Virus record (IMG/VR): IMGVR_UViG_3300017770_000055
Location: 1 to 35,894 of that record
Reading direction: 5' to 3' (one strand)
Origin: a virus
DNA: 35,894 nucleotides
Shown here: positions 1-35,894 of the stretch, piece by piece
How the letters are laid out: each line of letters opens with the position of its first letter
Numbering within the stretch: the stretch's first letter is position 1
Notes under the pieces: generated by a model
Told to the model about the DNA's origin: nothing
Seen by the model: the letters and a program-made list of their open reading frames with translations, nothing else
Database searches by the model: none
Made by a program: the position numbers and the translations under genes

Positions 1-200
1 AACTCATAGTTAGATGGTTCATCACCATCAAGAGTAAGAATTTGATCGTAGTCTCTAATAGCAGCACGATATGTGACTGCGCTACCACTCTGGTTAGCAA
101 CATTCATTACAGCAGATGCTGTACTTTCAATATCTACTTTATAGAGTTCTGTGTTAGTTGTTGCCCCTGGTTTTGCAGCGGCGAGTCTTCCTGCTGTCAT
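1..200 (-). CDS. Virion structural protein, N-terminal part (runs off window)
   Basis: Reading leftwards from an ATG at 198-200, the frame is open to the window edge and gives about 66 residues beginning MTAGRLAAAKPGATTNTELY and containing YRAAIRDYDQILTLDG. I remember this kind of N-terminus from conserved structural proteins encoded next to tail-fibre-like genes in T4-like cyanophages, but no enzyme motif is visible. It begins 8 nt after the stop of the 444-residue structural gene, with a weak AGGAT as ribosome site, so the two are probably cotranscribed late. Its precise position in the virion cannot be told; the C-terminus lies outside the window. Confidence 0.6.
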   Translation of the reverse strand, partial: MTAGRLAAAKPGATTNTELYKVDIESTASAVMNVANQSGSAVTYRAAIRDYDQILTLDGDEPSNYE

Positions 201-207
201 TTGTTAA

Positions 208-1542
208 TTACCATCCTGCTTGGAAAAATGATTGTAGTCTGAGTTGTCCGCCAAGGACGGGTGCAGATAGTGAACCACCAAAGGAAACACCAACTGCATC
301 AATGTTGTTTGTAGATAGAAGCGTAGCATCACCAGCGGGGAACTTAATAGTCACCGCGTCTTCAATGTTAGATGCGTCGATAGTCACAATACCATTCAGA
401 TTATCTGGGTTGTTAATCTGCATGAACTCCATCGTCTTAAACGCAAGAGTTTGTGTTGCTCTTTCCGCTACAAGTACGTTGGCATCTGTTCCATTATTTA
501 GGGGTTCTGCCAAACTACCTTCTGGGAAGGTATACTGTAAGTTTGTATTATCATTGAGGTTACCCAATGCAAATGTAATCTTCTTAGATGACTCAGTAGT
601 ATCTTGGAAGATAGCACCCTCATATACTTTGTTAGTAAGAATCTGAGTTGATGCTTCGCCAACGACTGTAACATTCAAGTCTGGGAATGTTACTGTTCTG
701 TCACTGGTGAGAACTGATGAGTTAAAGATAACATATCTTGTGGGATCGTTCTCATCATTAGAAGGTGTATTAGAGAACGTGGGGTTAACCATGTTCTTAT
801 TATATACATCCTGCTCTGTAATATCATCTAACAGAGTAGATTGAGTCTGACCAGCACCAAAGTCAGGCAGACGATAGATGTGCTCACCAGGAGCATCCCA
901 TGCGTCAGTCTCAAACTTAGCAATCTTTGCAGTATCAGTAGAACCAGTGATACTTAACTCAGTATCTTTAATGATAACAGTCTTGTTAGTGATCGTTTGG
1001 AACGTATCAGTAGCAAGGAATGTTGTTGTAGTATTACCACCTACTGATGGGAAGTCGAATCTCTTCGTACCACCAGCAGTAGATACCGTATCAACATTAA
1101 AGACTACTTTCTTTGCAGGGTTTTGATCACCTGTAAAGAACGTAGTCGCGTCATTAAATTGAGAAGTTCCACTAACAGTAAAGTAACCACTACCTTGTGG
1201 TTGAATTAGCATGTTAGCATTAGCAGAAGCGGTGTCCTGCACAACCTGCCTAATAGTTGCAGATCCATCAGTATTACTGGTTCTACTCTGATACAGAGTA
1301 GATGTACCAAATGTAATACCTATCTCATTAATTGCTGATTGGAATAATCCCGTGTCACGATCCAAGTCAAACGCCAAACCTGGCGCAGAAACTGATCCCG
1401 CTGAGATAGATCTAAAAAGTTGATTAACCTTAGACTTTCTGTTAGGGATCAGTGGATCGGAGATAACAATAGGGATAATTGCTTCACCCGTTACGAGTTC
1501 ATCAGCAATAGTATCAAGTTGTGATATTCTTTTAGTTCCCAC
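208..1542 (-). CDS. Tail-fibre-like virion structural protein (444 aa)
   Basis: A 444-residue protein beginning MGTKRISQLDTI. It contains SAPGLAFDLDRDTGLFQS (about residues 50-70), a motif type repeatedly seen in cyanophage tail-fibre and appendage proteins, followed by long Ser/Thr/Asn-rich beta-type sequence with recurring stretches such as ITNKTVI and LTNKVYEG, suggesting a repetitive beta fold. It ends LRLQSFFQAGW. No signal peptide, membrane segment or catalytic motif is seen. A perfect late-promoter match TATAAATA lies at 1572-1579, 29 nt before the ATG, so it is probably the first gene of a late transcript that continues into the gene at 1-200. Structural role is inferred from composition, motif and promoter. 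Confidence 0.65.
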   Translation of the reverse strand: MGTKRISQLDTIADELVTGEAIIPIVISDPLIPNRKSKVNQLFRSISAGSVSAPGLAFDLDRDTGLFQSAINEIGITFGTSTLYQSRTSNTDGSATIRQVVQDTASANANMLIQPQGSGYFTVSGTSQFNDATTFFTGDQNPAKKVVFNVDTVSTAGGTKRFDFPSVGGNTTTTFLATDTFQTITNKTVIIKDTELSITGSTDTAKIAKFETDAWDAPGEHIYRLPDFGAGQTQSTLLDDITEQDVYNKNMVNPTFSNTPSNDENDPTRYVIFNSSVLTSDRTVTFPDLNVTVVGEASTQILTNKVYEGAIFQDTTESSKKITFALGNLNDNTNLQYTFPEGSLAEPLNNGTDANVLVAERATQTLAFKTMEFMQINNPDNLNGIVTIDASNIEDAVTIKFPAGDATLLSTNNIDAVGVSFGGSLSAPVLGGQLRLQSFFQAGW

Positions 1543-1571
1543 TGATAACCATCGGTGCTGTTCTTCCCAGT

Positions 1572-1579
1572 TATTTATA
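1572..1579 (-). promoter_or_regulatory. Late promoter, exact TATAAATA
   Basis: On the minus strand the octamer TATAAATA matches the T4 late consensus exactly. It overlaps the stop codon of the upstream 90-residue ORF and sits 29 nt before the ATG at 1542. The transcription start would be near 1562 if spacing is as in T4. Confidence 0.7.
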
Positions 1580-1847
1580 CGTCTTTACAAGTCATCAATG
1601 CTTTAAATTCTTTATACTTGTTCATTGCGTCTTCATGATATTTGATGTTCTCTTCTACCTCAGAAAGAATAGATTCATAGAACAACTTAGAACTGACTTC
1701 GGAATCACCCAACCAGTCCATAATCATGTCACCCAAACGATCTCGACGCTGTTCAGCATAACTAGGCATCTGTTTATACCTATTAGTAATCTCAGGATCT
1801 TTCAAGATTTCGTCGTAAATTGAGTCAGTCATAGTAAACAATGGCAT
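1575..1847 (-). CDS. Conserved hypothetical small protein (90 aa)
   Basis: Acidic, mostly helical protein with SIYDEILKDPEITNRYKQMP near the start and DRLGDMIMDWLGDSEVS in the middle. I do not recognise a domain. Two in-frame starts are possible: the one used here (MPLFTMTDSI) and a second Met five codons later at 1832 (MTDSIYDE); neither has a good Shine-Dalgarno. It begins 18 nt downstream of the tRNA gene, so it may share its transcript. Its stop codon overlaps the late promoter of the next gene. Confidence 0.65.
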   Translation of the reverse strand: MPLFTMTDSIYDEILKDPEITNRYKQMPSYAEQRRDRLGDMIMDWLGDSEVSSKLFYESILSEVEENIKYHEDAMNKYKEFKALMTCKDV

Positions 1848-1865
1848 AATAATCGTGATAATGAG

Positions 1866-1939
1866 AGCCTGATACCCGACTTGAACGGGTGACCTGATCT
1901 TTACAAAAGACCTGCTCTATCCAACTGAGCTAATCAGGC
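1866..1939 (-). tRNA. tRNA-Thr (anticodon UGU)
   Basis: The minus strand folds as a complete 74-nt cloverleaf: acceptor GCCTGAT/ATCAGGC (7 bp), D arm GCTC-loop-GAGC, anticodon stem GGTCT/AGATC (one G-U) with loop TTTGTAA giving anticodon TGT, variable AGGTC, and T arm ACCCG-TTCAAGT-CGGGT. The discriminator base is T and CCA is not encoded. UGU reads Thr codons, mainly ACA. The 5' ten bases overlap the end of the upstream coding sequence, so processing must cut the shared transcript. Confidence 0.92.
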
Positions 1940-2196
1940 ACGTCTTGGTAATTTGAAATAAGATCTGACATGTCAAATAGGATAGGATGACATTCTTCTG
2001 AGATCAAATAGTCTGACCATCTATACATTTGCCTCATAGTAATATGAGGATTAGTGTTTGCTTCTGCTACTACATCTGCATCAGTGGAGTCAAACCCTTC
2101 ATCTTCAAAGGTGAAAGGTAGACCACCAATCATAAACATCTTGACGATACCTACGTCATCAAGATAACAGTATGCTTTATCGACTGTGTACTTCAT
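1930..2196 (-). CDS. Hypothetical protein (88 aa)
   Basis: Acidic 88-residue protein starting MKYTVDKAYCYLDDVG and ending SNYQDVPD. No recognised domain. Its last ten bases, including the TAG stop, are the first bases of the tRNA-Thr acceptor/D region. Its start overlaps the end of the next upstream gene by 20 nt, which is normal for this tightly packed operon. Function unknown. Confidence 0.6.
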   Translation of the reverse strand: MKYTVDKAYCYLDDVGIVKMFMIGGLPFTFEDEGFDSTDADVVAEANTNPHITMRQMYRWSDYLISEECHPILFDMSDLISNYQDVPD

Positions 2197-2401
2197 TCGC
2201 TTCTTCCGCCATTAGTTTGGCAATTCGATATTCGATGTTTGCTAAGGCGATTGAGTACGAATCTGCCGTACTACTATGTAGTGTGCTACCATCTTCAAAC
2301 GCTAGGAGTGAATAATGCCAGACATTATCAATGTCGGAGAACCACAATTTAATGTCAATCGTTAAGTTCCTTCTGCATTGCTGTAAGTTCGTCGTCAACA
2401 T
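2177..2401 (-). CDS. Hypothetical protein (74 aa); start uncertain
   Basis: Protein with KLWFSDIDNVWHYSLLAFED in its core; no recognised family. The ATG at 2401 has AGGAG nine nt upstream but lies 47 nt inside the preceding gene. An in-frame ATT at 2357-2359 would form ATTGA with the upstream stop and has AAGGA eight nt upstream, giving a product beginning (I)DIKLWFSD. The long overlap favours checking both. It follows the Phd/YefM-like gene but shows none of the basic RelE-type toxin features. Confidence 0.55.
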   Translation of the reverse strand: MLTTNLQQCRRNLTIDIKLWFSDIDNVWHYSLLAFEDGSTLHSSTADSYSIALANIEYRIAKLMAEEANEVHSR

Positions 2402-2642
2402 ACTGTCGTACTCCTACGGGATCGGGTTGCCATCCACCAGGCATAGGTAGAGGTGGGTTTGCTTCTGTCGCAGTCTCGATAGTTTCGAGTGCTTTTTCAT
2501 ACTCAGGGATAGGAACCATGAGAACTGACCCATGACCCTCCCGAGTGATCTTAATTGTATGTCCTCTTCCACACAATGTCAAGCACAAATCGAAGTTACT
2601 CTCGACTTCCTCGAAGGTCATCTCAATGATACTTGAATTCAT
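2355..2642 (-). CDS. Phd/YefM antitoxin-like protein (95 aa)
   Basis: The first 55 residues follow the Phd/YefM antitoxin pattern: a short strand (SSIIEMTF), a helix (EEVESNFDLCLTLC), a glycine turn, then TIKITREGHGSVLMVPIPEYE, which resembles the family's VITRxGKPVAVLxxxxEYE stretch. The C-terminal 40 residues (PGGWQPDPVG onward) are not recognisable. Antitoxins of this type dimerise, bind operator DNA and block a cognate toxin through the C-terminus. No RelE-, Doc- or YoeB-like toxin is visible next to it, so it is either an orphan antitoxin or a repurposed DNA-binding protein. Family call is by pattern only. Confidence 0.55.
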   Translation of the reverse strand: MNSSIIEMTFEEVESNFDLCLTLCGRGHTIKITREGHGSVLMVPIPEYEKALETIETATEANPPLPMPGGWQPDPVGVRQYVDDELTAMQKELND

Positions 2643-2643
2643 A

Positions 2644-2838
2644 TCAGTTAAAGCAATAGGTTAGTGAATCAGAAGGAAGACGACTTTGGAGGAATTCGAC
2701 AACTTGGGCATACCCTTCGGCACCGTCTGTTGTAAATTCAAACTGTACCGTCTCATCGTAACCATCATCATCGGCAACGGTGATCTTACGCTCAGAAAAA
2801 TAGAAGTAAGCGTGATCAATGAAATTAGGAGACATCAT
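2644..2838 (-). CDS. Hypothetical protein (64 aa)
   Basis: Small acidic protein MMSPNFIDHAYFYFSERK onward, ending DSLTYCFN. No domain recognised. It starts directly after the gp5 stop (TAAATGATG), with a second Met at codon 2, and ends 1 nt before the antitoxin-like gene, so it is part of the gp5 transcript. Confidence 0.6.
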   Translation of the reverse strand: MMSPNFIDHAYFYFSERKITVADDDGYDETVQFEFTTDGAEGYAQVVEFLQSRLPSDSLTYCFN

Positions 2839-5424
2839 TTAGTTAAGCATGACAGGTAGACCATAAATTTGAGTGGGACCGAGGGCACACCCAAATGCAG
2901 CAAGACCAGTTCCGCACCCATGAGAGAGCAGTCCTGTTGTTACTTGATTAACGATAGCACCGCTACCGCCCGTTACGATCTCACCTATGCCACCTGTTGG
3001 AGTGGACACTAAGGTCATGTGAGCGCCAGCATTAGATCCCGCAACGATGTCTGCCATTCCAGCAGCAGTTTTGGTACCTAGTGACATACGAACATGCATA
3101 GCAGGTGAGACTGATCCCATCGGGGCATCCATGCAGATATCTACAATGGATCCGTTCACCAGACTGTATGAACCAGTAAAGACTGGCATTGTCTGGAAGA
3201 TCGCGATGATGTCCATTCTACCACATGCCAAGAAGGATGTGATCCATGATGCTTCATTCACGATCTCACCAGTTGCCTTGTTTGTGATAGAGGTCGCACT
3301 GGTGTGTACGTCAGGGGCATCAAGGGTGATGCCTGAGATCCCTTTCACTTTAACCTGGTTTCCTTGTAGTGTCAAGTCACCCTGATACGAGATCGCGTGG
3401 TCTCCTGCTTTGGTGGAGGTAGACTTTGCTTCCTTATCACCTGCTTCGATTGATACATTCTTGCCAGAAGCAATCTGAACAGCATTTTCAATAGAATCAG
3501 ATGCTTGCTTAGTCCACTGATTATTGTCCTGACCTAGTGGATTACCACCACCACCTTTTGCCTTAGCACCAGCACCATTAGAAGTGTGCTCGTTAAATGA
3601 TCCTGAAACTTCAAGGTGGAAGTCACCCATCACTTTCAGATAGTAATCACCCTCAATAGTATGAACATGGTTGTTCTTAACATTATGAATAAGGTCACGA
3701 CCAATGATTTGTGTTTCGTTACCAGGAATATTTTGGTGCTCGTTACCTAATTTATCTTGGAAACTAGTGACACCACCAGGACCAGAACGGATACGCTTCT
3801 CTTTACCAGGTGTTGCATCATCAATGTCTCTTGCACCATTCAGGAACAACTTGGTTTCCATTACATATGGATTTAACTTCTGGAAGAACTTATCAAAGAA
3901 GTTTCCACCACTACCTTCCTCACCAAAACTACTGCAATCATCAGAGTCAGAGTTACCACCAGGACCATACAGTCCATCACCAACGTCAGCACACTCGGTG
4001 GTACCAACTAATGGTAACCACCCCTTCGCTTTCGGTTTTCGCGCCTTCCTTCCACAATCAATAAACGATGCAATAATATCAACAATCAGTGCAATGATAT
4101 TAAGAACGTTCGAGAAATTAGTTAACGCTGTAAAATCAATCTCAAAGAACTTACCAACAGAGGTTGCAATCTCACTAATCTTGTCGATAGTGCTGATTGC
4201 TTTGAGAATTTTATTGAAGACCTTAGATACTGCTTTGATTGCTTTACAAATTGCCTTCTGAATATTTTTCAGTGCCTTGGTTACATACTCAGCAATTTGA
4301 TTGATAATTTTGTTAACAATGTCCATGACAAGATCAAATATCCCGTCTACAAAGTCTCCTATCATTCCCATAATATTACCAATAGCATCTAACCATCCAG
4401 GGACAGGTTGACAGAAGATATTCTGAATGATGTTCTTGATCAATGTGATGATAGTAGTGACCACTGCTAGTGGGATGATCTTGGCACCAAATGAAACAAC
4501 AGCATCAATCATCACTCTGATTTGTTGTGCCAGGATCTCCTTAATAGGAGCAACCATACCTGTAACAGCATTAACAACAAAATTAGATACATTACTAATA
4601 CTTTTCAGGATGTTGTTACCTTGCTGAATGTGACCTGAAACAACAGATACCAGACCACCTTCACCATTAGATCCCAATGAACCAATCTGCACACCAATAT
4701 CATTCAACATTCGTGCTAGATCCTTAGAAAAGGAATCACTGGCACCAATAGGACCATGAATACCATCAGCAATACCACCTTCCATTGATGGTGGACCCAA
4801 TGGGTTTGTGTATACATTAAATGGTGCTTCTACTTCTGCTCTACTAATAGCACCACGAGATTGCTCTTCACCACCCTCAGGACCACCAGTAGTAGCACCC
4901 TGATTCTTAACAAATGGATGACCACCTTCAACATCTTCACCTGTCAGAGATTTTCTTTGAGGTGATGTAGTAGCGTACTCATCTTTCTCTGCCTCGGTAT
5001 TATCAGCAATGACAGTCTTACTGACTTCGGTATCTTGACCTTCTTCTCCTCCTGAACCACCACCTTGATTAGTTTTCTTCTTAAATCCACGGAATGCACC
5101 AAGCACACAAGGTAGTTGTGCTTCATCACCATCCATGAAGAAACCCATCACGAATGCACCTACTTGCAATTCGCATGTAGATCCAGCATTCTTGATCTGT
5201 GGTTTATCATTAGGCAACAACACAGTTGCCCACGGTAATACCTCAGTAGGTAAGTCTTCTAGGTAGGTAGAGGATCCATCATCATTAGTTTTACCTTTCT
5301 GATGCCATCCCATGATACGAACTTTGACCCTACCTGTCTGAGCAGGATCTTCTACGCTCTCAACTTCACCAATCCACCAGGAGAAACCATCTCTACCTAC
5401 AAAGTCAGTCTTAGTTCCAAGCAT
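2839..5424 (-). CDS. gp5: gp5-like baseplate hub protein, lysozyme domain not seen (861 aa)
   Basis: The N-terminal ~120 residues (DGFSWWIGEVESVEDPAQ, GRVKVRIMGWH, then LPWATVLLP, a conserved-Gly strand and GAFVMGFFMDGDEAQLPCVL) match the gp5 OB-fold domain that sits at the base of the T4 tail needle. About residues 130-250 are Gly/Glu-rich linker. Residues about 260-465 form a long hydrophobic and amphipathic helical stretch rich in Ile/Val, in the place where T4 gp5 carries its lysozyme domain. Residues about 560-630 (VKNNHVHTIEGDYYLKVMGD) look like the short beta-strand repeats of a needle. The C-terminal 100 residues are Gly/Ala/Thr-rich. T4 gp5 is 575 residues, so this one is enlarged. 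A late-type promoter CTAAATAA is 30 nt upstream, and its ATG touches the cpeT stop. Confidence 0.82.
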   Translation of the reverse strand: MLGTKTDFVGRDGFSWWIGEVESVEDPAQTGRVKVRIMGWHQKGKTNDDGSSTYLEDLPTEVLPWATVLLPNDKPQIKNAGSTCELQVGAFVMGFFMDGDEAQLPCVLGAFRGFKKKTNQGGGSGGEEGQDTEVSKTVIADNTEAEKDEYATTSPQRKSLTGEDVEGGHPFVKNQGATTGGPEGGEEQSRGAISRAEVEAPFNVYTNPLGPPSMEGGIADGIHGPIGASDSFSKDLARMLNDIGVQIGSLGSNGEGGLVSVVSGHIQQGNNILKSISNVSNFVVNAVTGMVAPIKEILAQQIRVMIDAVVSFGAKIIPLAVVTTIITLIKNIIQNIFCQPVPGWLDAIGNIMGMIGDFVDGIFDLVMDIVNKIINQIAEYVTKALKNIQKAICKAIKAVSKVFNKILKAISTIDKISEIATSVGKFFEIDFTALTNFSNVLNIIALIVDIIASFIDCGRKARKPKAKGWLPLVGTTECADVGDGLYGPGGNSDSDDCSSFGEEGSGGNFFDKFFQKLNPYVMETKLFLNGARDIDDATPGKEKRIRSGPGGVTSFQDKLGNEHQNIPGNETQIIGRDLIHNVKNNHVHTIEGDYYLKVMGDFHLEVSGSFNEHTSNGAGAKAKGGGGNPLGQDNNQWTKQASDSIENAVQIASGKNVSIEAGDKEAKSTSTKAGDHAISYQGDLTLQGNQVKVKGISGITLDAPDVHTSATSITNKATGEIVNEASWITSFLACGRMDIIAIFQTMPVFTGSYSLVNGSIVDICMDAPMGSVSPAMHVRMSLGTKTAAGMADIVAGSNAGAHMTLVSTPTGGIGEIVTGGSGAIVNQVTTGLLSHGCGTGLAAFGCALGPTQIYGLPVMLN

Positions 5425-5912
5425 TATGTCAACGTGTGATTTAGGTTCCTGGCATTATTTAGACGATCAAACTGAAACATACCTTCATCGGGAGTTTTAC
5501 CCCAAGCAAAGTCACCAGTTTCTACATTATATCCAGTATCTAGTGATCGATATACATCACCATTGAACTGAATACTACTGACTACCCTAGTATTTCGTAA
5601 GATACATTCATCTTGAACCTCACCAAACCACCATCCATCAAAGTATCCCCATTGTAGATTACATCCTGGTTCGTCAGTACCTACATTATGTGCATGTGTA
5701 ATAACACTATGCTCATCTAGATGCTCTAAGGTTAGATGGTAGTGGCGATATGGTTTATCTTCGCCTTGATAGTTATACCATTGCTTCAATTCTAACACAA
5801 GATCATCAATCTTAGTGTATAAGATGTTAATCTGTGGCCATTTAGTAGGATTAGACTGTGCTTGTTTCTTATTCCTATAATGACCAAGAATCATATTCTC
5901 AAATAAGGTCAT
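5424..5912 (-). CDS. cpeT: CpeT/CpcT-like phycobiliprotein lyase (162 aa)
   Basis: The N-terminus GHYRNKKQAQSNPTKWPQIN reproduces the CpeT family signature (G-x-F/Y-x-N-x-x-Q-A-x-x-N-P), followed by an LELKQWYNYQGEDKPYRHYH strand typical of the family and a lipocalin-like run of beta strands (CNLQWGYFDGWWFG, VSSIQFNGDVYRSLDTGYN). Host CpeT attaches phycoerythrobilin to a phycoerythrin cysteine; phage homologues are known in marine cyanophages and are thought to touch pigment metabolism during infection. At 162 residues it is shorter than host proteins (about 190-200). It overlaps the upstream oxygenase gene by 14 nt and so shares its transcript. Product specificity cannot be read. Confidence 0.8.
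   Translation of the reverse strand: MTLFENMILGHYRNKKQAQSNPTKWPQINILYTKIDDLVLELKQWYNYQGEDKPYRHYHLTLEHLDEHSVITHAHNVGTDEPGCNLQWGYFDGWWFGEVQDECILRNTRVVSSIQFNGDVYRSLDTGYNVETGDFAWGKTPDEGMFQFDRLNNARNLNHTLT
5455..5462 (-). promoter_or_regulatory. Late-type promoter CTAAATAA before gp5
   Basis: Minus-strand CTAAATAA lies in the 3' end of cpeT, 30 nt before the gp5 ATG. It shares the TAAATA core of T4 late promoters and recurs at the same kind of position before gp26 and before the small gene at 27345. Confidence 0.5.
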
Positions 5913-6480
5913 ACCATCCAGTAATAATCATTTTCTCTTCATTGGGTGCAGGTATACCATGATGCATATGTGTCCAGTCAGCAGGCCAAATAAGAGTCAA
6001 TCCTTTGGCAGGTCTGACCTTTGCTTTCTGCTGAGAGAAATATGTTTCCCCACCCTCTTCAATATCATTTAGGTATGTCATCCATGCCATGATCCTACCA
6101 TTGCATGATGCATGATTCCTAGCACGTTCACAGTGTAGTTTCTTGAATCCTCCACCAGGTGGATAACATTGAATGTTAAAGTCTTCAAGCAAATCCCACT
6201 CAAAACTTTGGAGTTGTGTAAAAAAGTCACAATAATTTTTAGTGACTTCTGCTAACTGATCAATATAATCTGTGACTCTCTTATCTTTAATATATCTAGG
6301 AATCGTTAAGTCAATAGAGTCTTTGATGTCTTTATCGATACCAGCACCACCACACTCTCCCTCTTTTTGTTCAAGGTAGTCACATGTATTGTAGAAGTCG
6401 ATCAGTCCATCACAAATTTCTGGACTGATCTTACCCCCACCTATGAAACTGTAAGGAGCGTCAATGTCAATGTATTCCAT
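5899..6480 (-). CDS. 2-oxoglutarate/Fe(II) dioxygenase, prolyl-4-hydroxylase type (193 aa)
   Basis: The double-stranded beta-helix core is plain: FNIQCYPPGGGFKKLHCE places an H116-x-E118 iron-binding pair, then RIMAWMTYLNDIEEGGETYF, then KVRPAKGLTLIWPADWTHMH with the distal His (one of 171/173/174), GIPAPNEEKMIITGWY with Lys183 in the place of the 2-oxoglutarate carboxylate-binding residue. This layout is that of the prolyl 4-hydroxylase-like 2OG oxygenases common in cyanophages; HxE instead of HxD is a tolerated variation. Substrate unknown. It heads a two-gene unit with cpeT and is preceded by a near-consensus sigma70 promoter at 6523-6551, unlike the late genes around it. Confidence 0.82.
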   Translation of the reverse strand: MEYIDIDAPYSFIGGGKISPEICDGLIDFYNTCDYLEQKEGECGGAGIDKDIKDSIDLTIPRYIKDKRVTDYIDQLAEVTKNYCDFFTQLQSFEWDLLEDFNIQCYPPGGGFKKLHCERARNHASCNGRIMAWMTYLNDIEEGGETYFSQQKAKVRPAKGLTLIWPADWTHMHHGIPAPNEEKMIITGWYDLI

Positions 6481-6522
6481 AGTATCTTTAAGGCCCTTGC
6501 CCTGCGAACCCTTACAGTGTTG

Positions 6523-6551
6523 AGTATAATACTTTATCTATACTCTGTCAA
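6523..6551 (-). promoter_or_regulatory. Sigma70-type promoter for the oxygenase/cpeT unit
   Basis: On the minus strand TTGACA (6546-6551) is followed after exactly 17 nt by TATACT (6523-6528). The start would be near 6516, about 35 nt before the oxygenase ATG at 6480. Box sequence and spacing are near the bacterial housekeeping consensus, and no late-type TAAATA box precedes this gene. Confidence 0.78.
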
Positions 6552-6552
6552 G

Positions 6553-6765
6553 TCAGTCCTCGTAGATCAGACATTCAGGTTCTGATGGGTTCTGATCACA
6601 GAACATTTCCAAGGGACTAGGATCGTGAGAATCGTTAGGATGTCCTTCCTGCCACAGTAGGAGATCGTTTAGTTCAGATGTGAGGTGACGCTTACGTTGT
6701 GCTGAGCACTCCGTACCGTTTAGTTCTTCTACATCTTTGTTGATGTGAGTTGCGATATCTTTCAT
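6553..6765 (-). CDS. Conserved hypothetical cyanophage protein (70 aa)
   Basis: Small helical protein, MKDIATHINKDVEELNGT at the start, then RKRHLTSELNDLLLWQEGHP and a Pro/Asp-rich tail with MFCDQNPSEPECLIYED. I recall similar short proteins in other T4-like cyanophages but know no function. It is preceded by AATAAATA, 25 nt before its ATG, and followed immediately by the sigma70 promoter of the oxygenase. Confidence 0.65.
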   Translation of the reverse strand: MKDIATHINKDVEELNGTECSAQRKRHLTSELNDLLLWQEGHPNDSHDPSPLEMFCDQNPSEPECLIYED

Positions 6766-6789
6766 CGTGATACTTCAATTAGTATGGTA

Positions 6790-8163
6790 CTATTTATTAT
6801 AGGCTGGTAATGAATCTCTGCATAAAAACAGTTCTGTGGTCATTCCTGTGTTAGAATACACATGTTTGACGCCTTTTATGAGGTATTTACCCGAAAACAT
6901 ACGATCTTTTGGCAGTTTATTCTTATTCTTCTGTTGAGATGTAGGTATCTTCACCTTAATTACAGCACCTGCGAACATTCTGGTGTTTCCTGGTACCTTA
7001 ATTGTTAGCGTATGCGTATTTAATAGGTACCAACGTTGAGATGCATATGATGAAGCATTAAGAATACTTGCACTCTCTTCCTCTGCACCACCATCCATAT
7101 TGTTTGAATCCTGCTGTGTCATCTTAGGCAGAATTTTCATTCTGGATCTAGTTGGGTGTAGTTCAAGAAACTCTTCGATTGCTTCGAGATCGTATGGAAA
7201 CTCTTTCTCTAAGGTTGATGCTTTCCCGAACAGTTGTAGGATTTGTGATACCACAGGACCCATTACAGTGCCTTCTGGACCTTCTTCATCGGTAGATGCA
7301 CCTGAGTTTGGTAATGTACTCATTGTGGGTGCTGCCATCACAACACCAAAGGTTGTTGTTTTGTAGATACCATTCCTAAGTTTTTCTAATTGATTAGCAC
7401 GATCAGGATATTTAATACTCTCAATCCTATTCATATCTGCTACTGGATCATTACTATTCACATTTTTCTGTCCATAAATGAATTCATTTATGGCATTTTG
7501 CTCACATAGCATATCAATCGATGCAAAATTATATCCATGCTTATTCTGCCAGAACAAAAATCCTGCTTGCTTCTTAGAAGTTCCTTTCTTACCAGTCTTA
7601 CTATTCTTACCTTTACCTACTCTGGAAACTTTATCAGTTAGATACGATATAGCATCAACAGGTCTCCAATTAGGGCAGATCACATTCATTGGAGTGTGTG
7701 CCTCAACGAAGATATCTTTGTTAGGTATCTTTAAATGCTTCTTCAACATCTCCTGAACAAGATCTGGTTTTCCATTCTTCACACCAAACATACCGAATGC
7801 ACGGTTTGCTTCATTGAAGTACATCTGCTCTGGCGCAAAGTGTAGGATATACATCTTTGCTCTTTCTGATTTCAGAACAGAACCAATCTTATACATCTTG
7901 AAGGTTGCTTTACATCTACCTTCCTTCTTTCCCTCCTCCTGACCAGCGAACGTGGAGAATTCAATATCCAGCATCTCAGTACCAAACAATCTGGTATCTA
8001 AATCTGTGGAATCCAGAATACCAACATCCAATCGAATGAATGGTGAATCAATCGATTCAAACCAAACAAATTCACTAATGATACTTTTAATGTCAAGTGG
8101 TTGATTATCACCACGTAGATGTAAATCTGCTTTGGTTAGTTTATAAGACTTAGTGTCTGCCAT
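6790..8163 (-). CDS. Baseplate hub-type structural protein, gp27-like (457 aa)
   Basis: A 457-residue protein (MADTKSYKLTKADLHLRG) with an N-terminal beta region (FVWFESIDSPFIRLDVGILD, FGTEMLDIEFST), a middle domain with SYLTDKVSRVGKG and AGFLFWQNKHGYNFASIDML, and a C-terminal strand set ending FSGKYLIKGVKHVYSNTGMT-TELFLCRDSLP. That last pattern (binding strand, V-x-H, then T-x-L-x-L-x-R-D) is the ending commonly seen in hub proteins of the gp27/gpD/VgrG N-terminal type. Its position between tape-measure-like genes and gp5 fits gp27. It overlaps the upstream gene by 1 nt. Sequence identity to T4 gp27 is not obvious, so the call is structural inference. Confidence 0.5.
   Translation of the reverse strand: MADTKSYKLTKADLHLRGDNQPLDIKSIISEFVWFESIDSPFIRLDVGILDSTDLDTRLFGTEMLDIEFSTFAGQEEGKKEGRCKATFKMYKIGSVLKSERAKMYILHFAPEQMYFNEANRAFGMFGVKNGKPDLVQEMLKKHLKIPNKDIFVEAHTPMNVICPNWRPVDAISYLTDKVSRVGKGKNSKTGKKGTSKKQAGFLFWQNKHGYNFASIDMLCEQNAINEFIYGQKNVNSNDPVADMNRIESIKYPDRANQLEKLRNGIYKTTTFGVVMAAPTMSTLPNSGASTDEEGPEGTVMGPVVSQILQLFGKASTLEKEFPYDLEAIEEFLELHPTRSRMKILPKMTQQDSNNMDGGAEEESASILNASSYASQRWYLLNTHTLTIKVPGNTRMFAGAVIKVKIPTSQQKNKNKLPKDRMFSGKYLIKGVKHVYSNTGMTTELFLCRDSLPAYNK
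6791..6798 (-). promoter_or_regulatory. Late-type promoter AATAAATA
   Basis: Minus-strand AATAAATA overlapping the last codons of the gp27-like gene and 25 nt before the ATG at 6765. One base differs from the T4 consensus (A for the first T). Confidence 0.45.
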
Positions 8164-11100
8164 TACGCTATGCTAACAGGTTGGTTAAAGATATCCGATG
8201 TAATCCCAAACCTAGGTCTGGCATAATCATTTGCTGGTATTATATAGGGTTCACTACTACCACCACCGCCTGATGGAGCAGCAGCAGCAACTTCGTCATC
8301 ACTACCACCCTGAGGAGGTAAGGTAGCAGCAGAAAGACCACTACCTTCTTTTGCTTCTGCTGCTGCATCATCTTCCTTCTTCTGCATTCCTGCTAGAAGA
8401 TCTGCACCAAATGTTTTATCACTAGGTGAAATGCCACCATCACCATCCATTGCTGATGCATCTGATGCATACTTCTGCAAGAGACCCACCTTGCTACCGA
8501 AGTTCTCCATGACACTTTCCATGGTGACAGGTTTCTTTTGTTTTGCATCACCACCACTTGTATCTCCACTACCTGTTGATGGTTCAGTTGCACTCAAAGT
8601 ATCTGCTGATGTGCCCTGTGAAGTAGCACTCACACCATCATGAGCACCCCAACCCATACCATCAAAGATCTTTTGTTTACCATCCTTCATGACGATATCA
8701 CCAGTCTGATATTTCTTATTAGGATCAAACTTAGGAATACCACCTTTCTTCACTTGCTTCAATGCTGTCATGATCTTGTCAGGAGTCATTGCACTGCTTT
8801 GACCTGGATAATGGAACTTACCATCCATATTAGGTAGTGACGCAAACTCCTGAGATAATCCTTGCATGAATTCTCTATCAGTCATCTTACCCGCTAACCA
8901 GGATTCTGCTCCACGCGCTTTTAAGTTTGCCTCAATAATAATCTTATCTTGATTAGCAGCATTGTATAGATCTTTATCTGGATCTAAACCTGCCTTTCTT
9001 GCTCGTTCAGCAAGGAAACGTGGAAGTTGTTGATACTTACCTACTGCACCTGATGCCTGACCAATAACCTGAGAAATGGTCATCTTAGTAGCACCTGGAA
9101 GAGTGGTACTAGGATACATCGCTTCATAATTACCACCAGATTCTTTACCAGCAACCAGATTCAACAACGGTGCCCATTTACCACCCGAAGAGAATCCATC
9201 CATGGCACTAGCATCTGATGCATAGTCTGTCAACATCCCAGTGGATTTACCAAAGAAATCCATAATTGCACCAGTGGACTTATATTGTGCCTCTTCCTGT
9301 GTTGCACCCGCCCCAGGGGACGCGCTAGACACCCCTGAGGGGGATGTAGAGGTGGATCCACTAGGACTGGATACAGTTGTCTTTGCTCCCTTGACTGGTG
9401 CTACTGATCCTGATGATTCTGCCACGGTGGAATCACCACCCATAAATCCTCTCGCCTTAGCGCGAATGATATTACCACCAGATCCTTTCTCTCCGTTCTT
9501 AGTGAGGTGCCAGAGATCCCAACGTGCTCCATCACCACCCCATGCCGTAGGACCATAGTTATCATTGCGAGGTAGTTGACCATCTTTACCAGATGCTGCC
9601 TCAGCATGAGTCATCACATTCTTAACATTAATATCATTAGGAGACCACCCTCTGTTCTTTGCAATATTAGCAATCTCTTTGGACATTGAAGTGACTTGAT
9701 CATCACTAGGCCAACGATAATTACCTGCCCCACCTGACATCGCGGCGAGAGACAATCCAATACCTGTACTATTTCTTAAATATGTGTGTGCAACACCACC
9801 TCTTTGATCATAGGGGTGTGCTCGATATACACTACCATCACCTTGAATGATACCGTGATACTTTCCTTTCTGCTTAAAGTTACCACCACCAGCGGTCCAG
9901 TGCAAGAACATCTTGCCACCTTTCGCCATCCTATCCATTCCAGAAAGACGATTCTCTTCCTGTGAACCATCACGACGGTGATTCTTTGTGCCAGATAACT
10001 TACCACCCTTAGCAAATGCAGGGAGTCCATAACCACCCGCTTTCGCCTGCTGCATTCTCATGCTAGTCAGACCATTGCCACCCCTAGTTGCAGGAGTATC
10101 GAATGGTACAACGAATGCATCACCACCACTAGAACGTTTACCTACCCATTCAGTACCATGACCGATGAATGATGTAGATCTGCCACCATCAAGTGATACA
10201 GGATATCCAGATTGAGGACCATTAATCCATCCACCACCTGATGCTTTACCAACTTGACCACCTATTGCTTTACCTTCTAACCTCTCTAATTGTTGTTTGA
10301 TGGGTTTATCTTTACCCAACATCTTCTGAATGAAGTTAAGACTGTCTAACTGCTTCTGCAACTGCTTCTCAGTCTCTTCTTCACCCTTATCCTTCACCAT
10401 ATCATCGACACTTTCCTCAGTAGGATCTTCATTAAATGCACCAGCAGCGGCAGCAACTGCGGTACCTGCTAAGAATGCTCCTGCTACCCAAAGACCTCTA
10501 CCTTTAACAAAGGCAAATATTCCTTTGAACATACTAGTAACACTCTTGAATAGTGTACTAATAAATCCTGAAACACCTTTAACTAATCCACCACTTTTCG
10601 CCAGTTTAAAGAATAAACCAAGACCTAATTTTGCTACGGCAGCAGGAGCAAATATGAGTCCTAATGCTGTAACAAATTTGATGATACCAAATACACCTTC
10701 CAAACTTAATGGATTATCTAAGAATTCTATGAGACCATTGAGTCCCATACTGACCAGGGCACCATAGGTCTCGATAAGAAACTTACCAATAGATTTTATT
10801 GCTTCAAAGAACTTTTTAATTTTCTCGGTGTTCTCAGGATCTCCAAACCACTCCATCACTCCATAAAGGAGTAATGATTTGAAGATACCACCGAACAGTT
10901 GAGCAATCCCTTGGAAGAATCCAAATGTCTTAGCAGCAATTGCTTTACTCTTCTCAGCAATTTTGCTCTTACCTTTACCTTCTTGCTTTGCTTCTGCTTT
11001 CTTATCTTGTTCTAACCCTTCTGCTTTCTTATCTTTACGTTGCTGATCTTTGAGAAGTTTCTTCTCATCTATCATCGCATCTTTACGTTGATCAAGGATA

Positions 11101-11339
11101 CCTTGCTGTAACGAAAGAGTTTGTGAATAAAAATTCTTGAATGAGGCACTCATGTCCTCAACTAGAATGGCAATACTATTGGTAGTCGCACCAAGACTGT
11201 TGACTGCTTTGATATTTTTAACAAAACCTACTGTTGGTGAAGTGATTGTCTTATCACCAATCTTCACAGTAATTCCACCCTTACCAGTAGTGGAAGGGGG
11301 TGTTACATACTTATATAATCTTGCTTTGGTTTCTGCCAT
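8163..11339 (-). CDS. Tape-measure-like tail protein with amidase and lysozyme-like domains (1058 aa)
   Basis: Residues about 60-135 are a charged coiled coil (Lys/Glu/Gln rich). Residues about 140-310 hold several hydrophobic helices, as in tail tape-measure proteins. Around 475-600 is an N-acetylmuramoyl-L-alanine amidase (Amidase_2) domain: MFLHWTAGGGNF with the first zinc His, YHGIIQGDGSVYRAHP, VAHTYLRNSTGIGLSLA, and MTHAEAAS with a later ligand. Around 720-830 is a lysozyme-like muramidase domain: LVAGKESGGNY with a catalytic-type Glu, SGAVGKYQQLPRFL, and NQDKIIIEANLKARG. Two copies of a YASDASAMDG motif flank this half. The N-terminal half is paralogous to the gene just upstream. Likely role: tail length and wall penetration. 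It starts directly after the upstream stop. Confidence 0.72.
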   Translation of the reverse strand: MAETKARLYKYVTPPSTTGKGGITVKIGDKTITSPTVGFVKNIKAVNSLGATTNSIAILVEDMSASFKNFYSQTLSLQQGILDQRKDAMIDEKKLLKDQQRKDKKAEGLEQDKKAEAKQEGKGKSKIAEKSKAIAAKTFGFFQGIAQLFGGIFKSLLLYGVMEWFGDPENTEKIKKFFEAIKSIGKFLIETYGALVSMGLNGLIEFLDNPLSLEGVFGIIKFVTALGLIFAPAAVAKLGLGLFFKLAKSGGLVKGVSGFISTLFKSVTSMFKGIFAFVKGRGLWVAGAFLAGTAVAAAAGAFNEDPTEESVDDMVKDKGEEETEKQLQKQLDSLNFIQKMLGKDKPIKQQLERLEGKAIGGQVGKASGGGWINGPQSGYPVSLDGGRSTSFIGHGTEWVGKRSSGGDAFVVPFDTPATRGGNGLTSMRMQQAKAGGYGLPAFAKGGKLSGTKNHRRDGSQEENRLSGMDRMAKGGKMFLHWTAGGGNFKQKGKYHGIIQGDGSVYRAHPYDQRGGVAHTYLRNSTGIGLSLAAMSGGAGNYRWPSDDQVTSMSKEIANIAKNRGWSPNDINVKNVMTHAEAASGKDGQLPRNDNYGPTAWGGDGARWDLWHLTKNGEKGSGGNIIRAKARGFMGGDSTVAESSGSVAPVKGAKTTVSSPSGSTSTSPSGVSSASPGAGATQEEAQYKSTGAIMDFFGKSTGMLTDYASDASAMDGFSSGGKWAPLLNLVAGKESGGNYEAMYPSTTLPGATKMTISQVIGQASGAVGKYQQLPRFLAERARKAGLDPDKDLYNAANQDKIIIEANLKARGAESWLAGKMTDREFMQGLSQEFASLPNMDGKFHYPGQSSAMTPDKIMTALKQVKKGGIPKFDPNKKYQTGDIVMKDGKQKIFDGMGWGAHDGVSATSQGTSADTLSATEPSTGSGDTSGGDAKQKKPVTMESVMENFGSKVGLLQKYASDASAMDGDGGISPSDKTFGADLLAGMQKKEDDAAAEAKEGSGLSAATLPPQGGSDDEVAAAAPSGGGGSSEPYIIPANDYARPRFGITSDIFNQPVSIA
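8442..8516 (-). repeat. YASDASAMDG motif, copy 1
   Basis: Encodes 25 residues beginning SVMENFGSKVGLL and ending YASDASAMDG. It is one of three copies of the same motif found in the two tape-measure-like proteins. Confidence 0.75.
9195..9269 (-). repeat. YASDASAMDG motif, copy 2
   Basis: Encodes 25 residues beginning AIMDFFGKSTGML and ending YASDASAMDG, immediately before the lysozyme-like domain of the 1058-residue protein. It resembles copy 3 most closely. Confidence 0.8.
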
Positions 11340-14300
11340 TTACTGTGTGAGCAGGGGAGATGATGCGGGACCAGAGTTACCGCCACCACCACCACCAGCA
11401 TTGACTGTCTTAGTCTTGATAACTGGTTGCACTGCAATCATCATATCAGGTTTAGCGGGTTGCTTATCTCTACGTACCTTTGCAGTAGATAGAGATTTTA
11501 ATTTCTCTGCTTTTGTATTTATGCTAGAAGGTGCAGTGGTCTTGGACTTTGCTGCATCATTGATTTTAGTAGCATATGCAGCACCATCAGCAACAGGACC
11601 AATGTTAGTCTCTGATTTTGGTTTGAGACTTTCAGCATATGCACCACCATCAACAAGAGGTCCTATACCATTCAACGGTGTCTTTGGCATACTTGTGGAT
11701 GTTGGTATAGGACTTGGTGGCATTCCTGAACCATCCATTGCTGATGCATCTGATGCATACGACCCCAATATACCAGCAGACTTCTTAAAGAAATCTACAA
11801 TACTACCAGTTGATCTATATTCTTGCTGTGGTGTTGCACCACCCTTATCACCACCACCACTGTTGTCACCTGTTTTAGCAGTAGATCCACCACCACCTGT
11901 GTTACCACCACCAGCATCGCCAGATGCAACATAAGATCCAGCACCATCGGTACTACCAGAACCACTCAGATTCTCCCAGTGCCATGCTTCATGTCCATCA
12001 GGATTGTCTGTTTCATATCCTGGTATCTGACCAAAACCAAATTTGCCTGCATTCTTCCTTAACCATTTATATGATGCATTAGTGTACCAAAGGTCAACTG
12101 CTTTACCTAAACCATGATTAGATGTTCCTGGATATGCAGCAGTACCAGGTCCTAATTGATCATAAAGTTGCTTCTGCTTATCATATGTTCTATATGATGA
12201 GTTGATTCTAAAATGAGTTCCCATCTTGAATCCAGACTCTGATGCTGATTGCATCATTGCCTTGAACTGTGGTGCAATTCCCTTAGCAAGTTTATGACCA
12301 CTACCAATAGATACTAGATCTTCATCAGGTAGTTGTCCATTGACAGTACCACCCTTAGCAAATTTACCCCAATCGGAAACAGGTGTCTTTGCAGTATCTT
12401 TCCGTTTCAGAATAACAGGATCTACAAATCTCTTAGTTCCTTGGTTGTGTGCGCGAATAGCACCACCCTTTGCCATCTCGGGAAGTTCTGGTGGTGTAAT
12501 CTCTGCCGTGCCATCACCATCATTCTCAGCGGCACCCATCAATGCCTCCATACCAGGCATTTCACCATTAGGATCACGTACAAGTTTCCTCTGTGGAAAA
12601 TCACCCCCAAGTTGCTTAGCAATTGGATCATCTATATCTGCTAGACCAGTCTTAGCAAGCAAACCAAGTAGTTGCTCTCCTGCCCACTCACCAGCGAATC
12701 CACCAGCAGCACCAGTAATGAAACCAGGAACACCACCAAATGGAGCACCAATAGCAAAACCAGCACTATATCCTAATAAACCACCTAATGCTTTCAGTAT
12801 AGCGTTGATAGGTGACTCACCAAATGCACCATAATCTAACAATGCCATGACAGAGGCAATCAGTGTATCAATACCACCAATCTTCATGCTGGATTTCGCA
12901 GCACCAAGAAACTCTCGCATGGTCTTGAACCCAGGATTCTTAAATCCTGATGCCAAGAAACTAACAACAGATTTTCCTGCCGTCTTTACCTGTTGTCCTC
13001 TTGGTAACTCAGCAAACTCGGCAATCTTCTTTGCCTGAGGGTTCTTCTCTAATATAGGTTTGATGAAGTTTTTGACTTTTGTAGTTACCTTTGCAGCAAG
13101 TGCCTTAGGATTCTTTGCCATTTCGACAACATCACCAAGACTCTTCGCCGCTCTCTTACCAAAGTCCCAGATGCCTTGACCCATACCCTTGACACCATCA
13201 ATCATGGCACCCGCACGAGCACCAAACCAATTATTAAGTCTGCCTACCTGCTTTAATGCAAAAGTGCCACCCTCTTTGAGTTTTGACTTAGCAACAGCAC
13301 CCGCATCGAGAGTACCAGACCAGATGTTTCTAAGAGTACCTACGACACCCTTGTTAGTTGCTGCTGCTTCTGCAACCTCATCACCAAGACCCATCGCTTG
13401 CTGGGTTGCCTGCTTACGTGCCTGTTCAAGTTGAAATGGTGTTTTAGGTGTTGGTTTTACAGCAGGTGTTGGTGGTTTCTTGAATAAACCATTGATACCA
13501 GTCGCTGCTGCTGTAAACTTTTTAGTAATCTGACTACGAAGAGCCTTGATTCTTCTAAGTCTCTTCGCTTTCTTTATATCTCTAAGACGCTGCTTCGATG
13601 TTCTACCATCTCTACCAATTCTCTTACCTTTCGGTTTTTTTACCTTAGGTCCACACCCCATGGAATCGGCAGCGTCTACCGCCTTACCGAGACCAAACAT
13701 AAATTTGACATCACTTAGCAACTTCCATGGCATTAGGATGCGTGATCCAATATGGATTGCAGCGAATCCCGCTAAGATTTTAAGGACACCAAACATCTTA
13801 TCGAGACCATTCCCGATCATACCCTTATCAGGGTCATATCCAAATACGTCAGTTATACCATCCAGAACTGTACCAACACCCCAACGGGTGAACGTTGATG
13901 CAAGATTCCAGACACCCTTAAAGAAATTGAATAACTTAATTATCTTTTCTTTATTCTTTTCATCACCTAACCAGTCCATCACCCCCATCGCAATCGGGAT
14001 GGCAACTAACTTCATCAAACCACCCATTAGGACGGCCATTGGTTTCAGCAGTGCTTTCAACCACCCAAATCTAGATTTCTTCTCTTTCTTACCTTCTTCT
14101 AGTCCTGCCTTCTCTTCACCTTTCTCATTCAGAGATTCTTGCTTCTTCTCTGCTAACTTATCTTGCTGTAAACCTTTCTTCCTACCAAGTGCGTCAGTCT
14201 TTGCTTCAATTATCTTCTTTCTATGCTCACTCTCTTCCGTCGATATATCTATCTCTTCTTGCAAGAATCCTACTGTGGACTCTTGATACATTTCAACTAG

Positions 14301-14456
14301 TGTTTTAAACTCTGTAAGTTGTACACCAATATTTGTTACAGCACCACCCATACGATTTTGGGCAATGGTCATTTTTTTAAATACCTTGCCCAAATCATCA
14401 GAACCAGTCATTTGACTGGGACTGACCGTAATATATTTTCTAAGAGTTGCTGCCAT
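11340..14456 (-). CDS. Tape-measure-like tail protein with VanY-type (M15) peptidase domain (1038 aa)
   Basis: Starts MAATLRKYITVSP; residues about 50-125 are coiled coil, 130-260 are hydrophobic helices with VMDWLGDEKNKEKIIKLF, which aligns with VMEWFGDPENTEKIKKFF in the 1058-residue neighbour. Residues about 520-620 are Gly/Ala-rich and hydrophobic (GGLLGYSAGFAIGAPFGG). About 700-830 is a D-Ala-D-Ala carboxypeptidase-type M15 domain: INSSYRTYDKQKQLY, GTSNHGLGKAVDLW with zinc His and Asp, and HEAWHWE with the third zinc ligand. One YASDASAMDG motif follows at about residue 903. It directly follows the gp26/gp51-like pair, the usual place of a tape-measure gene. The T4 equivalent, gp29, is 590 residues and has no such domain. 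Confidence 0.7.
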   Translation of the reverse strand: MAATLRKYITVSPSQMTGSDDLGKVFKKMTIAQNRMGGAVTNIGVQLTEFKTLVEMYQESTVGFLQEEIDISTEESEHRKKIIEAKTDALGRKKGLQQDKLAEKKQESLNEKGEEKAGLEEGKKEKKSRFGWLKALLKPMAVLMGGLMKLVAIPIAMGVMDWLGDEKNKEKIIKLFNFFKGVWNLASTFTRWGVGTVLDGITDVFGYDPDKGMIGNGLDKMFGVLKILAGFAAIHIGSRILMPWKLLSDVKFMFGLGKAVDAADSMGCGPKVKKPKGKRIGRDGRTSKQRLRDIKKAKRLRRIKALRSQITKKFTAAATGINGLFKKPPTPAVKPTPKTPFQLEQARKQATQQAMGLGDEVAEAAATNKGVVGTLRNIWSGTLDAGAVAKSKLKEGGTFALKQVGRLNNWFGARAGAMIDGVKGMGQGIWDFGKRAAKSLGDVVEMAKNPKALAAKVTTKVKNFIKPILEKNPQAKKIAEFAELPRGQQVKTAGKSVVSFLASGFKNPGFKTMREFLGAAKSSMKIGGIDTLIASVMALLDYGAFGESPINAILKALGGLLGYSAGFAIGAPFGGVPGFITGAAGGFAGEWAGEQLLGLLAKTGLADIDDPIAKQLGGDFPQRKLVRDPNGEMPGMEALMGAAENDGDGTAEITPPELPEMAKGGAIRAHNQGTKRFVDPVILKRKDTAKTPVSDWGKFAKGGTVNGQLPDEDLVSIGSGHKLAKGIAPQFKAMMQSASESGFKMGTHFRINSSYRTYDKQKQLYDQLGPGTAAYPGTSNHGLGKAVDLWYTNASYKWLRKNAGKFGFGQIPGYETDNPDGHEAWHWENLSGSGSTDGAGSYVASGDAGGGNTGGGGSTAKTGDNSGGGDKGGATPQQEYRSTGSIVDFFKKSAGILGSYASDASAMDGSGMPPSPIPTSTSMPKTPLNGIGPLVDGGAYAESLKPKSETNIGPVADGAAYATKINDAAKSKTTAPSSINTKAEKLKSLSTAKVRRDKQPAKPDMMIAVQPVIKTKTVNAGGGGGGNSGPASSPLLTQ
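11730..11804 (-). repeat. YASDASAMDG motif, copy 3
   Basis: Encodes 25 residues beginning SIVDFFKKSAGIL and ending YASDASAMDG, in the C-terminal part of the 1038-residue protein. The last ten residues are identical in all three copies. Confidence 0.8.
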
Positions 14457-14635
14457 TAGAGGGAGTTCTTCTGTTTAGATCTTTCTCGTTCTTCTTCTTG
14501 GAGGTATGCCAAGAGCAAGTTAGTATAAACTTCTCGTTCCCAAGGTATCATGGTTTCCAACTCAGCGAGTGAATACTTATGATGATGCATTAAGGCGAAG
14601 TTAGTCTTGTAATAATTTTCAAGACTACTATGCAT
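14456..14635 (-). CDS. gp51-like small ORF, likely frameshift partner of gp26 (59 aa)
   Basis: A 59-residue ORF from an ATG at 14633-14635 to a TAA that overlaps the next gene's ATG (TAATG). The product begins MHSSLENYYKTNFALMHHHK and continues YSLAELETMIPWEREVYTNL before a charged tail. In T4, gene 51 (hub assembly catalyst) directly follows gene 26, and this position and the IPWEREVY-type sequence fit the short gp51-like proteins of cyanophages. It lies in the -1 frame relative to gp26, with no stop between the gp26 slippery heptamer and its ATG, so it may be made mainly as a C-terminal extension of gp26 rather than alone. Its own ATG has no clear ribosome site. Confidence 0.6.
   Translation of the reverse strand: MHSSLENYYKTNFALMHHHKYSLAELETMIPWEREVYTNLLLAYLQEEERERSKQKNSL
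14602..14627 (-). other. Stem-loop downstream of the gp26 slippery site
   Basis: Minus strand TAGTCTTG, ten-nt loop AAAATTATTA, CAAGACTA: an 8-bp perfect stem. It begins 19 nt after the heptamer, farther than the usual 5-9 nt of a frameshift stimulator, so a stimulating role is unproven. Confidence 0.4.
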
Positions 14636-14640
14636 CAGGG

Positions 14641-15342
14641 CTATGCGAAAAAAGAAGCGAGTCCTTCAAGTGTAACAGTATTCACAACTTTGGTCTTAGG
14701 ATTCTCAACATCGAACTCATGCACTAGTTTAGGCATGGTATCGAAGAATTGTTGAATCATACCAAACTGTTCATTGTTCATCTGACCAAGGAAATCCTTT
14801 GCTTCATTCTTAGTGAATGAATCATAGGTCTCTTCACCTTCATATACTTTCTTGATGCAACTAGCAGCAAGATCAAACACATCATCAATATCAGGTTCGT
14901 CTTTCATGTTTCGATCGACGAATGCTTCGAGAGCAGGATACTTCATCTCAATTTTGACAGTTTCATTCAGTTTGATAATCTTTTTGTGTTCCTTAGGAAC
15001 GATTACCTCAACATCTTCAAGGTTGATAGCAACATCAACTTGGGTTTCACCATCATCTTGACATGTGACTTTGAATTCACTGACTTCACCAACTGCCTTG
15101 GATCTGATCTTCAAGAATAGATATTCAATCTCAAATGTTGCAAGATTATCAACAGTTTTTAGATTAGTACACGCCTTCAAGATAGTCTTGACTGCTTTGA
15201 ACATCTCCTTCTCGTTCTGAGTTTCCATAGCGAGATAAAGTAGTTTCTCCTCTTTTACAAGGAAAGGTCTATACGTGACCTTTGTTCCACTGATGGGCAT
15301 TTTGCACTCATAATCAGGGACAACAAGAGTAGGAAGTGGCAT
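14641..15342 (-). CDS. gp26: gp26 baseplate hub subunit (233 aa)
   Basis: MPLPTLVVPDYECKMPISGT, then VTYRPFLVKEEKLLYLAMET and TLKACTNLKT-type helices match the T4 gp26 baseplate protein family (T4_baseplate), which acts in building the central hub. T4 gp26 is 208 residues, so length agrees. The protein ends EGLASFFA. The last codons contain U UUU UUC in the zero frame, a canonical -1 slippery heptamer, and the -1 frame runs without a stop into the gp51-like ORF, giving a possible fusion of about 295 residues. A late-type CTAAATAA box is 20 nt before the ATG. Confidence 0.85.
   Translation of the reverse strand: MPLPTLVVPDYECKMPISGTKVTYRPFLVKEEKLLYLAMETQNEKEMFKAVKTILKACTNLKTVDNLATFEIEYLFLKIRSKAVGEVSEFKVTCQDDGETQVDVAINLEDVEVIVPKEHKKIIKLNETVKIEMKYPALEAFVDRNMKDEPDIDDVFDLAASCIKKVYEGEETYDSFTKNEAKDFLGQMNNEQFGMIQQFFDTMPKLVHEFDVENPKTKVVNTVTLEGLASFFA
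14647..14653 (-). other. -1 ribosomal frameshift slippery heptamer T_TTT_TTC
   Basis: In the gp26 reading frame the codons are TCT TTT TTC GCA TAG. The heptamer T TTT TTC fits X XXY YYZ. After a -1 slip the frame continues CGC ATA GCC CTG ATG, joining the gp51-like ORF in frame. The site is only one codon before the gp26 stop. Confidence 0.65.
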
Positions 15343-15362
15343 AGTATGAAATTACGATGTAA

Positions 15363-15370
15363 TTATTTAG
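15363..15370 (-). promoter_or_regulatory. Late-type promoter CTAAATAA before gp26
   Basis: Minus-strand CTAAATAA in the short gap between the tail-tube-fold gene and gp26, 20 nt before the gp26 ATG. Same octamer as upstream of gp5. Confidence 0.5.
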
Positions 15371-15375
15371 ACAGG

Positions 15376-16125
15376 TTATCCGATGCTAAACCTTTGTACA
15401 TCAGGATTACCCGAACCAGATACTCTGAATTGAATTTCATCATAATTGATAACCTGTCTCTTACCGTCTTTTGTTTTAAGTGTGGCAGGTGAAACTTGAT
15501 CGAAACGATATCGTTCAAAGTAAAACTGTATATCCATTTGCAACAAACTTGTCTGTTCGTTATCAAATGACATTGTACTAATATTAGTTGGGAATGCACC
15601 ATACATCTTCCATACAGCAGATGCCTGTGATGGATGTAAACCTGTTGACTTAGGATACCCCTTAGGTTTGATCTTAAAGTTTGCTCCGTGCTCCCACTTG
15701 ACGATCATCATGTCTGTCACATAATTATCATAGAAACCCACAGTATTGTCAGAGTCAGAGGCAGCAGCATTCATCCATTGCTCAAAGAATTGCCTGTGCT
15801 GCATATCCTTGGTCACTAAGAATGAAATAGTAATCTCAGAGTTAGTTTGACCTGTCACGAATCGACGCATCATACCAAAGTTGTTGACTTCACCAGTAGT
15901 GATTGCTCTACTAGGGACAGTTACATTAGATGCATAGTAATTAATATTTCGTACAGTATTGACTGCTCGATTACGTATCTGCTTATTTACAGTACCATTC
16001 TGAGTGTTATCAGAGAATACTGCTGGCAATGGCAGGATGATCTGATACAGATTGCTAGTAGCAGGTGCTCCTGCATTCGTTGCAATTTGTTCTCTAAAAT
16101 CAGTAAATCTGTTGGGGGTTGCCAC
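15376..16125 (-). CDS. Tail-tube-fold protein, gp54/gp19-like (249 aa)
   Basis: MATPNRFTDFREQIATNAG at the start, then NINYYASNVTVPSRAITTGE, VTGQTNSEITISFLVTKDM, HRQFFEQWMNAAA, WKMYGAFPTNISTMSFDNEQ and LQMDIQFYFERYRFD. The order (mid-strand with V-P-x-R, F-E-x-W-M helix, FPTNIS, final strand with F-Y-F-E-R-Y) is that of the gp19/gp54 tail-tube fold. In a T4-type tail, gp54 starts the tube on the baseplate, which suits its place beside gp26 and across from gp48. T4 gp54 is 320 residues and gp19 163. A CATAAATA box at 16270-16277 inside the upstream gene could be its late promoter. The choice gp54 versus another tube-fold paralogue is inference. Confidence 0.6.
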   Translation of the reverse strand: MATPNRFTDFREQIATNAGAPATSNLYQIILPLPAVFSDNTQNGTVNKQIRNRAVNTVRNINYYASNVTVPSRAITTGEVNNFGMMRRFVTGQTNSEITISFLVTKDMQHRQFFEQWMNAAASDSDNTVGFYDNYVTDMMIVKWEHGANFKIKPKGYPKSTGLHPSQASAVWKMYGAFPTNISTMSFDNEQTSLLQMDIQFYFERYRFDQVSPATLKTKDGKRQVINYDEIQFRVSGSGNPDVQRFSIG

Positions 16126-16592
16126 TATCTACTCCAAATAACACTACTAGGTACATCAATGTAACGACCAGCAACATCCATTGTGAATTGCTCCAATGGT
16201 AGTGGTACTTTCATTTCTTTTAGATCAATAGAAGGCACAGTTTTAATATTACCTGCACTTGACATAAAGTATTTATGATGGCAACGCATAGGATAAGCGA
16301 CGGATCCCCCACCCCATGATCTAGCAATACTTGTTCTTGTAGATGGTCTTAGATAATGTAAATTACCACCAGAGAATTGTTTCTTAGGTAGATCTACATC
16401 AGTTACCAATACCATAGGGAATTTATCATAATACTGCAATCCCTCAGTTTGTGCAGAATATGAAAAAAATATAACATCACCTACATTGAAACCTCTGGAA
16501 TCTTGTAGTCCAAACATGAACTGGGATCGATACCATTCTTTGGATTGCCTGCTACCACCAGCAAGATCTTTGACATCGTTGAAGATACTCAT
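16125..16592 (-). CDS. Conserved T4-like hypothetical protein (155 aa)
   Basis: Contains YRSQFMFGLQD, GDVIFFSYSAQTEGLQYYDK-type sequence, FPMVLVTDVDL and GGNLHYLRPSTR: the combination of YYDxFPMVLV and a G-N-L-H-Y-L-x-P box recurs in proteins next to the head-completion gene in T4-like phages, but I know no assigned function. It overlaps gp4 by 4 nt upstream and the tail-tube-fold gene by 1 nt downstream. A structural or assembly role is likely from context only. Confidence 0.6.
   Translation of the reverse strand: MSIFNDVKDLAGGSRQSKEWYRSQFMFGLQDSRGFNVGDVIFFSYSAQTEGLQYYDKFPMVLVTDVDLPKKQFSGGNLHYLRPSTRTSIARSWGGGSVAYPMRCHHKYFMSSAGNIKTVPSIDLKEMKVPLPLEQFTMDVAGRYIDVPSSVIWSR
16270..16277 (-). promoter_or_regulatory. 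Possible late promoter CATAAATA
   Basis: Minus-strand CATAAATACTT inside the 155-residue gene, about 145 nt before the tail-tube-fold ATG. It is one base from consensus, but intragenic and far from the start, so weakly supported. Confidence 0.3.
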
Positions 16593-17023
16593 ACCTTTAA
16601 TTCGTGTTCGGTCAGTATCATAAATTTCATTCTTCTATCAAGACAATACTCTTTCGCCGCTTTCCACTTAGCATCATTCACAGCATATGTCTTCACTTCA
16701 CTAATATATCTTTTAGTTATTCTCTTAGACTTCTTCGGCGGTAAGGTTTGTGCAGCGGGTTTAACCTCAATGATGTACTTTTCAGTCTTGCCAGTTTTAG
16801 TTCGTGCTCGGACATAAAAGTCTGGAAAATAACGATGGGGACGGTTATCGACAGGACTGATATATGGAATGACGATCTCTTCACTACCCCATTCAAGAAC
16901 GTTCTCATTCTTATCGCACCACATCATGAACTTTCTTTCCCATAAACTTCTATAAATAATATTTGTGGGATCACCTTTATACTTATGAGTGTTTGACGGT
17001 CTAAACTTTCCTGAATAACTCAT
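16589..17023 (-). CDS. gp4: gp4 head completion protein (144 aa)
   Basis: MSYSGKFRPSNTHKYKGDPT, then NIIYRSLWERKFMMWCDKN, ENVLEWGSEEIVIPYISPVD and RPHRYFPDFYVRAR are hallmarks of T4 gp4 (also called gp50), which finishes the filled head before tail joining. The VIPYISPVD...RYFPDF core with I-E-V-K resembles a nuclease-like fold in this family. The open frame extends ten codons upstream, but the conserved start is MSYSGKF at 17023. That ATG shares the bases CATG with the divergent gp48 start, so neither gene has its own upstream space. No clear Shine-Dalgarno is present. Confidence 0.9.
   Translation of the reverse strand: MSYSGKFRPSNTHKYKGDPTNIIYRSLWERKFMMWCDKNENVLEWGSEEIVIPYISPVDNRPHRYFPDFYVRARTKTGKTEKYIIEVKPAAQTLPPKKSKRITKRYISEVKTYAVNDAKWKAAKEYCLDRRMKFMILTEHELKV
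16951..16958 (+). promoter_or_regulatory. Late promoter, exact TATAAATA, for gp48-gp53
   Basis: Plus-strand TATAAATA inside the gp4 coding region, 63 nt before the gp48 ATG. It is an exact consensus match and the only late box seen on the plus strand, which fits the only two plus-strand genes lying just downstream. Confidence 0.75.
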
Positions 17024-18071
17024 GCCACAAAAGAATAAAAAAGCAAATAACAATCCTCAAACTGCCAAGAAGAATGGTGGATTGGGAAAGATTGGTAGTG
17101 ATGGTGCTAGACTTATTTATCCATTACAGTTACCTCGTGGTCCGAGAAAGAGGGGAGACGGGTCAATATCTAACCGAGCCACAAGTTCTACACGTAGTAT
17201 GGACTACTTGAAGTTCTCTATCTACGACTCGGAGAAGAATAATCCCTATACTTATGCTGGTCAACCTGGTAAGGGTGGCGGTAAAGCAAAGACAGGTACA
17301 GCAGATCAGATCATGAAGTCTGTGTACTTATACTTACCACATGATTTGAGTGAGACATTCAGCACTACTTATGACAAAGCAACACTAGGACCATTCGGTG
17401 CTGCTGTTGTGGAAGCAATGAAGAATAATGATATGTCAAGTATTGTTGATAAGGTGCAGGCAGGGGCAAATGCAGCAAAACCAGAGATTGCGTTTAGTGC
17501 AGTCTCTGGTATCTTCAATGGTTTGAATAATTTTGCTGGTACTGATGGCAGTCTGGATAAGAACCAGATGGCAGCATTAGCAAAGGGTAAGGTATTCAAC
17601 CCATACCAAGAGACAGTGTTCAAAGGTGTTAACTATCGTTCTCACAACTTTACCTTTGATATGGCACCACGTAATGAAAAGGAAGCAGAGAACATTATCA
17701 AAATTATTCATGCACTCAGGGATGCAATGCTACCTGGTACAAGTGGTGAGGCAGCAAGATGGTTAACTATCCCACGTTTCTTTAAGGCAGAACTGATTAG
17801 ATACAATCCAAATGGTAGCAGCAAGACTGCAAAGGGTGGAGGTGAGATATCTCGTCCTGAAACATTGTCAACACTACTTACATATCCTGTAAACATGGTG
17901 TTGACTAACATGCAAGTCAATATGACACCATCAGGACAGAATAGTTCAATTAGAGGTCTTGCTGATGATGGTACAGACTTCGGTCCTGCATCATACAGAA
18001 TGACATTGACATTTGATGAGACTGCGTTCATCACTCGTGATATGTACAAAAACGGCGGTAAGAACAAATGA
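17022..18071 (+). CDS. gp48: gp48 baseplate tail tube cap (349 aa)
   Basis: The N-terminus is basic and low in complexity (MPQKNKKANNNPQTAKKN), followed by LIYPLQLPRGPR. The mid-C region FKGVNYRSHNFTFDMAPRNE and AENIIKIIHALRDAMLPG corresponds to the T4 gp48 stretch that reads FTWDLTPRS with an IINIYQYF helix. T4 gp48 is 364 residues, in agreement. It caps the baseplate and nucleates the tail tube with gp54. It is transcribed away from gp4, sharing its CATG start, and overlaps gp53 by ATGA. The exact late promoter TATAAATA is inside gp4. Confidence 0.8.
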   Translation: MPQKNKKANNNPQTAKKNGGLGKIGSDGARLIYPLQLPRGPRKRGDGSISNRATSSTRSMDYLKFSIYDSEKNNPYTYAGQPGKGGGKAKTGTADQIMKSVYLYLPHDLSETFSTTYDKATLGPFGAAVVEAMKNNDMSSIVDKVQAGANAAKPEIAFSAVSGIFNGLNNFAGTDGSLDKNQMAALAKGKVFNPYQETVFKGVNYRSHNFTFDMAPRNEKEAENIIKIIHALRDAMLPGTSGEAARWLTIPRFFKAELIRYNPNGSSKTAKGGGEISRPETLSTLLTYPVNMVLTNMQVNMTPSGQNSSIRGLADDGTDFGPASYRMTLTFDETAFITRDMYKNGGKNK

Positions 18072-19036
18072 CACATTATTTTGAACTAGTCCCAAACGTA
18101 AAGGTACGCATATCTTCTTTTAGGAAGAATAATGTTGAACCTTACATTGTTGCTAAGAATATCTTCCGACGAATCAAGATTCGAGATATTGTCCAAGAGG
18201 ATATCTTAGGTTTTGAGCAATATTCTATTGTTAATAATGAAAGACCTGATCAAGTTGCAAATGAACTTTATGGTGACCCAGAATTAGACTGGGTGATATT
18301 GCTATGCAATAACATTATTAACATTTATAATGAATGGCCTATGGATGAGCAAGAGTTATATCAGTATGTTGATAGTAGATATAATAGTAATATCAATCAA
18401 ATCCATCATCATGAAACTTTTGAAGTAAAGAGTGATCAAGGTGATACTCTCTTACATGAAGGTACCATTGTTAATAGCACTTTTAGGTATTATAGACCTG
18501 ATGGAACACTGGTAACTCCCATCATATATCCAGTATCAAACTGGGAACACGAAAGGAATCTAAATGATGAGAAAGCGAATATTTGGGTTTTACGTAATGA
18601 TTACGTAGAACAGTTTGTTGATGAATTTGAAAGTCTTCTTGAATATCTACCAAGTGAAGAAATTGGTGATGGTGATCAGGTTAAGATGACACCAAATTCT
18701 GTCCAAGAAGTATTCATTACTCAGAAGGACATATATTCTACTCAGTATGGTCTCTCACCATCGATTGCATTTGCTGGACAGCAAGAACTTGGTTCTAGAA
18801 TTATTCGTACTACAACGTTAGATTCTGGGGCAACAGTTACTAGTAGTGCTAGCAGTAGTGCTGCATCTGAGAACCTTGTGAACTCTTCTGGTGTTGTGGC
18901 AGGAACCACAGATGCTAGTAGCACTTCTAATAGTAACAGTTCTAGCAGCAGCAGTTCCTCTTCCAGTAGCAGCAGCAGTAGCAGTTCCTCGTCTAGTTCT
19001 GGATCTTCTGGTTCTAGTGGGTATGGTGGGTACTAA
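18068..19036 (+). CDS. gp53: gp53 baseplate wedge subunit with poly-Ser tail (322 aa)
   Basis: Residues about 55-95, NERPDQVANELYGDPELDWV followed by ILLCNNIINIYNEWPM, match the T4 gp53 core (RPEELANAIYGNPQLYWVLL). T4 gp53 is 196 residues and joins wedges during baseplate assembly. Here the conserved part ends around residue 250, and the last 70 residues are Ser/Ala/Thr/Gly-rich, with 21 consecutive serines encoded by mixed AGC, AGT, TCT, TCC and TCG codons, then SGSSGYGGY. Mixed codons argue for selection rather than simple slippage. It overlaps the gp48 stop by ATGA, and its 3' end overlaps the convergent glutaredoxin-like gene by 23 nt. Confidence 0.88.
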   Translation: MTHYFELVPNVKVRISSFRKNNVEPYIVAKNIFRRIKIRDIVQEDILGFEQYSIVNNERPDQVANELYGDPELDWVILLCNNIINIYNEWPMDEQELYQYVDSRYNSNINQIHHHETFEVKSDQGDTLLHEGTIVNSTFRYYRPDGTLVTPIIYPVSNWEHERNLNDEKANIWVLRNDYVEQFVDEFESLLEYLPSEEIGDGDQVKMTPNSVQEVFITQKDIYSTQYGLSPSIAFAGQQELGSRIIRTTTLDSGATVTSSASSSAASENLVNSSGVVAGTTDASSTSNSNSSSSSSSSSSSSSSSSSSSSSGSSGSSGYGGY

Positions 19037-19265
19037 GTAGACCCTTGTCACCCAACCAATGTAGGGTTTCCTTCATATCCCCAAGATGTCTGACACCGAT
19101 CGACACTTGGGGATATGTTGCTTCTGGACCAAACTCATTCTCAAAGGATCTTTGAGAAAAATGTTCATTTAGACGATATTCCAGAAATTCGCCACCTAGC
19201 GAGTATAGCAGTGATGCCATACGCTCACACTCTTGACTTCCGTTTGAATAAATGACTGATTTCAT
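19014..19265 (-). CDS. Degenerate glutaredoxin-like protein (83 aa)
   Basis: Same length as the canonical phage glutaredoxin at 27977 and alignable to it: MKSVIYS versus VIYTRPG at the first strand, YPQVSIGVRHLGDMKETLHW versus FPQVLINGRTIGGCTEAIKY at the end. The cis-proline YPQV is kept, but the CPYC active site is replaced by S10-Q-E-C13, so the nucleophilic cysteine is gone and only the second Cys remains. Disulfide reductase activity is therefore doubtful; glutathione or protein binding is possible. The gene contains a 12-bp perfect inverted repeat (19074-19117), and its 3' end overlaps convergent gp53. Confidence 0.65.
   Translation of the reverse strand: MKSVIYSNGSQECERMASLLYSLGGEFLEYRLNEHFSQRSFENEFGPEATYPQVSIGVRHLGDMKETLHWLGDKGLLSTHHTH
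19074..19117. repeat. 12-bp perfect inverted repeat at convergent gene ends
   Basis: CATATCCCCAAG at 19074-19085 and CTTGGGGATATG at 19106-19117 are exact reverse complements separated by 20 nt. An inner TGTC/GACA extends the hairpin past a one-base bulge. It begins 37 nt after the gp53 stop on the plus strand. No T-run follows on either strand, so it is not a standard intrinsic terminator; an mRNA 3'-end stabiliser or RNA-processing hairpin is possible. Confidence 0.6.
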
Positions 19266-19456
19266 TCTGGGTCCTTATATGTAATTGTGATTTTATGATA
19301 AACTTCATCTCGGTTGTCACTGTTGTAAACACGACAACGATCGATCTTAGCATCTAAGATCTTCACCACATTATCTATCTGTAAATTAACTACGAAATCT
19401 TTGAATACAGGAGTGAGTCCTATCTTATTAGATCCTGGTGCGTTAAAATCATCCAT
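19262..19456 (-). CDS. Hypothetical protein (64 aa)
   Basis: MDDFNAPGSNKIGLTPVFKD, then VVNLQIDNVVKILDAKIDRC and a strand-rich end, KITITYKDPE. No family recognised. It overlaps its downstream neighbour by ATGA and the purS stop by one base, so it is translationally coupled within the small-gene operon. Confidence 0.6.
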   Translation of the reverse strand: MDDFNAPGSNKIGLTPVFKDFVVNLQIDNVVKILDAKIDRCRVYNSDNRDEVYHKITITYKDPE

Positions 19457-19731
19457 TACTCAATACCTTTGGGGAAAGTGTCAATCTCAGTCAATTCATA
19501 GTCCCAGTCTTCCATGACTGTATTAGCATAGAAACGATCTGAAAGCATTTCAATTTCTTTCTCTGCATACTCTCTGGTTGGTGCTTCCAACCAAATATCA
19601 ATCACTTTACCAAGTCTAAGTTTCTTGATATCTAACTCAGACAATCGCTTACTACCATCTCTCACAGCATTACCTGGTGAGTCATCAACCTGTGATCGTA
19701 GTCGGATGAATACTAATGCTTTAAACTTCAT
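19456..19731 (-). CDS. purS: PurS, FGAM synthase small subunit homologue (91 aa)
   Basis: MKFKALVFIRLRSQVDDSPG, then GNAVRDGSKRL, LGKVIDIWLEAPTREYAEKE and MLSDRFYANTVMEDWDYELT follow the PurS pattern (K-V-x-V-x-L-x-x-x-V-x-D-P-x-G-x-A-V, V-R-x-G-K, final LLANPVIEDYxxE). Host PurS is about 80-90 residues and joins PurL and PurQ in the fourth purine step. With PurM at 34.6 kb, the phage encodes two purine-pathway parts within this window. The ATG overlaps the zinc-ribbon ORF stop (ATGA). Confidence 0.8.
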   Translation of the reverse strand: MKFKALVFIRLRSQVDDSPGNAVRDGSKRLSELDIKKLRLGKVIDIWLEAPTREYAEKEIEMLSDRFYANTVMEDWDYELTEIDTFPKGIE

Positions 19732-19847
19732 TTCTTAATGGATTTCAACCAACAAGGTTTACAAAGGGGAACCATCCTCAATTGAGGGCACTGGTTCGCT
19801 GGTGTCATCTTACCACACCCAGAGCATTTTGTCTCCCACATCTTCAT
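19728..19847 (-). CDS. 39-residue zinc-ribbon protein
   Basis: A 39-codon ORF from ATG at 19845-19847 to TGA at 19728-19730, linked by ATGA overlaps on both sides, which strongly supports it as a real gene despite its size. The product begins MKMWETKCSGCGKMTPANQC and contains CSGC (Cys8, Cys11), Cys20, and CKPC (Cys29, Cys32), the arrangement of a small zinc ribbon. Partner and function unknown; nucleic-acid or protein binding is the usual role of such ribbons. Confidence 0.75.
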   Translation of the reverse strand: MKMWETKCSGCGKMTPANQCPQLRMVPLCKPCWLKSIKK

Positions 19848-20143
19848 AATGTTCTCTCCAATCGGTTTGTTGCTTGATCTGGGAAGTCCCTAGGACGACT
19901 ATCAGTAGCATTATCAGTCTTAGGTGAACCTTCATTCGCCTTCATTGTATGCTGATAATTAGGTCTTGGATATCTAATACAGAATGGATCAGGCATCCAA
20001 TAGGTAACTTGCCATTCTTGTTCAGGACACAATTCAAGATGTTTCTCTACACTATGAGAGAAAATACCAATTTGAATGTATCCATCGTGACTCAGACATC
20101 TGCCATTACCAATGTCAACTAGGAATAGCATTTTACTGCTCAT
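19844..20143 (-). CDS. Hypothetical protein (99 aa)
   Basis: MSSKMLFLVDIGNGRCLSHD, then QIGIFSHSVEKHLELCPEQE and WQVTYWMPDPFCIRYPRPNY; the C-terminal third is polar and probably disordered. No family recognised. It is coupled to both neighbours by ATGA overlaps. Confidence 0.6.
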   Translation of the reverse strand: MSSKMLFLVDIGNGRCLSHDGYIQIGIFSHSVEKHLELCPEQEWQVTYWMPDPFCIRYPRPNYQHTMKANEGSPKTDNATDSRPRDFPDQATNRLERTL

Positions 20144-20274
20144 AGCACTTCTTGCTCGGGATTGAGGTTTTTGACGAATTGGATAGGATCCTTTTCAGAC
20201 TTATGAACGTAATGATAACGTATACACTGAAATTCAGGATCCCATGTTGTTATCACTACGTAGTCTTTTTGCAT
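20140..20274 (-). CDS. Hypothetical small protein (44 aa)
   Basis: ORF from ATG at 20272-20274 to a TGA that overlaps the next ATG (ATGA). The product begins MQKDYVVITTWDPEFQCIRY and ends NLNPEQEVL. It overlaps the preceding 39-residue ORF by 19 nt. No family recognised; support is the coupled overlap and continuous packing. Confidence 0.6.
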   Translation of the reverse strand: MQKDYVVITTWDPEFQCIRYHYVHKSEKDPIQFVKNLNPEQEVL

Positions 20275-20375
20275 GTGTGCTTGGTAACTAGGTCATTCAG
20301 TTGTTTCTTATTCAACTTGTTAAGTTGAACTCTCACATGATTAAGGAGTTTTTCCTTACATTCTGTTTTGGTCAT
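20256..20375 (-). CDS. Hypothetical small basic protein (39 aa)
   Basis: ORF from ATG at 20373-20375 to TAG at 20256-20258; product begins MTKTECKEKLLNHVRVQLNK and ends KHTCKKTT. Lys-rich and helical. Its ATG overlaps the preceding stop (ATGA). No family recognised. Confidence 0.55.
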   Translation of the reverse strand: MTKTECKEKLLNHVRVQLNKLNKKQLNDLVTKHTCKKTT

Positions 20376-20569
20376 AGATTCTCATACAGTCGGATTAACT
20401 TAGCAACTTGTTTCTTGTCAGTTCCTTCTGGGGCATTTCGCAAACATCGTAAAATACACTCAGAATCAGTGATAGTGGGTTTTATCGAAAACCCCCATTT
20501 GTCAACTTCACCCTCCGTAGGTGCCTCAACATAATCAAATTCACTTGGCATTAGTCTCGTTGTCTCCAA
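20372..20569 (-). CDS. Hypothetical protein (65 aa)
   Basis: METTRLMPSEFDYVEAPTEG, then a helical end CILRCLRNAPEGTDKKQVAK. No family recognised. It overlaps the upstream gene by 19 nt and the downstream ORF by ATGA. Confidence 0.6.
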   Translation of the reverse strand: METTRLMPSEFDYVEAPTEGEVDKWGFSIKPTITDSECILRCLRNAPEGTDKKQVAKLIRLYENL

Positions 20570-20865
20570 TCATCAGGTTTGTCAGTGTGGAACCAATCCT
20601 TAATATCATCAGCATCAGTGAATCCCTTCTTATGGTTGGATGGGTCGGGATCACCTAATCCCATCCTATTCAGAAAATCATCGGTACTACCTTCCTCAAT
20701 CTTATAAGTGATTTGTCGCCGTGCCATCTTTAACATCTCATTGGCAGATGTATTGGCTTTCGCAAGTTTGTTTGCCCAGATCATATCTGATAACTTCACT
20801 TCTTCTCCATTTGCAATGCACTTACAGATGAATTCCATTCGTAGGCGATAAGCAGTTGATAACAT
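20551..20865 (-). CDS. Conserved cyanophage hypothetical protein (104 aa)
   Basis: Helical N-terminal half (MLSTAYRLRMEFICKCIANG, LSDMIWANKLAKANTSANEM) followed by FLNRMGLGDPDPSNHKKGFT and a C-terminal acidic Trp-containing stretch. I recall similar proteins between gp32 and purS-type genes in cyanophages, without a function. A late-type CATAAATA box is 22 nt before the ATG and a terminator of the upstream gene lies just before that, so it begins a separate transcript. Confidence 0.6.
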   Translation of the reverse strand: MLSTAYRLRMEFICKCIANGEEVKLSDMIWANKLAKANTSANEMLKMARRQITYKIEEGSTDDFLNRMGLGDPDPSNHKKGFTDADDIKDWFHTDKPDDWRQRD

Positions 20866-20887
20866 TAATTACACCCTTTATCATTGA

Positions 20888-20895
20888 TATTTATG
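20888..20895 (-). promoter_or_regulatory. Late-type promoter CATAAATA
   Basis: Minus-strand CATAAATA between the terminator at 20912-20941 and the ATG at 20865 (22 nt). One base from the T4 consensus; it would drive the small-gene train to 19.0 kb. Confidence 0.55.
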
Positions 20896-20911
20896 AAAAA
20901 CCTCTGGGGCA

Positions 20912-20941
20912 AAAAAACACCCCGAAGTTTTTTTCGGGGTA
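20912..20941 (-). terminator. Rho-independent terminator after the His-rich gene
   Basis: On the minus strand ACCCCGAA, a short A-rich loop ending in C, TTCGGGGT, then G and a run of seven T: an 8-bp GC-rich stem with a U-tract. It ends the gp32/His-rich transcript. Confidence 0.88.
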
Positions 20942-20949
20942 TTTGGTAA

Positions 20950-21192
20950 CTAGAAGTCGAATTTCAAAATCAGATCTGTACGGTGATCGTAGTAGTGTCC
21001 ATGCCCATCGTGTCGGTGCTCCCACCTACGATGGCGGTGGTATCGTCCACGAGGTCTGTGACAATGGGTAGCATCATATTTCCAGTGGTAGTGGCAGGAG
21101 TGGTGGCGGTGACCACCATGCCTACCATGTGCTTCCACTGGTGCTGCTGCGAAGAGAGCAGCACTGGCAATAAGAAGTAATACTCTCTTCAT
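20950..21192 (-). CDS. Exported His-rich small protein (80 aa)
   Basis: Residues 1-21 form a signal peptide (MKRVLLLIASAALFAAAPVE then A, cleavage after VEA). The ~59-residue mature part has 16 histidines, many arginines and two cysteines, in patterns such as GRHGGHRHH and HGHGHYYDH. Such composition suggests metal binding (Ni, Zn or Cu) in the periplasm or envelope, but no fold is recognised. GAGGA lies eight nt before the ATG. It follows gp32 closely (gap 3 nt) and is followed by a strong terminator, so it is the last gene of the gp32 transcript. Confidence 0.75.
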   Translation of the reverse strand: MKRVLLLIASAALFAAAPVEAHGRHGGHRHHSCHYHWKYDATHCHRPRGRYHRHRRWEHRHDGHGHYYDHRTDLILKFDF

Positions 21193-21195
21193 GAA

Positions 21196-22101
21196 TCAAT
21201 CCTCAGCGAGTTTAGCGAAGTAAGAGAGGTCGGGATCTTCCTCCTCTTTCATTGATTCTACACTGCTTCCAAACCCAGTGTTGAAACTAGGTTCCTCTTT
21301 GGCAACTGTCACTGTGTTGAACACTGGATCCTGCTCTTCCTCTTCCTGCACACGGGCAGTGCGAGTCTTACCAAGTACCAGATTCAGACGTGCTTCAAGG
21401 TCAGTGTAGGACTTGAAGTTCTTCTGAGCAGTGAAGTCAGCAAGGGAATACTGACTGTTGTAGATCTCTTCCAGACGATCGTCATCAAAGTCTCCGAGTG
21501 TAGATGCCGAAGCAAACTCAGAGCGATCATAGTTCCAGTAACCATCTTGCTTGACGATCTTCAACTTGAAGTCAGCACCCTTCCAGAAGTCGAAAGGATT
21601 GATGGGTGTCTCGTCTTGGAACTGGGGCTTCATTGCCTCAACAATCTTGTCGTGGATCTTCTTACCATACTTGTAGAGGAAGACACGACCTTCGTTCTCA
21701 GGATGCAGAGGATCCTTGACAACAAAGATGTTGGAGTAGTAAGAGAGTTTACGCTTCTGCTTACGTGCAATCTCCTTGTCACTATCAAGACCACTGTTCC
21801 ACAGTGTGCGATTCAGATCGCCCACAGGATCTTTCTGGTTCAAAGTAGTGAGAGAGTTCTCAATATACCAACCACCAGGACCTTGGAATGCATGGGACCA
21901 GATCTGTGCCCATGGCAGGTCCTCACCTGTGGGTTCAGGCAGGAAACGAATGACTGCATAACCGTTACCTGCTTTGTCAACCTCAGGTTTCCAAAGACGT
22001 TCGTCAGGACCATTACCTCCTGAACCTTTGCTCATCTTATCCAGTTCCTTTGTCAGTGCTGCAATGGATCCGCTGGACTTTTTGAGAGATGAAAATGACA
22101 T
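21196..22101 (-). CDS. gp32: gp32 single-stranded DNA-binding protein (301 aa)
   Basis: MSFSSLKKSSGSIAALTKEL then DERLWKPEVDKAGNGYAVIR and FLPEPTGEDLPWAQIWSHAF; KRKLSYYSNIFVVKDPLHPE-NEGRVFLYKYGKKIHDKI corresponds to the T4 gp32 core [23 protein letters not shown]. The protein coats replication-fork single strands. The Cys residues of the T4 zinc site are missing. The C-terminus is acidic (SMKEEEDPDLSYFAKLAED), as expected for partner binding. The open frame continues 22 codons upstream, but the family start is MSF at 22101, with GGAGAA four nt away. The leader carries a hairpin followed by A-rich sequence, resembling the T4 autoregulatory operator. Confidence 0.92.
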   Translation of the reverse strand: MSFSSLKKSSGSIAALTKELDKMSKGSGGNGPDERLWKPEVDKAGNGYAVIRFLPEPTGEDLPWAQIWSHAFQGPGGWYIENSLTTLNQKDPVGDLNRTLWNSGLDSDKEIARKQKRKLSYYSNIFVVKDPLHPENEGRVFLYKYGKKIHDKIVEAMKPQFQDETPINPFDFWKGADFKLKIVKQDGYWNYDRSEFASASTLGDFDDDRLEEIYNSQYSLADFTAQKNFKSYTDLEARLNLVLGKTRTARVQEEEEQDPVFNTVTVAKEEPSFNTGFGSSVESMKEEEDPDLSYFAKLAED

Positions 22102-22127
22102 CGTATTCTCCGTATTGTGTTTTGTAT

Positions 22128-22151
22128 TTGGTCTGTGTGTCACCTGACCAA
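22128..22151 (-). promoter_or_regulatory. Hairpin in gp32 mRNA leader (possible autoregulatory site)
   Basis: Minus strand TTGGTC, 12-nt loop, GACCAA (6 bp), with an upstream GACC that could compete or form a pseudoknot. It is followed by about 16 nt of A-rich unstructured sequence and the GGAGAA ribosome site. T4 gp32 represses itself by binding such a leader. Confidence 0.45.
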
Positions 22152-22155
22152 GGTC

Positions 22156-22184
22156 ATCATGACACACTATTTATGGGGTGTCAA
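22156..22184 (-). promoter_or_regulatory. Sigma70-type promoter before gp32
   Basis: TTGACA at 22179-22184, 17-nt spacer, CATGAT at 22156-22161 on the minus strand. The -35 is perfect and the -10 is 4/6. A CATAAATA late-type box (22168-22175) lies within the spacer, so one region could serve both programmes. Confidence 0.5.
22168..22175 (-). promoter_or_regulatory. Late-type box CATAAATA before gp32
   Basis: Minus-strand CATAAATAG embedded in the spacer of the sigma70 promoter, 66 nt before the gp32 ATG. One base from consensus. Confidence 0.4.
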
Positions 22185-22546
22185 CCCCCATTCTGTAATT
22201 CTTTTTTCCAACCCAGGAGTTTGTCCTCCATGACTTGGAGGATCTGTAAGAGGTTGCTCTCGCCATCGGTGTAGAGATTAGACACGGTATCGATACGGTT
22301 CTTCATCTCTTGCACCTCCGTCTCCTCGTCACCATCTTCCTCAACATAATTTGCCATCATTTCTAGGCGTGAGTAGAATACTTTCTGCTTAGCAATGAGT
22401 TCTAATGTTTTATTAATGTGATTAATCTTCGCTTCATCATCAAATCCCTTAAACTCTTGCGACATTTTAAGGAGTTCTGTGTATGAAGTTTGTAGATCAT
22501 TCAGTTCTTCTTGAACGATTTCAGATTTAAAAAAGTCTTCGGTCAT
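22181..22546 (-). CDS. DUF1825-like protein (121 aa)
   Basis: MTEDFFKSEIVQEELNDLQT then YTELLKMSQEFKGFDDEAKI and KVFYSRLEMM closely follow the cyanobacterial DUF1825 pattern (F-F-D-S-E-I-V-Q-E-E, then G-x-F-D-x-E-x-K, then a helix with Y-R-x-F). It is all helical, probably coiled coil. Function unknown; homologues occur in nearly all marine cyanobacteria and in cyanophages, so it is likely host-derived. It overlaps the preceding gene by 4 nt (ATGA) and ends just before the gp32 promoter. Confidence 0.78.
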   Translation of the reverse strand: MTEDFFKSEIVQEELNDLQTSYTELLKMSQEFKGFDDEAKINHINKTLELIAKQKVFYSRLEMMANYVEEDGDEETEVQEMKNRIDTVSNLYTDGESNLLQILQVMEDKLLGWKKELQNGG

Positions 22547-22812
22547 AGTTTTACTCCTGCGAGATCTCGAATCGATCCCACTACTCTTGTGTATAGGTGA
22601 AGGGTCCCCTCCTGTTCACATTTAAGATGCCACCTAGACATAGTAAGCACTGCATCATATGTACCACCTGTCAAGAAATCATCTCCTGTGGATTTCAAGA
22701 TAGATGTGAACAAACCATACCTGGTTTCTTTTATACGAAATGCATCATCAATCCACTCATAGGGGGAGGACTCCCCTGCTGGTTCGTTTGATGCAGTTGA
22801 GGTGTTGTGCAT
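22543..22812 (-). CDS. Hypothetical protein (89 aa); start uncertain
   Basis: After a polar N-terminus (MHNTSTASNEPAGESSPYEW) come DDAFRIKETRYGLFTSILKS and GGTYDAVLTMSRWHLKCEQE, ending VVGSIRDLAGVKL. No family recognised. The chosen ATG overlaps gp33 by 56 nt, unusually long here, and has a poor ribosome site, so the true start may be inside. Confidence 0.55.
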   Translation of the reverse strand: MHNTSTASNEPAGESSPYEWIDDAFRIKETRYGLFTSILKSTGDDFLTGGTYDAVLTMSRWHLKCEQEGTLHLYTRVVGSIRDLAGVKL

Positions 22813-23002
22813 TTGCTTTGATCTTGTCTTTAAGTGGTTTACTAATTAGTTTGCTTACCATTTCAAACTCAATCTCATACTCTTCACAGACAGTAGCGAC
22901 TGCTTCGATGTAATTGATGAGTCCATTGTTATTTTGTACTGTGTGTTCCACCAGAGCACTGAACTTGTTCTGAGTCATAAAGTTTTCTTCGAGTTCTTTC
23001 AT
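22757..23002 (-). CDS. gp33: gp33 late transcription coactivator (81 aa)
   Basis: The core FSALVEHTVQNNNGLINYIE, then AVATVCEEYEIEFEMVSKLI and SKPLKDKIKANAQHLNCIK, parallels the T4 gp33 helices (IEKMVEEFGMSYLEA, FLEENSIPETQFAKFI, IIEKIQSEAIDENLL). gp33 bridges RNA polymerase, the sliding clamp and sigma gp55 to fire late promoters, which fits the TAAATA boxes across this window. The ATG at 23002 overlaps the exonuclease stop (ATGA); a second Met (MTQNKF) is at 22978. Confidence 0.72.
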   Translation of the reverse strand: MKELEENFMTQNKFSALVEHTVQNNNGLINYIEAVATVCEEYEIEFEMVSKLISKPLKDKIKANAQHLNCIKRTSRGVLPL

Positions 23003-23682
23003 CTATTGATACCCTCCTGAAAATAACGGTATTCTTTGATCCATTTGCAGAGAGTATCAATATACGGTATCTTATCATACTTCTCGACCACTTGCATCTC
23101 TCCATTCTCTGCCACAGAGAGGGTCACAAGTTTCTTTACTTCACAACCAGTCAACTCCCAGTACATGTAAGCATACGCTGCTTCCTGTACGAAATACTTT
23201 TTAAGAAAAGATTCTTTCTTCAAAGTACCTGTTGTTTTGAAGTCGATGATTGCTAACTCACCATCAAACTCAGCAATGCAGTCAACACGACCAGCAATGC
23301 ATAGATCAGTAGAATACAAAGGGGCTTCAATAATATGAAGATTGTCGATACGATCAAGAGTCTCACGAGCAAACCCAAAAAGGTACGAGGCAAGACCTTC
23401 GCTTTTCTTAACTTTTTCAATGTTGCCTTTAAGGTAGTCTTCAACGATGCCATGATACTTGGTACCTCTCCATGATGATGTGCGTCTGATCTTTTCTGCT
23501 TCTGTGTACCCAACTCTCTGCTCCCACTTACGGATGCCTTCGATAGATTGATGACCTACGACAGTGGTGACAGATGGATACCAGTTACCATTGGGTGCTT
23601 TATAGAAGCGACCACGTTCACTGGTCCTACTTTCGAGTTCATTGATCTCAGCAGCAGGACCTACATAATTAAATGTTTTCAT
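22999..23682 (-). CDS. RecB/MGME1-like PD-(D/E)XK exonuclease (227 aa)
   Basis: NGNWYPSVTTVVGHQS near the start, then WRGTKYHGIVEDYLKG (the RG-x-x-x-H motif, H77), AGRVDCIAEFDGELAIIDFK with Asp134 and D147-F-K149, and a helix with EAAYAYMYWELTG. This is the active-site order of RecB-type single-strand exonucleases such as MGME1. It probably works in replication, recombination or host DNA breakdown. It is coupled to phoH upstream (1-nt overlap) and to gp33 downstream (ATGA). Confidence 0.78.
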   Translation of the reverse strand: MKTFNYVGPAAEINELESRTSERGRFYKAPNGNWYPSVTTVVGHQSIEGIRKWEQRVGYTEAEKIRRTSSWRGTKYHGIVEDYLKGNIEKVKKSEGLASYLFGFARETLDRIDNLHIIEAPLYSTDLCIAGRVDCIAEFDGELAIIDFKTTGTLKKESFLKKYFVQEAAYAYMYWELTGCEVKKLVTLSVAENGEMQVVEKYDKIPYIDTLCKWIKEYRYFQEGINR

Positions 23683-24434
23683 TAACTAAATCCAAGGTTG
23701 ATTTTACTGACCAGGTACTCACGGACGAGACCAGATCGTACAATATCTTCAATCCCAAACTCAACACAGTCAAATGATGGCATGGTCTGTAAGATCTTCA
23801 TGAAGTCTAGCACACCTGTGCGCTCATTAGATTTAAGCAAGTCCGATTGGTTGTAGTCACCAGAGAAAATAATCTTAGCGTCTTGTCCCACACGGGTGAT
23901 GATTGAATCTAGTTCATGGAAATTCAAGTTGGAGAACTCATCTACGATGATGATACACTGATCAAGTGTCACACCACGAATGAATGATGTAGACCAGAAT
24001 GATACAGTCTCTTGTGCTCTAAGATTATCATAGAGCATTTCAAACTGATTGTCATCTGGCATGGTAAACATGTACTTAACCATGTTCTTGTAAGGAATCT
24101 GATACCGATCACTCTTGTCTTCAAGGTCGCCAGGTAAGAAACCAATCTCTCTTGTAGGAACAAGAGAGCGAACCATGTAGATCTTCTCGTATGGTGTCTC
24201 AGGATCTAGTACCTGCTGCATAGCAAGGTAAAGACTAATGAAAGTTTTACCTGTACCAGCAGCACCGTGCAGAACTAAGTTCTTACCCTCAGCGTAGGAT
24301 TCAAACACTTTCTCCTGATTTTCAGTGAGAGGTTCAATAGTTTTCAGATGATCTAGATTGATTGGTTTCTTCCTACGCATCTGCTTTGCAGTCAGATTTG
24401 TGTTAGGAGTCTTACGCTTACGGGCAGCAGGCAT
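23682..24434 (-). CDS. phoH: PhoH-like ATPase (250 aa)
   Basis: Walker A GAAGTGKT at residues 57-64, after a Q-motif-like ENQEKVFESYAEGKNLVL; Walker B IIIVDEFSNL at about 165-174; sensor-type KIIFSGDYNQSD at about 190. PhoH-like NTPases occur in most T4-like cyanophages; their role in infection is not settled. The N-terminal 28 residues are strongly basic. The start lies 1 nt after the preceding stop. Confidence 0.92.
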   Translation of the reverse strand: MPAARKRKTPNTNLTAKQMRRKKPINLDHLKTIEPLTENQEKVFESYAEGKNLVLHGAAGTGKTFISLYLAMQQVLDPETPYEKIYMVRSLVPTREIGFLPGDLEDKSDRYQIPYKNMVKYMFTMPDDNQFEMLYDNLRAQETVSFWSTSFIRGVTLDQCIIIVDEFSNLNFHELDSIITRVGQDAKIIFSGDYNQSDLLKSNERTGVLDFMKILQTMPSFDCVEFGIEDIVRSGLVREYLVSKINLGFS

Positions 24435-24435
24435 A

Positions 24436-24666
24436 TCAGGTATAACGTGAAAGGTTTGCTCGGGGGTGTTCGGATTGGATCTTAGACATTACTTCTTTGA
24501 ATCCATCGGATTGTTTGGGTTTACCATAGGTAGTGCCAGCGATTCCCGCTTGCCAGTCCTTGTCCCAGTCAGGGTTATCTTTTCTCCATTGATCATATGC
24601 TTTCATAGTCATGGAGAACTCTTGTTTCTCACCTGTGTTCTTATTTATTACGTTATATGTAGGCAT
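24436..24666 (-). CDS. Conserved hypothetical protein (76 aa)
   Basis: MPTYNVINKNTGEKQEFSMT followed by MKAYDQWRKDNPDWDKDWQA and a basic tail. The first 20 residues resemble the beta hairpin of FmdB-type zinc-ribbon proteins, but all the cysteines are missing, so metal binding is not expected. Found beside phoH; function unknown. It overlaps the preceding small ORF by 1 nt (TAATG). Confidence 0.65.
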   Translation of the reverse strand: MPTYNVINKNTGEKQEFSMTMKAYDQWRKDNPDWDKDWQAGIAGTTYGKPKQSDGFKEVMSKIQSEHPRANLSRYT

Positions 24667-24836
24667 TAGTTTTGAGGTAGAGGTGTAGTTGTGAGCACCG
24701 TGGCTGAGGGTTTGGATGCTTCAAAGATCTTCCTGGCCTCAGATGCACAAGCACCCTGGACATTTTCTTTCAGTCTTTTGTTACCTGTACTAGGCAACTT
24801 GTATGTAATCTGATAGGGATACTGTTTCATAATCAT
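24666..24836 (-). CDS. Hypothetical small protein (56 aa)
   Basis: ORF from ATG at 24834-24836 to TAA at 24666-24668, joined by TAATG overlaps to thyX upstream and the 76-residue gene downstream. Product begins MIMKQYPYQITYKLPSTGNK, continues with a helical CASEARKIFEASKP, and ends TTTPLPQN. The pattern (short strand, then a helix holding A-R-K-I-F-E) suggests a compact alpha-beta fold. Function unknown. Confidence 0.7.
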   Translation of the reverse strand: MIMKQYPYQITYKLPSTGNKRLKENVQGACASEARKIFEASKPSATVLTTTPLPQN

Positions 24837-25540
24837 TAGTCAATCTTTAAACAAGGTTGGAGGTCATCTTCATAACTATGGCAGTCGCGATCGGTCTTAG
24901 AGACCCACCCAAGCGCCTCTGAGACGATAGGAAACTTGCACTTGAAGTGACGCTTGCAGAGTTCTGCAATGTCCATGTGCTCCTTCTGAGTACCGTTAGA
25001 GGTACGCAGATTGATGTAATGGATCCATGACCTGAGATTTCCTGTCATGTAAAGTTTAGTCCCTACCGCCAAAGGTAATACAAAACGAGCACACTCTTTT
25101 GCAATACCATCATCAAGCATATTTTGATATAGTTCCATACCATGCTTGAAGTGATCCTGCATGAGGATCTCATACTTCTGAATCAAGAATGGATCTACAT
25201 CATCAATACTATTCTGACGATTCTTATCATCCTGACGACGCAACTCAGGCAAGGCAATCTTATCACCTAGTGCAGACGAGTCAGCATACCGTTGTGAAAA
25301 CTCTTGGAAGCAGAATGAACGGTGCCTCAGGATCTGAGCACCCAGACCGCGAGTCGTTTCAATTTGCAGAGTCATTGATGCTTGCTCGAACACAGACCAG
25401 TGTCCATGTTGAATACAATACTTCAATAGTCCAGCAACCTTTGGGTTATCCTGGTTGTTAGGATTACTTACTCGGGCAATGTATCCAATAGTTTTCTCTG
25501 CATCAGGAGTTGCAGAGATAAAACATACTTGTGGTTTCAT
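24836..25540 (-). CDS. thyX: Flavin-dependent thymidylate synthase ThyX (234 aa)
   Basis: The ThyX motif RHRSFCFQEFSQRY lies at residues 72-85 (RHR, seven residues, S, then RY), preceded by HWSVFEQASMTLQIETTRG. The family makes dTMP from dUMP using FAD, NADPH and methylene-tetrahydrofolate. At 234 residues it is of normal length. Later ThyX features, LPLAVGTKLYMTGNLRSWIH and the Arg-rich LRTSNGTQKEH, are also present. It starts 4 nt inside the small membrane-protein gene and supports phage nucleotide supply. Confidence 0.93.
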   Translation of the reverse strand: MKPQVCFISATPDAEKTIGYIARVSNPNNQDNPKVAGLLKYCIQHGHWSVFEQASMTLQIETTRGLGAQILRHRSFCFQEFSQRYADSSALGDKIALPELRRQDDKNRQNSIDDVDPFLIQKYEILMQDHFKHGMELYQNMLDDGIAKECARFVLPLAVGTKLYMTGNLRSWIHYINLRTSNGTQKEHMDIAELCKRHFKCKFPIVSEALGWVSKTDRDCHSYEDDLQPCLKID

Positions 25541-25773
25541 TTAAATAATACTCGCGCTAAAATATACAGACCGACAGACTTGATGTAACCGATAGCAGGT
25601 AGTCCAAACAATGCAGGCATCGTTACATTCCATGCTACCCAGACTAAAAAGGGAGCAAAGATGATACCAGTGATAGCAGTAAGAGTTACGAGAGCAAGGT
25701 GCTTCGACTCGTCACTCTCCTGCTCAGTATCTTTGTTGCGATCCAACTCAAATGTATACATGGACTTACTCAT
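25537..25773 (-). CDS. Small membrane protein (78 aa)
   Basis: A charged N-terminus (about 27 residues) is followed by two hydrophobic segments: LALVTLTAITGIIFAPFLVW and a second near the end (YIKSVGLYILARVLF). It is a likely inner-membrane protein with the first 27 residues soluble. No family recognised. It overlaps both neighbours by 4 nt. Confidence 0.6.
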   Translation of the reverse strand: MSKSMYTFELDRNKDTEQESDESKHLALVTLTAITGIIFAPFLVWVAWNVTMPALFGLPAIGYIKSVGLYILARVLFK

Positions 25774-26045
25774 TTCTTTGGTTTCTTAGGAGGTGTTGCC
25801 TGTTGAGCACCCCATAGTTTTGGATTTGCTCTGCCTTCGGTTTGTGTGATGGTCACAAAGTCTTTCTTATGCTTGTCATAATAATGATCAAACATCTCCG
25901 AGACTTTATTACCGACTGCAATATCATAGTGACTGATGTCATCCACCAGGTACTCGATAATGTATGCAGTATAGGGGAGACTCTTGTCTAATGCAAGAGA
26001 TGGATCACAGTCTTCATGTAAGATTTTCAAGAACGTCCACCCCAC
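25770..26045 (-). CDS. Hypothetical protein (91 aa)
   Basis: MGWTFLKILHEDCDPSLALD, then YIIEYLVDDISHYDIAVGNK and a basic Pro/Lys tail (ATPPKKPKK). No family recognised. Its first 19 nt overlap the preceding gene. Confidence 0.6.
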   Translation of the reverse strand: MGWTFLKILHEDCDPSLALDKSLPYTAYIIEYLVDDISHYDIAVGNKVSEMFDHYYDKHKKDFVTITQTEGRANPKLWGAQQATPPKKPKK

Positions 26046-26458
26046 TGGATCTCAGGGAATGCTTCTTGCACACATGCCTTAGTGACTTTGAAACGTTTGC
26101 CAAGGATCTTATCCTTTGCTTTGATCAGTACCTCTGCCTCATCAGGATGCAATCCTTCTAGCATTTGAATAAACATCCTCTCACGACGGATGGAAGGGAC
26201 ATCAGACCCACCCTTGAAGAAGTGATGAAGCAATCGTGATTCATGAATCAGATTAGTGTGCTCAGTACCAACAGGTGCCTCATTCTTATTGAATGGTGGT
26301 ACACCTTCTGGCATGAGGGACACAACAGAATCATCATAGTTGATGATCAAGATCATACGCAACGCTGGTGAATTGTTTTCTTGCAGGATCTTAATCTTTT
26401 CTGCCTTAGTCTTAGCGTTGTGTGCCTTTTGTAGGATCTCAGAGATAAGCAATTTCAT
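26027..26458 (-). CDS. Conserved cyanophage protein, DUF6433-like (143 aa)
   Basis: MKLLISEILQKAHNAKTKAE, KIKILQENNSPALRMILIIN, EAPVGTEHTNLIHESRLLHH and ERMFIQMLEGLHPDEAEVLI are stretches I associate with a widely conserved T4-like family of unknown function (DUF6433), often beside RNase H. Helical, no catalytic motif. A CATAAATA box inside rnh at 26560-26567 could be a promoter, about 100 nt upstream. Confidence 0.65.
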   Translation of the reverse strand: MKLLISEILQKAHNAKTKAEKIKILQENNSPALRMILIINYDDSVVSLMPEGVPPFNKNEAPVGTEHTNLIHESRLLHHFFKGGSDVPSIRRERMFIQMLEGLHPDEAEVLIKAKDKILGKRFKVTKACVQEAFPEIQWGGRS

Positions 26459-26459
26459 T

Positions 26460-27338
26460 TCAAAAATCAGTAATGTGGTCTAGCATTTCGTTCAACTCAT
26501 GTCTACCAAAGTAAACATACATCTGACCCCTGCTTGGAGTCGGAACAGTCTCAAACGTATTTATGATGTTAGCGTTAACCTCCTCAGGTATGTAGTCGAA
26601 GTCAATTAGTTTACGATTGCGTTCGTAGTTCAGAGATGTAACCTCATCACAGAACTGTTCAGGTGCTAACTCAACCCACTTAGCAAGTTTGACTTTGGAT
26701 AGTGGACGTTGCCTCTTACCAGCAACAAAGGTGTCATCATCAGATAGGTAGTTAGGAATACCATCACCCCGATCACCCTTGATAATATGTTCAAGGAGAT
26801 ACTTCTTAGGGTCTAGACATTCAACAAACTTTTTCTGTACAGGATTGAACTGATCAACAAACTTATACCGTTGCAGTTGTTGAAAGTCTTTATCTCCACT
26901 GAGGATGAGTACCTTCTGTGGTGGTTGCATACTGTTCTGCAACCTAATGTTTCTGTGTGCTTGGTCTTTCACAAGTGTCGCGATGACATCATCTGCCTCG
27001 GCACCATCAACTTCAATAACTTTGTAGGGAAGAAACTCTCGGATCTCATCACGGATGTGATTAAGAACCTCAAAGATCTCATTCCAATCGAGAGCGGACT
27101 TCTCTCTGTCCCTCTTACGAGTACCTTTGTAGTAAGAGAACTCTTTACGACGCCAGTAGTGCTTACTGTCATAGCAAAGAACAAGTTCGCCATATGTTTT
27201 AGTGAACTTGTTACGATAGAACCGTAAAGAATTCAAGACCATATGGCGAACTAGACGTTCACTTACTTTGGAATCTGTACTTGTGAGGGACACCATCAGG
27301 TTGCTGATGCAAACCTGATTCATATCAACAAGGATCAT
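26460..27338 (-). CDS. rnh: RNase H / 5'-3' FEN-type nuclease (292 aa)
   Basis: MILVDMNQ gives the first metal-binding Asp. Then LVLCYDSKHYWRRKEFSYYK with basic active-site residues, VDGAEADDVIATL with the acidic cluster, KVLILSGDKDFQQLQRYK, and IIKGDRGDGIPNYLS complete the FEN/T4 RNase H order. T4 Rnh is 305 residues. It removes RNA primers and flaps from lagging strands. It is near gp32, which stimulates it in T4. A 1-nt gap separates it from the DUF6433-like gene. Confidence 0.9.
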   Translation of the reverse strand: MILVDMNQVCISNLMVSLTSTDSKVSERLVRHMVLNSLRFYRNKFTKTYGELVLCYDSKHYWRRKEFSYYKGTRKRDREKSALDWNEIFEVLNHIRDEIREFLPYKVIEVDGAEADDVIATLVKDQAHRNIRLQNSMQPPQKVLILSGDKDFQQLQRYKFVDQFNPVQKKFVECLDPKKYLLEHIIKGDRGDGIPNYLSDDDTFVAGKRQRPLSKVKLAKWVELAPEQFCDEVTSLNYERNRKLIDFDYIPEEVNANIINTFETVPTPSRGQMYVYFGRHELNEMLDHITDF

Positions 27339-27344
27339 TAGACC

Positions 27345-27584
27345 TCAATCGTCTTCATCATACATCATATCATCTTCCTCGTGGAAGCGCAAGTAGTAGA
27401 GAGGTTGGTCTGATAACTGTCCATCCTCATCATACATCTCAGGATGCATAACGATCTTAGCATACTCTGCTTGGTCTGACCAAGTGTCAAAGACGTGCTT
27501 CAAGTTCCATGATACAAGGAAACCCAATGCAAAACTTCCGACCGTTAGGAAGAAAGCGATGTAAAGAAATGATGCATCTGCCAT
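27345..27584 (-). CDS. Small single-span membrane protein (79 aa)
   Basis: The N-terminus MADASFLYIAFFLTVGSFAL plus GFLVSW is one hydrophobic segment, followed by a cytoplasm-type acidic tail ending EEDDMMYDEDD. No family recognised. A CTAAATAA late-type box is 21 nt before the ATG, and GGGAGAA is well placed as a ribosome site. Confidence 0.65.
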   Translation of the reverse strand: MADASFLYIAFFLTVGSFALGFLVSWNLKHVFDTWSDQAEYAKIVMHPEMYDEDGQLSDQPLYYLRFHEEDDMMYDEDD

Positions 27585-27605
27585 GGTCGTTCTCCCTAGG
27601 TAACA

Positions 27606-27613
27606 TTATTTAG
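27606..27613 (-). promoter_or_regulatory. Late-type promoter CTAAATAA
   Basis: Same octamer as before gp5 and gp26, overlapping the TAA stop of the 123-residue gene and 21 nt before the next ATG. Confidence 0.4.
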
Positions 27614-27977
27614 TCTTGTTCTTCTTGATCTTACTCCCCAGTTTACGACCTGGTTTTCGCTCTGCATGGTACCTCCATGCATCATCAAGAATACTGTACA
27701 GATAGTCCTTAATCTTACGTGCTTTTGGTTTAGGAAGATGACCGTATGCTTCACGTAGTTGCTTGTCACCTCCCTTGATGTAGTCTTCCAACTCTAACAC
27801 TGTAAAACTAAGGTTAGCAGCAGTCGTGGACTCGATAAAGACATTAGTCTGTCGCCTAGTCCACTGGTTTGATTGTAGGTAGGGATACATTTTGAATACA
27901 AACTTGTTCTCCATCATAGCAAGGTCGATAGACCTCTCTATGATTTCATAAAGTTCATAGTCATTGATGTCGTTCAT
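27606..27977 (-). CDS. Conserved hypothetical protein (123 aa)
   Basis: MNDINDYELYEIIERSIDLA then KFVFKMYPYLQSNQWTRRQT, LKELEDYI-type helix (LELEDYIKGGDKQLREAYGH) and a strongly basic C-terminus (KPGRKLGSKIKKNKTK). The basic tail suggests nucleic-acid contact, but no domain is recognised. Its start overlaps the glutaredoxin stop by one base. Confidence 0.62.
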   Translation of the reverse strand: MNDINDYELYEIIERSIDLAMMENKFVFKMYPYLQSNQWTRRQTNVFIESTTAANLSFTVLELEDYIKGGDKQLREAYGHLPKPKARKIKDYLYSILDDAWRYHAERKPGRKLGSKIKKNKTK

Positions 27978-28228
27978 TAGATTAGGTTGTTTTCACGAAG
28001 GTATTTGATCGCTTCGGTACATCCACCGATGGTTCGACCATTGATCAGAACCTGTGGGAAGGTAGCACCTTGTCCGAATTCAGATTTGAATTGAGTGCGG
28101 GTGAAGTTCTGGTCAAGTACCTGTTCAGTATACGACCACCCACGCATCTTGTAAACCTCTTTGATCTTGGTGCAGTAAGGACACCCAGGTCTTGTGTAGA
28201 TTACTGTACCACCAGGAGAATTTGCCAT
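27977..28228 (-). CDS. Glutaredoxin (83 aa)
   Basis: VIYTRPGCPYCTKIKE carries the dithiol site C16-P-Y-C19; TFPQVLINGRTIGGCTEAIK has the cis-Pro loop and GG turn that bind glutathione. Full-length, single domain. In T4 (nrdC) such proteins reduce ribonucleotide reductase; cyanophage glutaredoxins are thought to do the same. It starts 20 nt after the terminator of the porin-like gene, so it must have its own promoter or rely on read-through. Confidence 0.92.
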   Translation of the reverse strand: MANSPGGTVIYTRPGCPYCTKIKEVYKMRGWSYTEQVLDQNFTRTQFKSEFGQGATFPQVLINGRTIGGCTEAIKYLRENNLI

Positions 28229-28248
28229 GATAATTATGAATAAAGATT

Positions 28249-28271
28249 AAAAAAGGGGAGCATTGCTCCCC
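28249..28271 (-). terminator. Rho-independent terminator after the porin-like gene
   Basis: Minus strand GGGGAGC, AAT loop, GCTCCCC, followed by six T: a 7-bp GC-rich stem and U-tract, 27 nt after the porin-like stop. Confidence 0.88.
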
Positions 28272-28298
28272 CTATATAGCATCAAGTTATCTTGAAGA

Positions 28299-28670
28299 TC
28301 AGAAGGAATACTTCAAACCCAACTTAGCACCGTATCCACGGTCGATGTCAGCATCGCCTGAACCCACGAAGGAGACTTCACCATATGCACCGAGAGCATC
28401 GGTCAAACCGACACCAACACCTGCCTTACCAGAAGGAACGGTTTCGGTTTCGCCACCATCAGGACTGACCAGAGTAGCGCCACCCTGCACGTAGTAGGAA
28501 GCAGACTCGCCAAGAGCACCTTCATAACCCAGGTGAAGGTCAGTTCCAACGCCGTTGTACTCCGAACCCGTCCAACCAGCATTGGCTTCGACGTTAACGT
28601 AAGGTCCAGCGAAAGCGGCACCAGCAGAGACAGAAAGGGCAGCGGTTGCTGCGAATACAGATTTGATCAT
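28299..28670 (-). CDS. Porin-like exported beta-barrel protein (123 aa)
   Basis: Signal peptide MIKSVFAATAALSVSAGAAF then AG, cleaved near AFA. The mature part is a series of alternating strands (YVNVEANAGWTGS, DLHLGYEGALGESASYYVQG, GKAGVGVGLTDALGAYGEVS) and ends LGLKYSF with the C-terminal Phe typical of outer-membrane beta-barrel proteins. About 100 mature residues would make only a small barrel or half a barrel. Similar proteins are widespread in T4-like cyanophages. It has a sigma70 promoter (28855-28883) and a late box (28770-28777) upstream with a long structured leader, plus its own terminator, so it is a monocistronic unit. Confidence 0.75.
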   Translation of the reverse strand: MIKSVFAATAALSVSAGAAFAGPYVNVEANAGWTGSEYNGVGTDLHLGYEGALGESASYYVQGGATLVSPDGGETETVPSGKAGVGVGLTDALGAYGEVSFVGSGDADIDRGYGAKLGLKYSF

Positions 28671-28769
28671 TTTGTTTTAATACCTATTTTACTTGTGGAG
28701 TTGAACCCACAGATGATAGCAGACTCGACGTGTCTGCGTTTGTTACAGACTGTTAAGCACAGTCCGCTT

Positions 28770-28777
28770 TATTTATA
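28770..28777 (-). promoter_or_regulatory. Late promoter, exact TATAAATA, before the porin-like gene
   Basis: Exact T4 late consensus on the minus strand, 99 nt before the porin-like ATG. The leader would be about 90 nt. Confidence 0.68.
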
Positions 28778-28854
28778 ATACCACATTGTTGAAAACTGTT
28801 TCCCTTGTGCCAGTTTGGTTAGAGGAACAACACAACCGTGTGGATTACCTAGAA

Positions 28855-28883
28855 AGTATAGCAGGTTCTCCAACCTCTGTCAA
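28855..28883 (-). promoter_or_regulatory. Sigma70-type promoter upstream of the porin-like gene
   Basis: TTGACA at 28878-28883, 17-nt spacer, TATACT at 28855-28860, minus strand. Same boxes and spacing as the promoter at 6523-6551. The start would be near 28848, leaving a leader of about 180 nt. Confidence 0.75.
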
Positions 28884-28886
28884 CCC

Positions 28887-29216
28887 TCAGTCCTTACCAA
28901 TAGCATTTCGGATCGTCTGGATCTGCTGCTCAGTGGGCACTTGATTGATCTCGACAGGTTCTGTGGGCATGTCAGGCATCACCTCTTTGAGTTCTTCGAG
29001 TGCCAATGGAATATTTTCTAGACTATCGGCGGATTGTTCAAGGCGATCCATCTCACCCATCCATCCGTAGTGATACTTCTTCCACTGTTTAAGCATCTTC
29101 TTACGACCCGTAGGATCATCAGGATACTTACGTAGAATCTTTTGTAGTCCTGTGAGTTTCTTAACACCATCGACAATGGATCGATCAGTATTCCTCTCAC
29201 TAAATCCTTTACTCAT
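28887..29216 (-). CDS. Conserved hypothetical protein (109 aa)
   Basis: MSKGFSERNTDRSIVDGVKK, LRKYPDDPTGRKKMLKQWKK then a Leu/Glu-rich helix (DRLEQSADSLENIPLALEEL) and a C-terminal half with PDMPTEPVEINQVPTEQQIQ. No family recognised. It overlaps the giant adhesin-like gene by ATGA, so it is translated from the same late transcript and could be a chaperone or attachment partner for it; that is only inference. Confidence 0.6.
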   Translation of the reverse strand: MSKGFSERNTDRSIVDGVKKLTGLQKILRKYPDDPTGRKKMLKQWKKYHYGWMGEMDRLEQSADSLENIPLALEELKEVMPDMPTEPVEINQVPTEQQIQTIRNAIGKD

Positions 29217-32200
29217 TCAACTTCCTCAATTTCAATTTTAAATCTGATACGTTTAACCTTACGGTCACTCTGACACATGAACCATAGATTGGAGTCTCTG
29301 TTATGGGACTCCTGATAGATAACTTCCTTAGGAGCATAGGTATTCTCATACCTATCTGATATATCGTTACCAATAGTTGCGCTATTGATTCTATTAGGTA
29401 GGTCAACACCTGTATTCTTATCCCTAGGATAGAATGGCGTCGGGTTACCCAAATCATTAGCATCACCATAGGTATCCTTCTGCTTCTGAATTGGAGGCCA
29501 AGTCAGATCAAAAGATTGCCCTGCTGCATAGGATGTACCTCTATCTAGCAGATCAAACAACTCAACACCAACTGCCCAGTAGATAGCGTTACCAAATCTA
29601 GGTTCTGATGAGTCAGAATCATTTGACTTTGTAGTGTAAGGCCAGAAAGCAATACGAACTTTGGCTTCTGGACGAGAGGTACTACCATCCTGGAATGATT
29701 CCTCAGAATCAAATTCACCTAATACATAATCATGCATAAAGGACATCTTACTATACTGCCCATTGCTTGATACTGCAACCCCCCTAGGATAGTTGCTCTG
29801 AGTACCAGCATCATTGATACCTTTTGCATAGTAGTCATCAAAGTCTTCGACTGCTTCTAAGAATAGATCATCAGTGATACCAGAGTTAGCAAACCACCCC
29901 ACGAATCCATGAGTGTTAGACATGTGAGCGTACCTACTCAGGTCACCTCTCACATTCTCTGCTGGTTTACATAGGAACCCTCTACCATGCTCGAACAGAT
30001 TGTTGTAGAAGATACCACGGTTATCAGAAACGATAGGTGAGTCAACGAATGCTCCTTTACTATCGATGTTACTACTCATGATAACTCCTCTACGATTTCT
30101 GCTACCACCCTCATAGAATCCTTCGTTACCACCCGATTCATACCATTCTTCACCTGCATAGTACACATCATTCCAGTCAACGTCCTGACCATTAGAACCA
30201 TTGGTATTGAGTTGACCGTTGTCCCAGACAGTAACTTTCTTTGACCATGCTTTGTTCTGCTGATCCCAGAGACGAATACTCATCCGTTTGATACGACCAT
30301 TGTTATCTGTTCTAGGAGTCTCAGAGGTAACGATAGATCGTCTCTCTACCTCACCAGTGATAGGTGAAGTTCCTAGATCCATGTTCCATGGTTTTTCAAA
30401 TACCTGGTCATCACGATCGAAGATAGCGAATCCTAATGAGGCAAGACCAGACCGTGGTCCTCTTTGTATTGTAGCAATCTGGAACTTAATCGTATCACCC
30501 TTTGATACAGAGAATTCTCCCAGAGTAGAACCAACAATTGGCCAGTCACCAACCAGTATAGAGTCTTCAATAATAATAGTATTATTTTTATACAATCTAT
30601 ATTTGAATCTCAGGTCCTCAATCTCTGGTGATCTAATGATACTACCAAATGCTTTCAAAGATAGGTTAGCATTGCGTTGTGCCTTAATCTTTTGAGTTCT
30701 TCTAGTGCTATGAGTATACTCACCACTACATTTACCCGTCAAAGATTGTGTGTTAGTGGTACCACTATTGGGTGGTGTCCTAGGACCACACTCAGAACGC
30801 ATAACCATTCCATCACGGAAGATCTTATTGAACAATGGATCCTGACAGTTCTCTCTAACTGTGATAGGAATCATGATCGGTGGTGGTGCGTCTTCACCAA
30901 AGACATAACATGCAATGCCTTCATACAACCACTCACTACCAACCCATGCAACACGATAGGAGACCTTGAAGTCATTGTAATCTTCATCACTGTCTGATCC
31001 ATGAAGATCTTCCCACCACTGCTCATGGTTTCCATGATACTTAACCTTGTTCCTCTTATCAGGATTCATAAGGTGGTTGGTGAAGAACACCCAGTTGTTC
31101 TCAACTGATGCATTATTCTTATATGCATTACCATTAGCACTGAATGTAATACTCTGACCATCAGAGATACCATTGGAACCACCATCAGGAATCAAAAAGA
31201 ATACTATCTCTTTGTTTCTATACGTGTTCAATACATCCACTGGTATCTGATACTGTGTCATAGGAATGTTTCGAGTTGTATTCGACTCGATCACTCGTGC
31301 CCAGTAGATCTGATCACCATCTTTATTAGTGATCGCAACACCCCATGAGTTTGAGTATCCTGCACTACCCTTAGAAACTTGATAAGAAATAGTGAAAGGA
31401 CTCTCATTATCACTAGGAATTTGATAACTTAATCTGCTTGGATGATACCTAGGAGGTGTCTCAGTATTATTTCTCTTAACAATATTGTACTTGTGATCAT
31501 CTTTGGGATTAAATCCACCACCAATACTACCAATTCTCACACTAGCATTACAATCACTGCCATCACCATCCTTCAAGCATAACTTTTTATTATTATCTTG
31601 ACGTGACATACCGCCACCCTGTGACTTAGATCGATCATAACTAACTGTATTAGTGCCGCTGGTGACATTCATTAGTAGGGATCCAGACCCTTTCTCACCA
31701 CTTCTATTCACTGACTGACCAGAAGCAGAGACAGATTCAAAAGCAGTACCAGCAGTTCTTGGATTATCATCCCAAGATACTTCTAACTTTAACTGAGCAC
31801 TACCACTACCAGTACATACAACGTTACCACTACTATCAAATTCACAACTTAGATCACAACCATTACCATTGTAGTAACGATGTAGTTCTTGAATCTGTTC
31901 TTTCTCAGTGAGACTGGCGGACGCTTTATCTTTCTGTCCAAATGCATACCCAAGGAACTCACCCTCTGCCATCCCTGCCGCGTCCATAGTTGCACGTTCA
32001 CCTGCACCTCTACTCTCAGGAGCACCAGGATTAATAGTGAGGAATGTATCTACTGTACTAGAAGAATAGTATCTCCACAGTGGAACAGCACCACTAACAG
32101 GGTTCTTCAATAGATAGAAGACAGGTTCACCATCATTACTGACAGTATATCCTGGTTTATCTGGTGTAGGAGTAAGACCATATCTATGATCACCACCTGA

Positions 32201-33796
32201 CTCAGCACCACCAATCACTTGTAAGGTGACAACACAATCTCTTTGACCTGCGTTAAATGTATAGTCAGTCTCGGTACCAATAGAAGGTAATGATCCTGAG
32301 AAACTTTCGACCCACCATTTAGTATCAATATCACCACTACTCACGAGAGGATCTACCTTGAAGGTAACACTAGCACCACCTAAACTGGCAGTATGTGTTT
32401 GCGTAGAACCACTACTAAAATACCTAGCACCTGCCTCGCAGAATACTTTCCTACCATTGTAGTTACCAGAAGAGTCAGTCGTTACAACACGAAGATTGTG
32501 CTTCGAGAAACCACCACTACCATCGATGTCTCCACTGATTGGTTTCAACATCACATTCTTAGCAGTCTGACTGCCTTTGATATACTCATAGACTGCTACA
32601 CGTTCACCCTGACAGTTGGCAACACAGATCTCTCTACTGGTGGAGTTTTGACCACGGAAGTAGAAGGTATCACATGATGCAGGAGGTGTCCTGTATGTAC
32701 CAGTAGCATATGGTTTGAATAAACAATCCAAGAACTCAGTAACACATGGTGTCACTGGTGATGGTTCATCAGGTGTCAACTTACAATAAAGAATCTCACC
32801 CTTTCTATCACCAGATATAATCTTCCATTCGTTCTTGACAGTAGGGAAACGATGTCTCTTTACTGTACCATTTCTGAGTCCAAACTGTACCTCAGCACAG
32901 TCTTTACCATCAGGAATGCCAGGAATTTCACCTTCTGGGATATCTGGTGGGTTGAAGGGACCATAGTCAAGTGAGCATATGGGTAGATCGGGGAACAGTT
33001 CACACAACCACTTCCATGGTGGTGGATCTGGGAAGAGTGGGATGGGACCGCTGGTAGGATCTGGTACCTTACCATCAGGAGGAGGTGGAGTAATTTCAGG
33101 ATAACATCTCTGAACAATTGCACGAATCGCCTCACCAGCAGGAGTTCCTGGTGGTGGATCATCCTGTCCTCTTCTCGGTCGTGGAAAGTATGGACCTAGA
33201 TCAGGGATAAGAGGATCTTGATCTGGTCCATAGCAGTTATCAACAATCTCTCTAATGAAATCAGCAGCACCAGGAGGAATTGGTTGTACTTCAATAGCAG
33301 ACTTAGGTTTAGGTAAGTATGGTCCAGTGTCTGGTTCTAAGGGTAGTAGTTCTGGTCCGTAGCAGTTATCAACGATCGCTCTGACAAGATCTCCTGGTTG
33401 TGCAGCAGGGGGACTAGGGACAATGCCTTGCTTCGGCCTTGTAATAGTGACGGCAGGAGAATCTGATGCTTGTGGTACTACTACACGAGGTGGTTCACCA
33501 GGTATATAACAGTTACCAACAGTAATTCTAATATCAGCACCAGGTAACACTGGTTCTGGGGGTTCAACAATACCCTGTCTTGCACGAGGGTAGTATATAT
33601 TACCACCAACACTAGGGAGAGGTGACTCAGGACCATAGCATGATCCGACTGTGATTCTTACCTGCTCCCCAGGTTCTGGTGGAAGGATAGGTGGTACTAC
33701 ACCCGTCCTTGGTTTAATGAATAAGGTCGCAGCACTCGTAGTCCTCTCGGGTAGAGAAGGTGGGAATGTAGTATAACAAGGATTACCAGCGACCAT
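29213..33796 (-). CDS. Giant adhesin-like virion protein with N-terminal repeats (1527 aa)
   Basis: Residues about 15-245 hold five imperfect repeats of 40-50 residues, each Pro-rich with a RxxV/I-x-x-C-Y-G/I-P core (e.g. QVRITVGSCYGPE, DIRITVGNCYIPG, LVRAIVDNCYGPE, FIREIVDNCYGPD, AIRAIVQRCY). Around 555-630 is a secreted-protein repeat type (PLWRYYSSSTVDTFLTINPG, EFLGYAFGQKD, ELHRYYNG) like DUF5648. Around 790-960 VFFLIPDGGSNG and DLHGSDSDEDYNDFKVSYRV look like a DUF4114 calcium-binding-type domain. The C-terminal third is strand-rich without a known domain. Many Cys are present. A late-type AATAAATA is 20 nt before the ATG. It probably forms a tail fibre or surface adhesin used in host recognition. 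Confidence 0.7.
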   Translation of the reverse strand: MVAGNPCYTTFPPSLPERTTSAATLFIKPRTGVVPPILPPEPGEQVRITVGSCYGPESPLPSVGGNIYYPRARQGIVEPPEPVLPGADIRITVGNCYIPGEPPRVVVPQASDSPAVTITRPKQGIVPSPPAAQPGDLVRAIVDNCYGPELLPLEPDTGPYLPKPKSAIEVQPIPPGAADFIREIVDNCYGPDQDPLIPDLGPYFPRPRRGQDDPPPGTPAGEAIRAIVQRCYPEITPPPPDGKVPDPTSGPIPLFPDPPPWKWLCELFPDLPICSLDYGPFNPPDIPEGEIPGIPDGKDCAEVQFGLRNGTVKRHRFPTVKNEWKIISGDRKGEILYCKLTPDEPSPVTPCVTEFLDCLFKPYATGTYRTPPASCDTFYFRGQNSTSREICVANCQGERVAVYEYIKGSQTAKNVMLKPISGDIDGSGGFSKHNLRVVTTDSSGNYNGRKVFCEAGARYFSSGSTQTHTASLGGASVTFKVDPLVSSGDIDTKWWVESFSGSLPSIGTETDYTFNAGQRDCVVTLQVIGGAESGGDHRYGLTPTPDKPGYTVSNDGEPVFYLLKNPVSGAVPLWRYYSSSTVDTFLTINPGAPESRGAGERATMDAAGMAEGEFLGYAFGQKDKASASLTEKEQIQELHRYYNGNGCDLSCEFDSSGNVVCTGSGSAQLKLEVSWDDNPRTAGTAFESVSASGQSVNRSGEKGSGSLLMNVTSGTNTVSYDRSKSQGGGMSRQDNNKKLCLKDGDGSDCNASVRIGSIGGGFNPKDDHKYNIVKRNNTETPPRYHPSRLSYQIPSDNESPFTISYQVSKGSAGYSNSWGVAITNKDGDQIYWARVIESNTTRNIPMTQYQIPVDVLNTYRNKEIVFFLIPDGGSNGISDGQSITFSANGNAYKNNASVENNWVFFTNHLMNPDKRNKVKYHGNHEQWWEDLHGSDSDEDYNDFKVSYRVAWVGSEWLYEGIACYVFGEDAPPPIMIPITVRENCQDPLFNKIFRDGMVMRSECGPRTPPNSGTTNTQSLTGKCSGEYTHSTRRTQKIKAQRNANLSLKAFGSIIRSPEIEDLRFKYRLYKNNTIIIEDSILVGDWPIVGSTLGEFSVSKGDTIKFQIATIQRGPRSGLASLGFAIFDRDDQVFEKPWNMDLGTSPITGEVERRSIVTSETPRTDNNGRIKRMSIRLWDQQNKAWSKKVTVWDNGQLNTNGSNGQDVDWNDVYYAGEEWYESGGNEGFYEGGSRNRRGVIMSSNIDSKGAFVDSPIVSDNRGIFYNNLFEHGRGFLCKPAENVRGDLSRYAHMSNTHGFVGWFANSGITDDLFLEAVEDFDDYYAKGINDAGTQSNYPRGVAVSSNGQYSKMSFMHDYVLGEFDSEESFQDGSTSRPEAKVRIAFWPYTTKSNDSDSSEPRFGNAIYWAVGVELFDLLDRGTSYAAGQSFDLTWPPIQKQKDTYGDANDLGNPTPFYPRDKNTGVDLPNRINSATIGNDISDRYENTYAPKEVIYQESHNRDSNLWFMCQSDRKVKRIRFKIEIEEVE
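33060..33755 (-). repeat. Five tandem Pro-rich Cys-Tyr repeats (coding)
   Basis: The first ~245 codons of the adhesin-like gene encode five imperfect repeats of 40-50 residues sharing R-x-x-V-x-x-C-Y followed by Pro-rich linkers with IKPRTGV, PRARQGI, RPKQGIV, PKPKSAI and PRPRRGQ variants. Boundaries are approximate. Confidence 0.7.
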
Positions 33797-33803
33797 ATCT
33801 AGT

Positions 33804-34475
33804 TTACTTTACGATATATTTATTCTCTTCCAACCACTCCCTTGTCATAGGTGTTGGGGGATAAACCTCCCACATACGACCACGTTCACACGCTTCTAGT
33901 GCTCGCATAGTCATACCTTCTGTCTTACCTGCCCAGGTTGCTTCCTTCTCCCAGGGCCATGCTGACTCAGGATAGGTACGTTCTACCATTTCCTGCCAGA
34001 TCATAGGAACATCATCCTCTGGTCTGATGATAGCAATCATGCTGTTATCGATCGTGCCTGCCATACAATCTTGTGCAGCGTGCCATCCCTCATGGCGCAT
34101 GACGCTCATCAGTACACCAGGACGTGACATGTATGATCGATTAAGATAGAAGTTATTAGTCACAGTGTGGTAGATACCACGTTGTCCCACTTCAAAATAC
34201 TTTTGATCAGCAAGGTACACACCCACATCAATCAGGGTGAGGGCATTCAGAATGCGACTGAACTCTTCTGCTACTGGATTCCAATTAGACACAGGATATT
34301 CCTGTACCAGGTAATCAATACCCCAGATAGGTGCCACGTCATCAGTACACTCACCCAGGAGCATACAACCTGTGGCATGTGGTGTAAACCAATCCTCAGG
34401 TTCGATTGGGTCCGCTAATACTGGTGCTGCTGTCAGAGATAGACCAGCGATCAAGGCGATCAGTTGTTTTCTCAT
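33804..34475 (-). CDS. Exported HExxH putative metallopeptidase (223 aa)
   Basis: Signal peptide MRKQLIALIAGLSLTAAPVL then AD, cleaved near VLA. The mature part contains LMSVMRHEGWHAAQDCMAG: H-E-G-W-H fits the zinc-metallopeptidase HExxH motif, with a possible third ligand in the WEKEATWAGKTEG stretch about 45 residues later. Four or more Cys suggest disulfides (CMLLGEC, QDC, EACERG). A periplasmic or envelope protease is possible, but the fold is not recognised and substrate unknown. The ATG abuts the U-tract of a terminator-like hairpin, and no Shine-Dalgarno is seen. Confidence 0.6.
   Translation of the reverse strand: MRKQLIALIAGLSLTAAPVLADPIEPEDWFTPHATGCMLLGECTDDVAPIWGIDYLVQEYPVSNWNPVAEEFSRILNALTLIDVGVYLADQKYFEVGQRGIYHTVTNNFYLNRSYMSRPGVLMSVMRHEGWHAAQDCMAGTIDNSMIAIIRPEDDVPMIWQEMVERTYPESAWPWEKEATWAGKTEGMTMRALEACERGRMWEVYPPTPMTREWLEENKYIVK
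33817..33824 (-). promoter_or_regulatory. Late-type promoter AATAAATA before the adhesin-like gene
   Basis: Minus-strand AATAAATATA inside the 3' end of the upstream gene, 20 nt before the ATG at 33796. One base from consensus. Confidence 0.5.
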
Positions 34476-34501
34476 AAAAAAAGAGGGTCGTTTGACCCTC
34501 T
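34476..34501 (-). terminator. Terminator-like hairpin between purM and the HExxH gene
   Basis: Minus strand AGAGGGTC, AAAC loop, GACCCTCT followed by seven T, then directly ATG of the HExxH gene. It can end purM transcripts. It could also be the 5' hairpin of a transcript begun at the TATACT at 34503-34508. Confidence 0.85.
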
Positions 34502-34502
34502 C

Positions 34503-34532
34503 AGTATAGCACAGTCCTCTGGATTTTGCCAG
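34503..34532 (-). promoter_or_regulatory. Possible sigma70 promoter before the HExxH gene
   Basis: CTGGCA (34527-34532), 18-nt spacer, TATACT (34503-34508) preceded by TG, giving an extended -10, on the minus strand. The start would fall inside the hairpin at 34476-34501, so the RNA would begin with that hairpin. The -35 is only 4/6. Confidence 0.4.
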
Positions 34533-34559
34533 TGAACTATCAGCGGCGACGATATGTAT

Positions 34560-34567
34560 TATTTATC
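34560..34567 (-). promoter_or_regulatory. Late-type box GATAAATA
   Basis: Minus-strand GATAAATA overlapping the purM stop. It differs from the consensus at one base. Transcripts from it would cross the terminator at 34476-34501 before reaching the HExxH gene. Confidence 0.35.
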
Positions 34568-35534
34568 ATAAGACCTCACCCATCACCCAGGAATCTGTAA
34601 TCGTTTGACATACACGATCAACATAATGATCTTTCACGATCATACAGAATCCAATACCCATATTGAATGCGTGGAACATCTCAGCATCATTCAACTCACC
34701 TGCCTTCTGGATCCTCTGGAAGATCTCAGGGATCTCCCAACTACGATAGTCTATACGGACTCTACGACCCGCTGGAAGGACTCGTGGTAGGTTATCAGGT
34801 AGTCCACCCCCAGTGATATGCACCATGCCTTCTACGAGTCCTGGAACTGATCGTACCTCCTTGGCATAGATCCTAGTAGGTGTGAGTAGATCTAGGTTGT
34901 CTCTGAGATAAAGCACCTGGTGAAAGAACATACGATTGATGATGCTAAACCCATTACTATGCACTCCACTACTAGGAATGGCAATGATCTGATCACCTGC
35001 TTCGATGTTACTACCATCAACAATCATATCTTCTTCTACAACACCAGTACAGAAACCAGCAAGGTCATCCTGTGGTGCTGATCCTACAATGTATGGATGC
35101 TCTGCTGTCTCACCACCGATCAGTGAACACCCAGCGAGTTTGCATCCCTCTGTGATACCTTCAATATAATGTTGAAGTGATTCTTGATTCAGTCTACCTG
35201 TGGAAATGTAATCAAGAAAGTATAAAGGTTCAGCACCAGAAGTGATAACATCATTGACACACATGGCAACCAAGTCAGTACCAATGCACCGATTATATCG
35301 GTAGTGTCCATCATATGACATCAACTTAGCAAGTTTAACCTTAGTACCTACACCATCAGCACCAGATACCAACACAGGATTCTTATATCCTTTGGGAATC
35401 CTAGTCATACCATTGAACCCACCATACCTACCGATCACTTCGGGACGATAGGTAGATTTTACATTAGATTCAATAGAAGTAACGAACTCCTTACCACCTT
35501 CAACATCAACACCAGCAGTCTTGTAATCCATCAT
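34566..35534 (-). CDS. purM: PurM, AIR synthase (322 aa)
   Basis: YKTAGVDVEGGKEFVTSIES near the start; PVLVSGADGVGTKVKLAKLM contains the ADGVGTK motif of AIR synthases; GTDLVAMCVNDVITSGAEPL, LAGCSLIGGETAEHPYIVG and IAIPSSGVHSNGFSIINRMF follow in PurM order; VHITGGGLPDNLPRVLP is the C-terminal FGAM-binding loop. The enzyme closes FGAM to AIR with ATP. Length is slightly below bacterial PurM (about 345). It overlaps the upstream small gene by 4 nt, and a terminator lies 65 nt downstream. Together with purS it suggests boosting purine supply for phage DNA. Confidence 0.95.
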   Translation of the reverse strand: MMDYKTAGVDVEGGKEFVTSIESNVKSTYRPEVIGRYGGFNGMTRIPKGYKNPVLVSGADGVGTKVKLAKLMSYDGHYRYNRCIGTDLVAMCVNDVITSGAEPLYFLDYISTGRLNQESLQHYIEGITEGCKLAGCSLIGGETAEHPYIVGSAPQDDLAGFCTGVVEEDMIVDGSNIEAGDQIIAIPSSGVHSNGFSIINRMFFHQVLYLRDNLDLLTPTRIYAKEVRSVPGLVEGMVHITGGGLPDNLPRVLPAGRRVRIDYRSWEIPEIFQRIQKAGELNDAEMFHAFNMGIGFCMIVKDHYVDRVCQTITDSWVMGEVL

Positions 35535-35731
35535 TGCTTATTTTTATCAGAAAGGTCTGTAAGTGTGTCAAGAAGTTCGTCCATTGTTCCGATACTCTCA
35601 ATGTCAGAAATCATCTTGGAAATTTGGGTACAAACAATGGGACGTTCTTGTCTAGCAGCAAATGCCAGGGCATTGCGTAGTGATGATTCTGCTCCATCAA
35701 GTGAGTTTTGAACTGAATTAGATAGTGCCAT
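35531..35731 (-). CDS. Hypothetical protein (66 aa)
   Basis: MALSNSVQNSLDGAESSLRN then ALAFAARQERPIVCTQISKM and SIGTMDELLDTLTDLSDKNK; helical, no recognised domain. It overlaps purM by ATGA and the upstream gene by TAATG, so it is part of the purM transcript. Confidence 0.65.
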   Translation of the reverse strand: MALSNSVQNSLDGAESSLRNALAFAARQERPIVCTQISKMISDIESIGTMDELLDTLTDLSDKNKQ

Positions 35732-35894
35732 TAATAAATTTCTCCTGTGATAATACCGTCAAGGCGTTTTAGTTTCCATACAATGTACTCCATAGTGGGT
35801 ACACATTGGGGATTCCATCCAGCAAAAGTGGAGTGTTCTCCACTTGGAATCTGCCAACAGGGAGCATCATCGTTGTCAAGGTCTAGTGATTCTC
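35731..35894 (-). CDS. Hypothetical protein, C-terminal part (runs off window)
   Basis: The last 54 codons of a gene that enters from the right edge: product includes DDAPCWQIPSGEHSTFAGW, QCVPTMEYIVWKLKRLDG and ends IITGEIY, with TAA overlapping the next ATG (TAATG). No family can be assigned from this end. Confidence 0.6.
   Translation of the reverse strand, partial: ESLDLDNDDAPCWQIPSGEHSTFAGWNPQCVPTMEYIVWKLKRLDGIITGEIY

Follow-up and report, generated by a model that had tools for sequence, protein, structure and literature searches.

ORF A and ORF B, two adjacent genes in the tail locus of a T4-like cyanophage (i.e., a marine virus of cyanobacteria), encode paralogous proteins of near-equal lengths, at the position expected for a tail-length ruler. 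The best explanation, to which a probability of about two thirds is given, is that A is the tape measure and B its partner in the tail lumen, both of these paired proteins delivering wall hydrolases. The features of the window (the whole stretch of 35,894 nucleotides that was analysed) are collected in Table 1; the two large ORFs are present as announced in the original prediction, with 1038 and 1058 residues, both on the minus strand.

Table 1. Positions of A, B, their domains and the neighbouring tail genes in the window
Feature	Positions	Strand	Basis
ORF A (1038 aa), tape-measure-like paralogue; bears M15 peptidase	11340..14456	-	Pfam, BLASTP, profile comparison
ORF B (1058 aa), tape-measure-like paralogue; bears amidase and lysozyme-like domains	8163..11339	-	Pfam, BLASTP, profile comparisons
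A residues 1-230, helical N-terminal region (profile comparison)	13767..14456	-	hhalign; helix 21-108 in model
B residues 1-230, helical N-terminal region (profile comparison)	10650..11339	-	hhalign; helix 37-120 in model
A residues 721-828, M15/VanY peptidase; H781, D788, E823, H826	11973..12296	-	Pfam, motifs, Foldseek
B residues 479-585, Amidase_2; candidate zinc ligands H480, H578, D608	9585..9905	-	Pfam
B residues 717-869, lambda-lysozyme-like domain, candidate catalytic E733	8733..9191	-	Domain alignment profile
B residues 369-446, predicted beta; highest conservation within B among close relatives	10002..10235	-	Alignment and model
YASDASAMDG module, A copy, residues about 887-909	11730..11798	-	
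YASDASAMDG module, first B copy, residues about 687-715	9195..9281	-	
YASDASAMDG module, second B copy, residues about 938-966	8442..8528	-	
gp26-like protein (short tail assembly chaperone)	14641..15342	-	Pfam T4_baseplate E 3.7e-66; family profile matches T4 gp26, E 9.2e-17
TTTTTTC slippery heptamer, X_XXY_YYZ register; XXY codon begins 9 nt before gp26 stop	14647..14653	-	
gp51-like ORF of 59 aa in the -1 frame; fusion of 295 aa expected upon a -1 shift	14456..14635	-	
gp27-like tail hub protein	6790..8163	-	phrog_350 (tail protein), E 5.5e-91; position suggests equivalence to gp27
gp5-like baseplate hub protein	2839..5424	-	phrog_694 E 2e-188
Tail-tube-like protein, upstream of gp26	15376..16125	-	phrog_45 E 4.4e-42

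Common origin and enzyme modules of A and B

A and B share 29% identity over 157 aa (BLASTP, E 3e-13) with an additional C-terminal match of 52 aa (E 1e-10), and the profiles of their N-termini align over 186 columns (hhalign profile-profile comparison, 99.45%, E 4.8e-22). Judged on sequence, the paralogy is beyond chance, and the duplication that had been proposed is borne out by both the BLASTP match and the N-terminal profiles. In P-SSM4 and P-SSM2, A and B have no mutual match at E 0.01 (pairwise BLASTP), and the B proteins of cluster C are barely detected by profiles built without them.

The AlphaFold model of A (low confidence, mean pLDDT 48) has 463 helical residues among the first 600, and that of B (mean pLDDT 45) is mostly helical from residue 37 to 355. 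VanY/LdcB-like chains are the sole structures matched by the model of A at E <0.001 (Foldseek); the model of B has no match at this threshold, a result of little weight since the model is poor. The segment 369-446 of B has 26/27 invariant columns (32 sequences), is present in 49 of the 74 B proteins and is modelled with pLDDT block means of 74-86 over residues 371-440. As a separate observation, A has one copy and B two copies of a module ending in YASDASAMDG, which the original prediction did not mention.

The three enzymes that had been announced are all recovered. (i) The M15/VanY domain of A scores 44.7 bits for a cut-off of 25 (Pfam, E 1.4e-11), contains the zinc motif HxxxxxxD + ExxH and matches BaLdcB (4mph, Foldseek, E 1.3e-5). 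(ii) The Amidase_2 domain of B scores 29.4 bits for a cut-off of 26 (Pfam, E 1.2e-6); the domain lacks a confident model, H480 and H578 fit zinc ligands and D608, just outside the Pfam match, may be the third one. (iii) The lysozyme-like domain of B has no Pfam match and B as a single sequence has no PDB match at E up to 0.1, therefore a domain alignment was used: with 15 members, it matches the lambda lysozyme (1am7, 3d3d; E 4.3e-8), and Glu733 is invariant in 15/15 sequences. From family knowledge, the three enzymes are predicted to act on three bond types; M15 enzymes comprise carboxypeptidases as well as endopeptidases.

The gp26/gp51 slippery site and the proposed role of the pair

A lies directly downstream of the gp26/gp51 pair. 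A slippery heptamer rich in T is found in 103/103 distinct gp26 ends (37 of 140 having been removed as repeats), and gp51 occupies the -1 frame. The heptamer is TTTTTTC in 102 cases and TTTTTTT in one; among the 100 complete cases, the -1 extension has 58-67 codons. Two controls were considered: TTT-TTC encodes 1/115 Phe-Phe pairs elsewhere in the same genes vs. 102/103 at the site, and codons of Ser, Ala, Asn, Asp and Gly ending in T represent 62% elsewhere in the genes vs. 103/103 at the site. In the profile of the fused family, the first part matches T4 gp26 and the part that spans the junction matches T4 gp51. These sequences point to a chaperone pair of the lambda G/GT type with putative -1 frameshifting, and A follows this pair and its predicted -1 site as a tape measure is expected to do.

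Two search results count against this role: A and B have no match to any PHROG that bears the name tape measure (E up to 0.1), and their N-terminal profiles have no detectable similarity to T4 gp29 (E 6). Weak matches of the S-N03 B protein and the S-CRM01 protein to tape-measure PHROGs are in its favour. A search with T4 gp29 matches 1160 phage records, among which at most 15 are Synechococcus records.

Starting from the computed homology, enzyme families, synteny and conserved slippery site, we infer the occurrence of frameshifting, a location in the lumen, the ruler function, the order in which the proteins exit and the enzyme activity as follows: (i) the helical N-terminal halves of A and B would derive from one ancestral tape measure; (ii) gp26 and the gp26-51 fusion, which would arise by -1 frameshifting, would act as a chaperone pair that coats at least A; (iii) the tube would polymerise round A, which would thus set the tail length; (iv) B would be loaded beside or after A, in the same lumen, adjoining the gp27-like hub; (v) upon contraction of the sheath, the tube would pierce the outer membrane and A and B would exit first; (vi) the C-terminal peptidase, amidase and lysozyme modules of A and B would then open the peptidoglycan.

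The pair in relatives and the weighing of the alternatives

Among 140 loci, 65 were dropped since no gp27-like gene was recognised in the DNA examined; two large genes are present in 74 of the 75 that were left (a number that counts some contigs twice), i.e., 54 pairs after removal of 20 near-repeats at 95% gp26 identity. Nearly all of the relatives examined thus have the duplication, which is not peculiar to the source phage. The enzyme modules differ between lineages and swap between A and B paralogues: the S-CREM2 pair has GH19 and a phage lysozyme, and in the S-SCSM1 pair A has a glucosaminidase and B has VanY. S-CRM01 has a single mosaic gene at the locus, the product of which is A-like over residues 4-447 and at the C-terminus, has the B-type lysozyme and matches neither the A nor the B N-terminal profile. 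In pf16, the one candidate gene (650 aa) matches both N-terminal profiles (E 1.9e-8 and 3.1e-6).

Both proteins were detected in the virion proteome of S-CREM2 (ORF208/209, with 73 and 71 unique peptides) and in virion preparations of S-SCSM1 (ORF213/214); the authors of these proteomes read them as capsid-packed or non-structural. The S-SZBM1 proteome was left out, since the gene numbers of that paper differ and do not map to A and B. Virion detection of orthologues in these two relatives is consistent with the tail position that had been predicted, which is putative for all of them.

The 85 reciprocal pairs of S-CREM2 (tail of 418 nm) and S-N03 (138 nm) give length ratios of 2.02 for B and 1.68 for A, in a comparison that covers parts of both genomes and does not contain genes without reciprocal match (e.g., the 4971-aa long tail fibre). 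The only other sense-strand gene above 1.2 is a homing endonuclease (1.27, the first of two such rows, with a start longer than annotated); according to the annotated coordinates, the rows at 3.25, 2.03, 1.40, 1.37 (twice), 1.27 (the second) and 1.26 correspond to antisense frames. For six isolates, tail length is correlated with the length of A (rho 0.94, n=6, dominated by S-CREM2) and weakly with that of B (rho 0.49, n=6; 0.10 without S-CREM2). S-CRM01 (140-170 nm) and pf16 (148 nm) were kept out of this series because each has one candidate gene, S-CREM1 (165 nm) is outside it as its hub region is not in the two stretches examined, and the value used for S-SZBM1 is the upper one of the published range. 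Tail length per residue of A is 0.127-0.182 nm in five isolates and 0.267 nm in S-CREM2, for a ruler expectation of about 0.15, and that of B is 0.125-0.287 nm. At 0.27 nm/residue, which exceeds an alpha helix, a single helix of A could not span the S-CREM2 tail. In the comparison of protein and tail lengths suggested with the original prediction, B tracks tail length less well than A, and the nm/residue value is not constant; the -1 site, the gene order and the growth together with the extreme tail argue for a tape-measure role of the locus, not necessarily of both proteins.

These data also bear on a serious alternative, held at slightly under even odds, according to which A alone is the tape measure and B a duplicated copy that has lost the ruler role and serves as lysin cargo close to the hub. 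In its favour, A is next to the chaperone pair and follows tail length better than B does, and the single S-CRM01 protein is A-like with a B-type lysozyme; nevertheless, the correlation is one of six isolates dominated by S-CREM2, B retains the helical N-terminal layout and the length of B follows that of A.

The lengths of A and B are correlated (r 0.88, n=54; 0.86 without S-CREM2; 0.84, n=51, without the three longest pairs), their median difference is 7.2% vs. 28.3% in shuffles and 34 of the 54 pairs are within 10%. The short pair of P-SSM2 measures 529 and 516 aa. In nearest-pair comparisons, which are not formal phylogenetic contrasts, both lengths shift the same way in 22/26 non-zero cases (21/25 without S-CREM2), with r 0.90 (27 pairs) decreasing to 0.77 (26) without S-CREM2. 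As controls, the length of A is not related to that of the gp27-like protein (0.07), A+B gives 0.13 with the next large ORF (n=31), and A vs. gp26 gives rho -0.47 (p 3e-4), for which there is no explanation. One may then suppose that the tail has two rulers, A and B, which lie alongside each other over its length and are hence equal in total length. The length match, the concerted changes, the similar numbers of unique peptides in S-CREM2 and the still shorter but matched pair of DSL-LC02 (387 and 368 aa by annotated coordinates) are in favour of it. On the contrary, the segments from the N-terminus to the landmark anticorrelate between A and B (r -0.72, n=24), and equal parallel rods are therefore not claimed; the relation of B to tail length is weak, there is a single gene in S-CRM01, and the length match may come partly from enzyme gain by both proteins, the added length being in part enzyme modules. 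Two rulers are thus unlikely, and it is equally doubtful that each tail has two duplicated, length-matched tape measures with interchangeable hydrolases and that -1 frameshift chaperones are ancestral and were replaced in T4 by two genes. It should be noted that the A-alone and two-ruler readings overlap with the best explanation in the role of A, and the probabilities do not sum to one.

It is very unlikely that neither protein is a tape measure, the pair being virion-associated lysins of the baseplate hub or co-purifying lysis enzymes and the ruler an unrecognised gene elsewhere: the records do label the pair as hypothetical protein, endolysin, chitinase, lysozyme or GH104 protein, the source-phage pair has no tape-measure PHROG and the S-SCSM1 proteome authors allow for carry-over, but a frameshift chaperone pair is expected ahead of a tape measure, the regions compared contain no further sense-strand ortholog whose length increases to a similar extent with the tail of S-CREM2, and 5 of the 6 shortest pairs (54-pair set) have no recognised wall hydrolase. 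The enzymes are therefore not the conserved part, yet the shorter DSL-LC02 pair is annotated with them (GH104 protein for A, and endolysin), which counters, as a rule, that short pairs lack enzymes. The GH104 label is taken to mean a lambda-type lysozyme such as the domain of B.

Significance and comparison with known systems

If A is the tape measure and B its lumen partner, the pair represents a core tail component, as yet unnamed, of a marine virus group that is abundant, the enzymes of A and B are to be re-read as tools of entry, not exit, and the S-CREM2 / S-N03 contrast renders tail-length control testable. With the slippery site, the way in which T4-like phages make their chaperones can be tested directly. 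The term "tape measure" is absent from the main text of the cyanophage papers searched for it, except PMC10611076, the consulted part of which mentions predicted tape measure proteins among seven phages (two of them Kyanoviridae, one being DSL-LC02) without naming the gene. The pairs ORF208/209 of S-CREM2 and ORF213/214 of S-SCSM1 resemble A and B, being adjacent, in the same place and virion-detected; they differ by their enzymes, and were published as lysis or non-structural proteins.

T5 pb2 is a tape measure protein with a wall hydrolase. Such proteins are also represented, according to excerpts of PMC3556154, by phiCbK gp95 (with CHAP) and by TM4 Tmp, which is cited there. As far as these excerpts describe it, the gp95 type is likewise a tail protein behind -1 frameshift chaperones that bears a peptidoglycan hydrolase; here, two paralogues divide mobile hydrolase modules and the nm/residue value is not constant.

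In T4, gp29 (590 aa, as correctly given in the original prediction) is the ruler and gp5 the spike lysozyme. The A/B locus has homologues of gp26 and gp51 and gp27-like and gp5-like neighbours, as in T4. It differs in that the N-termini of A and B do not resemble gp29 detectably, and that the Pfam matches of the gp5-like protein (E up to 0.1) include no lysozyme family, the enzymes being on A and B. Lambda G/GT are tail assembly chaperones. The same role is attributed to T4 gp26/gp51 (Vladimirov 2022, cited in an excerpt of PMC10885494). A short and a long chaperone with a common sequence are the shared trait, the long one being predicted here; in T4, gp26 and gp51 are separate genes on opposite strands, whereas here there is one gene with a -1 slip site.

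Paralogy and enzyme domains of A and B

On the - strand of the window (a virus record of 35,894 bases), the tail genes are ordered as tube-like, gp26, gp51-like, A, B, gp27-like, 2OG oxygenase, CpeT and gp5-like. Synechococcus phage S-WAM1 (Kyanoviridae) is the top-ranked annotated phage for both A and B. The N-termini of A and B match at 29% over 157 residues (BLASTP, E 3e-13), and a C-terminal match covers 52 residues (E 1e-10). Profiles of the first 230 residues, built from 54 members each, align over 186 columns (99.45% probability, E 4.8e-22); at E < 1e-3, the A profile finds 47/54 B proteins and the B profile 51/54 A proteins. Judged by these alignments, the paralogy put forward in the original prediction is real. 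AlphaFold models, whose mean confidence is low (48 for A and 45 for B), place a long first helix at residues 21-108 of A and 37-120 of B, followed by further helices. The YASDASAMDG module (a short segment common to both proteins) has one copy in A and two in B, in the window and in four near-identical loci, and fewer copies in six close relatives; this pattern is a sign of putative recent exchange between the two genes. Among close relatives, 26 of the 27 invariant columns of B fall in residues 369-446, a segment detected in just 49 of 74 B proteins.

The three hydrolase-type domains proposed earlier are found, with predicted activity: (i) VanY/M15 in A (residues 721-828, Pfam E 1.4e-11), with H781, D788, E823 and H826 at the expected places and a Foldseek match of the AlphaFold model to BaLdcB (E 1.3e-5); (ii) Amidase_2 in B (residues 479-585, Pfam E 1.2e-6), with H480 and H578 at the expected places and D608 as candidate third ligand; (iii) residues 717-869 of B, which have no Pfam match, their 15-member alignment matching lambda lysozyme (E 4.3e-8) and also a chain named hub (8kea, 8e-6), with Glu733 invariant (15/15). 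No lysozyme family is among the Pfam matches of the gp5-like hub protein; weak matches to several tape-measure PHROGs (best E 1.6e-7) cover roughly residues 235-509 of this protein. A 1527-aa ORF, i.e., a large protein without assigned function, matches the head-protein PHROGs phrog_773 and phrog_26970 at about residues 637-759.

Coordinates of the features in the window and in related loci
Feature	Location	Strand	Remark
gp5-like hub protein	window 2839-5424	-	Pfam and PHROG searches
ORF B	window 8163-11339	-	1058 aa
B residues 369-446	window 10002-10235	-	most conserved B segment in close relatives, predicted beta
ORF A	window 11340-14456	-	1038 aa
T-rich slippery heptamer, gp26 end	window 14641-14660	-	gp51 in -1 frame
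1527-aa ORF	window 29213-33796
S-CRM01 single gene	L058 13919-16513		A-like + B-type lysozyme
Long pair	L042 5352-13652		1516/1248 aa
Long pair	L044 7041-15575		1562/1280 aa
DSL-LC02 pair	L152 9714-11989		387 and 368 aa

Occurrence of the pair and distribution of the enzymes

Of 141 loci, 140 have a recognised gp26, and 75 of these also a recognised gp27-like gene. Between gp26 and the gp27-like gene, 74 of the 75 loci have exactly two genes of 200 aa or more, S-CRM01 being the sole locus with one. The S-CRM01 protein resembles A over residues 4-447 and at the C-terminal end, yet has a B-type lysozyme; the gene is an A/B mosaic. Some loci are repeats, and 54 pairs are left below 95% gp26 identity.

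Over these 54 A and 54 B proteins (Pfam, E up to 0.01), A has VanY (9), M23 (5), GH19 (4), Phage_lysozyme2 (3) and six other hydrolase families (1 each); B has M23 (9), Phage_lysozyme (7), Amidase_2 (6), Phage_lysozyme2 (3), M15_3 (1) and glucosaminidase (1). In the window, B carries the lambda-lysozyme-like domain and A carries VanY. The lambda-lysozyme-like domain sits on A in six loci, i.e., L042, L049 (P-TIM40), L072, L084, L094 and L139, and VanY sits on B in S-SCSM1, where A has a glucosaminidase. The distribution of these predicted domains indicates that the wall enzymes are modules. In five of the six shortest pairs (451-558 aa), the ten proteins yield no wall-hydrolase family at Pfam E up to 0.1 but some weak, unrelated matches, and none of the ten is among the matches to the lambda-lysozyme-like domain. 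Since the families vary, shift between A and B and are missing in five of these six pairs, the conserved part is the N-terminal backbone and no single enzyme. The claim that short pairs lack enzymes is weakened by DSL-LC02, outside the 54-pair set, whose pair is the shortest seen and is annotated as GH104 protein and endolysin.

Protein lengths, tail length and virions

The lengths of A and B are correlated (r 0.88, 54 phages with gp26 < 95% identity; 0.96 among 10 phages with gp26 < 60% identity; 0.86 without S-CREM2). In 27 non-overlapping nearest-pair comparisons the length changes are also correlated (r 0.90), with the same direction in 22 of the 26 non-zero ones. The median A-B length difference is 7.2%, versus 28.3% after shuffling. 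The distances from the N-terminus to a conserved landmark in A and in B are anticorrelated (r -0.72, n=24), a result that disfavours a simple side-by-side arrangement.

Reciprocal best matching between the compared genome parts of S-CREM2 (tail 418 nm) and S-N03 (tail 138 nm) gave 85 ORF pairs. On the sense strand, the length ratio exceeds 1.2 in three genes, namely B (2.02), A (1.68) and a homing endonuclease (1.27), with 1.19 as the next value. In six isolates (S-CREM2, S-N03, S-H34, S-SCSM1, ms29 and, with the upper value of its tail length, S-SZBM1), tail length follows A (rho 0.94) more than B (rho 0.49), and without S-CREM2 the values are 0.90 and 0.10. A is probably the ruler. The simple rule of a fixed tail length per residue fails in S-CREM2, where 0.267 nm per residue of A (0.127-0.182 in the five others) is more than a helix allows. 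The extra residues of S-CREM2 include low-complexity repeats and sequence that, by eye, resembles further enzyme domains. Two pairs, in L042 and L044, are near S-CREM2 in size; very long tails are possible in these uncultured phages.

For S-CREM2, 73 unique virion peptides belong to the orthologue ORF208 (1565 aa) and 71 to ORF209 (1456 aa); both are read by the authors as endolysins that may be capsid-packed (PMC10665884). ORF213 and ORF214 of S-SCSM1 were also detected in a virion preparation; its authors considered them unlikely structural and possibly carry-over (PMC9602691).

The gp26/gp51 slippery site and comparison with T4

A heptamer in slippery register is present at all 103 distinct gp26 3' ends (TTTTTTC in 102, TTTTTTT in Pseudomonas phage pf16), its XXY codon beginning 6 or 9 nt upstream of the stop codon; these loci are related, so the ends are not independent trials. 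The -1 frame extends over 58-67 codons in 100 complete cases. Codon choice was compared because selection on the protein might by itself preserve the Phe-Phe pair. TTT-TTC encodes Phe-Phe in 102/103 cases at the site versus 1/115 elsewhere in the same genes, and Ser/Ala/Asn/Asp/Gly codons end in T in 103/103 versus 62%; these checks strengthened the case. The fused gp26-51 profile matches T4 gp26 (E 9.2e-17, positions 10-238) and T4 gp51 (E 7.9e-9); as the latter match covers positions 131-282 of 300, T4 gp51 spans the fusion junction. The title of Vladimirov and others (2022), cited in PMC10885494, claims that T4-like phages make the chaperones otherwise than by frameshifting. No description of the cyanophage site was recognised in literature listings on frameshifting with gp26, gp51 or cyanophages.

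The observation behind the original prediction is real and its interpretation mostly correct; A and B are better described as two tape-measure-like backbones with exchangeable wall hydrolases, a pair that is widespread and lies behind a frameshift-type chaperone pair. A tape measure with a hydrolase is of an already known kind, and no description of the paired, enzyme-swapping form was found in the literature searched. In many long-tailed phages, two chaperones that arise by -1 frameshifting precede the tape measure gene (PMC3556154). In T4, gp26 and gp51 are separate genes on opposite strands, whereas in the cyanophage loci gp51 is in the -1 frame of gp26; the heptamer appears to mark a programmed frameshift that cyanophages have kept and that T4 has exchanged for two separate genes.

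Follow-up and report, generated by a model that had tools for sequence, protein, structure and literature searches.

Sequence evidence that a T4-like cyanophage probably produces short and long forms of a gp26-type tail assembly chaperone by programmed −1 frameshifting

The stretch of DNA analyzed here, called the window throughout, comprises all 35,894 nt of IMG/VR virus record IMGVR_UViG_3300017770_000055. On its minus strand, a gp26-like gene is followed in the −1 frame by a short open reading frame (ORF), and four features mark this junction:

14641..15342, minus strand: gp26-like gene of 233 aa, putative short form of a tail assembly chaperone (TAC-N), assigned by PF12322 and phrog_150; stop TAG at 14643-14641
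14647..14653, minus strand: slippery heptamer T_TTT_TTC, identified from the sequence and its conservation in relatives
14456..14647, minus strand: −1-frame extension of 63 codons (RIALMHSS...KNSL) plus TAA, with phrog_634 and phrog_150 matches; predicted C-terminal domain (TAC-C, 'gp51-like') of a long form
14456..14635, minus strand: 59-aa ORF in the form that annotation would give it, most likely just the C-terminal end of what frameshifting produces

The gp26-like ORF matches PF12322 (T4_baseplate; E=3.7e-66, 223.4 bits against a cut-off of 24.5) and phrog_150 (E=4.6e-71). Its 3′ end reads GCT TCT TTT TTC GCA TAG, with one sense codon between the heptamer and the stop, and a −1 slip would give TTT TTT CGC ATA GCC CTG ATG..., which stays open up to the TAA at 14458-14456 and would encode a 295-residue fusion. 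The preliminary description of this DNA had placed the heptamer at 14647-14653, one codon before the gp26 stop, and had read the −1 frame as stop-free into the 59-residue ORF with a fusion of about 295 residues; both statements were confirmed, on the minus strand and with a length of exactly 295 aa. The extension and the 59-aa ORF match phrog_634 ('baseplate hub assembly catalyst'; E=3.1e-26, profile positions 61-117) and the C-terminal end of phrog_150 (positions 240-276; E=4.3e-4). Fourteen in-frame heptamers of the type XXXAAAZ or XXXTTTZ occur among the 48 ORFs of the window. When all in-frame XXXYYYZ heptamers of these ORFs were considered, only T_TTT_TTC of gp26 led to an extension that ran >4 codons beyond the 0-frame stop, namely 60 codons.

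Relatives were collected by tblastn or by an N-terminal peptide pattern, and the heptamer was no part of the selection. All 30 IMG/VR loci closely related to the window kept the sequence TTTTTTCGC[AG]TAG and, within the limits of each contig, a −1 frame free of stops. A wider set from the peptide pattern comprised, together with named phages, 105 distinct gp26 genes. Every one of them carries the heptamer directly before the stop or separated from it by a single sense codon, as TTTTTTC in 103 and as TTTTTTT in 2, and the −1 extensions span 54-67 codons wherever the contig does not end earlier. The preliminary description had proposed checking related phages for a conserved heptamer and for the absence of a stop before the gp51-like ORF, and this check, once run, held for 105/105 genes. 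The heptamer is likewise present in 86/86 representatives at <85% nucleotide identity. In all 86, the codon preceding Phe-Phe ends in T and the first Phe codon is TTT, compared to expected frequencies of 0.61 and 0.64, respectively, from codon use in the same genes; the joint probabilities of these choices, 10^-19 and 10^-17, ignore relatedness and hence are overstated. A chance heptamer was rejected, as this is the sole heptamer in the window with a long extension and its conservation in the relative set is complete. Judged from these comparisons, conservation of the heptamer is not chance.

The same heptamer is found in Caulobacter phage Cr30 and in phage C48C1, where the T runs are T7 and T8, respectively, and in Cronobacter LPCS28, Aeromonas CC2 (Straboviridae), Stenotrophomonas BUCT608, Vibrio D490, and Vibrio V05. 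Pseudoalteromonas XG4, whose gp26 is very divergent, has it as TTTTTTA (L140 2501-3250). A Vibrio group (K476, 1.244.A, and K448) shows the same arrangement with CTT TT[T/C] in place of the canonical heptamer, and in K476 and K448 an ATG overlaps the gp26 stop (TAATG). This group may use a weaker or other type of slip, or reinitiation. This pattern of gp26 and a T-like −1 ORF with CTT TT[T/C] and an ATG overlapping the gp26 stop was noted in Vibrio Ackermannviridae-type phages (L042 2100-2303, L138 2100-2294, and L139 2075-2300).

Two further elements flank the heptamer:

14662..14667, minus strand: internal Shine-Dalgarno (SD)-like GAAGGA, 8 nt 5′ of the heptamer, assessed by a family-wide synonymous-codon test
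14583..14637, minus strand: predicted two-part stem-loop (outer helix TGATGCAT/ATGCATCA, inner helix TAGTCTTG/CAAGACTA), assessed by folding energy and compensatory changes

Relatives carry an upstream SD-like GA(A/G)GG(A/G/T), and the best anti-SD octamer lies mostly 6-9 nt before the heptamer. The mean SD-like pairing energy was −6.83 kcal/mol, compared to −5.27 kcal/mol in synonymous resampling of the same residues (z=−9.1, with relatives treated as independent). Codon choice within the element was skewed in the same sequences: GAG encodes the Glu in 56/80 cases compared to 35% in the gene body, and GGG encodes the following Gly in 18/86 (21%) compared to 4%, where the significance of all these codon statistics is overstated because relatives are not independent.

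The stem-loop begins 9 nt past the heptamer and contains the ATG of the 59-aa ORF. Its minimum free energy in the window is −17.1 kcal/mol (z=−4.15). Across relatives, 50-nt stretches downstream of the heptamer gave mean z scores of −2.0 and −2.1 against dinucleotide shuffles, with about half below −2, compared to 0.05 for the upstream stretch and −0.22 and −0.73 for control stretches. The stem sequence varies by lineage while pairing is kept. A consensus fold of the mixed-lineage set was weak because stem registers differ between lineages, and covariation was examined in clade-wise alignments for the same reason. One stem pair in one clade is UA in 10 sequences, AU in 7, and GC in 2. In the clade of the window, 4/8 stem pairs are changed on both sides, which 0/500 shuffles reached, and the compensatory changes fall in the inner helix. 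Slid stem registers scored far lower in both clades. Taken together, the SD-like element, heptamer, and predicted stem-loop are, on this comparative evidence, a dnaX-like three-part −1 signal. As in Escherichia coli dnaX, an internal Shine-Dalgarno sequence, a slippery heptamer, and a downstream stem-loop are combined; however, frameshifting makes the short form in dnaX, whereas it would make the long form here, and the heptamers differ (A_AAA_AAG compared to T_TTT_TTC).

In T4, gene 26 (115802-116428, minus strand) and gene 51 (116479-117228, plus strand) are adjacent, as the preliminary description had noted, but they lie divergently on opposite strands and do not form a co-linear split pair. 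Neither gene contained the heptamer when it was looked for. T4 gp51 matches PF12322 (E=3.9e-52) and also has a C-terminal domain (phrog_150 positions 13-280 of 282; phrog_634 profile positions 2-103), whereas T4 gp26 matches PF12322 alone. The C-terminal domain is common to T4 gp51 and the downstream ORF of the window (phrog_634; phrog_150 positions 240-276 compared to 13-280). The 59-residue ORF had been taken as the counterpart of gp51, and this equation has to be given up, since T4 gp51 consists of a PF12322 domain plus the C-terminal domain and so corresponds to the long form. By these domain matches, T4 gp26 and gp51 are divergent paralogues, and gp51 corresponds to the long form; T4 therefore has a separate gene for each form, and the heptamer phages would obtain both from one gene by frameshifting. 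Thus, the T4 proteins resemble the window locus in their PF12322 domains and in the C-terminal domain that frameshifting would reach, but differ in being encoded by two divergent genes that lack both heptamer and frameshift.

Heptamer phages have one PF12322 gene, compared to two in T4, RB43, Krischvirus, 44RR-type phages, Aeromonas 31, and Lazarusvirus. RB43 encodes gp51 (long) and gp26 (short) in tandem on the same strand, and the PF12322 match of its gp26 starts only at profile position 60 (L142 3001-4294). The two-gene proteins cluster apart from the frameshift proteins (support 93/95) in an unrooted tree with some long branches. A single T-even duplication is compatible with this clustering, in a tree whose direction is open to either reading.

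Three other explanations of the locus were weighed. The 59-aa ORF could be a separate small gene, a stand-alone gp51 translated from ATG 14635, either through a ribosome site of its own or through reinitiation once the gp26 stop has been reached. The position of this ATG, 5 nt past the TAG, is compatible with such a gene, as are the ATGs within 2-6 codons of the heptamer in many relatives, the frequent calling of a stand-alone gp51-like gene in deposited annotations, and the TAATG overlaps in the Vibrio K476 group. However, ATG 14635 has no SD ahead of it and sits within the predicted stem; the first −1-frame ATG falls anywhere from codon 2 to codon 33 among the representatives, and in 17/86 of them no ATG precedes codon 18 of the conserved domain. 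Moreover, the residues ahead of any start, FFR[IVL][AGS][LM], are themselves conserved, T4 carries the same C-terminal domain fused, and a stand-alone gene leaves the invariant heptamer unexplained. An independent conserved start with a ribosome site, which the preliminary description had listed as evidence that would count against a frameshift, was looked for in the 86 representatives and at ATG 14635, and none was found. We consider a stand-alone gp51 gene very unlikely and rejected it because its start position is not conserved and lacks an SD; reinitiation at ATG 14635 is possible as a minor extra source of the C-terminal domain.

That RNA polymerase makes the fusion by slipping within the T run can be entertained because the site is a T6 run, extended to T7 in Cr30 and T8 in C48C1. 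Yet bacterial transcriptional slippage requires longer runs, of about 8-9, and the run stops at six Ts followed by C in nearly all relatives. Moreover, the in-frame XXXYYYZ register belongs to a ribosomal event, as do the SD-like element and the stem. Transcriptional slippage, which we judge highly improbable, was rejected on the grounds that the T run is too short and is capped by C. We give almost no credence to the idea that a Phe-Phe at the end of the protein is the sole reason for the heptamer being kept, with no frameshifting. The Phe-Phe pair is indeed invariant in the alignment, but the synonymous codons used (TTT at the first Phe and a T wobble in the preceding S/A/D/N/G codon) are uniform in 86/86, compared to about 0.6 expected for each, and the −1 frame beyond the stop encodes a conserved protein domain. 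A programmed −1 frameshift that yields a gp26-T fusion like those of tail assembly chaperones, which was the core of the preliminary description, is well supported by the heptamer, its conservation, synonymous-codon selection, and the covarying stem.

Two large genes lie next to the chaperone locus:

11340..14456, minus strand: 1038-aa protein with a VanY domain, candidate tape measure/lysis protein; its start overlaps the stop of the extension (TAATG), and the tape-measure role is suggested by position only
8163..11339, minus strand: 1058-aa protein that carries an Amidase_2 domain and has phrog_1200/2588 matches in common with the 1038-aa gene; putative tape-measure role

The 1038-aa gene directly follows the chaperone locus, and its family matches are of the VanY/endolysin type; no tape-measure family was found among the profile matches of either gene. 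The equivalent of the 1038-aa gene in Vibrio D490 matches tape-measure phrog_58 (E=5.7e-8). By position, the 1038-aa and 1058-aa genes may plausibly be connected with the tape measure. The interval 8163-14456 is occupied by consecutive genes of ~1040-1060 aa with shared family matches and different peptidoglycan-hydrolase domains (VanY and Amidase_2), and these are possibly duplicated tape-measure/lysis proteins. Elsewhere in the window, a gp4-like head completion gene (16589-17053) has a PF08722 match (TnsA-like endonuclease N-terminal domain, E=4.8e-23), and one tRNA-Thr (anticodon TGT) is encoded at 1865-1939 on the minus strand. Genes often carried by cyanophages are also present, namely a CpeT-like gene (PF06206) and thymidylate synthase ThyX (5424-5912 and 24836-25540), PhoH (23682-24434), and AIR synthase (34566-35534).

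The tail assembly chaperones of lambda (G/GT), P2 (E/E′), and HK97 were reportedly treated by Xu, Hendrix and Duda in 2004. The locus resembles these systems in pairing a short protein with a minor −1 frameshifted long form, which is predicted here, in a slippery site just before the stop, and in lying upstream of large tail genes, but its neighbouring tape measure is a candidate and the gp26 of the window has no detectable sequence similarity to their proteins. The 233-aa form was modelled with AlphaFold2 (pLDDT 83.9), and the model matched other predicted gp26 proteins. The highest-probability PDB match to this model was the HK97 tail assembly chaperone 2ob9 (gp13), at a level that is not significant (0.41, E=2.1, 56 columns), and searching PDB sequences with the gp26 profile gave no match.

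We consider it very probable from the sequence comparisons that this is a T4-like cyanophage tail-assembly-chaperone locus, in which a programmed −1 frameshift yields short and long forms of gp26. Most ribosomes would halt at the TAG and release the 233-aa gp26 (TAC-N). Some would slip back one base on T_TTT_TTC, aided by pairing of the upstream SD-like GAAGGA with 16S rRNA and by the stem-loop 9 nt downstream, and would read 63 more codons to give the 295-aa long form (TAC-NC). The two forms would then coat and fold the tape-measure protein in tail or hub assembly, like lambda G and GT. In this scheme, we infer slippage itself, its rate, and the chaperone role.

The abstract of Vladimirov et al. 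2022 is said to name T4 genes 26 and 51 and to report frameshifting conserved in several T4-like groups. As cited by later papers, Vladimirov, Gautam and Davidson (Virology 2022) described poly-T −1 signals in T4-like TAC-N genes (PMC12846349) and T4-like phages in which a short gene and a separate long fusion gene take the place of frameshifting (PMC10885494). The view that no frameshift had been described for the gp26/gp51 pair in T4-like phages was thus mistaken, going by the 2022 work as cited in PMC12846349. Unification of gp26/gp51 with the tail assembly chaperones is supported as a reading but is not new, having been proposed in 2022 according to the same citing papers (PMC10885494 and PMC12846349). 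Our literature search, in which the 2022 paper was known via citing papers, found no paper describing the gp26 frameshift in cyanophages. By its sequence features, the window is a well-supported further member of an already proposed frameshifted chaperone class. We put forward tentatively, at slightly less than even odds, that a complete dnaX-type three-part −1 signal, with an internal SD, T_TTT_TTC, and a stem-loop that changes in sequence from lineage to lineage but stays paired, is common to T4-like phages outside the T-even lineage, that T-evens swapped it for duplicated short (26) and long (51) genes, and that the Vibrio group follows a third, non-canonical route. Both this route and the stimulators may be undescribed.

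Among deposited cyanophage genomes, the C-terminal chaperone part is given as none in S-WAM1 and as 31 aa in P-SSM7 (L032 2202-2393, L034 2301-2396), and as a separate gene in S-ShM2. Strong comparative evidence supports the view that cyanophages make the gp26-type chaperone in two forms by frameshifting, in which case deposited genomes miscall its C-terminal part as truncated, absent, or a 'baseplate hub assembly catalyst' of its own. Clear mutants for a reporter test can be designed from the SD-like and stem-loop elements delimited here. T4 gp51 is needed yet absent from the particle (PMC3004832), and the hub role of gp26 and gp51 has been unclear; the present reading would recast them as short and long chaperone forms, the same proposal that citing papers attribute to the 2022 study.
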